Positions 1-64,000 of a stretch of 64,000 bases of DNA are shown here, in pieces. The position numbers were made by a program, and so were the translations under genes. A model generated the notes under the pieces. It saw only the letters and a list, made by a program, of their open reading frames with translations, did not search any database and was not told where the DNA came from. Source of the DNA: Nocardia elegans NBRC 108235. GTDB taxonomy: Bacteria; Actinomycetota; Actinomycetes; Mycobacteriales; Mycobacteriaceae. How positions within the stretch are numbered: position 1 is the stretch's first letter; every line of letters begins with the position of its first letter. Location of the stretch: positions 124,001 to 188,000 of the forward strand of contig NZ_BDBF01000009.1 of assembly GCF_001612845.1 (NCBI RefSeq). The letters run 5' to 3'.

Positions 1-87
1 GCGCAGCAGATAGTCGGTCACCGCCCCAGTGTGATACCTCAACCCCGCTGCAGGTCAAGGGTTTCGGGTGACGACGGCGGGACTCTG

Positions 88-984
88 CTACGACCCGTAC
101 AGCTCGGCGCGCATCTGCTCCGGGCTCCGGCCGTACCGGCGCTGGAAGGCTTCGCGGAACCGGCGTGTGGTGGTGAACCCGGTTCGGTGCGCGACCGTGT
201 CCATGTCCACCGGCAGGGGAGACGACAAGCGCTGCCGCGCACGGTCGAGACGAATCGTGCGCAGCAGCGCCGCCGGGGCCAGACCTGTCGACTCGGTGAG
301 GGCGCTGTGCAGTGTCCGGCGCGAGCAACCGCACATACCGGCGACCGCCTCCAGTGTCAGTCTGCTGTCGCCGCAGTGTATTTCCATGATCTCGCGTGCC
401 CGAGCAGCCAGATGCGCATATTTGCCACCCGCCGCGACACGGGTGTGGTCGTGGTTGAGCACACCGTCGAGCAACACGAGGGCGCTGGAATACGCGACAG
501 CGAAATCCACTGCGGTCCAGTCTCCGTGACCGGCGTGCAGCTCATCGATCTGCCGCACCAGCGAGCGCACCAAGGGACGCCGTCCGTCGAGTGCGAGGGG
601 AGCGTTCCGCGCGCGAGAGAGATCCACCGACGTCTCCGGGACGGTCATGATCAGCGCTCGCAGCGGCTCGTCCTGACGCATCACCAGCGGCGCTCCCCAC
701 TGGAAGAATGCCAATGTGCCGGGAGCGACGACTTCCGCGGAATCACCCTGCGCGAACTTGAATTCCCCGCGCAGCGGTAGCAGCAACCGGTAGCTGTCGT
801 CGCCGTCGCTGCGCACATCTCGTCCGGTGCGGCGGTAGTGCACGGGATCGGAATCGAAGCGCACGATCTGCATCCGGCCGACTCGCTGCGCGGTGGTCGA
901 CCAGGCGAAGTCGTCGACGGTGTCGCCGAACGCCAATCCCACCGACCCTTGCCGGCTCCGCAGGTAGTGGTGCCAGTACTCCAT
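88..984 (-). CDS. AraC-family transcriptional regulator
   Basis: The C-terminal ~100 residues hold two helix-turn-helix segments of the AraC/XylS type (MCGCSRRTLHSAL, then HRTGFTTTRRFREAFQRRYG followed by SPEQMR). The N-terminal ~180 residues resemble the AraC-binding-like domain found in many actinobacterial regulators. The ATG at 984 is chosen because residues further upstream become low-complexity and Arg/Gly-rich. The open frame continues to 1197, and homologues often have ~40 residues before the EYWHHY motif, so the true start may lie between. A 10-bp direct repeat at 1205-1235, just upstream, could be its operator. The target is unknown; the neighbouring membrane-protein gene is one candidate. 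Confidence 0.85.
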   Translation of the reverse strand: MEYWHHYLRSRQGSVGLAFGDTVDDFAWSTTAQRVGRMQIVRFDSDPVHYRRTGRDVRSDGDDSYRLLLPLRGEFKFAQGDSAEVVAPGTLAFFQWGAPLVMRQDEPLRALIMTVPETSVDLSRARNAPLALDGRRPLVRSLVRQIDELHAGHGDWTAVDFAVAYSSALVLLDGVLNHDHTRVAAGGKYAHLAARAREIMEIHCGDSRLTLEAVAGMCGCSRRTLHSALTESTGLAPAALLRTIRLDRARQRLSSPLPVDMDTVAHRTGFTTTRRFREAFQRRYGRSPEQMRAELYGS

Positions 985-1204
985 CCGCTCGGCGAGTGTC
1001 TCAGCGGATGCCGACGATTCCTCCTCCCACTGATACTCCGAATCCAAGAGAAGTTCCCTTTCGCGCGCCCAGCCGAAGAACGGCTTCAAGCTACAGCTCC
1101 GGCCTGAGCGCGGATCTCCCCTCCTGCTTGCGGATCCGCGATCAGTGTGCCCGCCGCGACCACCCCTGGGCGCACGAAAAACGTTAGACGCCAACACTTC
1201 CGAT

Positions 1205-1235
1205 TTCTGGCAAGTTCACGGCGCATTCTGGCAAG
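1205..1235. promoter_or_regulatory. Direct repeat, possible AraC operator
   Basis: TTCTGGCAAG occurs at 1205-1214 and again at 1226-1235, exactly 21 bp apart (two helical turns). This is the usual arrangement of AraC-family half-sites. It lies just upstream of the AraC gene on the minus strand and ~340 bp upstream of the divergent membrane-protein gene. Confidence 0.45.
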
Positions 1236-1573
1236 ACTCGCTGCCGACCAGTGTGCCCGCGGCGCGACTCGAGAGCCGCAGGTTCATTTCCGCCGGGGTC
1301 CGCGGTTGTTGATAAAGGGATTTACAGGACAGACCGGAAAAAACAGACGTATCGCACCAACGCCACTTTCACGTCCGAATCAACGTTTCCCCGATTGAGC
1401 TGGAAACGCATTCCGTCGATACTGCTGGGATTTTTCGTCTTTCCCTCTTCGCGGTTATAGTGCTTGCGTTCCGCCTGGTTCCGATTATGGTGAAGGTCGC
1501 CGATGATGTCGCTCGTCTGTGTTGCCGACACATCGTCGTTTTCCTTCGGCGGGGCGGACGCGAGGTCTTTGTC
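1236..1573. other. Intergenic region between divergent genes
   Basis: No convincing gene. CAGTGTGCCCGC occurs at 1249-1260 and also at 1143-1154, within the upstream part of the AraC open frame. The + strand is open from 1460 but its first ~38 codons look non-conserved and lack a ribosome binding site. Confidence 0.4.
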
Positions 1574-2116
1574 ATGATGTGGTCGAGTGACCGAATTCGT
1601 GGTGGCCTGGCCGGCGTCACGTGCGGGATATTGGCTTTCGCGGCGCACGGTATCGAAAGGGACTCTCCGAATTCTGCTGCGCTGATGCTCGTGTTGCTGG
1701 TCAGTGGCGTAGTCGGTGCGGTAGTGGGTTGCTCGGCCGGCCGCGGCCGGTTGTGGTTGTTCGGGATGCTGGCCCTGGGGCAGTTGCTCGGCCACACGGC
1801 ATTGGCATCGATGGAGCCGCCGCGACCTTCGCATCCCTCCGAGATCAGTGGCTGCGGCGGGGGATGGATCATGCTCGCCGCTCACGCGGCCGCCACGATG
1901 CTGTGTGCCCTGCTCATTGCGGCGGCCGAGCGGTTGTATCGCGCGGTGGCCGGGCTCGTGTCGACTCTGCTGTCGACGTTTTCGCCCCGCCCTGCCCTCG
2001 ACGACCCCCTCTCCGGTGTGCGGTACGCCGCTGATCGGCGGGGCGCGATTCTGCTGCGGGGCGCGATTTCTCGTCGCGGCCCTCCTTTCCCATTGCCGGT
2101 TGTGGTAGCGGCCTGA
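1574..2116 (+). CDS. Hypothetical integral membrane protein
   Basis: About 180 residues from the ATG at 1574, with hydrophobic stretches around GGLAGVTCGILAFAAHG, ALMLVLLVSGVVGAVVG, LWLFGMLALGQLLGHTALA and MLAAHAAATMLCALLIAAAERL, so probably four membrane helices. His residues within two helices (GQLLGHTAL and LAAHAAATM) give it a faint resemblance to small copper-related membrane proteins of actinobacteria, but no metal motif is certain. The C-terminus is Arg/Pro-rich and probably cytoplasmic. It stands alone and divergent from the AraC gene. The start could instead be 1460 or 1577. Confidence 0.55.
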   Translation: MMWSSDRIRGGLAGVTCGILAFAAHGIERDSPNSAALMLVLLVSGVVGAVVGCSAGRGRLWLFGMLALGQLLGHTALASMEPPRPSHPSEISGCGGGWIMLAAHAAATMLCALLIAAAERLYRAVAGLVSTLLSTFSPRPALDDPLSGVRYAADRRGAILLRGAISRRGPPFPLPVVVAA

Positions 2117-2477
2117 CCGGTTATCGGTTCGGCGCGAACGCTCGGCAACCGCGCCTTCTCGTACCGACCGAGATTCATATCGCGGGCAATGGACCGTGGC
2201 CTGCGGCGAATATTCCCACAAGTGGTTATTCGATACTTTACTTCGGTGCGGTCGATCTGATCATCTGTATCGTTGCGATTTTCACGCGGCGCTATCGGAT
2301 GGGAATGTGTACGGCTGTTTTCCTCCGGGATCGTGCGGCCGGCCTTCGGCATTGCCATGTAGCTGTTTCTGCTCGCAGCCGGCCTTTGCTCGCGGGCAGA
2401 AGAGATAGTCCGCCACTGTCGTTTCCCTCACCACTTTTCGACTCGTGGGCATTCGTGCTCACGAAGAAGGACACCTG
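2117..2477. other. Intergenic, presumed promoter region
   Basis: About 360 bp without a supported gene. AAGGA at 2467-2471 is the ribosome binding site of the secreted protein that follows. No hairpin or repeat stood out. Confidence 0.4.
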
Positions 2478-3194
2478 ATGAAGACCATGAAGAAGTTCGC
2501 CGCCACCTCCGCGATCGCGATCGCCGCGCTGACGGTCTCCGCCGGTACCGCATACGCCGACACGCCGGCGCCGTCCGCCCCGGCGGCCGGTAAACCCGAC
2601 GCGACGATCAGCACCGACGTCGCCCCCGGGATTCACTACACCGCCAACGTGGTCGACCAGTCGGTAGTGCTGCGCACCGATGCGGGCCGGCTGACCACTC
2701 GCGGGAACCAGTTCGAAATGCTCGACGGCAACGGCAATCTCGCCTTCGGTATGCCGCTGACCTATCGGCTCGATCACAAGGACTGGCCCATCGCCGCGCA
2801 GATCGATGCCGATGGCCGCACCGCGACGCTCACCCCCAGTCGTAACCCTGCCGACGCCGTCGCCTCGACGCAGCCCGATGCAAAGCCGATCTTCTCCCAG
2901 GACGACTTCAACGGCGCGCTCGGTGTGGCCGCCAACCAGGTCGGCCTGGCCTCCGGACTCGGTGTTCTCCTGGGTACCGCGATCGGTCTCGTCGGCGGCT
3001 GTGTGGCCGGTGCGGTGGTCGGCACCGCGCTGATGCCGCCGCTGTTCTTCGCCGGCGCACCGGGAGGCTGTATCGCTGGAGCCATCTCCGGTGCGGCGCT
3101 CGGTGCCGCGATCGGCACGGTCGCCATCGGCGGCCCCGCCGCGGTGGTCTCCTTGGTCCAGATGTACAACACCCTCACCAACCCTCAGAAGTAA
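2478..3194 (+). CDS. Secreted protein with glycine-rich hydrophobic C-terminus
   Basis: The ATG at 2478 is preceded by AAGGA, and the protein opens with a classic signal peptide (MKTMKKFAATSAIAIAAL ending at AYA-DTP, about residue 27). The mature N-terminal ~110 residues look like a small beta-rich domain (IHYTANVVDQSVVLRTDAGR and following). The C-terminal ~90 residues form two long Gly/Ala-rich hydrophobic segments with paired Cys-containing motifs (GGCVAGAVVGTAL and GGCIAGAISGAAL), resembling a glycine-zipper hairpin. Proteins of this layout are common in Nocardia and Rhodococcus. The function is unknown. A strong hairpin follows, so it is probably monocistronic. Confidence 0.8.
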   Translation: MKTMKKFAATSAIAIAALTVSAGTAYADTPAPSAPAAGKPDATISTDVAPGIHYTANVVDQSVVLRTDAGRLTTRGNQFEMLDGNGNLAFGMPLTYRLDHKDWPIAAQIDADGRTATLTPSRNPADAVASTQPDAKPIFSQDDFNGALGVAANQVGLASGLGVLLGTAIGLVGGCVAGAVVGTALMPPLFFAGAPGGCIAGAISGAALGAAIGTVAIGGPAAVVSLVQMYNTLTNPQK

Positions 3195-3201
3195 CGCTGT
3201 G

Positions 3202-3240
3202 CGGGTGTCGCGTTTCGTCACGGACCGGACGCGACACCCG
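3202..3240 (+). terminator. Intrinsic-type terminator after secreted protein gene
   Basis: Perfect 12-bp inverted repeat CGGGTGTCGCGT (3202-3213) / ACGCGACACCCG (3229-3240) with a 15-nt loop, 8 bp after the stop codon. There is no U-tract, as is common in actinobacteria. Confidence 0.75.
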
Positions 3241-3413
3241 CTCGCGGGGTGAAAATCGCTGCGGTGGCGCGTTTCTCGCGGAGACGGCGACTGCTCGAAG
3301 AGTGTTCGATGACGTCCACGTCCAGCTTTCACGACTGCAAACCCGCCCGCGCCCTCGGCAAAGTAACCGCAGCGCAACCGGGTTGGAACGCCGAGCTCCG
3401 GACTTGTCGGGCG

Positions 3414-3839
3414 TCAGGGCTCGACGAAAGCCCGTTCCAGGAGCGTGTACAGGCGGGCTCGGTCCTCGTCGCCGAGCCTGCTCAGGCCTTCTCGGGTCCG
3501 GTGCATTGTCGCGCGGATCGCGTCGACGGCACGCTCGCCCGCGGAGGTGATGACCAGATTCGTCACGCGACGGTCGGATGCGCTGGCCTCCCGTCGCACG
3601 AGGCCCCGCTTCTCCAGCCGGTCGATGATCCCGGTGACGTTGGACGCGTCGCACGCCAGTATCTCGGCCAGGGTGCGCATCGCGGCGGGACCCCGGCGCA
3701 GCACCGTCAAGGTCTTGCCCTGGCTCGCCGTGAGGTTCTCACTCGCCGCGGCGGCCGTGAAGTCGCTGTAGTAGACGCCCAGCGACACCGAGAGCAGCTC
3801 CATGAGCTGGGCCGTGTCGATGTGCTGAACCTCTGCCAT
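3414..3839 (-). CDS. MarR-family transcriptional regulator
   Basis: Winged-helix repressor of 141 residues. The recognition helix region reads LAEILACDASNVTGIIDRLEKRGLV and the wing contains RREASASDRRVTNLVIT, typical of MarR proteins. The ATG at 3839 has AGGA 8 nt upstream; the ATG at 3848 has none. It is divergent from the Old Yellow Enzyme gene, and the shared intergenic region carries matching inverted half-sites, so it most likely represses both genes and responds to an electrophile or aromatic ligand. Confidence 0.88.
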   Translation of the reverse strand: MAEVQHIDTAQLMELLSVSLGVYYSDFTAAAASENLTASQGKTLTVLRRGPAAMRTLAEILACDASNVTGIIDRLEKRGLVRREASASDRRVTNLVITSAGERAVDAIRATMHRTREGLSRLGDEDRARLYTLLERAFVEP

Positions 3840-3859
3840 GCAATTCATCCTACGTTCCG

Positions 3860-3935
3860 AAACTTGACCATCTCAACTATTGACCCCTACCGTGGAAATT
3901 GCTTGAGGTTATCAACCATCAAAGTTGTCAAGTTT
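3860..3935. promoter_or_regulatory. Divergent promoter region with inverted MarR-like half-sites
   Basis: AAACTTGAC (3860-3868) and its exact reverse complement GTCAAGTTT (3927-3935) bracket the divergent promoters. Between them lie further related elements, CAACTATTGACC and GGTTATCAACC. One half-site falls near each start codon, as expected for a repressor controlling both genes. Confidence 0.6.
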
Positions 3936-3951
3936 CTACGAGGAGCAACCC

Positions 3952-5079
3952 GTGCCCGTCACCGCGTCCGACGTCTCCCGCGCAGCGGAGATGCTGTCCC
4001 GGCCCGTATCCGTGAACAGCCTGACCATCCCCAACCGCATCGTGATGGCGCCGATGACGCGCATGTTCTCCCCGGGCGGCATTCCCGGCGACGACGTGCG
4101 GTCCTACTACGCGCGCCGGGCTGCCGCCGGTGTCGGTCTGATCGTTACCGAGGGGACCTACGTCGGTCACGCGTCGGCCGGTCAGAGCGATCGGGTACCG
4201 CGATTCCACGGTGCCGAGCAGTTGGCGGGCTGGGCGAAGGTCGCCGCGGACGTGCACGCGGTGGGCGGCACGATCGTGCCGCAACTGTGGCACATCGGCA
4301 TGGTCCGCAACCACGGCGAACAGCCCTACCCCGAGGCCCCGGCCATGGGCCCCTCCGGCATCCGCGTCGACGGTACCGAGGGGACCGGCGCGGCGATGAC
4401 GCAGCGTGACCTGGACGACGTCGTCGCCGCCTTCGCCGAGGCTGCCGCGGACGCCGAGCGCATCGGTTTCGACGGGGTCGAACTGCACGGCGCCCACGGC
4501 TACCTCATCGACCAGTTCCTGTGGGCGCGCACGAATCGCCGCACCGATGCCTACGGTGGAGATCCCTTGGCGCGCACCAGGTTCGCGACCGAGATCGTCG
4601 CCGCGGTTCGCGCGGCCGTGTCGCCCGGTTTCCCGGTGATCTTCCGCTTCTCGCAGTGGAAGCAGGAGGCCTACGACGCGCGGCTCGCCGAGACCCCGCA
4701 GGAACTCGACGCGATCCTGGCGCCGCTGGCCGCCGCCGGTGTCGATGCCTTCCACGCCTCCACCCGCCGGTACTGGCTCCCGGAGTTCGAGGGCTCGGAC
4801 CTGAACCTGGCCGGGTGGACCAAGAAGCTCACCGGCAAGCCCACCATCACCGTCGGCTCGGTCGGCCTCGACGGCGACTTCCTCCACGCCTTCACGGGCC
4901 GCGGCGCCGAACTCGGCAGCCTCGACAACCTTCTGGACCGCCTGGAACGCGACGAGTTCGACCTGGTCGCCGTCGGCCGGGCCCTCCTGCAGGACCCGGA
5001 ATGGGCGGCCAAGGTGCTGGGCGGCCGGATCGACGAACTGAAGGCCTACGATGCGGCGGCGCTGAAGACCCTGAGCTAG
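3952..5079 (+). CDS. Old Yellow Enzyme family NADH:flavin oxidoreductase
   Basis: TIM-barrel FMN ene-reductase of ~375 residues. Family signatures include NRIVMAPMTR near the N-terminus, the FMN/substrate motif VELHGAHGYLIDQFLWARTN, RTDAYGGDPLARTRF, and the phosphate-binding end VGRALLQDPEWAAKV. It reduces activated C=C bonds of enones or related electrophiles using NAD(P)H. The GTG at 3952 is preferred because GAGGAG lies 6 nt before it; an in-frame TTG at 3925 would overlap the operator. It is divergent from the MarR gene, which is the likely regulator. Confidence 0.9.
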   Translation: MPVTASDVSRAAEMLSRPVSVNSLTIPNRIVMAPMTRMFSPGGIPGDDVRSYYARRAAAGVGLIVTEGTYVGHASAGQSDRVPRFHGAEQLAGWAKVAADVHAVGGTIVPQLWHIGMVRNHGEQPYPEAPAMGPSGIRVDGTEGTGAAMTQRDLDDVVAAFAEAAADAERIGFDGVELHGAHGYLIDQFLWARTNRRTDAYGGDPLARTRFATEIVAAVRAAVSPGFPVIFRFSQWKQEAYDARLAETPQELDAILAPLAAAGVDAFHASTRRYWLPEFEGSDLNLAGWTKKLTGKPTITVGSVGLDGDFLHAFTGRGAELGSLDNLLDRLERDEFDLVAVGRALLQDPEWAAKVLGGRIDELKAYDAAALKTLS

Positions 5080-5149
5080 GAAGACACTGAACTCTCGGCC
5101 GCGGTGAGCGAAATCGTGGGAGCTGGTCGGATGCTGTGGGTGGCGAGCT

Positions 5150-5941
5150 TCAGCGCGCCAGATCCATGACCGCCGCGCGGCAGGCCTCCCACGCCGGGGA
5201 CGTGACGTCGATGAGTGCGTAGTGGTCGGTGCCGGGGAGCACCAGTAGCCGGGAGTCGTCCCCGGCCTGTCGGGCTGTGGCGACGAAGCGCTGCGACTGG
5301 CCGAGTGGCACGTCCTCATCAGCGGTGCCGTGCACGCACATCGAGGGGACGCCCATCGGAAGCAGTGCGCTGGGACAAGCCAGGGAGCGGGCCGCGGGGT
5401 CGTCTGCCCAGGCGCCCAGGAAGTTTCGGATGGCTCCGGAACCCAGGTCCTCCTTCAGCGCGAGCTCGAGGTCCAAAACTCCTGCCTGGCTGACGAACCC
5501 GGTCAGCGGTACAAGGGGCGAGCCTCCGGGAGAATCGGCGGGCAGCGATCCTCGACCGGCCAGCCAGCCGGCCAGCTGACCTCCCGCCGAATGCCCGATC
5601 GCGACGACTCGTGACAGGTCGAGACTGCCGACTTCCAGGGTCCGGCCGATCGCGGCGAGCCGGTCGACGGCGGCGGCAACGTCGACACAGGTGGTCGGCC
5701 AACCGCCGCCGCCGCGGTCCGGGTCGCCGCCCACTCTCCGATATTCGATGTTCCAGGCGGCGAAGCCGTGCCGGGCCAGATCCTCGGCCGGCTCGGAGGT
5801 CAGGTCGGCACCGTAGGCCGTTCGCCAGAATCCGCCATGGATGACCACGGCAACGGGCCAGCGGCCGGGGCAGTCGGGAAGGCTGAGCATGCCGTGCTGG
5901 CTCGGGTGGGTGCCGTAGCGCACCAACGCACGTGTCGGCAT
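5150..5941 (-). CDS. Alpha/beta hydrolase, kynurenine-formamidase-like
   Basis: 263-residue alpha/beta hydrolase. HGGFW (residues 35-39) is the oxyanion-hole motif typical of arylformamidases (BNA7/AFMID type) and related esterases. The nucleophile elbow is GHSAGG with Ser118. The acid is probably Asp208 in HGTADED and the base His240 in GTDHYAL. It lies 37 bp after the NRPS stop on the same strand, so it is probably co-transcribed. Because the NRPS ends in a tryptophan 2,3-dioxygenase domain, the simplest role is hydrolysis of N-formylkynurenine to kynurenine. It could instead act as an external thioesterase that releases the peptide, since the NRPS has no TE. The fold is certain; the substrate is inferred. 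Confidence 0.8.
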   Translation of the reverse strand: MPTRALVRYGTHPSQHGMLSLPDCPGRWPVAVVIHGGFWRTAYGADLTSEPAEDLARHGFAAWNIEYRRVGGDPDRGGGGWPTTCVDVAAAVDRLAAIGRTLEVGSLDLSRVVAIGHSAGGQLAGWLAGRGSLPADSPGGSPLVPLTGFVSQAGVLDLELALKEDLGSGAIRNFLGAWADDPAARSLACPSALLPMGVPSMCVHGTADEDVPLGQSQRFVATARQAGDDSRLLVLPGTDHYALIDVTSPAWEACRAAVMDLAR

Positions 5942-5978
5942 TCCACACCTCTCAACCTCTCAGTGCGACCAGCGAGTC

Positions 5979-8900
5979 CTATGACGGCCGCGAAGAATCA
6001 CTCAAGCGATCGATCAGGAAGCCGAGCCCGGCAGTACCCCCAGTGCCCCGGCTGTTGCCGATGAAGCGGCGGACGACATCCAGATGGTTCAGTCGCCAGC
6101 GCGTGAGGCCGGCGATGAACACATCGAGCTGCGCGCCCAGATAGCGGCGCTGCCGGCGGTGGGTGCTGTCGTCGTCGCGCCGGTCGGCCACGATCTCCAG
6201 CAGAGCTGCCACGGGAGCATGGCGAACGCCGGCCAGCAAGGTCGCCAACTGGTCCGACTGTGCCGCGCTCACTCCCTGCAATCGAGGCCGGAACTGTTGG
6301 AAGGCGTCCACCGCGAGATGCTGTAGGGCGCTCTCTGTCGTCAGCATCAGTTCGAGCACGGCATTGGCACGCTTCAACCGATCGACTGCGGTGTCGAACT
6401 CCGCCAGACGGGCGGACTGCAGCGCGAGCTCGAGGTCGAGCAGGATCTGCGAAACCCACAGTTCGGAGGTCTGGTGGACGATCAGGAAGTACCTCTCGTC
6501 GCTCCAAGCAAAACGGTCGTCGCCCGCGAACAACGGCTGAACAGCGCCGAGCAGCTCGTCGAGATGAAGGTAGTTCGCGTAACTGAGGCGCTCTTTCCTG
6601 GGCTTGTCCTCGGCCTTCTTCTCGGCCTTCTTCTCGGCATCGACGTGCTGACTCTGCTGCGCGGGAGCGGTATCGGACGGCGTCGACGTGGTCCCAGCTT
6701 GTCGCGCGTACGCGCAGATACCACCGAGGGCTTCGAACCACAGCCGGCTGAGCTCCGTCATCGCCGCGCGATCGAGCTTGGATGGCGCCCATGTCCACTG
6801 GGCGTGCAGGCGCGGGCCGCTGTCGCTGTCGACGGTGACCGCATTGACGGCCGCGGTGTGCGCCAGTGGCATCGCGCGACCGGCATCGCCGTTGTCGGTG
6901 AACAACGAACCCCAATAGCCGAGCCGCCAGACGTCACCCTCTGCCGAAGAGTCGAGCACCGGCACGCCCAGGCGCCCCAGATAGTTGAATCCGATCGGCG
7001 GGTCGGAGCCGCCCAGGTCGACATCGGCGTTCAGATAGCGCAGCAGACCGTAGGTCACTGGGTTCGGGACCGTACGAAGTTGCTCCTCGGCGTCACGGAT
7101 CACCGCCCCCAGCGCTGTCTCGCCGGCCGCTACCTGCGCCCACGACAGTCCACCCACCGCCAGCGACACCGGGTATTTGGTCGTGAACCATCCCACGGTG
7201 CGCGACAGGTCGACATCGGGGGCCAGCTCCTCCTCGCGCCCGTGGCCCTCGACGTCGATGCCGATCGGCGTGCTGCCGCTGCCGGAAAATTCCGTCCACG
7301 CCAAGGCGAACGCGATCAGCAGGACCTCGTGTACCCCGGCATCGAACGCGGCCGGCACCTCACCGAGGATCGTGCGGGTGGTTTCGGCATCCAGCGACAC
7401 CTCCATGTGCTCAGCGGTGGCGAACGTATCCTCGGGCTGCACCGGCGGGATCGCGGCGGGGATCTCCGCCACCTTCCTCCAAACGGCCGCCTGCCCGACG
7501 ATTTCCGGGCGGTGCGCGTACTCGGCCAGCAGCGATGCCCACCGGGCAAACGACGTCCCGGCTGTCGGCAACGTGACCTGCTGCCCCGCACGGTGTTGCG
7601 CCCAGGCGGTGTTGAGGTCGTCCAGCAGAATCCGCCACGAAACCACGTCGACGGCCAGATGGTTCACTACCAGCACCAACTGGCGCGTGGACGCAACCCA
7701 CAGCGCGCTGAGCATCACCCCGGCGGCCGGATTCAACCGAGATTGCGCTTTCGTCAGCTCCTCATCGGACAACTCGTCGACCGGTTGCAGACAAGCGCTC
7801 GCGTCCACTGCCCCCGCCTCGGGCACCTGCAGCGACCATCCACCGGCGCCGTCGTCGTCGACGCGGAGCCGCAGCATGGCATGCCGATCCAGCAAGGCCT
7901 GCACCATCATCACCACGTCGGTCTCGGTGACCTCCGCGGGCGCCTGCAACAACGCCATCAGATTGAACTGCTCGATCGGGCCGTGAACACTGTGCAGCCA
8001 GCGCATGATCGGGGTCGCGACCACGTGCCCGACACCGTCGTCGATCGGGCCGTCGGCACTGCCGGCCACCTCCGCCACCTCGGCCAGGCGGGCAACGGTC
8101 TGCTCGACGAAGATATCGCGCGGCCTGAACACGAGACCGGCGGTGTGGGCCCGCGCCACCACCTGCATCGACGAAATGCTGTCTCCGCCGAGGTCGAAGA
8201 ACGAGTCGTCGATGCCGACGTGGTCGAGTCCGAGTGTGTGGGCGTAGATGGTGGTGAGGATTTCTTCTGTGGGATTGGTGGGGGCACGGTATTTGCCGGT
8301 GGTGTATTCGGGTGCCGGTAGGGCGCGGGTGTCGAGTTTGCCGTTGACGGTCAGCGGTAGTGCGGGAAGTGTCATGATTGCGGCGGGGATCATGTAGGTG
8401 GGGAGTTGCCGGGCGAGTCGGTTGCGTATTTCGGTGGGGTTCGCGGTTCCGGTGATGTAGGCGACGAGGCGTTTGTCTCCGGGGTGGTCTTCGCGGGCGA
8501 TGACGGCTGCTTGTTCGATGCCGTCGAGTTGTGTGAGGGCGGTGCGGATTTCGCCGCATTCGATGCGGTATCCGCGGATTTTGACTTGTTCGTCGGCGCG
8601 GTCCACGTAGTGGAGTTGGCCGTCGTTTCCCCAGCGGACCAGGTCTCCGGTGCGGTACATGCGTGTGCCGGTTCCTCCGAACGGGCAGGGCACGAACCGC
8701 GTTGCGGTCAACGTGGGTCTGCGCCAGTACCCGCAGCTGACTCCGTCACCGGCGACATACAACTCGCCGGGCACACCCACCGGTACCGGCCGTAGCCGTT
8801 CATCCAGCACGAAGAGTGCTGCTGTGGGTACCGGTGAGCCGATCGGTGGTGTTCCGGATTCAGGTGTCAAGGGTGGGGTGAGGGTGACGCACATGGTGGT

Positions 8901-11900
8901 TTCGGTGGGTCCGTAGCCGTTGATGACTGTGTGTTCGGGTGCCCAGCTGTCTACTACCTGGGCGGGGCAGGTTTCACCGCCGAGTATCAGTGTCAGCGGT
9001 TCCAGGTCGTGTGGTGTGAGCATTGCTGCGGCGGTAGGTGTTTGGGTCAGCGTGGTGACGTGTTCGGCGGCAAGAAGGTCGTGGAAGTCGTTGGGGGAGA
9101 GGGTGATCGAGTCGGGGATGACGACGAGTCGTCCGCCGTGGAGTAGCGGGCTCCAGATTTCCCATACGGAGACGTCGAAGGCGAGTGAATGACACTGTGC
9201 CCATACCTGTTTCGACGCGGGTGTAGGGCCGGTGTCCAGGGTAGTCAGTAGTTGGGTGATGTTGTGGTGGGTGGTGGCCACGCCTTTGGGCACCCCGGTG
9301 GTGCCGGAGGTGTAGATGAGGTAGGCGATGGTGTCCGGGCGTGGCGCTGGTAGTGGGGTGCTGGGTTGGGTGTCGATTGCGGGGTCGTTGATATCGATGA
9401 TCGGTATGTCGATTCCGTCGAGTCGTTCGGATAGATCGGCGGTGGTGATGACGGCCGCGGGTGTGGCGTCGGTGAGCATGAATTCGATTCGTGCTCTTGG
9501 GTGTTCGGGATCGATGGGTAGGTAGGCGGCCCCAGTCTCGAGTACTGCGGTGATGGCGGTGATCGCTTGTGCTGTGCGTTGCATCAGTAGCCCGACCACG
9601 CATCCGGAACCCACACCGTGGTCGCTGAGCAGGTGTGCCAACCGGTTCGCCGCCTCGTCGAGTTGCCGGTAGGTCCAGGAGTCTTCGCCGCAGCTCAGTG
9701 CTATTGCGTTGGGGGTGCGGGTGACCTGTGCGGCGAACAATGCCGGAACCGACATCGCCGATGGTGTGCGCGTACGCAACACGGCGCGGTTGCTGAGTTC
9801 ATCCAGCCGGGTGTGTTCGGATTCGTCGAGCAGGTCCACTGATGACAGTGGTTGTCCCGGGTCGCGGGTCAGTTCGGTCAGTGTTCGTTCGAGCCGCTGG
9901 ATGAGTGTTTCGATGGTGGTGGTGTCGAAGATGTCGGTGCGGAATTCCGCTGCGCCGGTGAGTCCCGCCGGTTCGCCGTTGTCGGTGAAGCGTTCGCCGA
10001 GGGAGAACGCCAGGTCCATACGGGCGGTGTGGGTATCCACCGGGAGCGAGCTGATCTGAAGGTCGTCCAATACCAAACCGGCTGCGGGGTCGTTGTTTCC
10101 GGTGAAGTTCTGCCAGGCCAGCAGCACTTGGATGAGGGGGTGATGCCTCAGTGATCTGGCTGGGTTGAGTCGTTCGACCAGGACTTCGAAGGGTACGTGT
10201 TGGTGTTCGAAGGATTCGACGCTGCGGGTGCGGATTTGGGTGAGTAGGTCGGTGAGGGTGGGATCGCCGGTCAGGTCGACTCGGAGGACGAGGGTGTTGA
10301 CGAAGAAGCCGACCAATTCGTCGAGGGCGGGGTCGTCGCGGCCGGCGACCGCGAATCCGATTGCCACATCGGGGCTGGCGCTGAGTTTCGACAACAGCAC
10401 GGTCAGGGCGGTTTGGATGACCATGAAGTTGGTCGCGTTGTGTCGGCGTGCGATCCGGCTGATTTGTTGGTGTAGTTCGGGGGGCCATTCGATTTCTACG
10501 GTGGCGCCGTGGTGGTCGGTGGTTGGTGGGTAGGGTCGGTCGGTCGGTAGTTCGAGGTGTTCGGGCATTCCGGCGAGGGTGTGTTCCCAGTACTCGAGTT
10601 CGGTGGTGATGGGGCTGTGGGGGTCGTGTAGGTCGCCGAGCCGGGTGCGTTGCCAGAGTGTGTAGTCGATGTATTGCACCGCCAACGGCGACCGATCCGG
10701 CGCCCGGCCCGCGCACCGGCCGGCATACGCCACACTCAAATCGGCGGCCAGCGGCCTCAGCGACCAGCCGTCCGCAGCGATATGGTGCATCACGATCACC
10801 AGCACGTGTTCTCGATCGGCAACTCCGAAAAGCCGTGCCCGCAAAGGAATCTCGGCCGCCAAGTCGAACGGGTAGCATGCCGCCGCGTTGACCGCCGCGT
10901 CCAGCTGGGTGCCCGACCACCCGGTCGTATCGACAACCTCCCACCCGAAATCGACCCGCTCGACGGGGATAACCACCTGCCGGGGCGTTCCCTCGACCGT
11001 GCCGAACACCGTGCGTAGGCTTTCATGACGGCCCACCACATCGGCCAGCGCTGCACGCAGCGCCTCGACATCGAGCCCACCGCTCAACCGCAACGCCGCC
11101 GCCACGTTGTAGAGCGGGGAGGGGCCCTCCAGTTGGTCGATGAACCACAATCGTTGCTGGGCATACGACAACGGAATCACCGCGGGTCGTTCGACGGGTG
11201 TCAGTCGTGGGAGTCGGCTCGAACCCGCGCGACCGATACCGGAGGCCAGCCGGGCAACGGTGGGTGTGTCGAATACGGTGCGTACCGAGAGGTCGGTGTC
11301 GAGTGCGGTGTTGATCGCGGCGATCAGGCGCATCGCCGATAGTGAGTCTCCGCCGAGGTCGAAGAACGAGTCGTCGATGCCGACGTGGTCGAGTCCGAGT
11401 GTGTGGGCGTAGATGGCGGTGAGGATTTCCTCGACGGGGGTGCTTGGCGCGCGATACCCGCTCGCCGCGTATTCGGGTACCGGGAGGGCACGGGTGTCGA
11501 GTTTGCCGTTGACGGTCAGTGGTAGCGCGGGCAATGTCATGACTGCCGCGGGGATCATGTAGGCGGGAAGTCGTTCGGCGAGTTGGGTGCGTATGTCGGT
11601 GGGGTTTGCCGTGCCGGTGATGTAGGCGACGAGGCGCTTGTCCCCGGGGCTGTCTTCGCGGGCGATCACTGCCACCTGTTCCACCCCGTCCAATCCGGTC
11701 AGGGCATCCCGAACTTCGCCGCATTCGATGCGATATCCGCGGATTTTGACCTGTTCGTCGGCGCGGGCCACATATCGCAGCTGACCATCGTGTCCCCAGC
11801 GGACGAGGTCGCCGGTGCGGTACATGCGTGTCCCGGGCTGCCCGAACGGGCAGGCGGTGAATCGCGTCGCGGTCAGTGCGGTGCGCCGCCAGTATCCGCC

Positions 11901-14900
11901 GGCGACTCCCGCGCCGGCGACGTACAGTTCGCCGGTGACGCCGATCGGCACGCGCTGTAGTCGGTTATCGAGGACGAACAACGCTGCCCCGGCTACCGGT
12001 GCCCCGATCGGCGGAGCTCCCGATCCGGGTGTCAAGGGTGGGGTGAGGGTGACGCACATGGTGGTTTCGGTGGGGCCGTAGCCGTTGATCACCGTGTGTG
12101 CGGGCGCCCATTGGTCTATCACACGGGCGGGGCAAGTTTCACCGCCGAGTATCAGTGTCAGCGGTTCCAGGTCGTGTGGCGTGAGCATTGCTGCCGCAGT
12201 CGGTGTTTGGGTCAACACCGTGACGTGTTCGGAGGCAAGAAGGTCGTGGAAGTCGTTGGGGGAGAGGGTGATCGAGTCGGGTATGACGACGAGTCGTCCG
12301 CCGTGGAGTAACGGGGCCCAGATTTCCCACACAGAAATGTCGAAGGCGAGCGAATGACATTGCGCCCATACCTGTTCGGAGGCGGGTGTAGGGCCGGTGT
12401 CCAGGGTCGTCAGTAGTTGGGTGATGTTGTGGTGGGTGGTGGCCACGCCTTTGGGCACCCCGGTGGTGCCGGAGGTGTAGATGAGGTAGGCGATGGTGTC
12501 CGGGCGCGGCGCTGGTAGTGAGGTGCTGGGTTGGATGTCGATTACGGGGTCGTTGATATCGATGATCGGTATGTCGATTCCGTCGAGTCGTCCGGCCAGG
12601 TCGGCGGTGGTGATCACGGCCGCGGGTGTGGCGTCGGTGAGCATGAATTCGATTCGTGCTCTTGGGTGTTCGGGATCGATGGGTAGGTATGCCGCTCCGG
12701 TTTCGAGTACTGCGGTGATGGCGGTGATCGCTTGTGCCGAGCGTTGCATCAGTAGCCCGACCACGCATCCGGGACCCACCCCGTGGTCGGTGAGCAGGTG
12801 GGCCAGCCGGTTCGCCGCCTCGTCGAGCTGCCGGTAACTGTATGAACGATCGCCGCAGCTCAATGCTGTTGCGTTGGGGGTGCGGGCGACTTGTTCGGCG
12901 AACAGTTCCGGTACCGATTTCATCGACGGTGGGCGGGTTCGCAATACGGCGCGGTTGCCGATCTCGTCCAACCGGGTGTGTTCGGTCTCGTCGAGCAGGT
13001 CTATCGATGACAGTGGTTGTTCCGGGTTGGTGGTGACGGCGTTCAGTGTTCGTTGCAGCCGGTCGACGAATGTTTCGATGGTGGTGGTGTCGAAGATGTC
13101 GGTGCGGAATTCCACTGCTCCGCCGAGTCCGGCGGGTTCGCCGGTATCGGTGAAGCGTTCGCCGAGGGAGAACGCTATGTCCATGCGGGCGGTGTGGGTA
13201 TCCACCGGAAGCGAGGTGACCTGGAGGTCTTCCAGCGCCAAACCGGCTGCGGGGTCGTTGTTTCCGGTGAAGTTCTGCCAGGCCAGCAGAACCTGGATCA
13301 GCGGGTGATGTGTCAATGATCTGGCCGGATTGAGTCGTTCCACCAGTACCTCGAACGGGATGTGCCGGTGTTCGAACGCATCCAGGCTGCGGGCGCGGAC
13401 CTGGGCCAACAGGTCGGTGAAGGTGGGATCGCCGGTCAGGTCGACTCGCAGTATCAAGGTGTTGACGAAGAAGCCGACCAACTCGTCGAGGGCGGGATCA
13501 TCACGACCGGCGACGGCAAAGCCGACCGCTACGTCGGGGTCGGCGCTGATCTTAGACAACAGCACCGTCAGGGCGGTTTGGATGACCATGAAGCCGGTCG
13601 CGTTGTGTTCGCGCGCGGTCCGGTTGATCTGCTGCTGCAGTCCCGCCGGCCATTCGACTCTCAGGCTGGCGCCGTGGTGGTCGGTGGTTGGTGGGTAGGG
13701 TCGGTCGGTGGGGAGTTCGAGGTGTTCGGGCATTCCGGCGAGGGTGTGTTCCCAGTACTCGAGTTCGGTGGTGATGGGGCTGTGGGGGTCGTGTAGGTCA
13801 CCAAGCCAGGTGCGTTGCCAGAGTGTGTAGTCGATGTATTGCACCGGCAGCGGTGCCCGATCCGGTGCGTGGCCGTGTCGGCGGGCTCGGTATGCCTGGC
13901 TGACGTCGCGGGCCATGGGAATCGGTGACCATCCGTCGAAAGCGATGTGGTGCAACACGATTGCGACGATGTGCTGTTCGGGTCCTATCGAGTAGATGTG
14001 GGCGCGGATCGGGATTTCGGTCGAGAGGTCGAATCGGTATCCGGCCAGTTCGGCCAAGGCGTCGTCGATGTCTTGTTCGGGCAGTGGTATTGCTGCTGGG
14101 CCGTCGCGTCGCCACATTCCCGGTCGGGTCGGCAGTACCTGTTGGAATGGCACGCCGTCGGTGTCGGGGAATATGGTGCGCAGTGATTCGTGGCGGGCCA
14201 GGACGTCGTCGAGGGCTGCGTCCAGTGCTTCGATATCCAGCTCCCCGCTGATTCGGAAAGCGATGGGCATGTTGTAGACCGGGGACCGGCCTTGTAGTTG
14301 GTCGATGAACCACAATCGTTGCTGGGCATACGACAACGGAACGCGCTCGGGGCGTTCGACGGGTACCAGTCGTGGGGCTCGGCTCGAACCCGCACCATCG
14401 ATACCGAGGGCCAGCCGGGCAACGGTGGGTGTGTCGAACACGGTGCGTACCGAGAGGTCGGTGTCGAGCGTGGTGTTGATCGCGGCGATCAAGCGCATGG
14501 CCGACAGTGAATCTCCGCCGAGATCGAAGAACGAGTCGTCGACCCCGATGTGGTCGAGTCCGAGTATCCGAGCGTAGAGCGTGGTGAGGATTTCCTCGAC
14601 GGGGGTGCTCGGGGCGCGATACCCGCCGGCGGTGTACTCCGGTGCCGGTAGGGCGCGGATGTCGAGCTTGCCGTTGACCGTCAGCGGTAGCGCCGCCACC
14701 GCCATCACCGCCGCCGGAATCATGTAGGTGGGAAGGTGTTCGGCGAGTTGGGTGCGTATCGTGGCGGGGTTTGCGGTTCCGGTGATGTAGGCGACGAGGC
14801 GTTTGTCTCCGGGGTGGTCTTCGCGGGCGATGACGGCTGCTTGTTCGATGCCGTCGAGTTGTGTGAGGGCGGTGCGGATTTCGCCGCATTCGATGCGGTA

Positions 14901-17900
14901 TCCGCGGATTTTGACCTGTTCGTCGGCGCGGTCCACGTAGTGGAGTTGGCCGTCGTTTCCCCAGCGGACGAGATCTCCCGTGCGATACATCCGGGCCCCG
15001 GGCGCGGCGTATGGGCAAGCCACGAACCGTGTCGCGGTCAGTGCGCCGCGACGCCAATAGCCGCAGCTGACTCCGTCACCGGCCACATACAACTCACCTG
15101 TCACACCAACCGGCACCGGCCGTAGCCAGCGGTCGAGGACGAACAACGCTGCACCCGGTACGGGTGAACCGATCGGTGGTGTCCCTGAACCCGGCGCCAA
15201 TGGCGCAGTCAAGGAAACACACATGGTGGTTTCGGTGGGTCCGTAGCCGTTGATGACCGTGTGTGTGGGCGCCCAGCGGTCTATCACTTGGGCCGGGCAG
15301 CGTTCGCCGCCGAGTATCAATGTCAGCGGTTCCAGGCCTTCTGGTGTGAGCATTGCTGCGGCAGTGGGGGTTTGGGTCAACACGGTGACGTGTTCGGCGG
15401 CAAGAAGGTCGTGGAAGTCGCCGGGGGAGAGGGTGATCGAGTCGGGGATGACGACGAGTCGTCCGCCGTGGAGTAGCGGGCTCCAGATTTCCCATACGGA
15501 GACGTCGAAGGCCAGCGAATGACACTGTGCCCATACCTGTTTCGACGCGGGTGTGGGGCCGGTGTTCAGAGTTGTCAGTAGTTGGGTGATGTTGTGGTGG
15601 GTGGTGGCCACGCCTTTGGGGATCCCGGTGGTGCCGGAGGTGTAGATGAGGTAGGCGATGGTGTCCGGGCGTGGCGCCGGGAGTGCGGTGCTGGGTTGAC
15701 TTTCCAGGGTCGGGTCGTTGATATCGATGATCGGTATGTCGATTCCGTCGAGTCGTCCGGCCAGGTCAGAGGTGGTGATGACCGCCACGGACGTGGCGTC
15801 GGTGAGCATGAATTCGATTCGTGCTCTTGGGTGTTCTGGATCGATGGGTAGGTAGGCCGCCCCAGTCTCGAGCACTGCCGCTATCGCGGTGATGGCTTGT
15901 GCTGTGCGTTGCATCAGCAGTCCGACCACGCATCCGGAACCCACCCCGTGGTCGCTGAGCAGATGTGACAACCGGTTCGCGGCTTGCTCGAGCTGCAGGT
16001 AGGTCCATGAACGAGCACCGCAGCTCAAGGCTGTTGCGTTGGGGGTGCGGGCCACTTGTTCGGCGAACAACGCCGGAACCGACATCGCCGAGCGCGTGTG
16101 CGTGTGCAGTACGGCGCGGTTGCCGATCTCGTCCAGCCGGGTGTGTTCGGTCTGGTCGAGCAGGTCCACCGACGACAATGACCGCCCCGGGTCGCTGGTG
16201 ATGGCGATCAGTGTTCGTTCCAGCCGTTGGATGAGTGTTTCGATGGTGGTGGCGTCGAAGATGTCGGTGCGGAATTCCACTGTGCCGGTGAGTCCGGCGG
16301 AGTCGCCGGTGTCGGTGAAGCGTTCCCCGAGGGAGAACGCTAGGTCCATGCGGGCGCTGTGGGTGTCCAACGGAAGCGAGGTGACGTCGAGGTTTTCGAG
16401 CTGCAACCCGGCGGTGGATTCGTTGTTCTCGGCGAAGTTCTGCCAGGCCAGCAGCACTTGGACGAGGGGATGATGCACCAGTGACCTGGCGGGGTTGAGC
16501 CGCTCGACCAGTACTTCGAACGGTACGTGTTGGTATTCGAACGCTTCGAGGCTGCGTGTGCGGACCTGAGTGAGTAACTCGGTGAAGGTGGGATCGCCGG
16601 TCAGGTCGACTCGGAGGACGAGGGTGTTGACGAAGAAGCCGACCAATTCGTCGAGGGCGGGGTCGTCGCGGCCGGCGACCGCAAATCCGATTGCCACATC
16701 GGGGCTGGCGCTGATTGTGGACAGGAGGACCGCGATGGCGGCCTGGATGACCATGAAGCCGGTCGCGTTGTGTTCGCGCGCGGTCCGGTTGATCTGCTGC
16801 TGCAATTCCGCGGGCCATTCGACTTTCAGGCTGGCGCCGTGGTGGTCGGTGGTTGGTGGGTAGGGTCGGTCGGTGGGGAGTTCGAGGTGTTCGGGCATTC
16901 CGGCGAGGGTGTGTTCCCAGTACTCGAGTTCGGTGGTGATGGGGCTGTGGGGGTCGTGTAGGTCGCCGAGTTGGGTGCGTTGCCAGAGTGTGTAGTCGAT
17001 GTATTGCACCGGCAGCGGTGCCCGATCCGGTGCGTGGCCGTGTCGGCGGGCTCGGTATGCCTGGCTGACGTCGCGGGCCATGGGAATCGGTGACCATCCG
17101 TCGAAAGCGATGTGGTGCAACACGATTGCGACGATGTGCTGTTCGGGTCCTATCGAGTAGATGTGGGCGCGGATCGGGATTTCGGTCGAGAGGTCGAATC
17201 GGTATCCGGCCAGTTCGGCCAAGGCGTCGTCGATGTTTTTTTCGGGCAGCGGTATTGCTGCTGGGCCGTCGCGTCGCCACATTCCTGGTCGGGCCGGCAG
17301 CACTTGCTGGAATGGCACGCCGTCGGTGTCGGGGAATATGGTGCGCAGTGATTCGTGGCGGGCGAGTACGTCGTCGAGGGCTGCGTCCAGTGCTTGGACG
17401 TCGAGTTCCCCGGTGATCCGGAAAGCGATCGGCATGTTGTAGACCGGGGAGGGGCCTTGTAGTTGGTCGATGAACCACAACCGTTGCTGGGCATACGACA
17501 ACGGAACGCGCTCAGGGCGCGGCATGGCCTGCAGCGGCGAGCGAGCGGGCTCGCCACGATGCGAGTGCAGATAGTCGGCGAGACCCTCGACCGTGGACGC
17601 GTCGAACAGATACCGGACCGGCACTTCTCGGCCCAGCGCGAACTGCAGCCGCGCGCTCACCCGGGTAGCAGTCAACGAGTTTCCACCCAGGGCGAAGAAA
17701 TCGTCATCGAGCCCCGCTCGGTCTCGACCCAATACCTCCGCGAACACCTCGGCGACGATCTTCTCGACCCGAGTCCGCGGCGCCCGGAAGGGCGTGGCAG
17801 CAAACATCGGTGCCGGCAAGGCCTTACGGTCGATTTTGCCCGAGGAGGTCAGCGGGAACTCGTCGAGCACCACAATCTGCGCCGGCACCATGTACTCGGG

Positions 17901-20900
17901 CAACCACGCGCTCAACCGCCGACGGACGGCGCTGATTTCGGTGTTGGTGTGCGGGTCATTGGCGTGGGTGGTGATCCGATGGTCTCCGGTGTTGGGCAGG
18001 TAGAGCTCGCTCAGCGGTGGGGTGGGCCGGCGGTCGGGGTCGGTGGGAGTGATGAAAGCGGCATCGAGGGTGCCGGGCTGGGCGCCCCAGGTAACGGCAA
18101 CGTGGTAGCCGGTGGTTTCGCCCAAGCGGTGCAGCTGTTCGGGTGTAGTGGTGTCGGAGGTCGCGGCGGCCCGGGCGAGTGCGTCGGCCAGGGGTAACCC
18201 GTCTGCGAGGGCGTGTTCGATGCGGACATCGGTGATCAGTCCGGTACGGGGGATGCCGGTAATGCGCACGGTGGCGGGATGTCGGGAGATCAGCTCGGCG
18301 TGCAGACCGCGCAGCCCGGCGAATCGGGTCCATGCCCAAGAGGGTGCCGTTGCCAGTGAGCGGACCGGAGTGGGCGTTTTATAGACGGTGACGTCGTACC
18401 GGTACCTGTTGAGTTCGTTATCGGCCGATCCGCGTTTGACCTGTATGTCGAGTCCGGCCACCGACGGACGACCGGCGGCCCAGCCGGTGAAGAACTCGGG
18501 GGCCAGCAGCAATTCGGGTTCGCTGAGCACGGCGAGCCGGACTTGCCGGCGGATCTCGGCGGCGTCGGTGGTGGCGGTGCGGGCCAGCGCGACCGCCGTG
18601 TGAAACGCTGCCTGCAGGGTGTGATTACGGACGTCGCCGATGAACATCGCCCCACCGGGGGCCAGCAGATCCATAGCGGCATCGCTCACCCTGGTCAGAT
18701 AATCCTTATTGGGGAAGTACTGGACGACCGAGTTGAGAATGATCGTGTCGAAGTAGCCCCGCGGCAATGCCTCGGTGACGTGAGCCGGCTGGGTCAGCAG
18801 CTGGACTCGGTCACGCCACGGGATCTGCAACTGGTCGAGCGAGTGCGCGAGATTGTCGATCGCCACCGCTGACACGTCGGTGGCAACATAGCGCTCACAC
18901 CGCGGGGCGATCTGTGACAACACCAGCCCGGAGCCCGCACCGATCTCCAACACCCGCCGCGGCTGCAGCGCGAGGATCCGATCCACCGTGGCCGCACGCC
19001 ACTCCATCATCTCCTCGAGCGGAATCGGATCATCGGTGTAGCTGCTGTTCCAGCCCCGGAAATCCATGCCGAACTCCGACGACGCCACCTCGGCGTCGTA
19101 CAGCTCGTTGTTCATGTGCCGCCACTGTCCGACGATGTCGGCATCGTGATCGGTGGCGGTGTGATCGAGGGTGATGTAGGCGATGAGGTGGGCACCGGTG
19201 CTGCTCCGGTGCATGGTTGCGGCGGCCTGGGTGACCTGTGGGCAGGCCAGCAGCGTGTTCTCGATTTCACCCAGTTCGATGCGTTGCCCGCGCAGCTTGA
19301 TCTGGGTGTCGGCGCGGCCCACGTACACCAGGGTGCCGGTGGAGGTCCAGCGCACCAGGTCACCGGTGCGGTACACACGCGCCCCGGCGACTCCGTAGGG
19401 GTTGGCCACGAATCGTTCCGCGGTCAAGTCCGGCCGGTCCACATAGCCGCGCGCCAGCGCGGGCCCGCCCAGATACAGCTCGCCCACCACCCCGACCGGG
19501 GTCGGGTTCAGCCGCGCGTCGAGCACGAGCGCGCATATCCCAGGAATCGGGGTGCCGATGCTGACCGGCTGCCTCGACGACAGTGGCGCAAGGGTGGCAC
19601 CGATGGTGGTCTCGGTGGGGCCGTAGCCGTTGAACATTTGCCGTCCCGGAGCCCAGGCGGCCACCAACTCCTCCGGGCAGGCCTCCCCGGTAGTGACCAG
19701 TGTGCCGACTCGGTCCAGCCGGGCCCGATCCAGCGACGACAGCACCGTCGGCGTCAACACCGCCGCGCTGACCTGCTGGTCCTGCAGGAACGCGGTCAAC
19801 GCCTCCCCGGCATACACCGCCGGCGGTGCCACCACCAGCGCCGCGGCCGACCCGACTGCCCACAAGATATCGAAGATCGACGCATCGAAGGTCGGCGCGG
19901 CCACCATCGAAATCCGCGCATCCGCGCCCAGCCCGAACACCGCCCGCTGCGCCGCGGCCAGCCCCAACAGACCGGCATGGCTGACCGCCACTCCCTTGGG
20001 GGCACCGGTGGATCCCGAGGTGAACATGGCATACGCGGTGTTGTCCACCCTCAGCCCCGCCAGCCGATCGGCGTCGGTGATCGCCTCCGCGGACCGCCCG
20101 GACACATCCGGAGCGTCGATGCGCACTATCGCACGCGCCGCGGCCCCGGCTACCGTGTCGGACCCGCAGGTCAACACGCACACGGCCCCCACCGCGTCCA
20201 GCACCGTGGAGATTCGCTCGACCGGATGGGCGTGGTCCAGCGGCACATACACCCCGCCGGCCTTGACCACCGCCCACCATGCCACCACCAACTCCACACG
20301 GCGATCCATCGCCACACCCACCGCGCGCTCCGGGCCCACGCCCTCCTCGATCAGCACCCGCGCCACCCTCGTCGACCACCGATCGAGCTCGCGATACGAC
20401 ACCTCCCGGGCACCGTCGACGACTGCCGGCGCGTCCGGGCCGGCCGCCACCGCCGCCGCCAGCAACTGCGGCGCCAACCCGACCGGCGCCGCCACTCGGG
20501 CACCGGACCACACCGACAGCACCAGATCGCGCTCACCGGTGGCCAGCAACGACACCTCTCCCACCGTCACCGACGAGTCCGCCACCACAAGGCGGTCGAA
20601 AAGCATCTCCAAACGGGTTATGTGCCTGGCGATGTCGTCGGCGGCGTACCGATCCGGATTCCACATGAACTGAATTCGCGGCGTGCCATCACCCAATTGC
20701 GGATAGATGTTGATTGCGCAGTCTTGTATGGGATAGGTGGTCAATACGTTGTACGTCACTTCGGAAGGCCCGAAATGCAACGGGGTGGCGAAGTCGAGGA
20801 TGTTGATCGCCGGACCGAATTCTATGTTCATGTCGGGTCGGGTTGCCTCGGCGATCAGGTCCGGCCAGCGCCGGAATTGTTGGTGCCGCAGCGCGCCGAC

Positions 20901-21941
20901 TATGGACTCGGCTACCTGATCGGTCAGTACGCCGATGGTGTCGCCGTCATGGACTCGAATGAGCAGCGGCACCATGTTCGAGACCATGCCCGTACATCCT
21001 TTCAGGGCCGCAGTCGTGCGTGCCGACACCGGCAGAGACAACGAAACATCTTGCTGTCCTGTGGTTTTCGCGATGAACACCGCTACCGTCGCGACAACCC
21101 TTGCGACATCGAGTCGGACAGGCCGGTTCTCCTCGAATCGATGCGTGTACACCAGTTCACGAACCAACGGGTGGCGTGGTGCCACCGGCCTGCGCGTCCC
21201 GCCCAGGTCGGTGATGTCCAGAGGTTCACGCACGACGGTTTTCCAGTACTCGGCATCGGCACGACTGCGCGAAGACTGCTGATACTTCTGATCCGCGTTG
21301 CGGATCAGGTCGAATTCGGAGAAGTCGACTTCGCCGGTGTCGGGCACTGCTCCCGAATAGACGGCCGCGATGTGCCGGACCATGGTGTGGGCGCCGTACC
21401 CGTCCAAGAGAACGTGGTGTGTGCGCAGGTAGAAATACGACAGATCGTCGGTGATGCGCAGCAGCGCAAACTCGGTGAGTCGGTCACGGACCAGATCGAT
21501 CGGCCGGCGGTAGTCGTTGTCCATCCAGCCGCGCGCAGCGGATACCGGGTCACGCTCGGCGCGCAGATCGATACAGCGAATGGTCCGCGGAAACGAGCGA
21601 TCGACTATGAAAACCGGTTCGCCGTCGTCGAGGGATAGCCGCGCGCACGGTGTGCCGAACCGCGTTGCCGCCGATTCGCACGCAACCATGAGCCTCTCGG
21701 CATCGACATCGTGATCGATCGCCAGAAAAACGGCAACGTTGTAAGGGACTTCGGGCCGGAGTTGCTGGGCAGCCCATATCGACCTCTGAGCGGCGGTTAA
21801 GGACCCCAGCACCTCCGGATGGACACCGTAGTTGAGCATGATGACGAATTCCGTGTAAGTCTTCGAAGCGTCGAATCCCGGCAACCAGACGACCGATTCG
21901 GTGATCTCATGCCGGCTGTAGCGGTGATCGTGATGGCACAC
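5979..21941 (-). CDS. Four-module NRPS fused to a tryptophan 2,3-dioxygenase
   Basis: 5320 residues in one open frame. Approximate domains: starter C 35-480 (HHVLLDG ~175), A1 490-1375 split by an N-methyltransferase (VLEIGAGSG ~994), T1 (GGNSL ~1420), C2 (HHIAFDGWS ~1610), A2, T2 (GGDSL ~2478), C3 (~2665), A3, T3 (~3532), C4 (HHIAADGWS ~3720), A4, T4 (~4587), epimerase 4630-5075 ([21 protein letters not shown]), Lys/Glu/Ala-rich linker, TDO 5119-5320. TDO residues match human Y42, F72, H76, R144, H328 and T342 as Y5121, F5152, H5156, R5218, H5286 (haem ligand) and T5300. There is no thioesterase. It predicts a tetrapeptide, N-methylated at residue 1 and with a D-residue at position 4. The GTG at 21941 or the ATG at 21839 could be the start. 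No MbtH gene is in the window. Confidence 0.93.
6000..6600 (-). other. TDO domain region inside the NRPS gene
   Basis: Codes for residues 5119-5320. The run [12 protein letters not shown], then [35 protein letters not shown] and GTGGTAG follows the order seen in tryptophan 2,3-dioxygenases. At ~200 residues it is shorter than typical bacterial enzymes (~260-300); the missing part falls between the Arg and the haem His. I see no in-frame ATG, GTG or TTG in the linker just upstream, so it is not a hidden separate gene. Confidence 0.85.
8160..17600 (-). repeat. Tandem near-identical NRPS modules 2-4
   Basis: Modules 2, 3 and 4 repeat with a period of ~3165 bp (equivalent C-domain sites at 17094 and 13929). 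Long stretches are identical at DNA level, for example around 13840-14080 and 17005-17245. The A2, A3 and A4 cores differ by only a few residues. C4 shares the second half of C2/C3 but has a divergent first half, with the switch near 10680. This points to recent duplication and recombination or gene conversion, and is also a hotspot for misassembly. Confidence 0.85.
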
Positions 21942-21996
21942 AGTGCGCCCATAGCCGTGGTCACGAACCCCGATGCCGATCGGTTCAATCGAATGT

Positions 21997-22767
21997 TCAT
22001 CGGGCAGAACTGGCCACCGCGATCTGGGGGCTTCCGGGGAGAACGGCTGCCTGCCTGCGCAAGTCGAGGGTGATCGCCGGGTCGGCGTATCGGGCCAACG
22101 CGCGCAGCGCCGACGGGCCGTAGGCGCGCAACGAGCTGATCAACGCGTCGTGCCAGTACGGAAAGATCACCAACGGCAGCGCCGGCGCCAGCATGACGAG
22201 GTGCAGTAACGAAGGCGGACGCGACAAGTCGATGATCAGCAGTTTCGCGGCGGCGCGGGTGCCTTCCGCGAACACCCGGGCAGCCAGCGGTGGTGGCAGA
22301 TGGTGCAGGGACTGCACGAACACGGCGAGGTCGTAGAACCCGTCGGGCGCGTCGATGGCAGTGGCGTCCATCTCGCGCACGGTGGCCCGCGGATGACTGC
22401 CCAAATCACCGGCGGCGATCGCAGCGACAGAGGCGGGTTCGATGTCGGTGACCGTGACGTCGGCGGTGGGATGCATCTCCAGCAGCGCGCGCGATAGTCC
22501 TCCGTGGCCGGAGCCGAGTTCCAGGATCTTGGGCTCGCGCACGTCGGTGACCTCGTCGAGCACGATGCGCGCGAGCTTCCGATGTATCCCGAAAAACCTT
22601 TCTCCGCGGTCCAGAGAACGAATGATTTTGCGCTTCCGATCATCGACGTCGTCACGGTCGAGGTACTCCAGACGATCGGTTTCCAACCGCCTGTCCAGCC
22701 ACGACGCATCCGGTCCGCCGCGCGGCATGCGGTTGATGTCGAAGGTCTCCGTGGTCATAGCGTTCAC
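21997..22767 (-). CDS. Class I SAM-dependent methyltransferase
   Basis: 256 residues from a GTG that overlaps the stop of the upstream oxygenase gene (GTGA); an ATG at 22758 is an alternative. Motif I reads [20 protein letters not shown], followed by the acidic beta-2 end VTVTDIEP and a motif near [14 protein letters not shown]. The C-terminal part has a hydrophobic stretch ([16 protein letters not shown]). Translational coupling with the oxygenase and the 55-bp gap to the NRPS mark it as a tailoring enzyme of the peptide. The acceptor (N, O or C) cannot be read from sequence. Confidence 0.85.
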
Positions 22768-24146
22768 CCCGCGCTACGGGAACCGTTATCGGTGGATGTG
22801 GCCATTCCGGCTCGGCGGTTGGCTGCGACCAGCCGCATCAGGAACGAGGGCCGCGCGAGCCGGGCCGGTGGGTCGACGAAGTGCATCACTCGAAGGACCG
22901 CTTCGGCGACCGCCGGATCGTTCGCGGCGGCAGCCTGTGCCTTGTCTATGGGCCAGTTCACCAAGTGCCTCGGCACGCGACGCCAACCACCTCCCTGGGA
23001 CACGGTGAAATCGGTGAACCGATTTCCCCGCCACACCGGGGCGATCTGTTTGGCGGTCGCTTTGAAGAATCGCCGGCTCACCGCTCCGTCGCGATCGGCC
23101 AGGCAGTCGTGCAGCGCGACGGCCTGCAGCGCGGCCATGGTCATGCCCTGCATATATACGGGGTTGAAACTGCAGATCGCATCGCCCATCACCAGCAGCC
23201 CCGCGGGGAATCGACGCATCTTGTCATAGCGTCTCCATGTGCTGGCCGGGTAATGCTGCGCGGACACCCCGCCGAGCGGCTCAGCGGACCGCAGCGCGTC
23301 GATCAGAGTGGGTGGCGCGAATTGCGCGGCGCATTCGATAACGCCGGACAGGTCACGGGGAAGTTTGTACCCGCCTACGCCGAACAGGGTCAGGATCCAG
23401 GTGTCGTCCTCGTAGGCCACGGCCACCACCCCGGCCGGTCGTTCGGGCAGCGGACTGACCGAGAAACCCAATTTCTCGCCGATCGTGCCCGCGGGGACCC
23501 GCAGAAATTGGCTGGCATAGTTCAGATGCACCGGGTAGCTCTGCTCGATCGGTCGCTCGCAGCCGAGGTTGTCGAGGAACGCCGGCGTATGCCCCGAGCG
23601 GCCCATCGCATCGACCACCAAGTCGGCATCCAGCACGGATTCCTCACCCGTGTAGCGGTTGACTATCCGGGCGCCCGTAACCCGACGGTCGCGGTCGGTC
23701 GTGGGCTCGACGACAGCATGGCTGTCCAGAATTCTCACGTTCTCGATGGCGCGGACTCGCCGCCTGACATGGGAGTCCAAGAATGGTCGGCTGGGTTGAT
23801 AGACGACCAGCGATGCCGGGTCGGCAAACTTGTCCGCGACATCGAGCTCATGCCGGCCCAACCGGACATATACCCGCGATGGCTCATTGGCCAGGACTTT
23901 CGCGCCTGCGGCGACGAGTTCGTCGAGCACGCCGGGAAACAGCTGATCCAGGACGCTCGATCCCCTACTCAGCAGAGCATGAAAATGCCGTGCCTGGGGC
24001 ACACCTCGCCGCTGCTCAGGACCGTCCGGCAGCGGGTCCCGCTCGATGAGCGTGACCACCTCGTAAAAGTCCGACAGCACCCGGGCGGCGAGCAGCCCGG
24101 TCATACTCGCCCCGCAGACGATGGCTCGGTGTCCGAGTTTGCTCAT
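22764..24146 (-). CDS. FAD-dependent monooxygenase-type oxidoreductase
   Basis: 460-residue flavoprotein. The N-terminal dinucleotide fold is IVCGASMTGLLAARVLSDFY, with the ribose-binding Glu in VTLIERD. The second FAD motif is GDAICSFNPVYMQGMT near residue 300, which matches the GD(A)xxxxxPxxxxG motif of group A hydroxylases and geranylgeranyl-reductase-like enzymes. GGGAG (rc of 24150-24154 region) precedes the ATG. It is the first gene of the NRPS operon and overlaps the methyltransferase by 4 bp. It probably oxidises a precursor or the finished peptide, for instance by hydroxylating an aromatic ring, but the substrate is unknown. Confidence 0.85.
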   Translation of the reverse strand: MSKLGHRAIVCGASMTGLLAARVLSDFYEVVTLIERDPLPDGPEQRRGVPQARHFHALLSRGSSVLDQLFPGVLDELVAAGAKVLANEPSRVYVRLGRHELDVADKFADPASLVVYQPSRPFLDSHVRRRVRAIENVRILDSHAVVEPTTDRDRRVTGARIVNRYTGEESVLDADLVVDAMGRSGHTPAFLDNLGCERPIEQSYPVHLNYASQFLRVPAGTIGEKLGFSVSPLPERPAGVVAVAYEDDTWILTLFGVGGYKLPRDLSGVIECAAQFAPPTLIDALRSAEPLGGVSAQHYPASTWRRYDKMRRFPAGLLVMGDAICSFNPVYMQGMTMAALQAVALHDCLADRDGAVSRRFFKATAKQIAPVWRGNRFTDFTVSQGGGWRRVPRHLVNWPIDKAQAAAANDPAVAEAVLRVMHFVDPPARLARPSFLMRLVAANRRAGMATSTDNGSRSAG

Positions 24147-24246
24147 AGCGCTCCCTGCCGCAACTCGCCGTCGCCTTTCTCGGCGAGAACGTTGCCCGTC
24201 GACGCTTCGTCCTATTCAGCAAGCACGAACAGCAGGCATGCCGGGT

Positions 24247-24495
24247 TCAAATCGTCGAATCACCGGTAGCTTCGTCACGCCAGCTGATCTCGATCTCGAT
24301 TTCGGTTTCGTCGCCGTCGACCTCGATTTCGAGCTCCACATGGACGCGCTCGGGGACGACGATGTCGATCGAGTCCCCGCCGGATCCCAGTTTCACCTCG
24401 GAGCCACCGGCAAGCGCCTGTCCGATCGCGATGAGCCGCTCGGCCACTTCTTCACGCGACAGTTCGGACTTTCTGTTGATCTCCAGCTTCGGCAC
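24247..24495 (-). CDS. Small acidic protein, amphi-Trp domain-like
   Basis: 82 residues. It opens with a conserved-looking helix MPKLEINRKSELSREEVAE and ends in alternating acidic beta strands (VELEIEVDGDETEIEIEISW). That layout matches the short amphi-Trp domain family, named for amphipathic strands ending in a Trp. The function of the family is unknown. It lies 100 bp upstream of the NRPS operon in the same direction, so it may be part of the same transcript or be an unrelated neighbour. Confidence 0.65.
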   Translation of the reverse strand: MPKLEINRKSELSREEVAERLIAIGQALAGGSEVKLGSGGDSIDIVVPERVHVELEIEVDGDETEIEIEISWRDEATGDSTI

Positions 24496-24645
24496 GACAA
24501 CTCCTGCCTCGATGCGGGACGGATCGATAACTGAACAATAGCTGGTGCGAGAGAGGCGTCGGAGCGAACCGGGAACCCCGACTGTGCCGGTTTCGGCGAG
24601 GTTGTCGGCATTCGGCGGCCGCAGCAGGCAATGGTCGGGGCGTGT

Positions 24646-24661
24646 CTGTACCCAGGTACAG
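24646..24661. promoter_or_regulatory. Perfect palindrome, possible MerR-type operator
   Basis: CTGTACC-CA-GGTACAG is a perfect 7-2-7 palindrome about 150 bp upstream of the small acidic protein gene and 85 bp past the arsC stop. Its form is like MerR-family operators. No good promoter elements flank it and no MerR gene is adjacent. Confidence 0.4.
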
Positions 24662-24741
24662 GATGCAAGCCGTGGGGCGGGCTCGGATTCGAGTACCGGT
24701 TGCGGGCCGCTGCGTTGGCGGCAGCGGCCCGTCGTCGCCGT

Positions 24742-25155
24742 CTATGCGGTGGTCGGGATGGCGAGTTCGGTGAGTAGGTCGCGGATGCGGCGTTCGATGT
24801 CGTCGCGGATGGGTCGGACCGCGTCGACGCCGAGGCCGGCGGGGTCGTCGAGTTTCCAGTCGCGGTAGTCGACGCCGGGGAAGTAGGGGCAGTTGTCGCC
24901 GCAGCCCATGGTGATGACGATGTCGCTGGTTTGGACGGTGTCGGGGGTGAGGATTTTCGGGGTTTGGGCGGTGATGTCGATTCCGACCTCGGCCATGGCT
25001 TCGATGGCGGCGGGGTTGATCGCGTGGGCGGGTTCGGTTCCGGCGGAGCGGACTTCGACGCGGTCGCCGGCGAGGTGGGTGAGGAAGCCTTGGGCCATTT
25101 GGGAGCGTCCGGCGTTGTGTACGCAGACGAACAGCACGCTGGGGGTGGATGCCAT
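24742..25155 (-). CDS. arsC: Arsenate reductase, low-MW phosphatase type
   Basis: 137-residue LMW-PTPase-fold arsenate reductase. The P-loop is FVCVHNAGRSQMAQGF, and a second Cys pair occurs in GCGDNCPYFPG, as in thioredoxin- or mycoredoxin-linked ArsC. It reduces arsenate to arsenite for export by Acr3. AAAGG lies ~12 nt before the ATG. It is the last gene of the arsR-acr3-arsC unit, but a decayed second arsC sits between it and acr3. Confidence 0.9.
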   Translation of the reverse strand: MASTPSVLFVCVHNAGRSQMAQGFLTHLAGDRVEVRSAGTEPAHAINPAAIEAMAEVGIDITAQTPKILTPDTVQTSDIVITMGCGDNCPYFPGVDYRDWKLDDPAGLGVDAVRPIRDDIERRIRDLLTELAIPTTA

Positions 25156-25188
25156 AGCGGGGCAGGGCCTTTCGAAATACTGAGGGGG

Positions 25189-25395
25189 TTAGGTGGTGAG
25201 GTCGAGGTCGGCGACGAGGGCGGTGAAGAATTCGAGGGCCGTTTGGGAGCGTCCGGCGTTGTGGGTGCACAGGAACAGCGCGGCCGGGGTCTCGGTGCCG
25301 GGGTGGCCTTTCGGCCTCGGCCAGTGCGCGCAGGCGTTGGCGGGCGAAGCGTTCGGCCGGCAGTGGCAGGTAGGTGACGACGGTGTCGCGGTCAC
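25189..25395 (-). pseudogene. Decayed arsC remnant with frameshift
   Basis: Two frames together spell the junction of a long-form ArsC. One reads TVVTYLPLPAERFARQRLRAL, with the helical N-terminal domain signature. A shift of frame near 25310 then gives AALFLCTHNAGRSQTALEF, the phosphatase P-loop, ending at a stop after LVADLDLTT. The rest of the catalytic domain is gone. It sits between acr3 and the intact arsC, suggesting gene replacement. Confidence 0.75.
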
Positions 25396-26489
25396 CGCGT
25401 CGGCTCCGCCGACGCGCCGGTCGTGGTGTGGGTGAAGCGTGTGCGCAGGGTGAGGGAGACGTAGACGAGGCCGACGAGGACGGGGACTTCGATCAGCGGG
25501 CCGACGACGCCGGCGAGTGCTTGGCCGGAGGTGGCGCCGTAGGTGGCGATCGCGACGGCGATGGCGAGTTCGAAGTTGTTGCCCGCGGCGGTGAACGCGA
25601 GGGTGGTGGTGCGTTCGTAGCCGAGGCCGATCAGGCGGCCGTAGAGGTACCCGCCTCCCCACATGATCGCGAAGTAGGCGAGCAGCGGGATCGCGATGCG
25701 TGCGACATCCCAGGGGTGGGAGGTGATTTGGTGGCCTTGCAGGGCGAACAGGATCACGATCGTGAACAGCAACCCGTAGAGGGCCCAAGGGCCGATTCGC
25801 GGTATGAGTTTCGATTCGTACCAGTCACGCCCGCGAGCGCGCTCACCCAATCGGCGGGTGAGGAATCCGGCGACCAGCGGGATGCCGAGGAAGATCAGTA
25901 CCGATTTCGCGATCTGCCACGGTGAGGTGTCGATGGTGGTTCGTTCCAGGCCGAGCCATCCGGGCAGGACCGAGAGGTAGAACCAGCCGAGCACGGCGAA
26001 CATGACTACCTGGAAGATCGAGTTCAGGGCGACCAGCACGGCGGCGGCTTCGCGGTCACCGCAGGCGAGGTCGTTCCAGATGATCACCATCGCAATGCAT
26101 CTCGCGAGGCCGACGATGATCAGCCCGGTGCGGTACTCGGGCAGATCCGGCAGCAGCAGCCAGGCGAGGGTGAACATGAGCGCGGGCCCGATCAGCCAGT
26201 TCAGCACCAACGAGCCGACGAGCAGGCGGCGGTCACCGGTGACCGAATCGAGGCGGTCGTAGCGGACCTTGGCCAGCACCGGATACATCATCACCAGCAG
26301 CCCGATCGCGATCGGCAAGCTGATCCCGTCGACCTCGACCGCGGACAGACCGTCCCCGAGGCCGGGGATCAAACGCCCCAGTAGCAGGCCCGCGGCCATC
26401 GCGACACCGATCCAGACCGGCAGGAACCGGTCCAGCGTCGACAACCTCCCGACCACCGCCGGGTGATCGGCGTGTTCTGTTGTCGTCAT
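25392..26489 (-). CDS. acr3: Acr3-family arsenite efflux transporter
   Basis: 365 residues from the ATG at 26489, with ten hydrophobic segments. Family landmarks are PIAIGLLVMMYPVLAKV, the conserved-Cys segment VGLARCIAMVIIWNDLACGD, and FTAAGNNFELAIAVAIA. It exports arsenite, driven by ion motive force, and may be energised by the divergently encoded ArsA. Its ATG overlaps the arsR stop (ATGA), so the two are translationally coupled. Confidence 0.95.
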   Translation of the reverse strand: MTTTEHADHPAVVGRLSTLDRFLPVWIGVAMAAGLLLGRLIPGLGDGLSAVEVDGISLPIAIGLLVMMYPVLAKVRYDRLDSVTGDRRLLVGSLVLNWLIGPALMFTLAWLLLPDLPEYRTGLIIVGLARCIAMVIIWNDLACGDREAAAVLVALNSIFQVVMFAVLGWFYLSVLPGWLGLERTTIDTSPWQIAKSVLIFLGIPLVAGFLTRRLGERARGRDWYESKLIPRIGPWALYGLLFTIVILFALQGHQITSHPWDVARIAIPLLAYFAIMWGGGYLYGRLIGLGYERTTTLAFTAAGNNFELAIAVAIATYGATSGQALAGVVGPLIEVPVLVGLVYVSLTLRTRFTHTTTGASAEPTR

Positions 26490-26857
26490 GCCGGGACCTC
26501 CGATCCGGAACAGCGGCCCAGCACGAGCGACAAGCGGTCCAGGGCTCGCGGCACGACGCGGTAGTACACCCAGGAGGCGCGGCGTTCGCTGGTGACCAGC
26601 CCGGCCTCGCGCAGCACCTTCAAATGGTGGGAGATGGTCGGCTGGGTGACATCCAGCCCGTCGGACACATCGCACACGCAGGCTTCGCCGCCGGCGCGGG
26701 CGGCGATCGCCGAGAGCACCCGGAGTCGGACCGGGTCGGCGAGGGCTTTGAACATCACCGCGAACTCGGCCGCCTCCGCACCGCTCAACGCGTGTCCCAC
26801 CGTGGGAGTGGGGTCGCAGCCGACCGGCACGGCTACCGGCACCTCTGGTTTAGACAT
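26486..26857 (-). CDS. arsR: ArsR-family arsenic-responsive repressor
   Basis: 123-residue winged-helix repressor. The DNA-binding segment is DVTQPTISHHLKVLREAGLV, preceded by the ACVCDVSD motif, whose Cys pair is the usual metalloid site of ArsR (helix 3 type CVC). The ATG at 26857 has no Shine-Dalgarno sequence and its operator-like repeats start on the next base upstream, so the message is probably leaderless. It heads the acr3-arsC unit and is divergent from arsA. Confidence 0.92.
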   Translation of the reverse strand: MSKPEVPVAVPVGCDPTPTVGHALSGAEAAEFAVMFKALADPVRLRVLSAIAARAGGEACVCDVSDGLDVTQPTISHHLKVLREAGLVTSERRASWVYYRVVPRALDRLSLVLGRCSGSEVPA

Positions 26858-26882
26858 ATATCGATATTGACTGATATCGATA
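26858..26882. promoter_or_regulatory. ArsR operator repeats
   Basis: ATATCGATA occurs at 26858-26866 and 26874-26882, 16 bp apart, each containing the palindrome TATCGATA. The site directly abuts the arsR start codon and lies in the arsR-arsA intergenic region, so it could control both directions. Confidence 0.65.
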
Positions 26883-27035
26883 CTGGAGGGCAAATGAACG
26901 TCGAGTGACAAGCTTCGGGCGAAGAGCCGGTGGTCCGTCGCCGGTCCCGCCGGGCGGGACGTTCGACTCTGCCGCCGCGGTCGGTGATCGCGGTCGAATA
27001 GGGAATGCGTGGTTCGACGGTTGTGGAGGTATCCG

Positions 27036-28820
27036 GTGGGTGAGATGAAGTTTCTCGCGGGTGTACCGCGGTTCGTGTTCTTCACCGGCAAGGGCGGGGT
27101 TGGCAAGACCTCCATCGCGTGCGCGGCGGCGGTGGCGTTGGCGCGGGCGGGTCGGCGGGTCCTGCTGGTGTCGACGGATCCGGCCTCGAATGTCGGGCAG
27201 GTGTTCGGCGTCACGGTCGGCAACACGGTGACCGCGATTGCCGGTGTGCCGGGGTTGTGGGCGCTGGAGATCGATCCGGAGCAGGCCGTGGCCGCCTATC
27301 GTGAGCGGATTCTCGCGCCGATGCGCGGCGCGCTGCCGGAGGCCGATATCGCATCGATGACCGAGCAGTTGTCGGGCTCGTGCACGACCGAGGTGGCCTC
27401 GTTCAACGAGTTCACCGCCCTGCTCACCGACGAAACCAGCGCCTACGACCACGTGTTGTTCGACACCGCTCCCACCGGGCACACCATCCGGCTGTTGCAG
27501 TTGCCGGGCAATTGGAGCCAGTTCCTCACCGGCGGCGGTGAGGCGAGCTGCCTGGGCCCGCTGTCGGGACTGGACAAGCAGAAAGCGGTCTACGCCGCCG
27601 CGGTCGACGCGTTGGCCGACCCGCACCGCACCCGCTTGGTGCTGGTGGCCCGCCCCTCACGCTCGACGCTGGCCGAGATCGCCCGCACCCGTAGCGAGTT
27701 GGCCAGTGTCGGGCTCGCCGATCAGTATGTGGTGCTCAACGGTGTCCTGCCCGACACCGCCGATTCCGGTGATCCACTGGTGGCCGCGACCCGCCGCCGA
27801 GAACGCGCCGCGATCGAGGCCATGCCCGCCGAGGTCCGGGAGCTGCCCCGGGATCTGGTCGACCTCAAAGCCACCAACATCGTCGGCACCGACGCGCTGA
27901 CGACTCTGTTCGACCCGACACCACCGCAATCCGCTTCCGGCACGGCACCCGAGGCAGTCGTTGCGGCGGTCGCCGATGCGCCGCTGGCCGCGCTCATCGA
28001 TCAGATCGAACGCGACGGGCCGTGCCTGATCATGAGCATGGGCAAAGGTGGGGTGGGCAAAACCACCGTGGCCGCCGCGGTCGCTGTCGCCCTGGCCGAG
28101 CGTGGCCATGATGTGCACCTGTCGACCACCGATCCCGCCGGTGATCTCGCCGACACCGTCGCGGGAACGCTGGAACACCTGCAGGTCTCGCGGATCGACC
28201 CGGCCCGCGCGGTCGCCGACTACCGCGCCCGGGTGATGGCCGGTAAAGGCGCCGGCCTGGACGACGCCGGCCGCGCCGCGCTCGAGGAAGATCTGCGCTC
28301 ACCGTGCACCGACGAAGTCGCTGTCTTCCAAGCGTTTTCACACGTCATCGCCGAATCCCGGCGCCGGTTCGTCGTCATCGACACCGCACCTACCGGCCAC
28401 ACCCTGTTGTTGCTCGACGCCACCGGCTCCTACCACCGCGACATCGTGCGCCAGATGGCGCCCGGCACCCGGTTCGTCACCCCGCTGATGCGGCTGCAGA
28501 ACCCCGACGCCACCAAGGTCCTGCTGGTCACCTTGCCCGAAACCACCCCGGTTCTGGAGGCCGCCGAACTGCAAGCCGATCTCGAACGCGCCGGCATCCA
28601 CCCCTGGGCGTGGGTCATCGACAACAGCCTCGCCGCCGCCGCACCCACCGACCCACTGCTACGCCGCCGCGCCGCCGCCGAACTCGACCAGATACATAAG
28701 GCCACCACCTACACCGACCGCTACGCGGTCATCCCCGCGCTCGCCGAAGAACCCGTCGGCATCCCCGCACTCGCCGCACTCACTCGACCGTCCCGCGCGG
28801 CCACCGCAAGCGGGCCGTGA
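27036..28820 (+). CDS. arsA: ArsA arsenite-transport ATPase, two-domain
   Basis: About 594 residues with two homologous halves. Each has a P-loop (GKGGVGKT near residues 20 and 336), the signature DTAPTGHT, and a Cys motif (CTTEVASFNEF in the first, CTDEVAVFQAF in the second) matching the metalloid-binding and switch regions of ArsA. It couples ATP hydrolysis to arsenite export through the Acr3 pump. GGAGG at 27024-27028 favours the GTG at 27036 over the in-frame ATG at 27045. No arsD chaperone is seen. Confidence 0.93.
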   Translation: MGEMKFLAGVPRFVFFTGKGGVGKTSIACAAAVALARAGRRVLLVSTDPASNVGQVFGVTVGNTVTAIAGVPGLWALEIDPEQAVAAYRERILAPMRGALPEADIASMTEQLSGSCTTEVASFNEFTALLTDETSAYDHVLFDTAPTGHTIRLLQLPGNWSQFLTGGGEASCLGPLSGLDKQKAVYAAAVDALADPHRTRLVLVARPSRSTLAEIARTRSELASVGLADQYVVLNGVLPDTADSGDPLVAATRRRERAAIEAMPAEVRELPRDLVDLKATNIVGTDALTTLFDPTPPQSASGTAPEAVVAAVADAPLAALIDQIERDGPCLIMSMGKGGVGKTTVAAAVAVALAERGHDVHLSTTDPAGDLADTVAGTLEHLQVSRIDPARAVADYRARVMAGKGAGLDDAGRAALEEDLRSPCTDEVAVFQAFSHVIAESRRRFVVIDTAPTGHTLLLLDATGSYHRDIVRQMAPGTRFVTPLMRLQNPDATKVLLVTLPETTPVLEAAELQADLERAGIHPWAWVIDNSLAAAAPTDPLLRRRAAAELDQIHKATTYTDRYAVIPALAEEPVGIPALAALTRPSRAATASGP

Positions 28821-28912
28821 TCCCGCCGCATCGGCACTCCGCCACCGCAAACCACCGCAGAGCAGTCGGACGCGGCCGCTGGTCACGGCCGCATCGACAC
28901 CCGCCGCGCGGA

Positions 28913-29449
28913 TCAGCTGCAGCAGCCGGCTCCGGAAGCGATCGCCTTCTCCTTCGCCTCACTGGTGCAGCACGCGGCGGAATCGTCGACAGCGGTCTCG
29001 GCGGTCGGTGCGGCGGCGGTGCCGCAGCACGCCTGTACGGCCTCGGCGTCTCCGGTGGCGAAATCCGGTGCGGTGCCGAAGTTCTCGGTGTCGGCGAGGA
29101 CAGTATAGACCTCCCACTTCTCGGCATTCGGGCCGGTGACCCAGACCTTGTCCTGGGTGGCGAAACAACACGTGGTCGCGATCTGCTCCTCGGTGAACAG
29201 TCCGGCCTCCGACAGTCGTGCGATCTCGCCGTGGACCTGCTCGGAGGTTTCCACCTCGACCCCGAGGTGGTTGATCGTGCCGCCCTGGCCGGTGTTCTCC
29301 AGCAGGACCAGCTTCAACGGGGGCTGCTCGATGGCGAAGTTGGCGTAACCGGGCTTGCGCTTGGCCGGTTCGGTATTGAACAGCGTGGAGTAGAAGGTGA
29401 TCGCCTGCTCGAGGTCGTCGACGTTGAGGGCAAGTTGCACGCGAGACAT
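28913..29449 (-). CDS. ArsI/CadI-family VOC metalloprotein
   Basis: 178 residues. The vicinal-oxygen-chelate fold begins SRVQLALNVDDLEQAITFYS and contains NHLGVEVE and EEQIATTCCFATQDKVWV, with the Cys pair of ArsI C-As lyases. The tail carries further Cys pairs (ACCGTA, ACCTSE, GCCS). Members cleave the C-As bond of trivalent organoarsenicals or are induced by cadmium (CadI). GGAGG precedes the ATG at 29449. It is convergent with arsA and divergent from a second ArsR gene. Confidence 0.88.
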   Translation of the reverse strand: MSRVQLALNVDDLEQAITFYSTLFNTEPAKRKPGYANFAIEQPPLKLVLLENTGQGGTINHLGVEVETSEQVHGEIARLSEAGLFTEEQIATTCCFATQDKVWVTGPNAEKWEVYTVLADTENFGTAPDFATGDAEAVQACCGTAAAPTAETAVDDSAACCTSEAKEKAIASGAGCCS

Positions 29450-29467
29450 GAGAACCTCCATAGTGAG

Positions 29468-29520
29468 ACATATATCGAAAAGCTGGACGAGATGGAGTCT
29501 GCCACCTTTTCGACATATGT
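29468..29520. promoter_or_regulatory. Inverted-repeat operator shared by arsI and second arsR
   Basis: ACATATATCGAAAAG (29468-29482) is matched 14 of 15 by the reverse complement of CTTTTCGACATATGT (29506-29520). It covers most of the short divergent promoter region, as expected for a metal-sensing ArsR/SmtB repressor. Confidence 0.7.
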
Positions 29521-29544
29521 CAATCCCTTGGATAGAGTGGTGGC

Positions 29545-29904
29545 ATGCCCAAGGCTCTGCCCGTGATCGATATGTCCGCGCCGGTGTGCTGCGCGCCCGT
29601 GGCCGCGGGCCCGGTCGACGATGCTGCCGCCCTCGAGGTCGCGCTGCGGCTCAAGGCTCTCGCCGACCCGGTGCGGGTGAAACTGATGTCGCTCCTGCTG
29701 GCCAGTCCCGACTCCGGTGAGAACGGTGGCGATCTCGCCGCTGCGGTCGGATTGTCGGAATCCACTGTGAGTCACCATCTTTCGCAGCTGCGCAATGCCG
29801 GTCTCGTCGACTCCGAACGCATCGGCATGAAGGTCGTCCACCGCGCCAAGCGTGACGCCCTCGCGGCCTTATGTGTGGTCTTGGACCCCAACTGCTGTCA
29901 GTGA
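29545..29904 (+). CDS. ArsR/SmtB-family metal-sensing repressor
   Basis: 119 residues. The winged helix has the recognition region GLSESTVSHHLSQLRNAGLV. Candidate metal ligands are the N-terminal Cys pair in APVCCAPV and the C-terminal LDPNCCQ, an arrangement recalling actinobacterial CmtR-like or ArsR1-type sensors and different from the CVC motif of the other ArsR. It is divergent from the ArsI/CadI gene and presumably represses it through the inverted repeat between them. Confidence 0.88.
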   Translation: MPKALPVIDMSAPVCCAPVAAGPVDDAAALEVALRLKALADPVRVKLMSLLLASPDSGENGGDLAAAVGLSESTVSHHLSQLRNAGLVDSERIGMKVVHRAKRDALAALCVVLDPNCCQ

Positions 29905-30187
29905 CACCTCTTCGTCCATCCGGGGGATCGGTGCCGGAGCGGCCTTTGGCCGACTGTTGGGGCACGCGCGTGCGCGGTCGCCGCGACGTGCGAGCCCGAG
30001 TATTGATTGCGGACTATTTGCTGTGGCTGTGAACTTCTCGGCGTGTCACGTTTCGACACGCCAATGAGATCCGGCGCAGGCTCACAACTAACTTTGAACT
30101 ATTCCCTGCCCGTCAACCGCTGTCGAATGAGCATTCGAACGTCGACAGTTGTGCAAAGTTGGCGTACGCGCAGGCAGGGACCCATTT
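29905..30187. other. Intergenic, no gene seen
   Basis: No supported coding sequence. GGCGTGTC-ACGTTTC-GACACGCC near 30041-30063 is an inverted repeat; a related sequence, GCGCGTCGCGCTTCGGCACGCC, occurs near 45500-45521. Each lies just beyond the 3' side of an integrase remnant of the same family. Confidence 0.4.
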
Positions 30188-30515
30188 TCAGAATTGTTGA
30201 CTATCGCCTGAGGGGATGGCGTAGCGGTGGGATGCTCGCCTGACCGGTTTGGCGATGCCGCGGGCCGAGTTGTCGCGGGGGCGGATCCAGGCGCTGTTTT
30301 CGGCGAAGCGGTAGATGCATCGCAGTGCGCCGACGAAGTTCTCGACGGCTCCGGTGCCGCCCCGGGAGGAACGGGTCGTGCGGGCGGTGGCTTGGATCGT
30401 GCGCGCCATGTCTTCGATGTCGGCTTCCGATGGTTCGTCGAGTCGGCCTGTGCCCCAGTCGGCTTCGAGGCGGTGGAAGTGGGTGTAGGTGCGCAGGGTG
30501 CCGGGGGACAGACCA
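30188..30515 (-). pseudogene. Tyrosine integrase remnant, N-terminal part
   Basis: The frame spells the core-binding domain of a tyrosine recombinase: LSPGTLRTYTHFHRLEADWG, then RLDEPSEADIEDMARTIQ, the RGGTGAVENFVGALRCIYRF segment and a stop shortly after. The catalytic domain (R..HxxR..Y) is absent. The family is the actinobacterial site-specific integrases that have an RGGR(S/G)AAEHLIAALRCLYR-like segment. A second, differently broken copy lies at 45.65-46.0 kb. Confidence 0.6.
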
Positions 30516-30649
30516 CAACAACCCGTTCGCGGCGAACCGGCCCACGCCCATCCTGGCGGACCGGAGCACTCTTCGTCCCCTTTGTGCGATCACCTGGCTG
30601 ATTCTCGCCGAAACATAGACGGCACAGGCGATCTCGGTGACTGGTCGCC

Positions 30650-30730
30650 GAGATCGCCCACTTATCGGAGGCCAGGAGCGCGCCGGGCATTCCGTTCGGC
30701 CGTTCGCGATATCGAGATCAGAATCTGAGA
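30650..30730. repeat. Dispersed repeat, copy 1
   Basis: About 80 bp that aligns by eye at roughly three-quarters identity with 40955-41030. Shared blocks are ATCGGAGG, CTCCGT/TTCCGT, CGGC, ATATC, AGATC and GAATC. Each copy lies beside a decayed recombinase gene, so it may be part of the same vanished element. Confidence 0.45.
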
Positions 30731-30871
30731 CCTCGGGATCTGCCGCTTCCGGGACCCTCGACCGCCAGCCTCCGCTGTCTCGAATCCAAGGTTTCGAGAT
30801 GGCTGGGCACGAGCGCCGAGACGGTTCGGGTGTCAGGCTGGAGGAAGGGGCCGATCGGAGAGGAGTGTGTC

Positions 30872-31573
30872 ATGTCGAAGCCGAAGATCTTGTTCATCGT
30901 GAGCGGGGCCACGTACTGGGTGCTCAAGGACGGCACGAGGTACGCGACCGGTTACTGGGCCGAGGAGTTCGCCAACCCCTACAAGATGCTTACCGACGCA
31001 GGCTACGAAGTCGTCGTCGCCACCCCGGGCGGCACCACGCCGAACGTCGACATGATGAGCCTGCGCCCCGCGATGACAGGGGGCGAACAGGCCGCGCTGG
31101 ACCTGGAGGCGATCATCCGCGACGCGGAGGCCATGCGTCGGCCGCTCGAGCTGTCGGACGTGCGCCTGGAGGACTACGTGGCGGTCTACTTGCCAGGCGG
31201 CCACGGCCCCATGGCCGACCTGGCGTTCGACGCCGATGCTGGCCGCCTGCTCACGGCGCAGCTGGAGTCGGGCAACCCGCTGTTCATCGTGTGCCACGCA
31301 CCGTCCGCGATGCTGGCCACCAGGATCCACGGCGTTTCGCCCTTCCAGGGCTACAACGTCACCGCCTTCTCCAACGAGGAGGAAGAGGCCGTCGGCCTCG
31401 CCTCACGGGCCACGTGGCTGCTGGAGACGGACCTGAAAGAGAAGGTCAAGGTCAACTACAGCCGCGGCCCCATCTGGGAGCCCTACATGGTCGAGGACCG
31501 TAACCTCGTCACCGGCCAAAACCCACACTCCGCTGCGGTTCTGGGAGGGCGGATGCTGGAAATCCTCAAGTAG
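30872..31573 (+). CDS. DJ-1/PfpI superfamily class I amidotransferase-like protein
   Basis: 233 residues from the ATG at 30872 (GGAG upstream). The fold signature begins PKILFIVSGATYW and includes VVVATPGG, YVAVYLPGGHGPMADL and the nucleophile elbow IVCHAPSAML, with the conserved reactive Cys after a glutamate-rich region. The long form with a TGYWAEEFANPY segment resembles Hsp31-like chaperone/glyoxalase III members. It probably protects against methylglyoxal or acts as a stress chaperone. Confidence 0.85.
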   Translation: MSKPKILFIVSGATYWVLKDGTRYATGYWAEEFANPYKMLTDAGYEVVVATPGGTTPNVDMMSLRPAMTGGEQAALDLEAIIRDAEAMRRPLELSDVRLEDYVAVYLPGGHGPMADLAFDADAGRLLTAQLESGNPLFIVCHAPSAMLATRIHGVSPFQGYNVTAFSNEEEEAVGLASRATWLLETDLKEKVKVNYSRGPIWEPYMVEDRNLVTGQNPHSAAVLGGRMLEILK

Positions 31574-31659
31574 TAATGCGGACCCGCTGCGCGGCCACCC
31601 CAGCATAGAACACTCCGATCCTGCCGCCGATGACAGAGCAGGCCGCCTCAGCCCGACAT

Positions 31660-31882
31660 CCGGCGCGTCACTGGCCACCGCGAACCGGTTCCACCCGATC
31701 CCGGTACGCGCCACGAACAGGATCCCTTCCAACGCCGCGCGGTCAGAGGTCGTACGTCGTCCCGGATTGCGAAACCTACGCTGCCGCAGCGGGATCAACG
31801 GCTCCAACCTGGCCCACAACTCATCACCGACCACCTCTTCCACCACACCAAACAGTGCGAAAAGCCCTGTCCGGCAAACCAA
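31660..31882 (-). pseudogene. IS5-type transposase N-terminal fragment
   Basis: The frame reads VVGDELWARLEPLIP, RRFRNPGRR and then ALEGILFVARTGIGWNRF, the N-terminal DUF4096-like domain of IS5-family transposases. It then leaves the family pattern and the DDE domain is missing. It lies just past the DJ-1-like gene. No inverted terminal repeats were recognised. Confidence 0.65.
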
Positions 31883-31996
31883 ACCGACACGCCACCCATT
31901 CTCTAACCGAGTTCTTGGGCACGGATTAGAGAGGCTCGGCTGCGACGTGGTTGCTGATCGCCGGCTCAGGGCCTGGCGCGTTCGAACAGTCCTGAG

Positions 31997-32911
31997 TCAG
32001 GGCGTCAGCACCCATCGGCCCCGTTGTCCGCCGTCGCGCAAAGCTTGGTAAGCCTGGGCCGCATTCTCCAACGAGACAGTGCCGGCGCGACGGGCTGCCA
32101 GCTTTTGCTGGGCGGTCAGCCCAAGTATTTCGCGCAGCCGATGGCCGTCGGGGACGACTACCCCGCTGGTGATCGTGATGCCACGCTCAGGTTTGGGCTC
32201 CAAGCCGGGAAAGACGCCGGCATAGATTCCCCCGTCGCGGACAGCCCGCAGGGCCGCGCCGTTCAGCCGCGCGCCATCCAGTACCGCGTCGAAGTCCGCA
32301 GCTTCCTCCAGACGTGTGATCGTCGCTACCGCCCCGGCCCGGATCAGGAAATCGGTGTCGGAGGGGCGGGCCAGAGCCGTGACAGCCCAGCCGGCAAGTG
32401 CCGCGAGGCCGACCGCGTATCCACCGACTCCTCCGGCCGCGCCCGTGACCAGCAGGCGCCTGCCCTCAGCGGGGCCGAGCCGGGCCAGCAGCTGGTCGGC
32501 GGTCAGTGAATTGAGCGGGACGGTGGCCGCGTCCAGCAGGTCGAGACCGTTGGGCACCGGTGCCGCGTCCGCCGCCGGCACGATCACGTACTCGGCCGCT
32601 GTTCCGGCAGCGGAGTAGGGGGCGTGGGGAAAAGTCAGAGCCGCCACCGGCGTGCCGACGCCGAGATCGTGGACGTTCGGGCCTGCCATGTCGACGACGC
32701 CTGCAACGTCCAGTCCCACCCCGAGGCGGCGCTCAGGGGCAACTCCCGCCATTGCACGGCCCCAGCCGTCGATGAGATGAAGGTCGGCCGGGTTGACCGC
32801 GGCCCCCACCATCCTGATGCGGATCTGCCCCGCGGCAGGTTCGGGATCGGGAAGTTCCTCCACTCCGAATCCGTCTGCTTGTCCTGGTCGGGTGACGATG
32901 ATCGCGCGCAT
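31997..32911 (-). CDS. NADP-dependent quinone oxidoreductase (MDR, zinc-free)
   Basis: 304-residue medium-chain dehydrogenase/reductase. The N-terminal GroES-like domain has GAAVNPADLHLIDGW and the Rossmann glycine motif is VTGAAGGVGGYAVGLAALAG. No catalytic-zinc ligands are visible, as in quinone oxidoreductase and zeta-crystallin. It is somewhat shorter than usual (~310-330). It is divergent from a TetR gene with a multi-copy operator between them, so it is probably induced by the TetR ligand. Confidence 0.88.
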   Translation of the reverse strand: MRAIIVTRPGQADGFGVEELPDPEPAAGQIRIRMVGAAVNPADLHLIDGWGRAMAGVAPERRLGVGLDVAGVVDMAGPNVHDLGVGTPVAALTFPHAPYSAAGTAAEYVIVPAADAAPVPNGLDLLDAATVPLNSLTADQLLARLGPAEGRRLLVTGAAGGVGGYAVGLAALAGWAVTALARPSDTDFLIRAGAVATITRLEEAADFDAVLDGARLNGAALRAVRDGGIYAGVFPGLEPKPERGITITSGVVVPDGHRLREILGLTAQQKLAARRAGTVSLENAAQAYQALRDGGQRGRWVLTP

Positions 32912-33125
32912 GTTTCCTGTCCTTTCCGGTCGTTCTGGTGCGGTGAGGTGTTGCGCAGTGGGTCCTGTACCGACCCCGGACCTGATCTGAGTCCGGACGA
33001 TGCGTCCATGGCCCTGGGTCGCGGCCTCACACAGGATGTCCGCCCTCGCGCAACCCCCGGACTGCCGAGTAGGTCTCGATCAATGGCGAACCAGCAGGAC
33101 AACCGCTCTCCAAATCTGGGATCCG

Positions 33126-33233
33126 CCGGAGCGTCGCTCCGGTAGAATCTGACGTGCCCCGTGAATACGCACCGGAGCACTGCTCCGCCAGCTTACGGAG
33201 CGGTGCTCCGATAGTCAACGGAGTACTGCTCCG
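33126..33233. promoter_or_regulatory. Four-copy TetR operator array
   Basis: Four palindromes of form CGGAG(C/T)-NNN-GCTCCG lie at 33126-33142 (extended to CCGGAGC/GCTCCGG), 33173-33187, 33196-33210 and 33219-33233. The centres are at about 33134, 33180, 33203 and 33226, so spacings are 46, 23 and 23 bp. All lie between the divergent oxidoreductase and TetR genes; the last ends 20 bp before the TetR start. Confidence 0.85.
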
Positions 33234-33253
33234 ATTTGAGTGAGGTGTCGATC

Positions 33254-33868
33254 GTGCCGCAGCCGTCTCGTGCCAACGCCAGCAAAAATCGCGACCTGCT
33301 CCTGAGTGCGGCCAGGGAAGCCGTAGCCGAGCACGGCACGGACGCATCGCTGCGTGACATAGCCCGTCGCGCGGGTGTCGGCATCGGGACGCTCTATCGC
33401 CACTTCCCTACCCGCGAAGCGTTGCTCGAAGCCCTCCTCAACGCCAACTTCGACGCACTCGGCACCCGGGCCGAGACTCTCCTCACCGCACCCGCGTCAG
33501 GCGACGCGCTCCTGACGTGGCTTGCCGAGTTGGCCGCCGAGTCCGCGACGTATCAAGGTCTGCCGGAATCGATCATGAACGCTCTGGCGGATGAGGAATC
33601 GGTACTGCATGCCTCCTGCGCCCAAATGCGCTCCGCGGGTGGGCGACTGCTGGAACGCGCGCAGCAGACCGGCTCGGTCCGGCCCGACGTTACCGTCAGC
33701 GAGGTCATCTCACTGGCCCTCGGACTCGCCTGGGCGGCCGAACGGTCGGTCGAACCGTCCGATCTGGTCGCCCGCCTGCTCTCCACGGCGATGTACGGGC
33801 TTGCCGATCGTGGCCCGTGCGACTGCGCGCGGGTCGAGGCCGAGGCGGTCACGTCCGCCCCGGCTTAG
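33254..33868 (+). CDS. TetR-family transcriptional regulator
   Basis: 204 residues from the GTG at 33254 (GAGG 8 nt upstream); a TTG at 33236 is also open. The N-terminal helix-turn-helix is SLRDIARRAGVGIGTLYRHFPTREALLEALL. The C-terminal ligand-binding domain includes LALGLAWAAERS and a Cys pair in GPCDCARV. It is divergent from the quinone oxidoreductase gene and presumably binds the four palindromes in between, repressing both. Confidence 0.92.
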   Translation: MPQPSRANASKNRDLLLSAAREAVAEHGTDASLRDIARRAGVGIGTLYRHFPTREALLEALLNANFDALGTRAETLLTAPASGDALLTWLAELAAESATYQGLPESIMNALADEESVLHASCAQMRSAGGRLLERAQQTGSVRPDVTVSEVISLALGLAWAAERSVEPSDLVARLLSTAMYGLADRGPCDCARVEAEAVTSAPA

Positions 33869-33876
33869 ACCAACCC

Positions 33877-33914
33877 TCATTTGCGGCTGGTGACACGATC
33901 CTTACCGGCACCCC
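33877..33914 (-). repeat. Tn3-like 38-bp terminal inverted repeat, copy 1
   Basis: Read on the minus strand it starts GGGGTGCCGGTAAGGATCG and ends GCAAATGA. It matches the copy at 34077-34114 at 34 of 38 positions in the opposite orientation. Length 38 and a GGGG outer end fit the Tn3 family. The GGGG ends of the two copies face each other across 162 bp. Confidence 0.7.
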
Positions 33915-34076
33915 AACCCGCGCGCTTGGCACGCATGATGCCGCCCTCCAAGAGGCCCAAACCGTAGTTACTGTCTACCGCGATGGCGGACCGCTTTATC
34001 GCTTCGGGGTTAGCCCAGTTCCGGCCTTTCCTGCCAGGAACGACGACGTAGTCGTGAAGAAGAATGCCCGCAACTT
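33915..34076. other. Segment between facing inverted repeats
   Basis: The minus strand is open through both repeats and this segment (77 codons, 33877-34110). The middle part, GRKGRNWANPEAIKRSAIA then DSNYGLGLLEGGIMRAKRAG, looks protein-like but I do not recognise it. It may be a piece of an interrupted gene. Confidence 0.35.
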
Positions 34077-34114
34077 GGGGTGCCGGTAAGGATCGCGTCA
34101 GGAGCGGCAAATGA
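34077..34114 (+). repeat. Tn3-like 38-bp terminal inverted repeat, copy 2
   Basis: Starts GGGGTGCCGGTAAGGATCG on the + strand and overlaps the 3' end of the serine resolvase gene on the minus strand, whose C-terminal helix-turn-helix is cut off there. It is inverted relative to the copy at 33877-33914. Confidence 0.7.
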
Positions 34115-34675
34115 AGCTGATTGACCCGTTCGTGCTGAGCATCGCGCGGGCCTGGCGGATCTGCTCGGCGTTCATGGCCGGCGGTCGGCCGAGGCGCTGC
34201 CCTCGGGCGCGGGCGGCGGCCAGGCCCTCGTTGGTGCCATCGACGATCAGTTCGCGGATGAACTCGGCGAGCGCGGCGAAGACGTGGAACACCAGGCGCC
34301 CGCCGGGCGTGGTGGTGTCGAGGGCTTCGTGCAGTGACCGGAATCCGATGCCGCGCTTACGGAGTCCGGTCACGACCTGGATCAGGTCCTGCAGGGACCG
34401 GCCGAGCCGGTCCAGCGACGGCACCACCAACGTGTCACCGGGCCGCAGGTAGTCGAGGCAGCGCCACAACTCCTCACGCTCGACGTTCTTCCCGGACTTC
34501 TTGTCCGTGAACACCTTCTGGCATCCGGCGTCGTGCAGGGCACGGATCTGGCGGTCGCGGTCTGGCCCTTGGTCGAAACACGCCCGTAGCCGACGAGCGC
34601 GCCACCACCACCGATCGGATCGAGGACATCACCGTCGAGGGTGAGCGCCGGCCGCGAGTCGAGAGTGTCGGTCAT
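34098..34675 (-). pseudogene. Serine resolvase (TnpR-like), frameshifted
   Basis: Starts at the ATG at 34675; the first frame gives GGGALVGYGRVSTKGQ, the N-terminal catalytic motif with the nucleophile Ser. Near 34558-34572 the frame shifts, after which the second frame reads RDRQIRALHDAGCQKVFTDK and LVVPSLDRLGRSLQDLIQVV, the resolvase core. The C-terminus stops after EQIRQARAML, where the usual DNA-binding helix-turn-helix should begin, because a Tn3-like terminal repeat takes over. It is either dead or one sequencing error away from a truncated enzyme. Confidence 0.8.
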
Positions 34676-34973
34676 GCCCGGGACTGTACGAGAAAGGTCC
34701 GACAAGACTTGTTGGACGCCAACACTTTTCGACACGTTTTATCGACACTCGTCAGGTGGGGCCGTCCTGGTGTGACGTTCGGCGATGGATGGCGCAGGAT
34801 CTTCGGCGTTATCTGGCCGGTTGTTCGTCGCCGATCCAGTGGCCGAGGCTGACGGCTGCGCCGACATGCCAGAAACGAGCGAAAGTGCCTGTGGTGTCGG
34901 AAGCACGGATGGCTGCCGGTGTCGCTCGGCCTACGGTGAAGGATCACCGACGGGTGAGGCGGGTCCGACATGG

Positions 34974-35318
34974 TCAGTTGGGTGCGAAGCCGCCCACGTC
35001 CATCGAGATGACGGCCGCGGCCAGGACGCCGCCGATCAAGGTGGCGATCAGAGCGTATCCCGCCGCGATGCGGCGGGTCCGCCCGAACATAGCGAACACA
35101 GCAGCCGGCGCGAGGAGCAGCAATGCCGAGTACGCCGGTGAGACCGCACCGGTGTGCGGGGCTCGTAGGTGGCGCGGTACGGCAGTCGGTTCCGGGACGT
35201 TGAGTGCATGCTGCAGCGCGATCGTGATCGGGACGTAGATCACCGCGACTGCGACACCGCCGCACAGTCCCCACACCACGCTCCACCTACCTGATTGCTG
35301 TGCCTCGCGTGTTGTCAT
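34974..35318 (-). CDS. Hypothetical membrane protein
   Basis: 114 residues from the ATG at 35318. Three hydrophobic segments: WGLCGGVAVAVIYVPITIAL, AYSALLLLAPAAVFAMFG and IAAGYALIATLIGGVLAAAV. There is no recognised family. It lies downstream of cspA in the same direction but is separated from it by a strong terminator, so it has its own promoter or depends on read-through. Confidence 0.6.
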   Translation of the reverse strand: MTTREAQQSGRWSVVWGLCGGVAVAVIYVPITIALQHALNVPEPTAVPRHLRAPHTGAVSPAYSALLLLAPAAVFAMFGRTRRIAAGYALIATLIGGVLAAAVISMDVGGFAPN

Positions 35319-35379
35319 CTGGTGCTTTACCTCACTCCCGACCACGAGTGAACTGAAGACGAGGGGGCCGGAAAGCAAG

Positions 35380-35406
35380 GAAGCCCGCACCATCGGTGCG
35401 GGCTTC
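35380..35406 (-). terminator. Intrinsic terminator after cspA
   Basis: Perfect 12-bp stem GAAGCCCGCACC / GGTGCGGGCTTC with a 3-nt loop, followed on the minus strand by a T-containing run, 13 bp past the cspA stop. Confidence 0.8.
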
Positions 35407-35419
35407 ACTTCTGTCGGCT

Positions 35420-35623
35420 CTAGATGGCGCGGACGCTCTGGGCCTGCGGGCCCTTCTGGCCTTGGCCGACCTCGAACTCGACTCGCTGGCCCTCATCCAG
35501 GGACTTGAAGCCGGAGCCGGAAATCTCGGAGTAGTGGACGAAAACGTCGGGGCCGCCCTCGTCCTGGGCGATGAATCCGAAGCCCTTTTCGCCGTTGAAC
35601 CACTTCACGGTGCCTTGTGACAT
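35420..35623 (-). CDS. cspA: Cold-shock protein
   Basis: 67 residues, the standard length. RNP1 (KGFGFIAQ) and RNP2 (VFVHYSEI) motifs of the OB fold are intact, in the actinobacterial context [14 protein letters not shown]. It acts as an RNA chaperone that melts secondary structure. The long upstream stretch fits the long 5' leader typical of cold-shock genes. A terminator follows immediately. Confidence 0.97.
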
Positions 35624-36055
35624 GTACTTTTCGTAACTTCCTGTTGCGAGCCGGGCGATCACTGCAACAACCCGTACCCACCCTCCACCATGCCACACCC
35701 CGCGCCCCAGCGTGACGGCGCGCCGAGACGGATCCAAAAAGCTGTAGTGGTAACAGTAGACATTCATTGAGCAGTGCGGTAACTTCTGTCTCGTCGTAAG
35801 TAAAGAAAGTGTTCTGATGGCACGGGAGATGATGAACTGCCCGTGAGAGGGAAGACGGCGGGCGCGGTTGCGGGACCAGCAAGTACGACGGTCTCGCCGC
35901 CCGCCGGGCAAGAAATGAAGTGGAACGGAAAGTTGAAGTAACCCGTGAGGAGAAGGGAGGAGTTGCCCGTCGGGTCACTCGGAAGCACATCTGGTCCGTG
36001 TGATCGCCGACGCTTCGGTTACATGTCGGAAGACGAAAGTACATTCCCCCCTTTC
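35624..36055. other. cspA upstream region
   Basis: About 430 bp between cspA and the divergent HTH gene. It probably holds both promoters and the cspA leader RNA. No clear -35/-10 pair was identified. It is richer in A/T and in purine runs than its flanks. Confidence 0.4.
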
Positions 36056-36086
36056 AGCGCCCCGGTGTCCCATGCGCCGGGGCGCT
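36056..36086 (+). terminator. Strong hairpin before HTH gene
   Basis: Perfect 10-bp stem AGCGCCCCGG (36056-36065) / CCGGGGCGCT (36077-36086) with an 11-nt loop, preceded by a C-run. It ends 10 bp before the GGAGG of the next gene, so it could be a terminator, an attenuator or a leader structure. Confidence 0.55.
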
Positions 36087-36107
36087 TCGGCGTATGGAGG
36101 CCGCACG

Positions 36108-36422
36108 ATTTCTGAATCACCCACCGCGAACGAGAAGTTCGACGACGACGACTACCCCGCCTACACGATGGGCCGGGCCGCGGACATGCTCGGCACCACC
36201 CAAGCGTTCCTGCGCAGTCTGGACGAGGCGAAACTGATCACCCCGCAACGCTCCGCCGGCGGGCACCGCCGCTACTCGCGCTACCAGCTGCGTATCGCCG
36301 CCCGCGCCCGCGAACTCGTCGACCACGGCACCCCCCTCGAGGCGGCCTGCCGGATCATCATCCTCGAAGACCAGCTCGCCGAAGCCCTCGAACTCAACGC
36401 CAAACTCACCCAACAAGACTGA
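36108..36422 (+). CDS. MerR-like helix-turn-helix regulator
   Basis: About 104 residues. The winged-helix part reads YTMGRAADMLGTTQAFLRSL then DEAKLITPQRSAGGHRRYSR, the MerR N-terminal domain, followed by a short helix; no effector domain. GGAGG at 36096-36100 points to a start at 36108, where the codon is ATT; ATG and GTG are absent at suitable distance. The frame is open back to 36000. Small proteins of this type often neighbour cspA in mycolata. It is divergent from cspA. Confidence 0.75.
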   Translation: MSESPTANEKFDDDDYPAYTMGRAADMLGTTQAFLRSLDEAKLITPQRSAGGHRRYSRYQLRIAARARELVDHGTPLEAACRIIILEDQLAEALELNAKLTQQD

Positions 36423-36614
36423 CTCCGGCTGACCCGCCAGCATGGTCCCGGGCTGTGGTGCCGGGGGTGCAGCCCACGCCGACAGAATGAGCGGCCCGTA
36501 AGGGCGGCATTGCGTGCGCTGTGTCTGCAGCGACCTGAAGTCGAAACTTATCTATCGGCGAGCCGGTGGCTGAGGACGGCGAGCGGTCTTCAGCCACCGG
36601 CTGTTCGGCCGGTG

Positions 36615-37589
36615 CTAGGCGGCGAGGACGGTTTGTTGTTGGCGTTCCATGGCCAGCAGCGCGGCGCCGACCAGGCCGGACTCGGCGCCGAGTTGGGCGG
36701 GGATGATCGGGGGGAGCGTGCGGTGGGGGCCCGCGAAGACGTGTTCGCTGAAGCTGGCGTTGGTGGGGGGATAAAGATAGTCGCGGGTGGCGACCAGGCC
36801 GCCGCTGATGACGATGACTTGAGGGTCGAAGACGTTGACCAGGCTGGCCAGGCCGGCACCGAGCCAGTAGCCGAGTTCGTCGAACAGGCTGCGTGCTTTG
36901 GGATCTCCCTGTTGGGCCGCGGTGAATACCGTCTCGCCGGTGACGCGGTCGGCGCCGCCTGCGAGCGTGGCGAGGAGCCCGCCGGGGTCGGTGGCCGCGG
37001 TTTCCCGGCCTCGCCGGCCGAGTGCGGTGCCCGAGCCATGGGCTTCGAGGCAGCCCACCGACCCGCAGCCGCACCTGATGTTTCCGCTGGGGTTGACGAC
37101 CAGGTGGCCGATTTCGGCGCCGATGCCGTTCTGTCCTCGGTAGAGGGCGCCGTCGAGGATCAGTCCGCCGCCCACGCCGGTGCCGACGGTCACTGCGATG
37201 AGGTTGCGGTAGCCGACGCCGGCCCCTACTTTCGCTTCGGCCCAGGCGGCCGCGTTGGCGTCGTTCTCGACCACGGCCGGCAGGCCGGTGCGCTCGGCGA
37301 GCAGTTCCTGCAGGGGCAGATCGCGATAGGCGTTGTTGGGAGCGGTGAGGATGCGGCCCGAGGGCCAGGTGATCATCCCGGCCGCGCCGACTCCGATTGA
37401 GCTGACCTCGGGATGTACGGCTCGCAGGCTGTCGACCAGTTCGAGGAGCGCGGCCAGGGTGGTGTCGGTGCCCTCGTCGGTGGGGCTGGGGATCTGCAGG
37501 CGGTGCAGGATCTGGCCGTCGCCGTCGATGACGCCTCCCGCGATCTTGGTTCCCCCCACGTCCAGGCCGATGGCGCGTGTGCTGGTCAT
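36615..37589 (-). CDS. ROK-family sugar kinase, probable glucokinase
   Basis: 324 residues from the ATG at 37589 (AAGGAAG upstream). ATP-binding motif GLDVGGTKIAGGV, catalytic-region NDANAAAWAEAKVG, phosphate motif TVGTGVGGGLILDG, and the zinc-binding ROK signature EIGHLVVNPSG...CGCGSVGCLEAHGS. It phosphorylates glucose or a related hexose or N-acetyl-hexosamine. It is the last gene of an apparent four-gene operon headed by two unknown genes and a ROK repressor. Confidence 0.9.
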   Translation of the reverse strand: MTSTRAIGLDVGGTKIAGGVIDGDGQILHRLQIPSPTDEGTDTTLAALLELVDSLRAVHPEVSSIGVGAAGMITWPSGRILTAPNNAYRDLPLQELLAERTGLPAVVENDANAAAWAEAKVGAGVGYRNLIAVTVGTGVGGGLILDGALYRGQNGIGAEIGHLVVNPSGNIRCGCGSVGCLEAHGSGTALGRRGRETAATDPGGLLATLAGGADRVTGETVFTAAQQGDPKARSLFDELGYWLGAGLASLVNVFDPQVIVISGGLVATRDYLYPPTNASFSEHVFAGPHRTLPPIIPAQLGAESGLVGAALLAMERQQQTVLAA

Positions 37590-37642
37590 TGTCGAGTCTT
37601 CCTTTCCTCGTGTCGGCCGGGCTGGCCGACAGGCTCGGGGTG

Positions 37643-39034
37643 TCACAGGTCCAGGTGGCCGGTGATCATGTCGTGCACGACCAAGCAGGCCGCGCCGCGG
37701 GCACCGTTCCATTCGCCGGTCTCCTCGATCACTTCGACGCTGTCGGGGTCGATGCCCTCGCTGTAGCCCTTGCTCTGGAGCGTTTCGCGCATGGCGCGGT
37801 CGAAGTGCTGGTCGAAGACGACGGGGGCGGACCCGGCGACCGCGGTGATGGCCGGGCCGGTCAGAACGATGCGAGAAGTGTCGAACAGGTTCACCAAGAT
37901 CGAAAGCCCGACGCCCAGATAGGTGCCGGCCTGCGTGAAGGCCCGGACGGCCTGGCTATGACCGTCCGCTGCGAGCTTGCGGGCCTCCTCGAGGCTGTGG
38001 ACCTTCGCGCTGCCGAGGGCGCCGAGGATAGCGTCGCGGGTGGACATGGCCTCCAGGCATCCCTTACTACCGCATCGGCATTGCAGGCCGTCGGGCTTGA
38101 CCTGGATGTTGCCCAGCTCCAGGCTCTTACCAGTGGCGCCGCGGTAGATCTCGTGGTCGATGAAGTGCGCGGCGCCGACACCCACTTCGGTGACCAGGAC
38201 GACGGTCGAGGGCGCGTCGTCGAAGTAGGCGCCGCCGCCATAGAGTTCGTAGGCGGCGGCGCGCCCGTTGGCGTCGTTGTCCACCACGATGCGGGCCTTG
38301 TCGACACCGGTCACGTCCCTGATCCGCTGGCGCAGCTGGACCGAGGGGCCCCACCCGTCCATCCTGTTCGCCGGGGTGCTCCAGCGCAGGTCGGGGGCGA
38401 ACCGCACCTCGCCGGTGTGGCGATTGATGTGGCCGCCCAGCGACACCCCGATCCCGACCACGGGGTCGAGCCCCTGATCCAGCGCGTCCGGGTGCTGATC
38501 GCGGATGCGTTCGAGGAGTTGGTGTTTGAGTGCGGTGAACATGCTCCGGATTGTGTCGACGACTACGTCCTCATCGACCCAGCCGGCGTACTTCTTGCCG
38601 CCCGTCCACGCGTCATCGCCGAAGTCGTGGACTTCGCGTAGAACGGCCTCGCCGGCCAAATTCATGACCACCGCAACCACCTTCTCGGCGGAGATCTCGA
38701 AGCCGAAGGTGTGGCGGGTGCGGTGGTCGACGACGACGGGTTTGGGCTTCCTTCCCTGAGAGGAGGCACGGCCGGAGCTGAGGCGCACCAGCTGGCGCTC
38801 CTCGAGCTCCCTCACCAGTGCGCTGACCGTGCCGGGGGACAGGTCCAACAGCGTCGCGATGTCTCGGCTGGAGGGACCGTCCACCGTCACGATGGTGGAG
38901 AAGACCCGTTCCAGGTTGCGGGTCGCCACGCCCTTCTTCCTCACTGCGGGCCGGTACCCCCGGTGGCGGGCCTTGCTCATCTGGTCCTGGGCCTGCTGCA
39001 CCGTTAGGCGCGGCCCGTACTGGTCCGCTGACAT
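37643..39034 (-). CDS. ROK-family transcriptional repressor (NagC/Mlc type)
   Basis: 463 residues from the ATG at 39034 (GGAAGGA upstream). An N-terminal winged helix (SSRDIATLLDLSPGTVSALVRELEERQLV) is joined to a ROK sugar-binding domain with the zinc motif CRCGSKGCLEAMS and NDANGRAAAYELYGGG. It should bind a sugar or phosphosugar and control the operon. It lies between the unknown genes (26 bp) and the ROK kinase (53 bp). The N-terminus is extended compared with NagC. Confidence 0.9.
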   Translation of the reverse strand: MSADQYGPRLTVQQAQDQMSKARHRGYRPAVRKKGVATRNLERVFSTIVTVDGPSSRDIATLLDLSPGTVSALVRELEERQLVRLSSGRASSQGRKPKPVVVDHRTRHTFGFEISAEKVVAVVMNLAGEAVLREVHDFGDDAWTGGKKYAGWVDEDVVVDTIRSMFTALKHQLLERIRDQHPDALDQGLDPVVGIGVSLGGHINRHTGEVRFAPDLRWSTPANRMDGWGPSVQLRQRIRDVTGVDKARIVVDNDANGRAAAYELYGGGAYFDDAPSTVVLVTEVGVGAAHFIDHEIYRGATGKSLELGNIQVKPDGLQCRCGSKGCLEAMSTRDAILGALGSAKVHSLEEARKLAADGHSQAVRAFTQAGTYLGVGLSILVNLFDTSRIVLTGPAITAVAGSAPVVFDQHFDRAMRETLQSKGYSEGIDPDSVEVIEETGEWNGARGAACLVVHDMITGHLDL

Positions 39035-39059
39035 GTCGGTTTCCTTCCACATGGGGTGA

Positions 39060-39809
39060 TCACTGGATCGGGGTGAGACCGATCCCGGAGAGGTGGGGGA
39101 GCGTGGCGGGGGTGTCGCGGCTTGCCAGGAAAGCGACGGGCAGCCCGGCGGGATTACGCCTCATATGGACGTAGGTGATCTTGTCGTGGCGCCGAAGACG
39201 CGCACAGTCTGCCTCGAGTCGCTGGCCGGAGAGGTGGTCATGATCCTGGCGGCAGTGGGCGTAGGAGCGGGCGTCGCGGCGGTTCAGCTCCAACTCCACC
39301 GGCTCGGTGCCGTTTCCGCTGTCGCCGTGCACGATGCCTGGCACTCCGCCCCTCGGCATGCGGACGATGACACCGCGGTGGCGCTCGGGGCCTTCCAGGG
39401 TGGTGGCGGGCTCCCAACGATGGAAGAGGTCTCCCTTCTCGGCCAGGCCGACGCATTTCAGGACGTCCTCGGGCAGGGTGGCGACCAGATGCCGTCGAAA
39501 CATCACCACCCGCCATCGAGCGGCACGCAGGAACGGCACCGGGGGGACCGCCTCGGGGTTCAACACGGCGTAGTAGTTCTCACGGATCGTGAGCGCCCAC
39601 ATCGCGTGGACCCTGTCGGTATATGCCTGCACGGTGAGGGAACGCAGCTCGTTGGACAAGACCGTCGCGCGCAGGTCCCGGCGCATGGCATCGAGATCGG
39701 CGGCGAGGTATCCGCCGTACTCGCGAACGATTCGATCAATGGCCCTGAGACCGCCGTTGGTTACAGCTCGGGCGACGTCATGGTTTCCCTGGCACATTTG
39801 TCGACTCAC
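39060..39809 (-). CDS. Unknown protein in ROK operon
   Basis: 249 residues, soluble, with no membrane segment or known motif. The N-terminal ~100 residues are helical and charged (LRAIDRIVREYGGYLAADLD). The rest is Arg-rich with several His (HRGVIVRMPRGG; AHCRQDHDHL). Its ATG overlaps the stop of the preceding gene by 4 bp, so the two unknown genes are coupled, and the ROK regulator follows after 25 bp. The function is likely tied to the sugar sensed by the ROK proteins, but no family is recognised. Confidence 0.6.
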   Translation of the reverse strand: MSRQMCQGNHDVARAVTNGGLRAIDRIVREYGGYLAADLDAMRRDLRATVLSNELRSLTVQAYTDRVHAMWALTIRENYYAVLNPEAVPPVPFLRAARWRVVMFRRHLVATLPEDVLKCVGLAEKGDLFHRWEPATTLEGPERHRGVIVRMPRGGVPGIVHGDSGNGTEPVELELNRRDARSYAHCRQDHDHLSGQRLEADCARLRRHDKITYVHMRRNPAGLPVAFLASRDTPATLPHLSGIGLTPIQ

Positions 39810-40219
39810 TCCTCGTACGCACGCAGGGGATCAGGACGGGGTGCCACGTCCATGATCGACGGCAGAAATCCGGTGATCTCGCAGGTCTCAGCATCGATAT
39901 CTCGCTGCGGCAGACCGTGGGGGTGCGCGTTGATATCGACATGCCCCTGGTCTCGGTCCAACCCCTGGGCCGGCGGCGGTCCACTTCGCGCTGCCATCAG
40001 CAGCAGCACCAGGGTTGTGTAGACGGCGATGGCATCGTCGTTGTGTCCGCTGGGGAAATAGAGCTGATAGGCGAATCCCGCTGGGGCGACATGGAGTGCG
40101 ATCAGGAACGCGCGCGCACGCACCATCCCGGGACTGCGCCAGATCAGCGTCCATCCCTTCACCAAATGGACAATCGCCTCGATCAAACGCTGATTGTTGT
40201 CTGCGGATGAATTGATCAT
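39806..40219 (-). CDS. Unknown small protein, first gene of ROK operon
   Basis: 137 residues from the ATG at 40219, with an excellent AAAGGAG site. The N-terminal half contains two hydrophobic stretches (RAFLIALHVAPAGFAYQLYF and DAIAVYTTLVLLLMAARSG) that could be membrane helices. The C-terminal half is hydrophilic and Asp/Pro-rich (DRDQGHVDINAHPHG). No family recognised. It heads the unit of two unknown genes, ROK repressor and ROK kinase. Confidence 0.6.
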   Translation of the reverse strand: MINSSADNNQRLIEAIVHLVKGWTLIWRSPGMVRARAFLIALHVAPAGFAYQLYFPSGHNDDAIAVYTTLVLLLMAARSGPPPAQGLDRDQGHVDINAHPHGLPQRDIDAETCEITGFLPSIMDVAPRPDPLRAYEE

Positions 40220-40288
40220 GAGAATGGCTCCTTTCGTAGGCGCAGGTGTGGTGACCCACGTTTTGCCCACTGAAAGGAGAAACCAGCG

Positions 40289-40528
40289 ATGACCCTGGAC
40301 GTGTGTTACGTGCGAGGCCACCCGAACTTGCGGGGACCTCCGATAGAACACACGCTACGTAAAGGTCGGCCGTTATGGCAAGGCATAAGCGAGGTAGAAC
40401 GTTCGGATCCTGAACAAACTCCTGTCCGGGCATCAAGGTCAAAACGTGCAAACGTCCCCCGAAGAAAACGGAAACCGGTAGGTATTTTAGAAATTTCAGC
40501 AGGTCAGAGTGCCTACAGGATCGAATGA
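40289..40528 (+). CDS. Possible small basic protein
   Basis: 79 codons, basic at the C-terminal half (SKRANVPRRKRKPVG). The only support is a very good ribosome binding site, AAAGGAGA, 8 nt before the ATG, and its position divergent from the ROK operon. No family is recognised, and it may be a leader or chance frame. Confidence 0.35.
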   Translation: MTLDVCYVRGHPNLRGPPIEHTLRKGRPLWQGISEVERSDPEQTPVRASRSKRANVPRRKRKPVGILEISAGQSAYRIE

Positions 40529-40756
40529 CTGCCGCGGACTCCCAGGCGTGATACGGGACGATTCGGAATGTTGTGAACCCTGCAGCCGGTCCGGTGGTGG
40601 CAAAAAGCTATGTCAAGACCCGTGGATTCCGCTGGCCTCGAGCACCGGCTCTGCCCCTAATTCGTAGAATGTCCGGCTCGGGCGCGTGGGAGTGATATTT
40701 TCCATCGCGAACGTTTCGCACGTAAAAAGCCAACCGTCCAGTACTTCAGCGTTGCT
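40529..40756. other. Intergenic, no gene seen
   Basis: Nothing supported. It leads into a decayed recombinase gene. Confidence 0.4.
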
Positions 40757-40950
40757 TATTTGGTGATGGCGGCCCTTCCGAGTTCGGGTAGGTGCTTGTA
40801 TAGCGTTGACCGCGACACCCCAGCAGCCGCGCGATCGAGGGCACCGACCAGCGCGGCGAATCCATGGAACACCTCAAGCGCCTGCCGGCGGTCGCGGTGC
40901 CGAGGGGCCTCGTGCAGGGTCACAGACCGGTTGCTGAGGTCAGCCTCCGA
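40757..40950 (-). pseudogene. Decayed serine resolvase C-terminus with internal deletion
   Basis: One frame gives RSVTLHEAPRHRDRRQALEVFH and GFAALV, matching the resolvase segment that reads LHEALDTTTPGGRLVFHVFAALAEF in the 34-kb copy. After a deletion, another frame gives VSRSTLYKHLPELGRAAITK and a stop, the C-terminal helix-turn-helix and tail. One G is missing in the LLG-VSRS turn. This is a second Tn3-type resolvase relic in the window. Confidence 0.65.
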
Positions 40951-40954
40951 TTCC

Positions 40955-41030
40955 GCGCACTAATCGGAGGTCAGCCGCACAGGGCACTCCGTCCGGCGGC
41001 GGGCATATCAAGATCGAATCCGAGATCTAT
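40955..41030. repeat. Dispersed repeat, copy 2
   Basis: Aligns with 30650-30730 (see there). It directly follows the resolvase relic. The remaining bases up to 41287 contain no supported gene. Confidence 0.45.
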
Positions 41031-41287
41031 TCTCCGACATCGAACATCGCGGGTGTATCGCCGACCCGACCGTTCAGCAATGCCGCGTTCAAGGCACGCG
41101 CTACAGATCCCGGCCTGCGAGACACCCTGCCCCGAAATACACCGCGTACCGGGGTCGGCAGCGGGGTTTCGGGCGTGGGAGCTTGTTTCGACCGGTTGCG
41201 GTGGCCGGGAAGGGGTTTGGGCGTAAAGTGCGCGGTCGGGGTGGTTGCCGGTTCGTCGGCCCGCCGGGGCAGGGAGGGATTCTGCGC

Positions 41288-41752
41288 ATGTTGGAGACGA
41301 TTCCGCAGATTGTGGCCGACGCGGTCGCTGCGGGGGCTGCGGCGGGGTTGAAGGACACGGCCAAGCTCGCGGTCAAGGACGCGTATAAGCAGCTGAAGAA
41401 CTTGGTCACCGGCCGGTACGGGCAGGTCGATGTGACCGCGGTGGAGCAGCGCCCCGCCTCGGAGCATAGGCGCAGCGAGCTGGCCGAGGACCTGACCGCC
41501 GCCGGCGCCGGCGGTGATACCGAGCTGCTGGCCGCGGCTCAAGCGCTGCTGGCCGCTGTGCGTGCGCATGAGGCCGCCGCCGGTGTGGCGGTGGGGGTGG
41601 ATCTTGAACGGGTGCAGGCCGCCGCGCTGCGGGTGCGGGAGGTCGAATCCACCGGCACCGCAATCCGTGTCGTCGACGGCCGCTTCGACGGCGACATCGA
41701 CCTCGGCTCGATACGCGCGGGCCGGCAGGACCCTCCTCCGGCGCACCGGTAA
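41288..41752 (+). CDS. Small helical protein preceding NB-ARC gene
   Basis: 154 residues from the ATG at 41288. An Ala-rich helical N-terminus (IVADAVAAGAAAGLKDTAKL) is followed by long helices with Ala/Leu repeats. It ends in a short beta-type motif, AIRVVDGRFDGDIDLGSI. This architecture, a small helical protein with a short C-terminal motif next to an NB-ARC gene, recalls actinobacterial NLR-like pairs where effector and sensor are linked by an amyloid signalling motif. That link is only suggestive here. The NB-ARC gene begins 75 bp later. Confidence 0.6.
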   Translation: MLETIPQIVADAVAAGAAAGLKDTAKLAVKDAYKQLKNLVTGRYGQVDVTAVEQRPASEHRRSELAEDLTAAGAGGDTELLAAAQALLAAVRAHEAAAGVAVGVDLERVQAAALRVREVESTGTAIRVVDGRFDGDIDLGSIRAGRQDPPPAHR

Positions 41753-41826
41753 CCCCCGCCCCGGCCGCGCCACCACCCTCCCGGGGAACACCGCACACTC
41801 CCGGTGGCGCAGACGCTGCACAGACT

Positions 41827-42720
41827 GTGGCGGATGCCGGCTGGGCCGGGCTGGTGTCGATGTCCGGAGTATCCGCCGGCGGCAACATCCACACCAGCGT
41901 CACCCAGGTCCTCGCGGCCGCCACGACCACGGCAGCGGGCCGGGTGGTAGGCCGGATCCCCACGCTGCCAGCACATTTCGTGTTCCGCCGCGAGTTCGAG
42001 GCGCTCGCTAAGCGGGTGGCGGCCTCGCCGGTGACTGCGGTGGTGACCGGGATGCGCGGTGTCGGGAAAACCCAGCTCGCCGCTGCCTACGCCCGCGCCG
42101 TGCTCACCACCGGCGACTGCGGCCTGGTGGGCTGGATCGACGCTGACACCGCCGGCACCCTGCTGGAAGGCCTCGCCGCGGTCGCCGAACAGCAAGGGGT
42201 GGCCGATCCCGACGGGGACTCCTACCGCTCGGCGATCCGGTTGCGCGATTACCTCAGCGACTCCACCCGTACAGGGCTGTTGGTGTTCGACAACGCCACC
42301 GACCCCGACCGGCTCAGCGAATTCCTTCCCGTCCTCGGTGCCACGAAGGTAGTGATCACCAGCACCGACCACGACTTCACCAGTCTGGGCGCCGCACTCG
42401 ATTTGGAGGTCTACGACAGGGCTGTATCCGTGCGCTACTTGCACGACGCCACCGGCCACCGCGCCACCCCGCCCGATGATGCCGGTGCCGGCGAGATCGC
42501 GGAAGATCTGGGGGATCTGCCGCTGGCACTGGCCCAGGCCGCCGCCACCATCACCGCCCGTCGGCTGGACTACACCACCTACCGGCAGTTGCTGACCGGG
42601 CCGCTGCCGCGTGCGCTCACCCGCCGCAGAGGCGACCCGCACCGTTTGCGGGTGGACACCGCGATCCTGCTGTCGATCGAAACCACCGGAGGTCCCTGGT
42701 CTGCGGGCCGAGGCACCCGA
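41827..42720 (+). pseudogene. Truncated NB-ARC (STAND) ATPase
   Basis: NB-ARC NTPase domain: P-loop GMRGVGKTQLAAAYARAV (residues 75-92), Walker B LLVFDNATD (~146-155), and the GxP-type motif DLPLALAQAAATI (~235). It fits antigen-receptor-like STAND proteins of bacterial immunity. The N-terminus has a short motif, VSAGGNIHTSVTQV, that may pair with the C-terminal motif of the gene before. Homology ends near 42690, and the frame then runs antisense over an HxlR relic, so the C-terminal sensor repeats are missing. The ATPase is likely non-functional as a sensor. Confidence 0.7.
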
Positions 42721-42762
42721 GAGCACCGACGAAACCGACCCCACCGCACAGGACGCGGAGCG

Positions 42763-43047
42763 CTAGGCCCTGGCCGACTTCTGTCGACCGACGCCGGTCA
42801 GCTCGTGCTTGCGTCGGCTGGCGGCGACGTCTTCGTGATGGCTGGCCGCCCAGCCCGCGAGCGTCATCACGGCATCGAGGAGCGACCGTCCCAGCGGGGT
42901 CAGGTCGTACTCGACCCGGGGCGGCACCTCGGCGTAGGCCGTGCGGGTGAGCAGCCCGTCGCGCTCCAGGGCCTTCAGCGTCACCGTGAGCATCCGCTGC
43001 GAGATGCCCGGGATGCTGAGCAGGTGGATCGAATGACGATTCGTTGC
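42763..43047 (-). pseudogene. HxlR-family regulator, N-terminally truncated
   Basis: The frame gives SIPGISQRMLTVTLKALERD, then DGLLTRTAYAEVPPRVEYDL and TPLGRSLLDAVMTLAGWA, the C-terminal two-thirds of an HxlR winged helix. The start with the conserved Cys and GGKW motif is absent; upstream sequence (ATNRHSIH) does not match. The ATG at 42993 could start a 76-residue fragment. Confidence 0.65.
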
Positions 43048-43497
43048 GGGACCGGTGAACGCGCGGGTGTCGTTCCGAGCGAAGGAGAGTCCTTTGCATC
43101 AAGTGTCACGCCGAATTCGACGTTGTAGGACGCGAGACGAGGTGACTCCGGTGTGTTGGGTGAGCGCGCCGCCAAACGCCACGCGATTTTTCTCGCTGAG
43201 TGGGATTCTCGGCCTTCCTCGGATTGGTCGCCGACGACACTGGGCGCGATCGAGTTGCTGAAGACAGGAGCGGGCGACTCACTGCGCGTGTTCGTGCGGA
43301 CCCGGCCGAAGTCCGATCGGCGTTCCGGTGTACTCGTACCGGACCGTCGTCCCCCTTGCGGCGCGGACGCATGGCGGTTATCGACAACTGCCCAGTTGAC
43401 GAGGCTGCACCGATTTCTCGGCGTTGCCGATCAGCGGCGAGTTCGTAGTTGTAACACGCGGAATTGCATCGCCGGCCTCAATGAAGAGGAGAGAACA
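43048..43497. other. Intergenic between HxlR relic and flavoprotein
   Basis: About 450 bp. The flavoprotein frame is open from 43153 but the first 115 codons look non-coding. No other gene is seen. Confidence 0.4.
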
Positions 43498-44970
43498 ATG
43501 TCGGACGTCGGGAGTGTTCGCCCCGAGCACGCTGCTGCGATTGCCGAATGGGATTACGAAGCCGACGTGGTCGTCGTCGGGTACGGCGTTGCGGGTGCGA
43601 GTGCGGCGATCGAGGCAGCTCGTGCGGGCGCGGACGTCTTGGTGCTGGAGCGCACCGGTGGCTGGGGTGGTGCGGCGGCGCTCTCGGGTGGATTCATCTA
43701 TCTCGGCGGAGGCATGGCGTTGCAGAAGGCCCTCGGCTTCGAGGACACCCCCGAGAACATGGAGAAGTACATGACGGCCGCGTTCGGCCCGGGGGTCGAC
43801 GAGTCGAAGGTCCATGATTATTGTCAGGGCAGCGTCGAGCACTTCGATTGGCTTGTTGCCCAAGGTGTCCCGTTCAAAGAGGAGTTCTGGGGTGAACCGG
43901 GCTGGGAACCCCCGACGGATCAGGGCCTGATGTACTCCGGCGGCGAGAACGCCGCGCCGTACAACACCATCGCGACCCCGGCACCGCGTGGACACCTCCC
44001 ACAGATGGCCAACAAGCGCACCGGTGAAAAAGGTGGCGGTTTCATGCTGATGAAGCCGCTCACCGACATGGCCGAGTCGCTGGGCGTGCGCGCCGAATAT
44101 GATTTGCGCCTGCGGCGCTTGATCACCGATGACGCTGGTCGCGTCGCCGGGGTGGTCGCGAGGCGCTACGGGAAGGATGTGCACGTTCGTGCGCGGCGCG
44201 GCGTCGTGCTGGCGACCGGGAGTTTCGCCTTCAACGAGCAGATGGTGAAGACCTACGTGCCCGTCCTGACCGATAAGGCGGCGTCGGCCGTCGAAGAACA
44301 TGACGGGATCGGCATCCGGGTTGCGCAGGCGCTTGGGGCTGATTTGGCCCACATGGACGCGATCGAGGTCGCGCTCTTCGCCGATCCGCAGATGGTGGCG
44401 CGCGGGATTTTCGTCAACGCACGAGGCCAGCGTTTCCTCGCCGAGGATACGTACGGCGGTTTCATGGGCCAAGAGGTGCTGATGCGCCAGAATAACCAGG
44501 CATTTCTTATCATTGATGAGATCGCGCTGGAAGAGGCGCGGAATACCCGCTCCAGCACTGCGGGGATGCGGAATGAGCCGCCGGCGTGGGTCGCCGAGTC
44601 CGTCGAAGAACTGGAATCGGAGATGGGTTTTCCCACGGGTGTTTTGCAGGCGACCGTGGATGTCTACAACCGTCATGCCAAGGAGGGCGTGGACCCCGTG
44701 CTGGGCAAGAAACCGGAGTGGGTCAAGCCGATCGGGACGCCGCTGGCGGCCTACGACTTGAGCAACCGCACCGGCGGGTTCACTCTCGGCGGATTGAAGA
44801 CCGATCTCGATTCCCGCGTGTTGCATGTTTCTGGTGACCCCATCCCTGGTCTGTTCGCCGCTGGGCGGTGCACCTCGGGCATCTGCGCCGGCGGCTATGC
44901 CAGCGGTGCTTCACTCGGCGACGGCAGCTTCTTCGGCCGCCGCGCCGGGCGCGCAGCTGCCAAGTCCTGA
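43498..44970 (+). CDS. FAD-binding dehydrogenase, 3-ketosteroid-dehydrogenase/fumarate-reductase-like
   Basis: 490 residues from the ATG at 43498 (GAGGAGAG upstream). The FAD fold is ADVVVVGYGVAGASAAIEAA with VLVLERTGGWGGAAALSGGF. Later motifs are RRGVVLATGSFAFNEQMV and the C-terminal FAD motif IPGLFAAGRCTSGICAGGYA then SGASLGDGSFFGRRAG. The family includes ketosteroid delta-1- and delta-4-dehydrogenases and flavocytochrome-like reductases, so a steroid or related substrate is likely. No steroid gene neighbours help. Confidence 0.85.
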   Translation: MSDVGSVRPEHAAAIAEWDYEADVVVVGYGVAGASAAIEAARAGADVLVLERTGGWGGAAALSGGFIYLGGGMALQKALGFEDTPENMEKYMTAAFGPGVDESKVHDYCQGSVEHFDWLVAQGVPFKEEFWGEPGWEPPTDQGLMYSGGENAAPYNTIATPAPRGHLPQMANKRTGEKGGGFMLMKPLTDMAESLGVRAEYDLRLRRLITDDAGRVAGVVARRYGKDVHVRARRGVVLATGSFAFNEQMVKTYVPVLTDKAASAVEEHDGIGIRVAQALGADLAHMDAIEVALFADPQMVARGIFVNARGQRFLAEDTYGGFMGQEVLMRQNNQAFLIIDEIALEEARNTRSSTAGMRNEPPAWVAESVEELESEMGFPTGVLQATVDVYNRHAKEGVDPVLGKKPEWVKPIGTPLAAYDLSNRTGGFTLGGLKTDLDSRVLHVSGDPIPGLFAAGRCTSGICAGGYASGASLGDGSFFGRRAGRAAAKS

Positions 44971-45140
44971 CTGTGCAGAAACACGCATCGGTGGCCCGAC
45001 CATGACTCCCACACGGTCGCCGCGATTCGACGACATCTTCGGCCCGGAGGGCAATAACCCCCCAGGGGACCCGAAGATTTCGATACAGAATTCGACGAGA
45101 GACGGGACGGAGACGGGACAGCGGCCGCGTCCTGACCCCG

Positions 45141-45235
45141 AAAACCGCCTCTCACCAGGCAATCTACAAACTTCGCCCGATAACCAGTTTCATGCTCGGC
45201 GAGATTCGAAGAAAACCCTGGTGAGAGGCGGTTTT
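45141..45235. repeat. Perfect 19-bp inverted repeat, possible miniature element
   Basis: AAAACCGCCTCTCACCAGG (45141-45159) is exactly reverse-complemented at 45217-45235, with 57 bp between. The arms may be the ends of a 95-bp miniature element or the arms of a recombination site. On the + strand the right arm ends in TTTTT, so it could also work as a long-loop terminator. Confidence 0.6.
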
Positions 45236-45450
45236 TGGACCCAATCGGCTAGAAAGGCCGGGTGAGGCGATTCCCATCCTGTAGGTCCTCATCGCATCCC
45301 AATGAGCAACGGGAGAATGACGGGACGGCGACAATACCCCTACGGGGTAAGTGCACGTCCGGGCTGGCGGGTCAGCTTCAATGTCGCGTCGGTCGCATGC
45401 AACGCCGCCCGGGTGATGCCAGTAGGACAGGCTAGTTTTGGGGAGTTGCA

Positions 45451-45478
45451 AGATCTGTGTTGGTAGATCTGTGTTGGT
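45451..45478. repeat. 14-bp tandem duplication
   Basis: AGATCTGTGTTGGT occurs twice head to tail, 45451-45464 and 45465-45478. This could be a replication-slippage product or a scar of element excision. Confidence 0.6.
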
Positions 45479-45654
45479 AATACGCCTGGGCGGGGTACCG
45501 GCGCGTCGCGCTTCGGCACGCCGATGAATTTTTTCGAACAGCAATCTTTCAGCAAATCAATCGGAGTCTGCCTGGCGGCGGCGATTGGTGCATTGGAGCC
45601 CACCTACCTCGCACGCGCGAGTCGCTGGTTTGAAACCGGCTGGGACCACTTTTG

Positions 45655-46010
45655 CGCAGGTCAGTCGTGGAGATGAAGTGTTCGACTGCGCTGATGCCTC
45701 CGCGTGAGGCCCGATTGGTGTGTGCGGTGGAGCGGATGGTGTGGGATCGCCTCGAGGTCCGGTTTGGTGACCTGGTCCAATCTGCGGTCGCCCCAGTGGA
45801 GTTCGAGACGGTTCAGATGGGTGCCGTAGGTGCGTCGCGTGCCTGCTTCGAGGGTGGCGCGGACTGCGGGGACGATCTCGGCGAATGTAGGCACGTTCGT
45901 GGCCGGGCGACGAGGTCTGCGGGTGACAGGCCCATCTGCGTGAGCAGCAGGCGCGCGGCGGCGATGGTATCGCTCGTGGTGGCTGCTGTGTTCGGAGCGC
46001 CCATGATCAC
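45655..46010 (-). pseudogene. Tyrosine integrase remnant, N-terminal part
   Basis: Frames together give AAARLLLTQMGLSPADLVAR, then VPTFAEIVPAVRATLEAGTR, RTYGTHLNRLELHWGDRRLD and a shifted RASRGGISAVEHFIS. This is the N-terminal and core-binding region of the same integrase family as the relic at 30.2-30.5 kb. At least two frameshifts are present and the catalytic domain is missing. Its start overlaps the end of the AbrB-like relic, as in intact elements. Confidence 0.65.
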
Positions 46011-46250
46011 CGATCCAGAAGGGGCAGTTGGGCGGACAGGAGCCTGCCTATGGCAGCGGGCGGATGGATCAGGAGATGTTTGTGACTGCGGCGTCCCGTC
46101 AATAGGACCGCTCGCCGATGAGGAGGCCGACTCTGCGCCGTTGCCGGAACGGGATGCGGAAATAGCCGTCGGCGGTGACCTGGACGGGTCCGTCGTCGGC
46201 CGGGCCGACGAACAGGATGCCGTCCAGGGGCTGTATCTGTAGGTGTGTCC
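46007..46250 (-). pseudogene. AbrB/SpoVT-like protein remnant
   Basis: One frame reads HLQIQPLDGILFVGPADDGP then VQVTADGYFRIPFRQRRRVG and LLIGERSY before a stop. The next frame supplies SLIHPPAAIGRLLSAQLP-type sequence (LIHPPAAIGRLL). Together they match the small swapped-hairpin AbrB proteins that precede integrases in actinobacterial elements. One frameshift near 46098 breaks the gene. Confidence 0.55.
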
Positions 46251-46257
46251 CCGGCGT

Positions 46258-46527
46258 TCAGTTCAGGGCTGTCATGACGTATCGGTCGAGGACTCTGCCG
46301 ACCTCGCCGAGAGCGCATACGCCACATAGGATGTCGTCGATGGGGGCCGGTTCCGGCTCTGCCGATTTCGGCAGGGGGCCGCGAATCAGTTGTTCCAGTG
46401 GTGCCTGTGGGGGAATCAGCGTTGGGATCACCGTCGCCCACCGATCATCCCGAGTGTCCGGACGGGCAGCGTTGTCTGGAGCCGATCCTGGCGGATCTGC
46501 CAATAGTTTCCGCAGGTGGGTGCGCAT
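46258..46527 (-). CDS. Small hypothetical protein upstream of AbrB relic
   Basis: 89 codons, ending ILCGVCALGEVGRVLDRYVM with two Cys in CGVC. It lies just upstream of the AbrB and integrase relics on the same strand and may belong to the same dead element. No family recognised. Confidence 0.4.
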   Translation of the reverse strand: MRTHLRKLLADPPGSAPDNAARPDTRDDRWATVIPTLIPPQAPLEQLIRGPLPKSAEPEPAPIDDILCGVCALGEVGRVLDRYVMTALN

Positions 46528-46603
46528 TTTCCCAGGTCACCTCCGTGTGTTCGAGTGCGCTCGAACACACGGCACGCAAATCAGGCAGATCTACCGGGAA
46601 ACG

Positions 46604-47161
46604 GTGCACCTAAGAGGACCTCTTTCAAACCGTGAAGGTTTGAAAGAGCCCGCTTTGGTACGCCTAATCGGAACGCTTTCAAACACGCCGCGACCCCTGG
46701 AGCGGCTCATCGCCAAACTCGGTGAGCAGCCTGCTGGCGCTCAACGCACGAAGCTCGTACACAAGGTGACGTCGGCGAAACGTGAGCGACGGTCGTACAA
46801 GCCGAACCGAAAATTATCGCCGGAAGAGATACAGAATCTGGTTGCGCAGTACGAAGCTGGGTCGTCGATCGCTGATCTCGCTCGCCTGTTCGGAATGCAT
46901 ACGCAAACGGTTGACGCTCATCTGAAACGGCAGGGCGTAGAGAAACACTGGGCCTTCAGGCTGTCCTCTGAACAGGTCGATAAGGCAGTAGAGCTGTATG
47001 CCAATGGCTGGTCGACGATTGAAATCGCCAAGGAATTCAATATCACCACCAACACTGCCAACAGGAGCCTTATCCGCGCGGGCGTGACTCTGCGTAGTGC
47101 ACGCGAGGGTCGATGGTACACGAAACGTAAGACAACGCGCCTCAAGAAAAGGAATAGCTGA
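46604..47161 (+). CDS. Double helix-turn-helix protein
   Basis: About 185 residues. Two resolvase-type HTH units: LSPEEIQNLVAQYEAGSSIA with DLARLFGMHTQTVDAHLKRQ, and LSSEQVDKAVELYANGWSTI with EIAKEFNITTNTANRSLIRA. The C-terminus is very basic (KRKTTRLKKRNS). It may be a recombination accessory or regulatory factor of a mobile element. The GTG at 46604 is the earliest plausible start; the frame is open far upstream, but there it runs antisense over other genes. It marks the left edge of the defence island. Confidence 0.7.
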   Translation: MHLRGPLSNREGLKEPALVRLIGTLSNTPRPLERLIAKLGEQPAGAQRTKLVHKVTSAKRERRSYKPNRKLSPEEIQNLVAQYEAGSSIADLARLFGMHTQTVDAHLKRQGVEKHWAFRLSSEQVDKAVELYANGWSTIEIAKEFNITTNTANRSLIRAGVTLRSAREGRWYTKRKTTRLKKRNS

Positions 47162-47292
47162 TCGACCAGGCCCCGGCTGAGCAGTAGCGATCCCTTACTG
47201 CTCAGCCTGATTTCCTCGGTCGCAGCCCCTATGTGATGTCTTCCAGAAGGTGATGCCCGATCAGCACCTGCCTATCTACAATTTGGGATACG

Positions 47293-49281
47293 TCAATATT
47301 TCGCCGCAAATCCTGCCATCTTTTCTAGGCATGCTTTTAGCGGCGCAGGCATAGTTTCCAGATTTACCGCATAGGCCGCAGCTCGATAGTGAGCCATCTT
47401 TTTCGTTCGCAGCTGGCCGCCGACAGCTGTCAGCTGAGCGACGAAATCAGGCCACTTCTCAAGCTCTGACTCAATATCGTCATGCCAGAGTGTAAAGTCT
47501 GCCGTCGACATCGAATCACCCTCGAACTTGGCGCCCGACGTAACACCGTTAGGAAGCCAATCAATGACTTCCTCTGTCTGTTTTCGATTACTCTCCAATG
47601 CTTCGAGTTGCTTCGACGATCCCGGCTCGTATTTTTCGCTACGCAACGAGCACATAGCGTCTCCATCGACAACTACATATATCGGCACCGCGAGCGCCTG
47701 CAAGATTGCACTGGGTACGCGAAGGTTCCCTTTGCCTCCCATGCAGAGCACTGATACACCCGCAGCATCAAGTGGCATCCCGCAGCGCTCAGCTAGAGCT
47801 TCGATCACAACCTTGTCAGTATCGCCCTCGACGAGTACAACACGATCGGAGAAGAATCCCTCCGAAAAGGAGGTAGGCAACTCCTTGGTTACGACCTTAC
47901 TCACAGACTCTTCACTCTTGCCAATATCCGCGGCGATCTGAGCAAATGAAGTGCTTTTAATTGTCGATTGGTTGCCGACGATCCCGAATCGCCGCAAGGC
48001 TGAAAACTGCTCTGGACGTACGAAGTACGGGCTGTGGGTGGCAACAATCACCTGAACGTTCGGTTCCTGTGCCAGATTCGTCAGCACGCGAGCAAACGTT
48101 CGTGCTCTCACTGGGTGCTGGTAAATCTCGGGCTCCTCGATGCAGATGATCAGCGAGGGAAGTTGTTCCAACTCTGCGGCCAGCCGAGCATCGGCATCCT
48201 CGACCTCTTCGCCGTCCTGGATGACATGGCTGTCTGCGGCGCTCGCGGCGTCCGGAACCATCGCCTGCAGCATTGTCATCATGATCGCACGCTGCGTCCC
48301 GTGACCTTGCCGTGCGACATCATTCGCGATGCCGTTGACGATCACATCGGTCCTCACCGACACCGACGACCTAGGCTGCCATTCCGGAATATCAGGGGTG
48401 AACTTGATCGACGTTCCAGGAATGAACTGGTCAAGCCGCGCGTTGATCCGTGCTGCTTGGACATCCGTAGACTTGGCGACTCCTTCGCGAACAGACTTCT
48501 GCAACTCGTCAATCGCGTCGCTATGTTTCACACGCCAGTCTGCGTGGGCCTTTTCCCCGGCCGCAGCCATCAGTGCTCCGACCAGTTCGTTTAGGGCAGT
48601 CTTCTTTCCGATGGCTCCTACTTCGCCAGCGATGTTCAACGCGGCCGGCACAAAGACCATTCGGCTACATTGGTTAATGACCGTTGTGCCAATAGCGCCG
48701 AAGAGATGAGAAGCATCAACGTCAGGGGTCTGTTCTAGCTTGTCTGCATTCGCCGGATCTGCCTCCCAATCTTCAAGCGCGGTTACTATGGCCGCCTTCG
48801 CTGCCTTCCCGCCAAGGTCGGGAAGCTCTGGAAATTTATCGCGCAACGCAATGTAGGCGGGGCGGTACTCGCCCACTTTCGTTCCGTCGCGTGCTTCCGC
48901 GAAACCTGGCCCTTGCATGGCGTTACCGACAATCTTCTCTTTTCCATCGGCCGCTGTCCAGGTGCGCCTAAAAGTCGCCTGCTCACCCAACCCGTACTTT
49001 CCGAGGCGTCGCCGGTCGGCGGGGGTGAGGGAATCGAAGGTCACCATGACAGATATGTAGCGCTGATCGCCTTCCACGACTGGCTCCGGCTCCGGCGAGC
49101 TTCCATCCCGATACACGTCGGCAATGCCGAGTCCGCCGCCCTTGAAAAACCAGTCGAGCGCATACACCACCGACGACTTTCCGGACCCGTTGGGGCCGAT
49201 CAACGCCGTATAGTCGTCAAGACTGATATCCAAGTCTTGTATGCTCCGGTAGTTCTTTATATTGATTCGTCTGATATACAC
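47293..49281 (-). CDS. OLD-family ATPase with TOPRIM nuclease domain
   Basis: 662 residues from a GTG at 49281. SMC/ABC-type ATPase with Walker A GPNGSGKSS (residues 29-37), a long middle region, and Walker B IICIEEPEIYQHP (~375-385) followed by VIVATHSPYFVRP. Then comes a TOPRIM domain with the catalytic Glu in VVLVEGDTDK (~477) and the acidic pair in VVVDGDA (~534). This is the layout of OLD/overcoming-lysogenization-defect nucleases. No UvrD-like GajB partner lies beside it, so it is a stand-alone (class 1) type, probably an anti-phage nuclease. Confidence 0.9.
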   Translation of the reverse strand: MYIRRINIKNYRSIQDLDISLDDYTALIGPNGSGKSSVVYALDWFFKGGGLGIADVYRDGSSPEPEPVVEGDQRYISVMVTFDSLTPADRRRLGKYGLGEQATFRRTWTAADGKEKIVGNAMQGPGFAEARDGTKVGEYRPAYIALRDKFPELPDLGGKAAKAAIVTALEDWEADPANADKLEQTPDVDASHLFGAIGTTVINQCSRMVFVPAALNIAGEVGAIGKKTALNELVGALMAAAGEKAHADWRVKHSDAIDELQKSVREGVAKSTDVQAARINARLDQFIPGTSIKFTPDIPEWQPRSSVSVRTDVIVNGIANDVARQGHGTQRAIMMTMLQAMVPDAASAADSHVIQDGEEVEDADARLAAELEQLPSLIICIEEPEIYQHPVRARTFARVLTNLAQEPNVQVIVATHSPYFVRPEQFSALRRFGIVGNQSTIKSTSFAQIAADIGKSEESVSKVVTKELPTSFSEGFFSDRVVLVEGDTDKVVIEALAERCGMPLDAAGVSVLCMGGKGNLRVPSAILQALAVPIYVVVDGDAMCSLRSEKYEPGSSKQLEALESNRKQTEEVIDWLPNGVTSGAKFEGDSMSTADFTLWHDDIESELEKWPDFVAQLTAVGGQLRTKKMAHYRAAAYAVNLETMPAPLKACLEKMAGFAAKY

Positions 49282-49642
49282 CTTAGGGCTTCTCCAATGA
49301 GTCCATTATCTCACACCCGCCGTTATCGGCCTTGCTGAGCTTTCCGCGACACCACTGGCGACTGATCGCCAATTTACGAAAATTGGCAGCATACGTACAA
49401 GCGGTTACTCGCGGGAGAACCACCGCGACTTCCCGCAGGCCGTATTTGGCGTGCGCGTCAGTCGCGTTGAAGAGCTGGTGACCGCATCAATATGGGGGAG
49501 TGGAGCTTCGCGATCACCAGGGAAACAAAACGAGATTTCGAACCCAAGCCGGCGGGCAGAGGAATCATGTACCCAGCGGATTGGTGCGGATGAGCCGATC
49601 GGCGCCGATTACGAACAGCGGCCCCGTTTCGGCTCCCGTCAA
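49282..49642. other. Intergenic, no gene seen
   Basis: About 360 bp between the OLD gene start and a small gene. No recognisable product on either strand. Confidence 0.35.
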
Positions 49643-49807
49643 CTACGCGAGCTGGATCAACTTCCAGTCGACACCCTTGCCGTCATACGGCGGCATGATG
49701 TTGCCTCGGGCGCCGGCCGCGGTGGTCGACGGTGCAGCGACAACCTGCCAGACACCGCTTTCCGGACACACTGATCCTGTGTGAGCAATCATTCCAGCCT
49801 GACTCAT
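49643..49807 (-). CDS. Small protein, YjzC-like
   Basis: 54 residues from the ATG at 49807 (AAAGGA ~12 nt upstream). It opens AGMIAHTGSVCPESGVWQVV and closes GNIMPPYDGKGVDWKLIQ. The Gly-Tyr/Val context, a PPY-type turn and the terminal WKL strand resemble short YjzC-like proteins common in actinobacterial accessory regions. The function is unknown. Confidence 0.55.
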   Translation of the reverse strand: MSQAGMIAHTGSVCPESGVWQVVAAPSTTAAGARGNIMPPYDGKGVDWKLIQLA

Positions 49808-50727
49808 GCCGAGCCATCCTTTCACTGACGAGCCGCGACGTCCGTCCGCCCGGGTGGTATCAGCGGTAAAGCTCTGATCACGATGTGTCCGACGTAACTG
49901 ACATCCGCGCATCCGGCTGGTAATTTCGGCGCCCTACCGCCAAGTAGACGCGAAACCCCAGGACCAGAGCCCCACAGGCATCTGATCCTGGGGTTTGCTG
50001 TGTACCGAGGAGGGAGCCTACATCGGTATTGCTGATTGTGGAAAGTCTGTTTTCCCGTCTCGTCGATCACATTGACCTTGTGGTGCGCGAAATACTCGCA
50101 GATGTGCCGTGTGCGAGTAGGCAAAGCACGCTCCCATCAGGCATGATTGCCCGTTTCAAATTAAGTCAACCGACCGGTATTGGACGTACGATTCGTCCTA
50201 GGCTTGAATGAAAAACATGGCCAAATTGTCTATTGCTGTCTGGTTGCCATGGCGAATTGCGGACCATGGATGACCATTTGTAACCGAAAACGGGGCAGGA
50301 GTCTCTTCCTACCCTCGCGACCCAGGACAAGCCGACCGAGCCGGCGACCGTTGATGGCCTGGCTTGGCGCCGACCGCCGGCCTGAGCGAGATGCAGTGGC
50401 ATCGCCCTCGACTGCTCGGCATACCTGGGTGGACGCGCCGTAGCAACAACATGTCGGGGGAGGGCAAGCGATGATGGGCACTCATAGCCACGAGCACGTC
50501 ATGATCGCCATACGGGACGTGGTCGGGAATCGGCGGCGGTTGGTATGCGGGCACCGTTCAGATCCATATGCGGCAGGATCGACGTTGCGGCGAAGGCTAA
50601 CCTCGAAGTCGGGACGACATCCTCAGCCACTCGCTGCCGAGTGACGATAGCGGACCAGCTCGCATCGAGATCGGCAAACCTCGCCGCCGTCGCGGATGGT
50701 GCGGAATGTTGGTGGCGCGCCCCTCAA
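49808..50727. other. Long intergenic region
   Basis: About 900 bp. The only clear feature is the terminator at 49953-49996. Several short open frames exist but none has a recognisable product, a family match by eye or a good ribosome binding site. It may hold decayed sequence of an inserted element. Confidence 0.4.
49953..49996. terminator. Long hairpin, probable bidirectional terminator
   Basis: AAACCCCAGGA (49953-49963) pairs with TCCTGGGGTTT (49986-49996). With one mismatch the stem extends by CAGA/TCTG to 16 positions. It has a TTT end on both strands. Confidence 0.7.
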
Positions 50728-51068
50728 TCATTCTAAATCTCCGCTCGGCACCAGCCAAGCCGTTGCGAGCGTGCCGTTCTTGATGGGGATCAGGGTGAAC
50801 AGGAGATCCAGATCATGCCTGGATCGGAATGTTGCCGCGACTATCTGCGCCTGGAATCACCGCGGGCGACTGCCAATCCGTCCGACATGCGTGCTTTGAC
50901 TTGTACTGCCAGCGTGGCGGTGTGATCACGCAGGTGGAACACCAGGCCGACGCCTTCGTCATCGACGATCGAGGTGGAGACATTCAATTGGCCATGGGTG
51001 GCCAGGATGCAGCTCGCCGCGACCAGGTACTCGGCCGCTTTGCCCAAGCGAGTGGAATCAGCGGACAT
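50728..51068 (-). pseudogene. PD-(D/E)XK-like small protein, frameshifted
   Basis: From the ATG at 51068 the frame reads TRLGKAAEYLVAASCILATH, VSTSIVDDEGVGLVFHLRD and LAVQVKARMSD, then hits a stop at 50841-50843. A one-base shift near 50862 restores FQAQIVAATFRSRHDLDLLF and TLIPIKNGTLATAWLVPSGD to a stop at 50728. The Glu, DEG and QVKAR elements suggest a restriction-endonuclease-like fold, though the position where an active-site Asp would be expected is Gly (DEGVGLVF). It follows the UDG-like gene at 100 bp in the same direction. Confidence 0.6.
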
Positions 51069-51168
51069 CTCCAGATAGCTGGGGCGTTCATCCGTAGCGA
51101 CCTCTTCCTGCACGTCATCGAAGCTGCCGAGGTCCTGCGTTTTCCGGTGGCGCCCAGCGGAAAGCCGT

Positions 51169-51858
51169 TCATCGGACCATGCTTGCGACACGCGCGAAGG
51201 CGGCTGCGATGTCGTCACGGTTCCGGCGGCCGGTGTCTTTATCAACCTGGTTGATCGACAGCGGACCTGGATGCGCAGTGAACAGGACCTCGGCACCGTG
51301 AAACCGTCGATGGCTCTTGCCGACTGCGGCGTGCCAGGCTGGCCAGGTTTGCGACTTGCCCATGACGATGACCGCGGCGAGGTCACCGGGCAGTAGGTCG
51401 ACCACCTCCTCCAGGTACCGTCGCGCCCGCCGAGCTTCCGATCCCAATGTTCGCCGGCCTTTCGCGGGATTGGCGACCCACCACGGAATGACGTTCCACG
51501 GAACATAATCGGCGTACTGGAGGGACGTCTCCTCGCACAGTTTGTACACGTTGTGCGCGGTCTGGTCGTTGTTGTGCAGGCTGATGAAACCGGATTCGCC
51601 ATCGGCCGCGCCGGAGGGATCTTGTAGCAGCATAAGCACTTTTGCCCCATCCGATGCTGACCAGGGATCGAAGTACGGGATGCTCTCGCCGGTGGCGGTC
51701 CGCAGTTGATCCACCCAATGGTTCAGTTCGCCGATCGGGCCGCTGTAGCGGTCGGCCAGCCGCTCCTCGACGTTTTGGGGCATCACCAGCTTGCTCAACA
51801 GCTCACCGCGGTCGTATGCGAGCCGGTTTTTCACACCACGGTAGGAGGGAGAGGCCAT
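51169..51858 (-). CDS. Uracil-DNA-glycosylase-like protein
   Basis: 229 residues from the ATG at 51858. Key segments are KVLMLLQDPSGAADGESGFI, then HNNDQTAHNVYKLCEET, VPWNVIPWWVANP and the late LFTAHPGPLSIN. This order (a QDPG-like loop, NxxPW and HPGP-like motif) follows the uracil-DNA glycosylase superfamily seen in actinobacterial accessory genomes. It may act on modified bases in phage DNA. It lies 100 bp upstream of the frameshifted PD-(D/E)XK-like gene. Confidence 0.65.
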   Translation of the reverse strand: MASPSYRGVKNRLAYDRGELLSKLVMPQNVEERLADRYSGPIGELNHWVDQLRTATGESIPYFDPWSASDGAKVLMLLQDPSGAADGESGFISLHNNDQTAHNVYKLCEETSLQYADYVPWNVIPWWVANPAKGRRTLGSEARRARRYLEEVVDLLPGDLAAVIVMGKSQTWPAWHAAVGKSHRRFHGAEVLFTAHPGPLSINQVDKDTGRRNRDDIAAAFARVASMVR

Positions 51859-52007
51859 GCCGTTAGTGTCGGTATCTGGCTGACCGCCGTTAGCGCCGCA
51901 CGGCACGAATGCCGCCAAGTCGGTCGGTTCTATGGATCTCTACAAAGGGGGCTGGCCGCAGAGAAGGCTTCACTTGGAAACGATAGTTTGACCTTTCTAT
52001 TCTATGC

Positions 52008-53123
52008 CTAGACGATCAAGTCGACATCCTTGGCTTCGGATACGGCGTCGCGCAGTAGCCTTTCCAGCTTTGATAGCTTACTCGGAATTATCTTAAAGAG
52101 TGCCCCATCCTTTACGGCAACACCCAGGTCGATAGCGAATGGACCTGCGCCGGAGCTAGCTTCCGAAACGCGTTCCTGGTTCACTTGAATTTCCTTTATG
52201 GTGCAGATGTGTATGCCATTCTTAACCATATAAGCCGAAGCGCCCGGCCTGACTGTTACAGAGACATCGGCGAGGCGTCCAATACTGCGCACGCCGGTTT
52301 CGCTATTCAACCACGAGCGATCAATGGTGCCGACTTCTGCGGCCTCGCGTTCGACTAAGCCGTTCAGGTGATAAATAGCTAGAGTGCGAAATAACCACAA
52401 ATCATACCGGTAAACCGTCTCAGCAATCGCTCGCAGCGTATCAATATCTACTATTTCAGAGTCCGAGCCGTGGGCCACGTCGTTGCGTCTGTTAGCGAGA
52501 TCATCTAGAACAGATTCAGCCGTCGTATACAAACCGATCAGAACACCAAATGGGAACTCGCCAAAACCCTCCTTGTCGACGGCTGAATCTTTCAGTTTGA
52601 AATCCAGTCTCGATAACACTTGACGCACGGTCCCAGATCTAAAGTTAGAGGTGTGCTTCGCCATGGCCTCTTCGTTGAGCGCGATGATGCCATCGAAGCA
52701 GGTAACTAAGTCGTATATCTCATTTCTCAATGAAACCGCATCCAGAGGCGTCACCTGCGCCATATCTTGCAAGCGCTTTAACGTCAGCGTGAGGTGTTCT
52801 CGTTTCAGTACCTCGGGCAGACTGTCATATGTTGAATACAGATCTTTCATCAATCGCGTGGTTACCGTAACCAGATCTCGAATAAAACGTTCGTGCGTGC
52901 TGTAAATCTGGACGATAGCGAACGAGTAGTATTGACGACGCCAAGACGCCCCTGCAAGTATCGGGGACATTGTCGTCGCAATCACCGAGACTGGATCAGG
53001 CGAATCCGCAGAAATCGCCCCCCGCATCTCCTCAAGACCACTCACGAGATCAAAAAATTCAGACAAGTCCTTCATTGATGCATGGAGCCGCAGCACCGGC
53101 GCCCGCAGGTCTGTGGTGCTCAA
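52008..53123 (-). CDS. HEPN-type protein of MAE_28990/MAE_18760 family
   Basis: 371 residues if the TTG at 53123 is used (TTGA overlap with the DUF262 stop); an ATG at codon 17 is possible. A helical protein with the RX4-6H motif of HEPN RNases in LANRRNDVAHGSDSE (~209-216) and the preceding YSFAIVQIYSTHERFIRDLV helix typical of this family. Such proteins often pair with DUF262 proteins. It probably cleaves RNA when triggered. The lower GC content of the gene suggests transfer. Confidence 0.75.
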   Translation of the reverse strand: MSTTDLRAPVLRLHASMKDLSEFFDLVSGLEEMRGAISADSPDPVSVIATTMSPILAGASWRRQYYSFAIVQIYSTHERFIRDLVTVTTRLMKDLYSTYDSLPEVLKREHLTLTLKRLQDMAQVTPLDAVSLRNEIYDLVTCFDGIIALNEEAMAKHTSNFRSGTVRQVLSRLDFKLKDSAVDKEGFGEFPFGVLIGLYTTAESVLDDLANRRNDVAHGSDSEIVDIDTLRAIAETVYRYDLWLFRTLAIYHLNGLVEREAAEVGTIDRSWLNSETGVRSIGRLADVSVTVRPGASAYMVKNGIHICTIKEIQVNQERVSEASSGAGPFAIDLGVAVKDGALFKIIPSKLSKLERLLRDAVSEAKDVDLIV

Positions 53124-54346
53124 TACACGAACCCCTCAAGGAACTCAGCGAACAGGATGTCTCGCTTTTCAGCGTCTCTAGCATTGACTTTGCGTCCATC
53201 AAATTCTGCCGCGTGCTTTCGATAGAAATTCGGAAGTGCCTTGCGTATATCCCCACGCCGCCGCTCCAGCGCATCGCTCTTGTCCAAAAGATTGCTAAAA
53301 GCACGCATAATTGGGTCATAAGCTACCACCGTCGGATCACTTATCCAGAGCCACTCATCTGCGCGTTTTCTGTATAGCCAGAACGCTTTAGTCCCGAGGA
53401 TACTCAAAGCTAAGTCGGACGCATCCCTGAATAACTCTTCCATCTGGTGGATCGTCTCAATTGGAAGTTTATTACCCGAAATTAGGAATTGAGTAAGAAA
53501 CGCGTCAAGCCCTCCCGTCCTCGAAAGCCTGGATCGCTGACGATGCGCAAAGAATCGAAGGACGAGTTGCGCGTCCTCCATAATTCGATACTTCTTGTTC
53601 TTTAGCAGCTCCTTTGATGGCTGCCAAGTTTCCGGAGAGTGTAGTTCCTCGGAGGTGGGAATTGGGATATCCCACATCTCGCAAAATGACTGATGTCGCG
53701 AAAGTCTGATGCACGCTCTATTCAATGGTCCAGGGTGCAAGGCATTTCGCTGCTCTTGCGGCGACAGATCCTCGCCACCAGTGTTGATCCGCTCGAATAC
53801 AAGTTGTTTTAGCCGCTCGGCTTCATTCTCATTTTTTGCTGTTTCGTGCAGGAGAACAATTGAAGACAGATACCGCCTGTCAATGCCACGCCGAACCTGT
53901 TCTGGAAGTTGACTATACTTCCGGCCGTTTAGTTCTGGCCATTCCCGTAGACCCTCAAGTGCGAACTTATCATCATAGAACTCCGCAATGGTTGTTAGAC
54001 GCTGCTTACCGTCCATGACTTCGAATCTAGAGAGCTGAGCCTCATACAAGAAGACTGGAGGTACCGGAACATTTATAATAAAAGACTCGATCAGTCTAGA
54101 TCGCTTCTCGGCTCCCCATCTGGGGCGTCGTTGAAAGTCTGGTTGCAGATCGTAGTCAGCGCTTTGCACTAACGCGGGAACTTGCTTCAGTTGGTACCTT
54201 GCCTGCTCTACAACAATACGTATCTCGCCCCGAACATATTTATCGTTAATTGCTTCGTCGGTACTTGCGCTTTTTGGCACCAGCCCATGGGCGGAGACTC
54301 GCTCGATGCGTTCACCGGGAAGTAGCTTGTCATTGGACACTGGCAA
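53120..54346 (-). CDS. DUF262 (ParB/GmrS-like) domain protein
   Basis: 408 residues. The DUF262 core reads YDLQPDFQRRPRWGAEKRSR, then LIESFIINVPVPPVFLY, the signature VMDGKQRLTTIAEFYDD and VFERINTGGEDLSPQEQRNA. DUF262 is a ParB/sulfiredoxin-related fold that hydrolyses nucleotides in GmrSD and related systems. Instead of a fused DUF1524 HNH domain, its partner is the HEPN protein, encoded with a 4-bp overlap. Together they look like a two-gene nuclease defence module, divergent from the restriction enzyme gene. Confidence 0.85.
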   Translation of the reverse strand: MPVSNDKLLPGERIERVSAHGLVPKSASTDEAINDKYVRGEIRIVVEQARYQLKQVPALVQSADYDLQPDFQRRPRWGAEKRSRLIESFIINVPVPPVFLYEAQLSRFEVMDGKQRLTTIAEFYDDKFALEGLREWPELNGRKYSQLPEQVRRGIDRRYLSSIVLLHETAKNENEAERLKQLVFERINTGGEDLSPQEQRNALHPGPLNRACIRLSRHQSFCEMWDIPIPTSEELHSPETWQPSKELLKNKKYRIMEDAQLVLRFFAHRQRSRLSRTGGLDAFLTQFLISGNKLPIETIHQMEELFRDASDLALSILGTKAFWLYRKRADEWLWISDPTVVAYDPIMRAFSNLLDKSDALERRRGDIRKALPNFYRKHAAEFDGRKVNARDAEKRDILFAEFLEGFVY

Positions 54347-54573
54347 AGCGGGGCTCCTCTTCTACATACAGGCAAGCTCACGGCATGAAATGGTTGCGAG
54401 CTTGTGCAGCGGTAACGGCCGCCAGCCGGAGCAGCAGTGACCCAGCTTCAGACATCGCTGCAGGTCCCTCCTTGCCCTAGTACCGAACCGAGCGTACCCG
54501 CTTTGTCGGTGCTCGGCTGTACGTTGGGTCCTGTCGGCGAACCAGCCTGACATTGATACTCCAGGAGGGGCAC

Positions 54574-55467
54574 ATGACCATTCCCGTTGGGCCAGAACGA
54601 CACCCACGTGATCTCGCCGCCGCCTGTTTCGTCGTGCTCACCGAAGAGTTCTTCGATGCAGATGGCCGACCGGTCCCGTTCGAGCTGCCCGACAAGAAAG
54701 ACACTCAGGATGACCCGTTCGACCAGCTAATCCGCGATCGTCTGGATGCAAGACTCCCATCGGGCGTAAAGGTCCTCTCGTCAGGCAAGAAGCTCGTCAG
54801 TCCGGACCTTGTCGTTGCGCGCCCCGAGGAGACATCGCTCCTCATCAACGGTGGTGAGGAGATGGACATGCGTCGCATCATCGCAATAGAGGTGAAGAAG
54901 GTGAACGCTGACTCTGCGGGGAACGCAGCGCGCGCGAGTGGGATGGACTACAACTCGACACCGCCGTGCTCGCACGTCACTATCCACTCGAAGACGGGTC
55001 GTCTGCTGGCTGTTCCGGCTTTCTATCTGTTTGCGATCCACTCCCAAGTGAACGACAAGTACATTCTCCAGGGCCTCGCGCTTGTCAGCGGCGCGATGCT
55101 GAACCAGGATGTTGAGTTGTATACCAGTATTACGGGCGTTCGGCAGAAGAGCATCCAGCTAGGCACTTTCGGCGATGGCCTCGACCGGCAACGTCCGATG
55201 CTGGTGTTTGCTAATCCTCTCGGCTGGAGCTGGTTGCGGGAGCAGCCAACTCTGCTGCATGAGCGAGACGACCTTGCCGACGAGCAAGACGATTTGCACC
55301 GCGTCCGACAGGTGATCCGAACCGGACGCGACGGCACCAAGCACGAGTTCTGGGCCTACCGTGGGACGGCCGGCATAGTCGAAGAGGCTGCCATTGACCC
55401 GTTCCCCACGCCAGCGAATCGCAAGACGGAGACATCCCCTCGCGGCAAGTTCATGATTGAACTTTAG
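54574..55467 (+). CDS. Type II-like restriction endonuclease
   Basis: 297 residues from the ATG at 54574, with AGGAGGGG upstream. The active-site pattern SPD (76-78) ... IAIEVKKV (E106, K108) is a clean PD-(D/E)XK. The C-terminal half (LYTSITGVRQKSIQLGTFGD and later) is unassigned and may hold DNA recognition. It converges on the methyltransferase gene with a 17-bp tail overlap, so the two are almost certainly a restriction-modification pair. It is divergent from the DUF262-HEPN unit across 227 bp. Confidence 0.8.
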   Translation: MTIPVGPERHPRDLAAACFVVLTEEFFDADGRPVPFELPDKKDTQDDPFDQLIRDRLDARLPSGVKVLSSGKKLVSPDLVVARPEETSLLINGGEEMDMRRIIAIEVKKVNADSAGNAARASGMDYNSTPPCSHVTIHSKTGRLLAVPAFYLFAIHSQVNDKYILQGLALVSGAMLNQDVELYTSITGVRQKSIQLGTFGDGLDRQRPMLVFANPLGWSWLREQPTLLHERDDLADEQDDLHRVRQVIRTGRDGTKHEFWAYRGTAGIVEEAAIDPFPTPANRKTETSPRGKFMIEL

Positions 55468-57607
55468 TTCGCCCGTCAACCACACCGAGCGCTTTGCATG
55501 CCTGGTTTGCCTCGTCCGTTGCGCGAATCAGGAGCTCAGCAATGGATTCCGTACATGTCGGATCCGTGTAGGCAGCGAGAATCGCGCCGCGGACCACGGA
55601 TTGAACGTCACTCCATCCAACAGTGACGTCCGCGTCCTGACACTCTCGAAGCTCAGCAATGACTCGTTCAAGTGTCGGGCGCGGCCCGGCAGTGGTCTTG
55701 CGACAGACCACGATGGAGTCCAGGTTGGAGGGATTGGTTGCGGCGCTCTTCGGTGCAGCGACGCTCATTTCGCCCTTGACCGGTTGGACTGCGGTGATGA
55801 CCAGGCCAGCGGCTCTAAGCGCTCGCACGACCGCTTCCCACCCTGATACTCGCGCTTGGTGGAAGGTAAAGGCCAGCAGCCCTTCATCTTTCATGACGCG
55901 CGCAACTTCACGCCAAACCGCTTCTATTGCCGAGGAAAACTCGTCAGCATCAGCCGATTGAACCTCCGATGAAGCCCGGGTGGTCTCTGTATCGGGGTAG
56001 CCCTCGAACGGCTTCAGCCGCCGCAGCCAGGCATGAAAGAAGTCGGCAAGTTCGGAGTAGTGCACGTTGTCGAAGTACGGCGGATCGGTGATCACCAAAT
56101 CGACACTCCGGTCCGGCAACTGGGTTCGATCGGAAGATCCGCAGACCACCAGTGCAGCGTGTGGGTCGTCCATCAGCGTCGAAAAGGAGGCCGCTAGTGA
56201 GTGGCCAAGTGGTCGCGACAGCCCAAACGTGCGTTCGCCATCAACGATGTCATGTGGCTGCTGTTTGTACTCCCAGGCTCGAAGCAGTCGACTGTTGAAC
56301 AGGGTTGAGAACGAGCCAGATGAAGCCGGCGTGCCCCACGGGTGGGCTTCGAGTGGTGCACGTTCTGGTTTGAGAATGTGATGCGAGAACATATGGCGGA
56401 CTGCGCCCGTGCCTTCGCCCTTGTACGAGCAGAACAGGTTGTTGAACTCTAGGGTGCCCGAGAACAGTGCGATGAGAGCTTCTCGCTCCGCACTCACAGG
56501 AAGGTCCCGTATGGCGGCCCCCAAAAGACCTAACGAATAAAGCTGACGAGCGTTGAAGAATTGTCGCCAATCCTTGTAACCCCACGATATTGCTTGCCTC
56601 GTATTGTAGCCGTGGTCCAATGATCCAATCGGAAGAACGAGTTCATCGCTCGTGCTAGCTAACAACGCTTCGGCTTCGGCGTACAGCTCACGATCAAAGT
56701 CATCAATCGGCTCATAACGCTTCGTGCCATCTGCGCCAAGTACTAGCTTGGCATACATTTCCATTTGTGGTGGCATGCCCTTGAGCGCGTCGATAACTTT
56801 CGTGGCGTGGCCGGCGGGGCAAGTCATTTTCGCGCCAGAAACCGGGCCGTCAAAAGCGCCCGACCAATGGCAGTTGTGACATTTGAATCCGGTGTCACGT
56901 GACGTATCGACGACATTGACCGCATGACACAAAGGGCACGTCGCCTGAGCCCGCGGATATTTCTTGGGATATGCGTGGCGGGCAAATATGTACTGGTTGA
57001 ACAATTTGACCGGAGGAGTCGACGAAGGGCAACGAGGGCAGGATGCAGTTCCGATCCAGAAGTAGTAGAGGACTGTCTCTTTGTTATGGTTAACGTGAAG
57101 TCGGTCGATCTCAGATCGCACCTTGGATTGCACCGTCTCATAGGCGGATTCAATTGCAGTGATGTCCCAGTTCGCGACCGCTTGGCGCTGTACAAGCGTA
57201 GCGACCGGGTTTATATCGTATCCGATAGCTCGACAGCCCATCTTGGCTGCTTCGACAAGTGTTGTGCCGGATCCGGCGAACGGATCAAACACGACAAGGT
57301 CTGGCCGGTTGACCGCAGTTCTGTATAATTCTTCAGCCTCGGACTCCGACTTAGCCATCGCCGACGCGATAATGCCGCGGAACACCGTGCCAAGTCTCTG
57401 GGCCCACCACTTGTGTGTATGCGTTGCTGGCCGATGGACTTCTTTTCGCCACGCTTCTTTTTCGGCAGCGGCTGACACCACGCCAGCTGGAAATCCGATC
57501 TCAAGGCTCGTGCTAACGTCACCTCGACCGGATTCGGGAGGATTGATTTCAGTACCATCATCCCACAACTGGAGCAACGAATTTCCCGCCGACGTTGGTG
57601 TCGCCAC
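55451..57607 (-). CDS. DNA methyltransferase (N6-adenine/N4-cytosine, split-type)
   Basis: About 718 residues from the GTG at 57607. The SAM motif VVFDPFAGSGTTLVEAAKMG is at ~107-125, preceded by THTHKWWAQRLG, and the catalytic DPPY motif VITDPPYFDNVHYSEL is at ~504. A zinc-ribbon insert with three CxxC pairs (CPRC, CPLC, CHNC) lies at ~190-243. The order FxGxG then DPPY with a large insert resembles actinobacterial DUF1156-like methyltransferases. It protects host DNA from the convergent restriction enzyme. Confidence 0.85.
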   Translation of the reverse strand: MATPTSAGNSLLQLWDDGTEINPPESGRGDVSTSLEIGFPAGVVSAAAEKEAWRKEVHRPATHTHKWWAQRLGTVFRGIIASAMAKSESEAEELYRTAVNRPDLVVFDPFAGSGTTLVEAAKMGCRAIGYDINPVATLVQRQAVANWDITAIESAYETVQSKVRSEIDRLHVNHNKETVLYYFWIGTASCPRCPSSTPPVKLFNQYIFARHAYPKKYPRAQATCPLCHAVNVVDTSRDTGFKCHNCHWSGAFDGPVSGAKMTCPAGHATKVIDALKGMPPQMEMYAKLVLGADGTKRYEPIDDFDRELYAEAEALLASTSDELVLPIGSLDHGYNTRQAISWGYKDWRQFFNARQLYSLGLLGAAIRDLPVSAEREALIALFSGTLEFNNLFCSYKGEGTGAVRHMFSHHILKPERAPLEAHPWGTPASSGSFSTLFNSRLLRAWEYKQQPHDIVDGERTFGLSRPLGHSLAASFSTLMDDPHAALVVCGSSDRTQLPDRSVDLVITDPPYFDNVHYSELADFFHAWLRRLKPFEGYPDTETTRASSEVQSADADEFSSAIEAVWREVARVMKDEGLLAFTFHQARVSGWEAVVRALRAAGLVITAVQPVKGEMSVAAPKSAATNPSNLDSIVVCRKTTAGPRPTLERVIAELRECQDADVTVGWSDVQSVVRGAILAAYTDPTCTESIAELLIRATDEANQACKALGVVDGRTKVQS

Positions 57608-58231
57608 AGAAAACCCTCTTCCCGTCGAATTTTTCCGTTTATTGTACTTAATTTTTACGCGACCGAGTGCCTGCCTTTTTACCGTGCACGCCGGGACGGC
57701 GCAAATTGTGCCACATTCGGCCCATACCGGTTCACTGGGCCACCTGCTCCGCACCTGGCTAACGGGCAGCACGCACGCCTGCCTTGACAGCTACCAGGTG
57801 CCGAGCTTAACCTTCCGGCTGGCCGCCGGTGATGAGGGTGAGCCGGCGCTTGGAGCCACGAGGGGCGCGAGAGTGAGATCGGCTTCCGATACCAGCATCC
57901 CACCGGGGTCTGGCTGTCGCGGCACGACGCACCAGGCGAGGAACCCGATACTCAGTATTCCTCTGCCCGAAGGGCGGGCCTATGCGCAGTTGTCGCTGGA
58001 AGAGGCCCGGACGCTCAACGCCGAACGAAGTGCCCGGAGCGCGCAGGCGGATGTCGACCGGCACCGCTAGTTTCTGAACGATTGAGTATCTGCGCGCAGC
58101 GTGTCCGAGGAATGCCGGCGATGCCGAGCGATCTGCCCTGCGGCCTTGTGGCGTGCCGGTACAGCGCTTGGCTGGTCGGCGTTCTACGCTTCCCTCAACA
58201 AGCATTCCGATGATCACAGAGGACTACGAGT
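57608..58231. other. Intergenic, possible relic
   Basis: About 620 bp. Near 57940-58070 the + strand reads NPILSIPLPEGRAYAQLSLE then EARTLNAERSARSAQADVD and a stop, which looks like the tail of a small accessory-region protein whose front is lost. Nothing else is supported. Confidence 0.35.
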
Positions 58232-58570
58232 ATGGCCAGGAAGGTCATCGTCGAGTTGATCGACGACTTTGACGGCAAGTCGAAAGCTGAGGAGACAGTA
58301 TTCTTCAGCCTCGATGGCGTGGAGTACGAGATCGACTTGTCGGTCAAGAACGCCGGCAAGTTGCGCGGTCTCTTCGAGCAGTGGACCGAACCGGCGCGCA
58401 AGGTGGGCCGGATTCCCCGGGGCAAGAGCGCCAGGATCGGTGCCCGCACCGTGGCCGATAAGGAACAGACGAAGGCGATTCGCGATTGGGCTAGGAACAA
58501 CGGCTACAACGTGTCCAGCCGCGGGCGGATCCAAGCGGACATCGTCGAGGCATACAACAAGGCGAGTTAG
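58232..58570 (+). CDS. lsr2: Lsr2-type nucleoid-associated xenogeneic silencer
   Basis: 112 residues. The N-terminal dimerisation domain starts ARKVIVELIDDFDGKSKAEE. The C-terminal DNA-binding domain has the AT-hook-like RGR in SSRGRIQADIVEAY and the IRDWARNNGYNV helix. It binds the minor groove of AT-rich DNA and silences foreign genes. It lies at the edge of the low-GC defence island. Nocardia genomes usually carry more than one lsr2 paralogue, so this may be an island-borne copy. Confidence 0.95.
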   Translation: MARKVIVELIDDFDGKSKAEETVFFSLDGVEYEIDLSVKNAGKLRGLFEQWTEPARKVGRIPRGKSARIGARTVADKEQTKAIRDWARNNGYNVSSRGRIQADIVEAYNKAS

Positions 58571-58728
58571 TGCAGGACGTCGGCTGAGCCTGCGCTCGCG
58601 AGTACCACTGACTGGCGCGGCAGGCATCTGTCACGGAAGCCTTGTCCTGCAGTTTCTTTGGTTGTTGAGTGGTCACGAAGCTGCTCCGCACGTTTCGGAG
58701 CGGTGTCGTGACACGAGGGGGATCGTTC

Positions 58729-59310
58729 ATGTTGGTATGTCCTGATTGGTGCGTGGACCACCGCGAAGCGCCAGACGCCAGCGCGCCGGATGAGGACGCA
58801 GCGCACTGGGGACCGAAACAGACGCTTGTCATTCCCCCTCCGCCGGGAGCGGACGAAACATCGGTCGTGGTGCAAGCCTGCGCGTTCGATGATTTCGGAA
58901 GCCGTTGGTGTTGTGTCGATCTGGTACTTCCGGATGAGGATTGGGTCCAACTACCGCAGCCCCTGGCGTATCAGGCCGCGACGCTCCTCGTTTCAGCGGC
59001 GGACACTTGCGACGCCGTGGGATCGGTCGCCGGCCCGCGCCCCTCGTGGTGTGAATCCGGAAGCAGAACTCATCCCGACGATGGGTCGGCGCTCCACAGC
59101 AGCCCCAAGACGCAGCTGCGAAGCGATGAGCCGCCGGAGCGCGACTTGCTGAGCGTCCAGGTGTTCGCCGACGACGAAAAAGGCTTTCGCACTACAAACA
59201 TTGACTTGTGGTTGCAAAGCGGAGTTGTCACGTTGACAGCCGATCAAGCCCGATTGCTTGCAGGCCTGATCCAGGGCGAGGCGAAGCGTCTTCCGCCGGT
59301 GAAGACGTAA
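58729..59310 (+). CDS. DUF6907-like hypothetical protein with internal duplication
   Basis: 193 residues from the ATG at 58729 (GAGGGGG upstream). It begins CPDWCVDHREAP and has a downstream DEDAAHWGP, the Cys/Trp/His start of DUF6907-like proteins. A second degenerate copy appears at PSWCESGSRTHPDDGSALHS, after which DLLSVQVFADDE and LTADQARLLAGLIQG give the usual C-terminal half. The first unit thus seems duplicated. The function is unknown; such proteins are frequent on actinobacterial mobile elements. Confidence 0.65.
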   Translation: MLVCPDWCVDHREAPDASAPDEDAAHWGPKQTLVIPPPPGADETSVVVQACAFDDFGSRWCCVDLVLPDEDWVQLPQPLAYQAATLLVSAADTCDAVGSVAGPRPSWCESGSRTHPDDGSALHSSPKTQLRSDEPPERDLLSVQVFADDEKGFRTTNIDLWLQSGVVTLTADQARLLAGLIQGEAKRLPPVKT

Positions 59311-59533
59311 ACAGTGTGCCGCAAGGTCTTTCGACTGGCGGCGCCTGAGACCCGGCGCCCCCAGCAGCTCGTCTGTTGACGTCGATTTGCTACGACAGTC
59401 GCCGCTTCGGCCACAACCCGCAGAGTTCAACTCGCACCAACGCGGGTGCCCGTATCCTGGGCGGTACAGCGGTACTCCGAGGCAGCTCACCTCGCCGCGC
59501 TGGACCGCGCTCGCCCTGGGAGGAAGGCCCATC

Positions 59534-60169
59534 ATGTCGCGATCAAGCCTTAGAACTGTTTGCCGCACTATCGCAAGCGCCACAGCGGCGGCAGTGGTTT
59601 TCCTCGGCCTCGGACTATCGAGCCCAGCCGCAGCGCACGCGAAGTTCGACGCAATGGATCGGCTCGAAACAGCGAGGCAAGCACACAACCTTCTCGATGC
59701 GGGGTACACGGTCCCCTGGAGCGACTGCACCTACTACGTATCCTCTGCACTGTGGCTCGGCGGTCTCGCACCGACAGATGAGTGGACTCCAAAGACAAGC
59801 GATCCAGCAAAGCTTGCATCTCAAAAAATGCTCAATCCTGGCCCCAGCAAGGCAGCCGCCAATGCCGATGACTTCACCAAATACATGGAACGCACACGCA
59901 CGGCCGAGGTCAAGCTGATCACATGGAGTGATCAAACCGCATCAGGAGCGGAACTGGGTGATGTTATCGCTTACCACTGGGAGCAGGGAAAAGCGGACCA
60001 TATTGACCACCTGGCAATCGTTACCGGATTCACAAAAGATCACCACCCGACCGTCAGTCAGCATTCTCCCACGCAGCGTGACCGCTATTGGTCATGGTCA
60101 TTGGAAGCGAACAATTGGATCGAGTTCGCCCGCCCTGGGTCACACGCCTACTTGATTCATTTTTTGTAA
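59534..60169 (+). CDS. Secreted Amidase_6-like protein
   Basis: 211 residues from the ATG at 59534 (GGAGGAAGG upstream). The signal peptide runs to about residue 36 (AAAVVFLGLGLSSPAAAHA). The papain-like amidase fold is suggested by the Cys in PWSDCTYYVSSALWLGGL (C65) and the His in DHIDHLAIVTGF, followed by VSQHSP. The family hydrolyses amide bonds, possibly in the cell wall. A small membrane protein gene follows 20 bp later. Confidence 0.75.
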   Translation: MSRSSLRTVCRTIASATAAAVVFLGLGLSSPAAAHAKFDAMDRLETARQAHNLLDAGYTVPWSDCTYYVSSALWLGGLAPTDEWTPKTSDPAKLASQKMLNPGPSKAAANADDFTKYMERTRTAEVKLITWSDQTASGAELGDVIAYHWEQGKADHIDHLAIVTGFTKDHHPTVSQHSPTQRDRYWSWSLEANNWIEFARPGSHAYLIHFL

Positions 60170-60189
60170 AATTGTATTCTATTGAATAA

Positions 60190-60726
60190 ATGGAGAGATA
60201 TACCGAAAGCCCATTAACAGGACCTGCTGCTGATCTAGCACGATCATTCGCCTATAATGTCAATTATCAGCCCGATGGCGAGACGGGCGTATTCTGGATA
60301 CTTACGCCTGTCAAAAACTTGGCTGCCGCAGGCGATCCGACGGCCTCGCACTTGTGGTATCTCGTTCCCTTGCGAATGCATGGAGGGGCTACAGGTTTCC
60401 TCGATCTACGCGTGCTTGGCATAGAATCGTTGTTTCTACTGGGCCTGCTGGTTGTCGCGCCAGCGCTCTCATCCAATCGCGGGCCAGAAGTGCGACTCAC
60501 CGCGACCGTGGCAGCCATTTTCGGTGTCACTTTTGGCATTTCGATATTTGCGTGGAATATTATGCTTTGGGGTTTCGATAATAGCGACCCGCTGCAGTAT
60601 CTACCGCTCACCGCTACAGCCGGTCTCGCGATAATCGGGGTAGCTCTCAGCACTTATCTGAGAGGGCGCAATAGAAAGTCGGAAGCGGCTGCGCCCGACG
60701 ATGGACGCGCTTTAGAGAAAAAGTAG
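60190..60726 (+). CDS. Hypothetical membrane protein
   Basis: 178 residues. Three clear helices: LGIESLFLLGLLVVAPAL, TATVAAIFGVTFGISIFAWN and LPLTATAGLAIIGVALSTYL, with a long hydrophilic N-terminus (~75 residues) that may be outside the cell. Low GC, like the genes before it. It follows the Amidase_6-like gene at 20 bp, and the two may act together. No family recognised. Confidence 0.6.
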   Translation: MERYTESPLTGPAADLARSFAYNVNYQPDGETGVFWILTPVKNLAAAGDPTASHLWYLVPLRMHGGATGFLDLRVLGIESLFLLGLLVVAPALSSNRGPEVRLTATVAAIFGVTFGISIFAWNIMLWGFDNSDPLQYLPLTATAGLAIIGVALSTYLRGRNRKSEAAAPDDGRALEKK

Positions 60727-60807
60727 CGGAAAGTTTCGGCTGCAACCCGGTACTCCGCGCTTGTTGACTCCTCCTGGCAAGGCACCTGAGCGCCGCCTGG
60801 CTCCCAT

Positions 60808-61956
60808 TTAGAAATCCACTGCCGGGCCGGTCGCGTCATGGTCCCGACTGAGCGTCCATACGAACCCGACGCCGCTTCTGGGAAAGGCCCACCCGTCGAA
60901 TCCGACTCTGACTGTCTTGCCGGGCACTGAATCTGGGCTGCGTTCGATCCGAGCGGTACGACTGCTGGCGATGAAGTCCAGGACTCTTACGCGTTCGATG
61001 TCGCAGTCGCTGTAGTCGAGCTCGACGGTGATGCCGCGGGTGGGTTGCTCAATGTCGATGTAGAGCAGGTTGCCTCGCTGTTCGGTGACGGTTCGATAGG
61101 TGTAGGCGACAGTCACCGGTTCCTCGGCCTGCCTCGCATCGAGGCCGAGGTCCACGCTGTACACCTGCCCGCCTTTGCGGGCGGCGCGACGGATCGGTCG
61201 TTCTACGCCGTCCACACTGAACTGAACCAACTCGAACGCCGCGGGTTTGGTGGGATCGACCCCTGGCTTCGGAACAAGCACCCATGCCGAGGTGCCGTCG
61301 TGACCGTTCGTAAGGTCGAGGTATTCACGGCGGTTGGCGACGACAGCAAAGTGCCGGCTGTGATGTTTCGGCACCACCGTGTACTCCCAGCGCACGCTGA
61401 CGCCGAACAGATTTGAGTCGGCCGACTCAGCATGAGCATCAGGTTTCGCCCCACCTACACCAGAAAGCGGCGTCAGTCGAATCTCGACGGTGGCGTCGTG
61501 CCAGCGTTCGGGGGCACGCACTGCTTGGTCCCGAACATCTTGGTAGACCTCGTCGGCGAAGGTGGCGTCACCGAGCCTGAGCGCCAAACTGTTTCGGATG
61601 ATGTCGTCGAGAGTCTCCGGGCTGGCGACGCGGGCCAGATCTTGGTTGCCGAAGGCGAATCCGTCGATGACTGCATCGCGCATGGCTGGAGCAGAGTCCG
61701 CGAGAACCCGCTTCAGTCGGGCGGTGTCCCGCTGATCGCGGTCCTTCCCTGTGAAATAGTCGATGCCGAGGCCGAGCACGCCGGCCACGAGCAAGGTTCC
61801 GCCGACCTCACTCCAGGGAAAGAAGTTGAGCCATACCAGATTTGGTAGGGACGGTAGCTGCTTGCCGAAGACCATGAGCGCCACACCGCCACCCGCCACA
61901 ACGATCGCGACGATGATGGTCTGCAGTTTGTTGATGCGCTCAAGATTGTCCTGCAT
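60808..61956 (-). CDS. Membrane-anchored protein of unknown function
   Basis: 382 residues from the ATG at 61956. Two N-terminal helices (LQTIIVAIVVAGGGVALMVF and EVGGTLLVAGVLGLGIDYF) are followed by a charged helical stretch and then a beta-rich domain (VRWEYTVVPKHHSRHFAVVA, YTYRTVTEQRGNLLYIDIEQ). The soluble part is probably cytoplasmic. It is divergent from an XRE regulator and preceded by a possible leader peptide and terminator. Confidence 0.65.
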   Translation of the reverse strand: MQDNLERINKLQTIIVAIVVAGGGVALMVFGKQLPSLPNLVWLNFFPWSEVGGTLLVAGVLGLGIDYFTGKDRDQRDTARLKRVLADSAPAMRDAVIDGFAFGNQDLARVASPETLDDIIRNSLALRLGDATFADEVYQDVRDQAVRAPERWHDATVEIRLTPLSGVGGAKPDAHAESADSNLFGVSVRWEYTVVPKHHSRHFAVVANRREYLDLTNGHDGTSAWVLVPKPGVDPTKPAAFELVQFSVDGVERPIRRAARKGGQVYSVDLGLDARQAEEPVTVAYTYRTVTEQRGNLLYIDIEQPTRGITVELDYSDCDIERVRVLDFIASSRTARIERSPDSVPGKTVRVGFDGWAFPRSGVGFVWTLSRDHDATGPAVDF

Positions 61957-62009
61957 AACTTACCTACATTGTAGCAATACAGGATCGTCATGCCAACGCT
62001 AAAAGCGCA

Positions 62010-62041
62010 GGGCCGCAACGGAATACGGTCCGTTGCGGCCC
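62010..62041 (-). terminator. Intrinsic terminator in leader of membrane-protein gene
   Basis: Perfect 12-bp stem GGGCCGCAACGG / CCGTTGCGGCCC with an 8-nt loop, followed on the minus strand by TGCGCTTTT. It lies between the 6-codon leader ORF and the start of the membrane-protein gene at 61956, both on the minus strand. Confidence 0.75.
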
Positions 62042-62065
62042 TCTCGTTTGGCCATTGCTAGCCGT

Positions 62066-62086
62066 TTAGTCGCCGTCGCCGCCCAT
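62066..62086 (-). CDS. Possible 6-codon leader peptide (MGGDGD)
   Basis: ATG at 62084-62086, five more codons, TAA at 62066-62068. It is preceded by an ideal GGGAGGTG (62091-62098 complement) at 6-nt spacing. A terminator follows 25 bp later, then the membrane-protein gene. A candidate promoter on the minus strand is TTGCGA - 17 bp - TAGGAT near 62170-62140. The arrangement looks like transcription attenuation controlled by a leader peptide, but translation of this ORF is not proven. Confidence 0.45.
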   Translation of the reverse strand: MGGDGD

Positions 62087-62137
62087 GGTTCACCTCCCGC
62101 CACCCCGGAACGCCTGGCCCGAAATGGCCAAGCAGGC

Positions 62138-62158
62138 AATATCCTAAATTGGGATATT
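62138..62158. promoter_or_regulatory. Inverted repeat, probable XRE operator
   Basis: AATATCC (62138-62144) and GGATATT (62152-62158), spaced by 7 bp. It overlaps the candidate -10 of the minus-strand promoter and lies 27 bp upstream of the XRE start at 62185. Confidence 0.6.
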
Positions 62159-62184
62159 CGCTTTCGCAAGGTGCGGTTGACCTT

Positions 62185-62424
62185 GTGGAAAAGTCGATAT
62201 ATTCGGCCGAGTACCAGCGGTTATGCGGCTTCCTTCGGCAGTTGCGGCGCGAAGCTGGGCTGACACAGGTGCAGGTCGCGGAGCGGCTCGACGTGCCTCA
62301 ATCCTTCGTCAGCAAGTACGAATCTGGCGAGCGGCGCTTGGACGCCATCGAGCTGCTGCATGTGGTACGGGCGCTCGACTCGACGCTCCTGCGGGTGGCT
62401 GCGTTCATCGAGGACGAGGCGTAG
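62185..62424 (+). CDS. XRE-family helix-turn-helix regulator
   Basis: 79 residues from the GTG at 62185. Classic Cro/C1 HTH: LRQLRREAGLTQVQVAERLD then VPQSFVSKYESGERRLDAIE. An in-frame TTG at 62149 would overlap the operator-like repeat. Short single-domain XRE proteins of this kind are common in actinobacterial accessory regions. It probably regulates itself and the divergent membrane-protein gene. Confidence 0.85.
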   Translation: MEKSIYSAEYQRLCGFLRQLRREAGLTQVQVAERLDVPQSFVSKYESGERRLDAIELLHVVRALDSTLLRVAAFIEDEA

Positions 62425-62433
62425 CCCAGCCTG

Positions 62434-63099
62434 CTACTTCACGGCGCCATCGACGTATGCAGTCACCGCTGGCTTGTCGTAATCCTGGAACAACACGGCG
62501 AACGGCGTTGCCGTTGAGGGGATTTCGTAGACCCACATCATGCGCGAGCTGAAGCCTGGCTGCAGATTCGCGTTGCACTCAGGGTTGCCAACGATGTAGG
62601 CGAGGTCGTGGACGGTGTCGAATTGGCGGCGCTGGGTGTCGTACAGCTTATTCACGATCGGATAGCCGCACGTCAGGTCCATCGACTTGGTCCCGGTGTT
62701 CTCGACATTAGCGTCGACGACGATGAACTTGCCGCCAGCTTGCGGCGAGCGATCCTCAGCCCCGTAATACGTCTTGTTTGCGCGCAGAAAGTTGGTCGTT
62801 GTCACCGACGTGACGGTGATCTTCGCAGAATTCAACACCGCAGGCGTCCCTTGGGGAAGCAAGTTCGATCCGGACTGGGCGGCGGTGGTCGCGGCCGCTG
62901 TGGGGGCCGTCGTAATGGCATACCGCTGCGAAGATGTGGCTGGTGCCGCCGAGGTGCCGTCCGAATCGGAAAGTGCGATGAAGACGGCACTTGCGACCCC
63001 GGCGCCGGCGACGACTGCTAGCACGATCGACAGCACCAGCACGCGGGTGCTGTGCCCAATGACGGGTGCTGAGGCGGCTGGTTCGGTATCCGACGACAT
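62434..63099 (-). CDS. DUF4352 membrane-anchored lipoprotein-like protein
   Basis: 221 residues. One N-terminal membrane helix (LVLSIVLAVVAGAGVASAVF), then a Thr/Ala-rich linker (~residues 45-80). The extracellular Ig-like domain reads KITVTSVTTTNFLRANKTYY, GGKFIVVDANVENTGTKSMD and CGYPIVNKLYDTQRRQFD, with a second Cys in GNPECNANLQPGFSSRM. The pattern fits DUF4352 (telokin-like) proteins. It converges with the XRE gene, 10 bp apart. The function is unknown. Confidence 0.75.
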   Translation of the reverse strand: MSSDTEPAASAPVIGHSTRVLVLSIVLAVVAGAGVASAVFIALSDSDGTSAAPATSSQRYAITTAPTAAATTAAQSGSNLLPQGTPAVLNSAKITVTSVTTTNFLRANKTYYGAEDRSPQAGGKFIVVDANVENTGTKSMDLTCGYPIVNKLYDTQRRQFDTVHDLAYIVGNPECNANLQPGFSSRMMWVYEIPSTATPFAVLFQDYDKPAVTAYVDGAVK

Positions 63100-63238
63100 A
63101 GAGGTGGGTCACTCCACTGAGAAGGGATTGAGCAACTGTCTGTCGTTCGGGGCCAACGAGAACGTTACGAGCACTACGGCCCTCACGTGCGTCCGACAAG
63201 GTCGACGTCGATCGCCCTGTCCGGCAGTCATCTCTGGC

Positions 63239-64000
63239 CTATGCCTCAACCGTTCCGGAACCTTCGGAGGCAACCTCCGCGGTTGCGGTCGCTCCGTCCG
63301 CATGAGCTGTGGCAATTCCTGACAAACGGGGCGCACGTGCCTCGTACGGCTTGTTATCGCGAAGCATCGCCCAGAGCACGTTGGAGCGTCGGCGCGCGAG
63401 AGACAAGATGGCTTGGATGTGGTGCTTGCCTTCCTCGACCTTCCGGTCGTAGTACGCCTTCGAGGTCGCGTCATAGCGCACGGCCTGATAGGCGGACAGG
63501 TAGCAGGCGCGAAGAAGCCGGCGGTCGTACCGATACGGGCGCCGGTGTTTGTGCCTCCGGTCGCCGGAATCCCGCGCTACCGGGGCCAATCCGGAAGCTG
63601 CGGCCAGTTGGTTAGCGCTCGCGTACAGGCGCATGTCGCCCCCGCTCGCAGCGATGAATTCAGCACCAAGCGTGATACCGAAGCCCGGCATACTCGTAAT
63701 CAGGGCGGCGTAGCGATGACGGGCGAAGCAAGTTTCTATTTCGTCCTCGATCGCGGAGGCCCGCGTTCTGAGGTTCAAGATGTCCTGAGCCTGGTCTCGA
63801 ACCAGGGCAGACGCAACGTCTCGTCCGGGAAGCGAGACCTGCTGCGCAGCAGCAGCTTCGACTGCCTTTGTGGCGACCTTGAAGGAGATGCGAGCGCCGG
63901 CCTCACGTAGCCATTCGGCGATCGCCGTCACGCCAGCGTCCCGAACGGAATCTGGGGTGTTGAATTGAGTCAGCAGAAGCAGCGCCCCCTGAGAGTGCGC
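63239..64000 (-). mobile_element. IS110-family transposase, 5' end beyond window
   Basis: The frame is open to the right edge (about 254 codons visible). The C-terminal Transposase_20 region reads LITSMPGFGITLGAEFIAAS, YASANQLAAASGLAPVARDS and RRPYRYDRRLLRACYLSAYQ, ending ALARRRSNVLWAMLRDNK-like sequence (LSLARRRSNVLWAMLRDNKP). The N-terminal DEDD RuvC-like domain lies mostly outside. No terminal repeats can be judged from this part. Confidence 0.9.

Follow-up and report, generated by a model that had tools for sequence, protein, structure and literature searches.

A short-form tryptophan 2,3-dioxygenase-like domain fused in frame to the C-terminus of a nonribosomal peptide synthetase in Nocardia

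A nonribosomal peptide synthetase (NRPS) of Nocardia elegans NBRC 108235 ends in a short-form tryptophan 2,3-dioxygenase (TDO)-like domain, which follows an epimerization (E) domain in a single reading frame. The gene lies in a window of 64,000 nucleotides (contig NZ_BDBF01000009.1), the whole stretch of DNA that was analyzed here. TDOs that serve NRPS pathways are already known, and the covalent fusion appears to be the new part. We hypothesize, at a probability of about one-half, that the domain acts in cis by converting free Trp to N-formylkynurenine, that an adjoining hydrolase deformylates this compound, and that the same NRPS uses the product, most likely in module 1.

The synthetase, its fusion, and its distribution

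The domain order of the NRPS (Table 1) was read from Pfam, motif scans, and NCBIfam, with TIGR01720 used for the E domain. The match of the E domain to TIGR01720 (2.3e-11) was under the curated cut-off, with a query that had been cut through the domain; the motifs EGHGRE and TVGWFT are present, and the HHxxxD motif reads NHLAVD, in which the first His is replaced by Asn and the second His is kept. No thioesterase (TE) was found in the 5,320 residues by Pfam or by motifs. There was no Rfam match, and a promoter scan of positions 4900 to 7000 returned nothing beyond chance level.

Table 1. Features of the NRPS gene and of the conserved genes beside it (positions in the window)
Feature	Position	Strand	Remarks
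NRPS gene	5979..21941	(-)	Open frame of 5,320 aa, start codon putative; C-A(MT)-T / C-A-T / C-A-T / C-A-T-E-TDO
Module 1, C-A(MT)-T	17547..21824	(-)	A1 pocket DAFVVTGIG(K); methyltransferase inserted after A8
Module 2, C-A-T	14376..17510	(-)	A2 pocket DVWTIGGMC(K)
Module 3, C-A-T	11211..14339	(-)	A3 pocket DIWTIGGMC(K)
Module 4, C-A-T	8046..11174	(-)	A4 pocket DVWTIGGMC(K)
Epimerization (E) domain	6717..7964	(-)	TIGR01720 and motifs
E-to-TDO linker	6603..6716	(-)	Residues 5076-5113; variable, Ala/Lys/Glu-rich, low complexity
Short-form TDO domain	5982..6602	(-)	Residues 5114-5320, ~205 aa; PF03301, PDB TDOs, dN/dS
Alpha/beta-hydrolase, probable kynurenine formamidase	5150..5941	(-)	BD-FAE (Pfam), HGGFW and GHSAGG
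SAM methyltransferase gene	21997..22767	(-)	Pfam Methyltransf_25; conserved in N. africana
FAD monooxygenase/epoxidase related to MonCI and LasC	22764..24146	(-)	PDB MonCI, E value 1.4e-50; conserved in N. africana

The first-pass annotation had described a TDO at the C-terminus of an NRPS and had flagged an assembly error or frameshift at 6600 to 6720 as a possible source of error. The description was borne out by the PF03301 match given below and by the recurrence of the fusion, and inspection of the reading frame found no stop or frameshift at 6600 to 6720. The domain was in frame with the NRPS end at all six named Nocardia loci found (N. nova, N. kruczakiae, N. aobensis, N. cerradoensis, N. 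africana, and Nocardia sp. BSTN01). Because the fusion is in frame at these six loci, an artifact of assembly or of a frameshift is ruled out.

The scan of named genomes returned these six loci and one canonical TDO of Promicromonospora. Within the genus Nocardia the fusion was present in 6 of 150 genomes, that of N. elegans included, and five of the six named loci belong to the same genomes as those of the 150-genome scan, judged by contig and position. A close copy, at 82 to 83% identity, occurred in three genomes besides that of N. elegans, with some match in 48 of 99 genomes (relatives and N. elegans itself). Across the phylum, at a threshold of 1e-25, matches were confined to N. elegans and one further genome (G218) among 301. 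A plasmid collection held 63 records with a TDO match, and the best 15 of these 63 (11 named as TDO and 4 unannotated) carried no NRPS annotation; nothing close to the full NRPS gene was present in this collection, the best coverage among the matches listed being 8%.

The TDO domain is under purifying selection, which hardly acts on the linker. In Nei-Gojobori comparisons against five of the named loci, dN/dS was 0.158 to 0.268 for the TDO domain, 0.222 to 0.312 for the E domain, and 0.339 to 1.144 for the linker, the last over only 29 to 38 codons and with a linker length that differs between species. These values show that the TDO domain is constrained like the NRPS and the linker much less so.

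The dioxygenase domain and its short-form relatives

Residues 5076 to 5320 matched Pfam Trp_dioxygenase (PF03301) with an E value of 4.4e-25 and 89.2 bits, above the curated cut-off of 34.9, so that the family assignment of the first-pass annotation holds. In phmmer searches of the PDB, the same residues matched human TDO (6a4i, 8.9e-18) and the Xanthomonas campestris enzyme (2nw7, 8.8e-17); all matches were TDO-named chains, with MarE among them at an E value of about 0.1, save one unrelated chain at 0.87. Y5121, F5152, H5156, R5218, H5286, and T5300, which had been proposed as counterparts of human TDO residues, are present, and the phmmer alignment places them on the corresponding motifs of the human enzyme. 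Assuming the usual roles of TDO residues, the heme-ligand His (H5286), the distal His (H5156), the substrate Arg (R5218), the Thr (T5300), and the Tyr pair (Y5121/Y5124) are all kept in the alignment; Y45, F140, and S151 of human TDO, in what we take to be its numbering, also have counterparts. Seven aligned Nocardia copies all conserve the catalytic residues, among them the Arg that binds the carboxylate and the Thr of GTGG. A by-eye alignment to the QFR of SGFQSxQFR had suggested that the substrate Arg was lost; this was wrong, and phmmer puts the FR of DFNDFR on R5218.

The domain is shortened in its middle. The spacing from the QS to the heme-ligand His is 57 residues, compared with 99 to 112 in canonical TDOs, 42 to 55 in other mini-TDOs, and mostly 68 in stand-alone TDOs of NRPS clusters, as counted on those rows for which the script had picked the correct His. 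About half of the canonical middle segment is thus missing, and the score against TIGR03036, the NCBI equivalog for TDO, was 94.7 bits, far under its cut-off of 390.7. By alignment, the domain is a short-form TDO-like domain with its catalytic residues intact, which would be expected to bind heme and to be active. An AlphaFold model built with eight sequences was poor (pLDDT 63.8, pTM 0.63). The best 50 Foldseek matches listed for it were all TDO or MarE, yet at TM scores of 0.32 to 0.38, and the best 50 VIA-align matches listed were other helical proteins with no TDO among them; with a model this weak, the structure adds little on the pocket, and the absence of TDO among the VIA-align matches listed is no proof of a different or new fold.

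In two midpoint-rooted trees, the Nocardia domains and the short TDOs of the Streptomycetaceae formed one clade (UFBoot 100). In the second tree, which drops 25 of the first tree's 49 rows, including every one of the most divergent TDO-like rows, and brings in 17 others, this mini-TDO clade of 14 stood apart from the stand-alone TDOs near adenylation (A) domains (UFBoot 100, a value that refers to the mini-TDO clade); L021 is in neither tree. Matches at 1e-20 were found in 19 of 297 Streptomycetaceae genomes, and the surroundings of 19 of 20 places in 19 genomes were inspected, with G598 left out. Nine of the 12 other mini-TDOs examined, a count that leaves out matches in G1045 and G943 and the second match in G969, were linked to a MonCI-like FAD enzyme (L047, L048, L084 to L086, and L111 to L114), five by fusion and four as neighbors. 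The five fused ones belong to the tree clade; L111 to L114 lie outside the tree and were found by profile among genomes of the order. No FAD match was present near the stand-alone mini-TDOs L078 to L080. In addition, each of the nine FAD-linked loci showed matches to polyprenyl synthases (two), to a P450, and to a ring hydroxylase. These actinobacterial genes are like the Nocardia gene in their short-form TDO, their homologous FAD enzyme, and, for the five fused ones, their shared clade; they differ in that the TDO is fused to or beside the FAD enzyme, not an NRPS, and clusters with two polyprenyl synthase homologs. We know of no characterized member of this mini-TDO/FAD-epoxidase group.

Partner hydrolase, second architecture, and adenylation pockets

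The hydrolase adjoins the NRPS-TDO gene in all six named Nocardia loci, with -13 to +31 bases between the NRPS stop and the hydrolase match in five loci and 37 in the window. The genes scanned around the NRPS comprised the hydrolase, methyltransferase, and FAD enzyme as well as OYE, MarR, Amphi-Trp, and arsenic genes. The set of FAD enzyme, methyltransferase, NRPS-TDO, and hydrolase is also found in N. africana, where the other window neighbors tested were absent; this four-gene conservation refers to N. africana, the one species in which upstream genes were compared. The FAD gene of the window cluster is 36% identical over 430 aa to L047. In a search with the TDO-fused FAD domain, it ranks second of the two matches from its genome, and its N. 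africana counterpart ranks third of three; the Rosetta-stone link from the FAD gene is moderate evidence only.

The genome of N. elegans has no second PF03301 match, no kynureninase over the cut-off (two control genomes pass), and no KynB over the cut-off (no control genome passes either), and the TDO-hydrolase pair therefore looks dedicated. When one set of 394 genomes from the class was scanned for TDO and for the hydrolase family, both turned up in 64 genomes besides N. elegans, and in 9 of these 64, as a raw count, the hydrolase family lay within 6 kb of the TDO match. In those nine, the match starts are within 5 kb of each other (within 0.8 kb in two of them), and they represent two genera only (seven and two genomes). 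This neighborhood, together with the motif, suggests that the hydrolase is probably a kynurenine formamidase. Its best PDB match was an unspecified carboxylesterase (9x6a), and none of its five matches was named arylformamidase. A similar pair is described in a passage of PMC12471526 on a gausemycin-type cluster, where ORF10 encodes a TDO and the product of ORF11 is an alpha/beta-hydrolase that the authors read as a kynureninase.

A second architecture came to light when 348 genomes of the order were searched with a profile, 22 of them giving a match. In G1077, from another genus of the same family, a T domain, a thioesterase (PF00975, 6.7e-31), and a TDO domain (3.4e-26) lie in one frame. This orthologous TDO domain is 72% identical to the Nocardia domain over 200 aa, and a hydrolase of 75.6% identity adjoins it. 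The T domain is identical to T1 of the window at 62 of 78 positions and to T2 to T4 at 30 to 33 of 76 to 77. The upstream modules were not found, since the contig reaches no further than the T domain; C37 has no overlap with this contig and a different ending, and C18, C28, and C77 stop inside other modules. The first-pass annotation had seen the TDO as standing in place of a thioesterase, and as a rule this is ruled out by G1077, where the TDO follows a TE. The TDO is thus not in general a substitute for a TE, and its place on the protein varies with respect to the final carrier domain. NRPSs with a terminal E domain and no TE in cis are already known from SurE-type systems, surugamide and desotamide among them (passage of PMC7459860), whereas the Nocardia C-terminus is extended by the TDO. 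No PBP-like cyclase was found among the four conserved genes or the genes scanned beside the NRPS. The NRPS has no TE and none of the four genes is SurE-like; peptide release could be a second role of the hydrolase.

Pocket codes of the A domains were taken from alignments by means of motifs; the tenth residue is assumed to be Lys, and positions are in what we take to be GrsA numbering. The A1 pocket reads DAFVVTGIG, and its counterpart in N. africana reads DAFVITGIG. The code is DAWV(L/M)TGVG or DAWVTTAVG in six A domains that neighbor stand-alone TDOs and in the one of NZ_CP108982.1, whose annotated cluster we take to be of the quinomycin/thiocoraline type. At 11 loci, the TDO stands alone and falls outside the mini-TDO clade; 9 of them had an A domain in the fetched stretch, and none was present in the stretches of L089 and L094; the DAWVxT-type pocket occurred in 6 of the 9, the A domains of the other three (L081, L083, and L090) had different codes, and 7 of the 9 also had a P450 match. 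The kynurenine pocket code is given as DAWTTTGVGK or DAWTTTGVAK in a passage of PMC9113097. A1 agrees with it at 6 of 10 positions and DAWVLTGVG(K) at 7 of 10, the Lys being assumed in both. By its code, A1 is probably a Trp- or Kyn-type domain, and its hydrophobic V278 and V299 would lean toward Trp loading rather than toward the Thr/Thr kynurenine pocket; if A1 loads Trp, free kynurenine is not its substrate. The pockets of A2 to A4 (D(V/I)WTIGGMC) look aromatic. The A1-like domains of G1077, at 70 to 73% identity, have the pockets DAGFMGVIW and DVGVIITIW, and the likeness of A1 therefore sits in the pocket and not in the backbone. In BLAST these domains come closer to A1, yet they were left out of the A-domain tree (four divergent A-like rows were dropped as well), so that the clade in that tree is no evidence of descent.

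Candidate roles for the fused dioxygenase

In the scheme that we prefer, the TDO domain would open the indole ring of free L-Trp, held by the conserved Arg/Thr pair, to give N-formylkynurenine; the adjoining hydrolase would then take off the formyl group, and the resulting kynurenine would be loaded by the same NRPS, most likely at module 1, with its Trp/Kyn-type pocket and methyltransferase, or at its peers. The predicted product would be a kynurenine peptide. The proposal of the first-pass annotation that the TDO makes (N-formyl)kynurenine for the assembly line stands as the simplest reading, which the conserved carboxylate-binding Arg and the formamidase-like partner fit. The partner hydrolase, the four-gene cluster, the short-form clade, and the Trp/Kyn-type pocket of module 1 had gone unnoticed in that annotation. 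Between the two routes that it had considered, on-site supply of N-formylkynurenine and action on tethered Trp, the kept Arg favors free Trp, and tethered Trp stays the main rival. Placement of the TDO behind E in one case and behind TE in the other, together with the unconserved linker, also favors a diffusing substrate over a tethered one, although it is no proof. A TDO of the quinomycin pathway, Qui17, turned over free beta-hydroxytryptophan in vitro (passage of PMC3578932). Several points speak against the preferred scheme: a TDO tetramer on a 5,320-aa chain is sterically demanding, about half of the middle segment is missing and the equivalog cut-off is failed, V278 and V299 of A1 look more like Trp loading, the structural model is poor, and the hydrolase has no PDB match named arylformamidase, its nine cases near a TDO match coming from two genera only.

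The main rival is ring cleavage on the assembly line, in which A1 would load Trp, the TDO would cut Trp that is carrier tethered, in the nascent chain, or in the released peptide, and the hydrolase would deformylate it afterwards. It draws on the A1 pocket, which is nearest to those of A proteins beside stand-alone TDOs in HQA/quinomycin-looking clusters, on the L-Trp-loading A-PCP protein Qui18 (passage of PMC3578932), on the covalent placement of the TDO beside T-E, and on the shortened middle segment, which could open the active site. However, all seven aligned Nocardia copies retain the Arg that binds the carboxylate, together with the Thr of GTGG, and as a thioester or amide has no carboxylate, the kept Arg speaks against a tethered Trp; Qui17 acts on the free amino acid (same passage), and the position of the TDO varies between E-TDO and TE-TDO. 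We regard this route as possible but rather doubtful. A bolder form, which we would offer as speculation of still slightly lower standing, is that the domain would be the first NRPS oxygenase known to act in cis on an indole ring, cleaving carrier-held or nascent-peptide Trp to N-formylkynurenine, with TDO tails oligomerizing the NRPS.

It is unlikely that the TDO fold performs another heme/indole chemistry, such as a monooxygenation of the MarE kind, with the FAD epoxidase taking part in the same indole tailoring. MarE was among the Foldseek matches listed and among the profile-search matches, 9 of the 12 other mini-TDOs examined are linked to MonCI-like FAD enzymes, their clusters also containing polyprenyl synthases, and an FAD gene of that family sits in the window cluster. 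In sequence, however, the domain resembles true TDO much more strongly than MarE (7.8e-27 versus 7.2e-6 for human TDO and MarE with the profile of the short clade), and the formamidase-like partner implies a formyl product.

We consider it very improbable that the domain is a noncatalytic structural or docking element that oligomerizes the NRPS. The TDO occupies the place at which a C-terminal communication region would come after an E domain; Qui17 has moreover been reported as a tetramer (passage of PMC3578932). Against such a role, the catalytic residues are kept in the seven aligned Nocardia copies, and the hydrolase partner is kept in all six named loci and in another genus. A catabolic TDO fused by accident, with no part in the peptide, would be consistent with the TDO and hydrolase family being neighbors in other actinobacteria too, but it has the least to commend it, given that five named Nocardia species and one further strain retain the fusion, with selection in the five copies tested, that the genome has no kynureninase over the cut-off, and that the A1 pocket is of the Trp/Kyn type.

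Relation to known systems and implications

The nearest known arrangements keep the TDO separate. TioF of the thiocoraline pathway is presumably a TDO of the Qui17 type, and the TDOs that we take to be of the quinomycin/thiocoraline type have A proteins nearby whose pocket resembles that of A1; these quinomycin-type TDOs group apart from the mini-TDO clade that holds the Nocardia domain, in a TDO tree from which the sequences of Qui17 and TioF are absent. To our knowledge, kynurenine-using NRPS pathways have a separate TDO, and DptJ, which we take to be the TDO of the daptomycin pathway, is such a protein. Qui17 resembles the Nocardia domain as a TDO dedicated to an NRPS pathway and found beside a Trp-loading A-PCP protein; it differs as a stand-alone protein of 275 aa that acts on free beta-hydroxytryptophan after release (passage of PMC3578932), and no P450 or aminotransferase, as in the quinomycin system, is present among the four Nocardia cluster genes. 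In the daptomycin and taromycin pathways, a TDO likewise feeds kynurenine to an NRPS, and A1 shares 6 of 10 residues with the kynurenine code; there the NRPS (the DptD Kyn module) ends in a TE (passage of PMC9113097), whereas the Nocardia protein has a covalent TDO and a methylating first module A1. MarE, a beta-methyltryptophan heme enzyme of the TDO superfamily, is similar to the Nocardia domain as a TDO-like protein of specialized indole metabolism, but it stands alone and matches the Nocardia clade much more weakly (7.2e-6).

The statement that no NRPS-TDO fusion had been described agrees with the open-access PMC literature as far as its listed matches go: among these there was no mention of such a fusion, and none appears in the passages concerned of PMC9113097, PMC3578932, PMC4787774, PMC10967133, PMC7413640, PMC12153302, PMC7459860, and PMC12471526, subscription journals and preprints being outside this scope.

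The covalent NRPS-TDO, and the TE-TDO of the other genus, add an in-cis heme dioxygenase to the set of NRPS domains. T-E-TDO or T-TE-TDO together with an HGGxW hydrolase provides a signature for finding kynurenine peptides. The fusion also makes two ideas testable, namely that a TDO acts on tethered Trp and that a normally tetrameric TDO imposes oligomerization on an NRPS, and the search for its relatives revealed an uncharacterized clade of short TDOs in terpenoid-looking clusters. For Nocardia, kynurenine chemistry is apparently wired straight into a peptide assembly line.

Modules 2 to 4 and genes flanking the cluster

The pocket codes of modules 2, 3 and 4 of the NRPS are almost identical, and since these modules have nearly a single code, the enzyme is predicted from its sequence to incorporate one residue three times. 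The arsenic-resistance genes beside the cluster encode an ACR3 pump, an ArsC-like phosphatase, an ArsA-like ATPase and an ArsI/CadI family enzyme, and a small ArsR-like ORF was identified among them by eye. The MarR-like regulator and Old-Yellow-Enzyme-type oxidoreductase had no matches in the seven related stretches searched.

Coordinates of the features discussed
Feature	Location	Context
Modules 2 to 4	window 8046-17510	NRPS-TDO
Arsenic-resistance genes	window 24742-29904	adjoin NRPS-TDO cluster
MarR-like regulator, Old-Yellow-Enzyme-type oxidoreductase	window 3414-5079	divergent; adjoin NRPS-TDO cluster
T-TE-TDO fusion	L100:1468-3351	other genus, same family; end of contig

TDO genes in other actinobacteria

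The alpha/beta-hydrolase also adjoins the T-TE-TDO fusion. In a conserved actinobacterial cluster (stretches L047, L048, L084, L085, L086 and L111-L114), a MonCI-like FAD enzyme is either fused with a short TDO or encoded next to one. The cluster also has two homologues of polyprenyl synthases, along with a P450 and an aromatic-ring hydroxylase. Several actinobacteria have two differing TDO-like genes in close proximity (L049, L050, L053, L060), one partner lacking the usual HQxxELW motif. The short TDO of L080 stands alone, near a P450-like gene and, by eye, an FAD amine-oxidase-like gene.

Stand-alone TDO of L087

At L087, a stand-alone TDO has nearby a tryptophan-halogenase-like gene, recognized by eye. 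An A domain near this TDO has the pocket DAWVTTAVG. The locus may be a chlorokynurenine peptide cluster.
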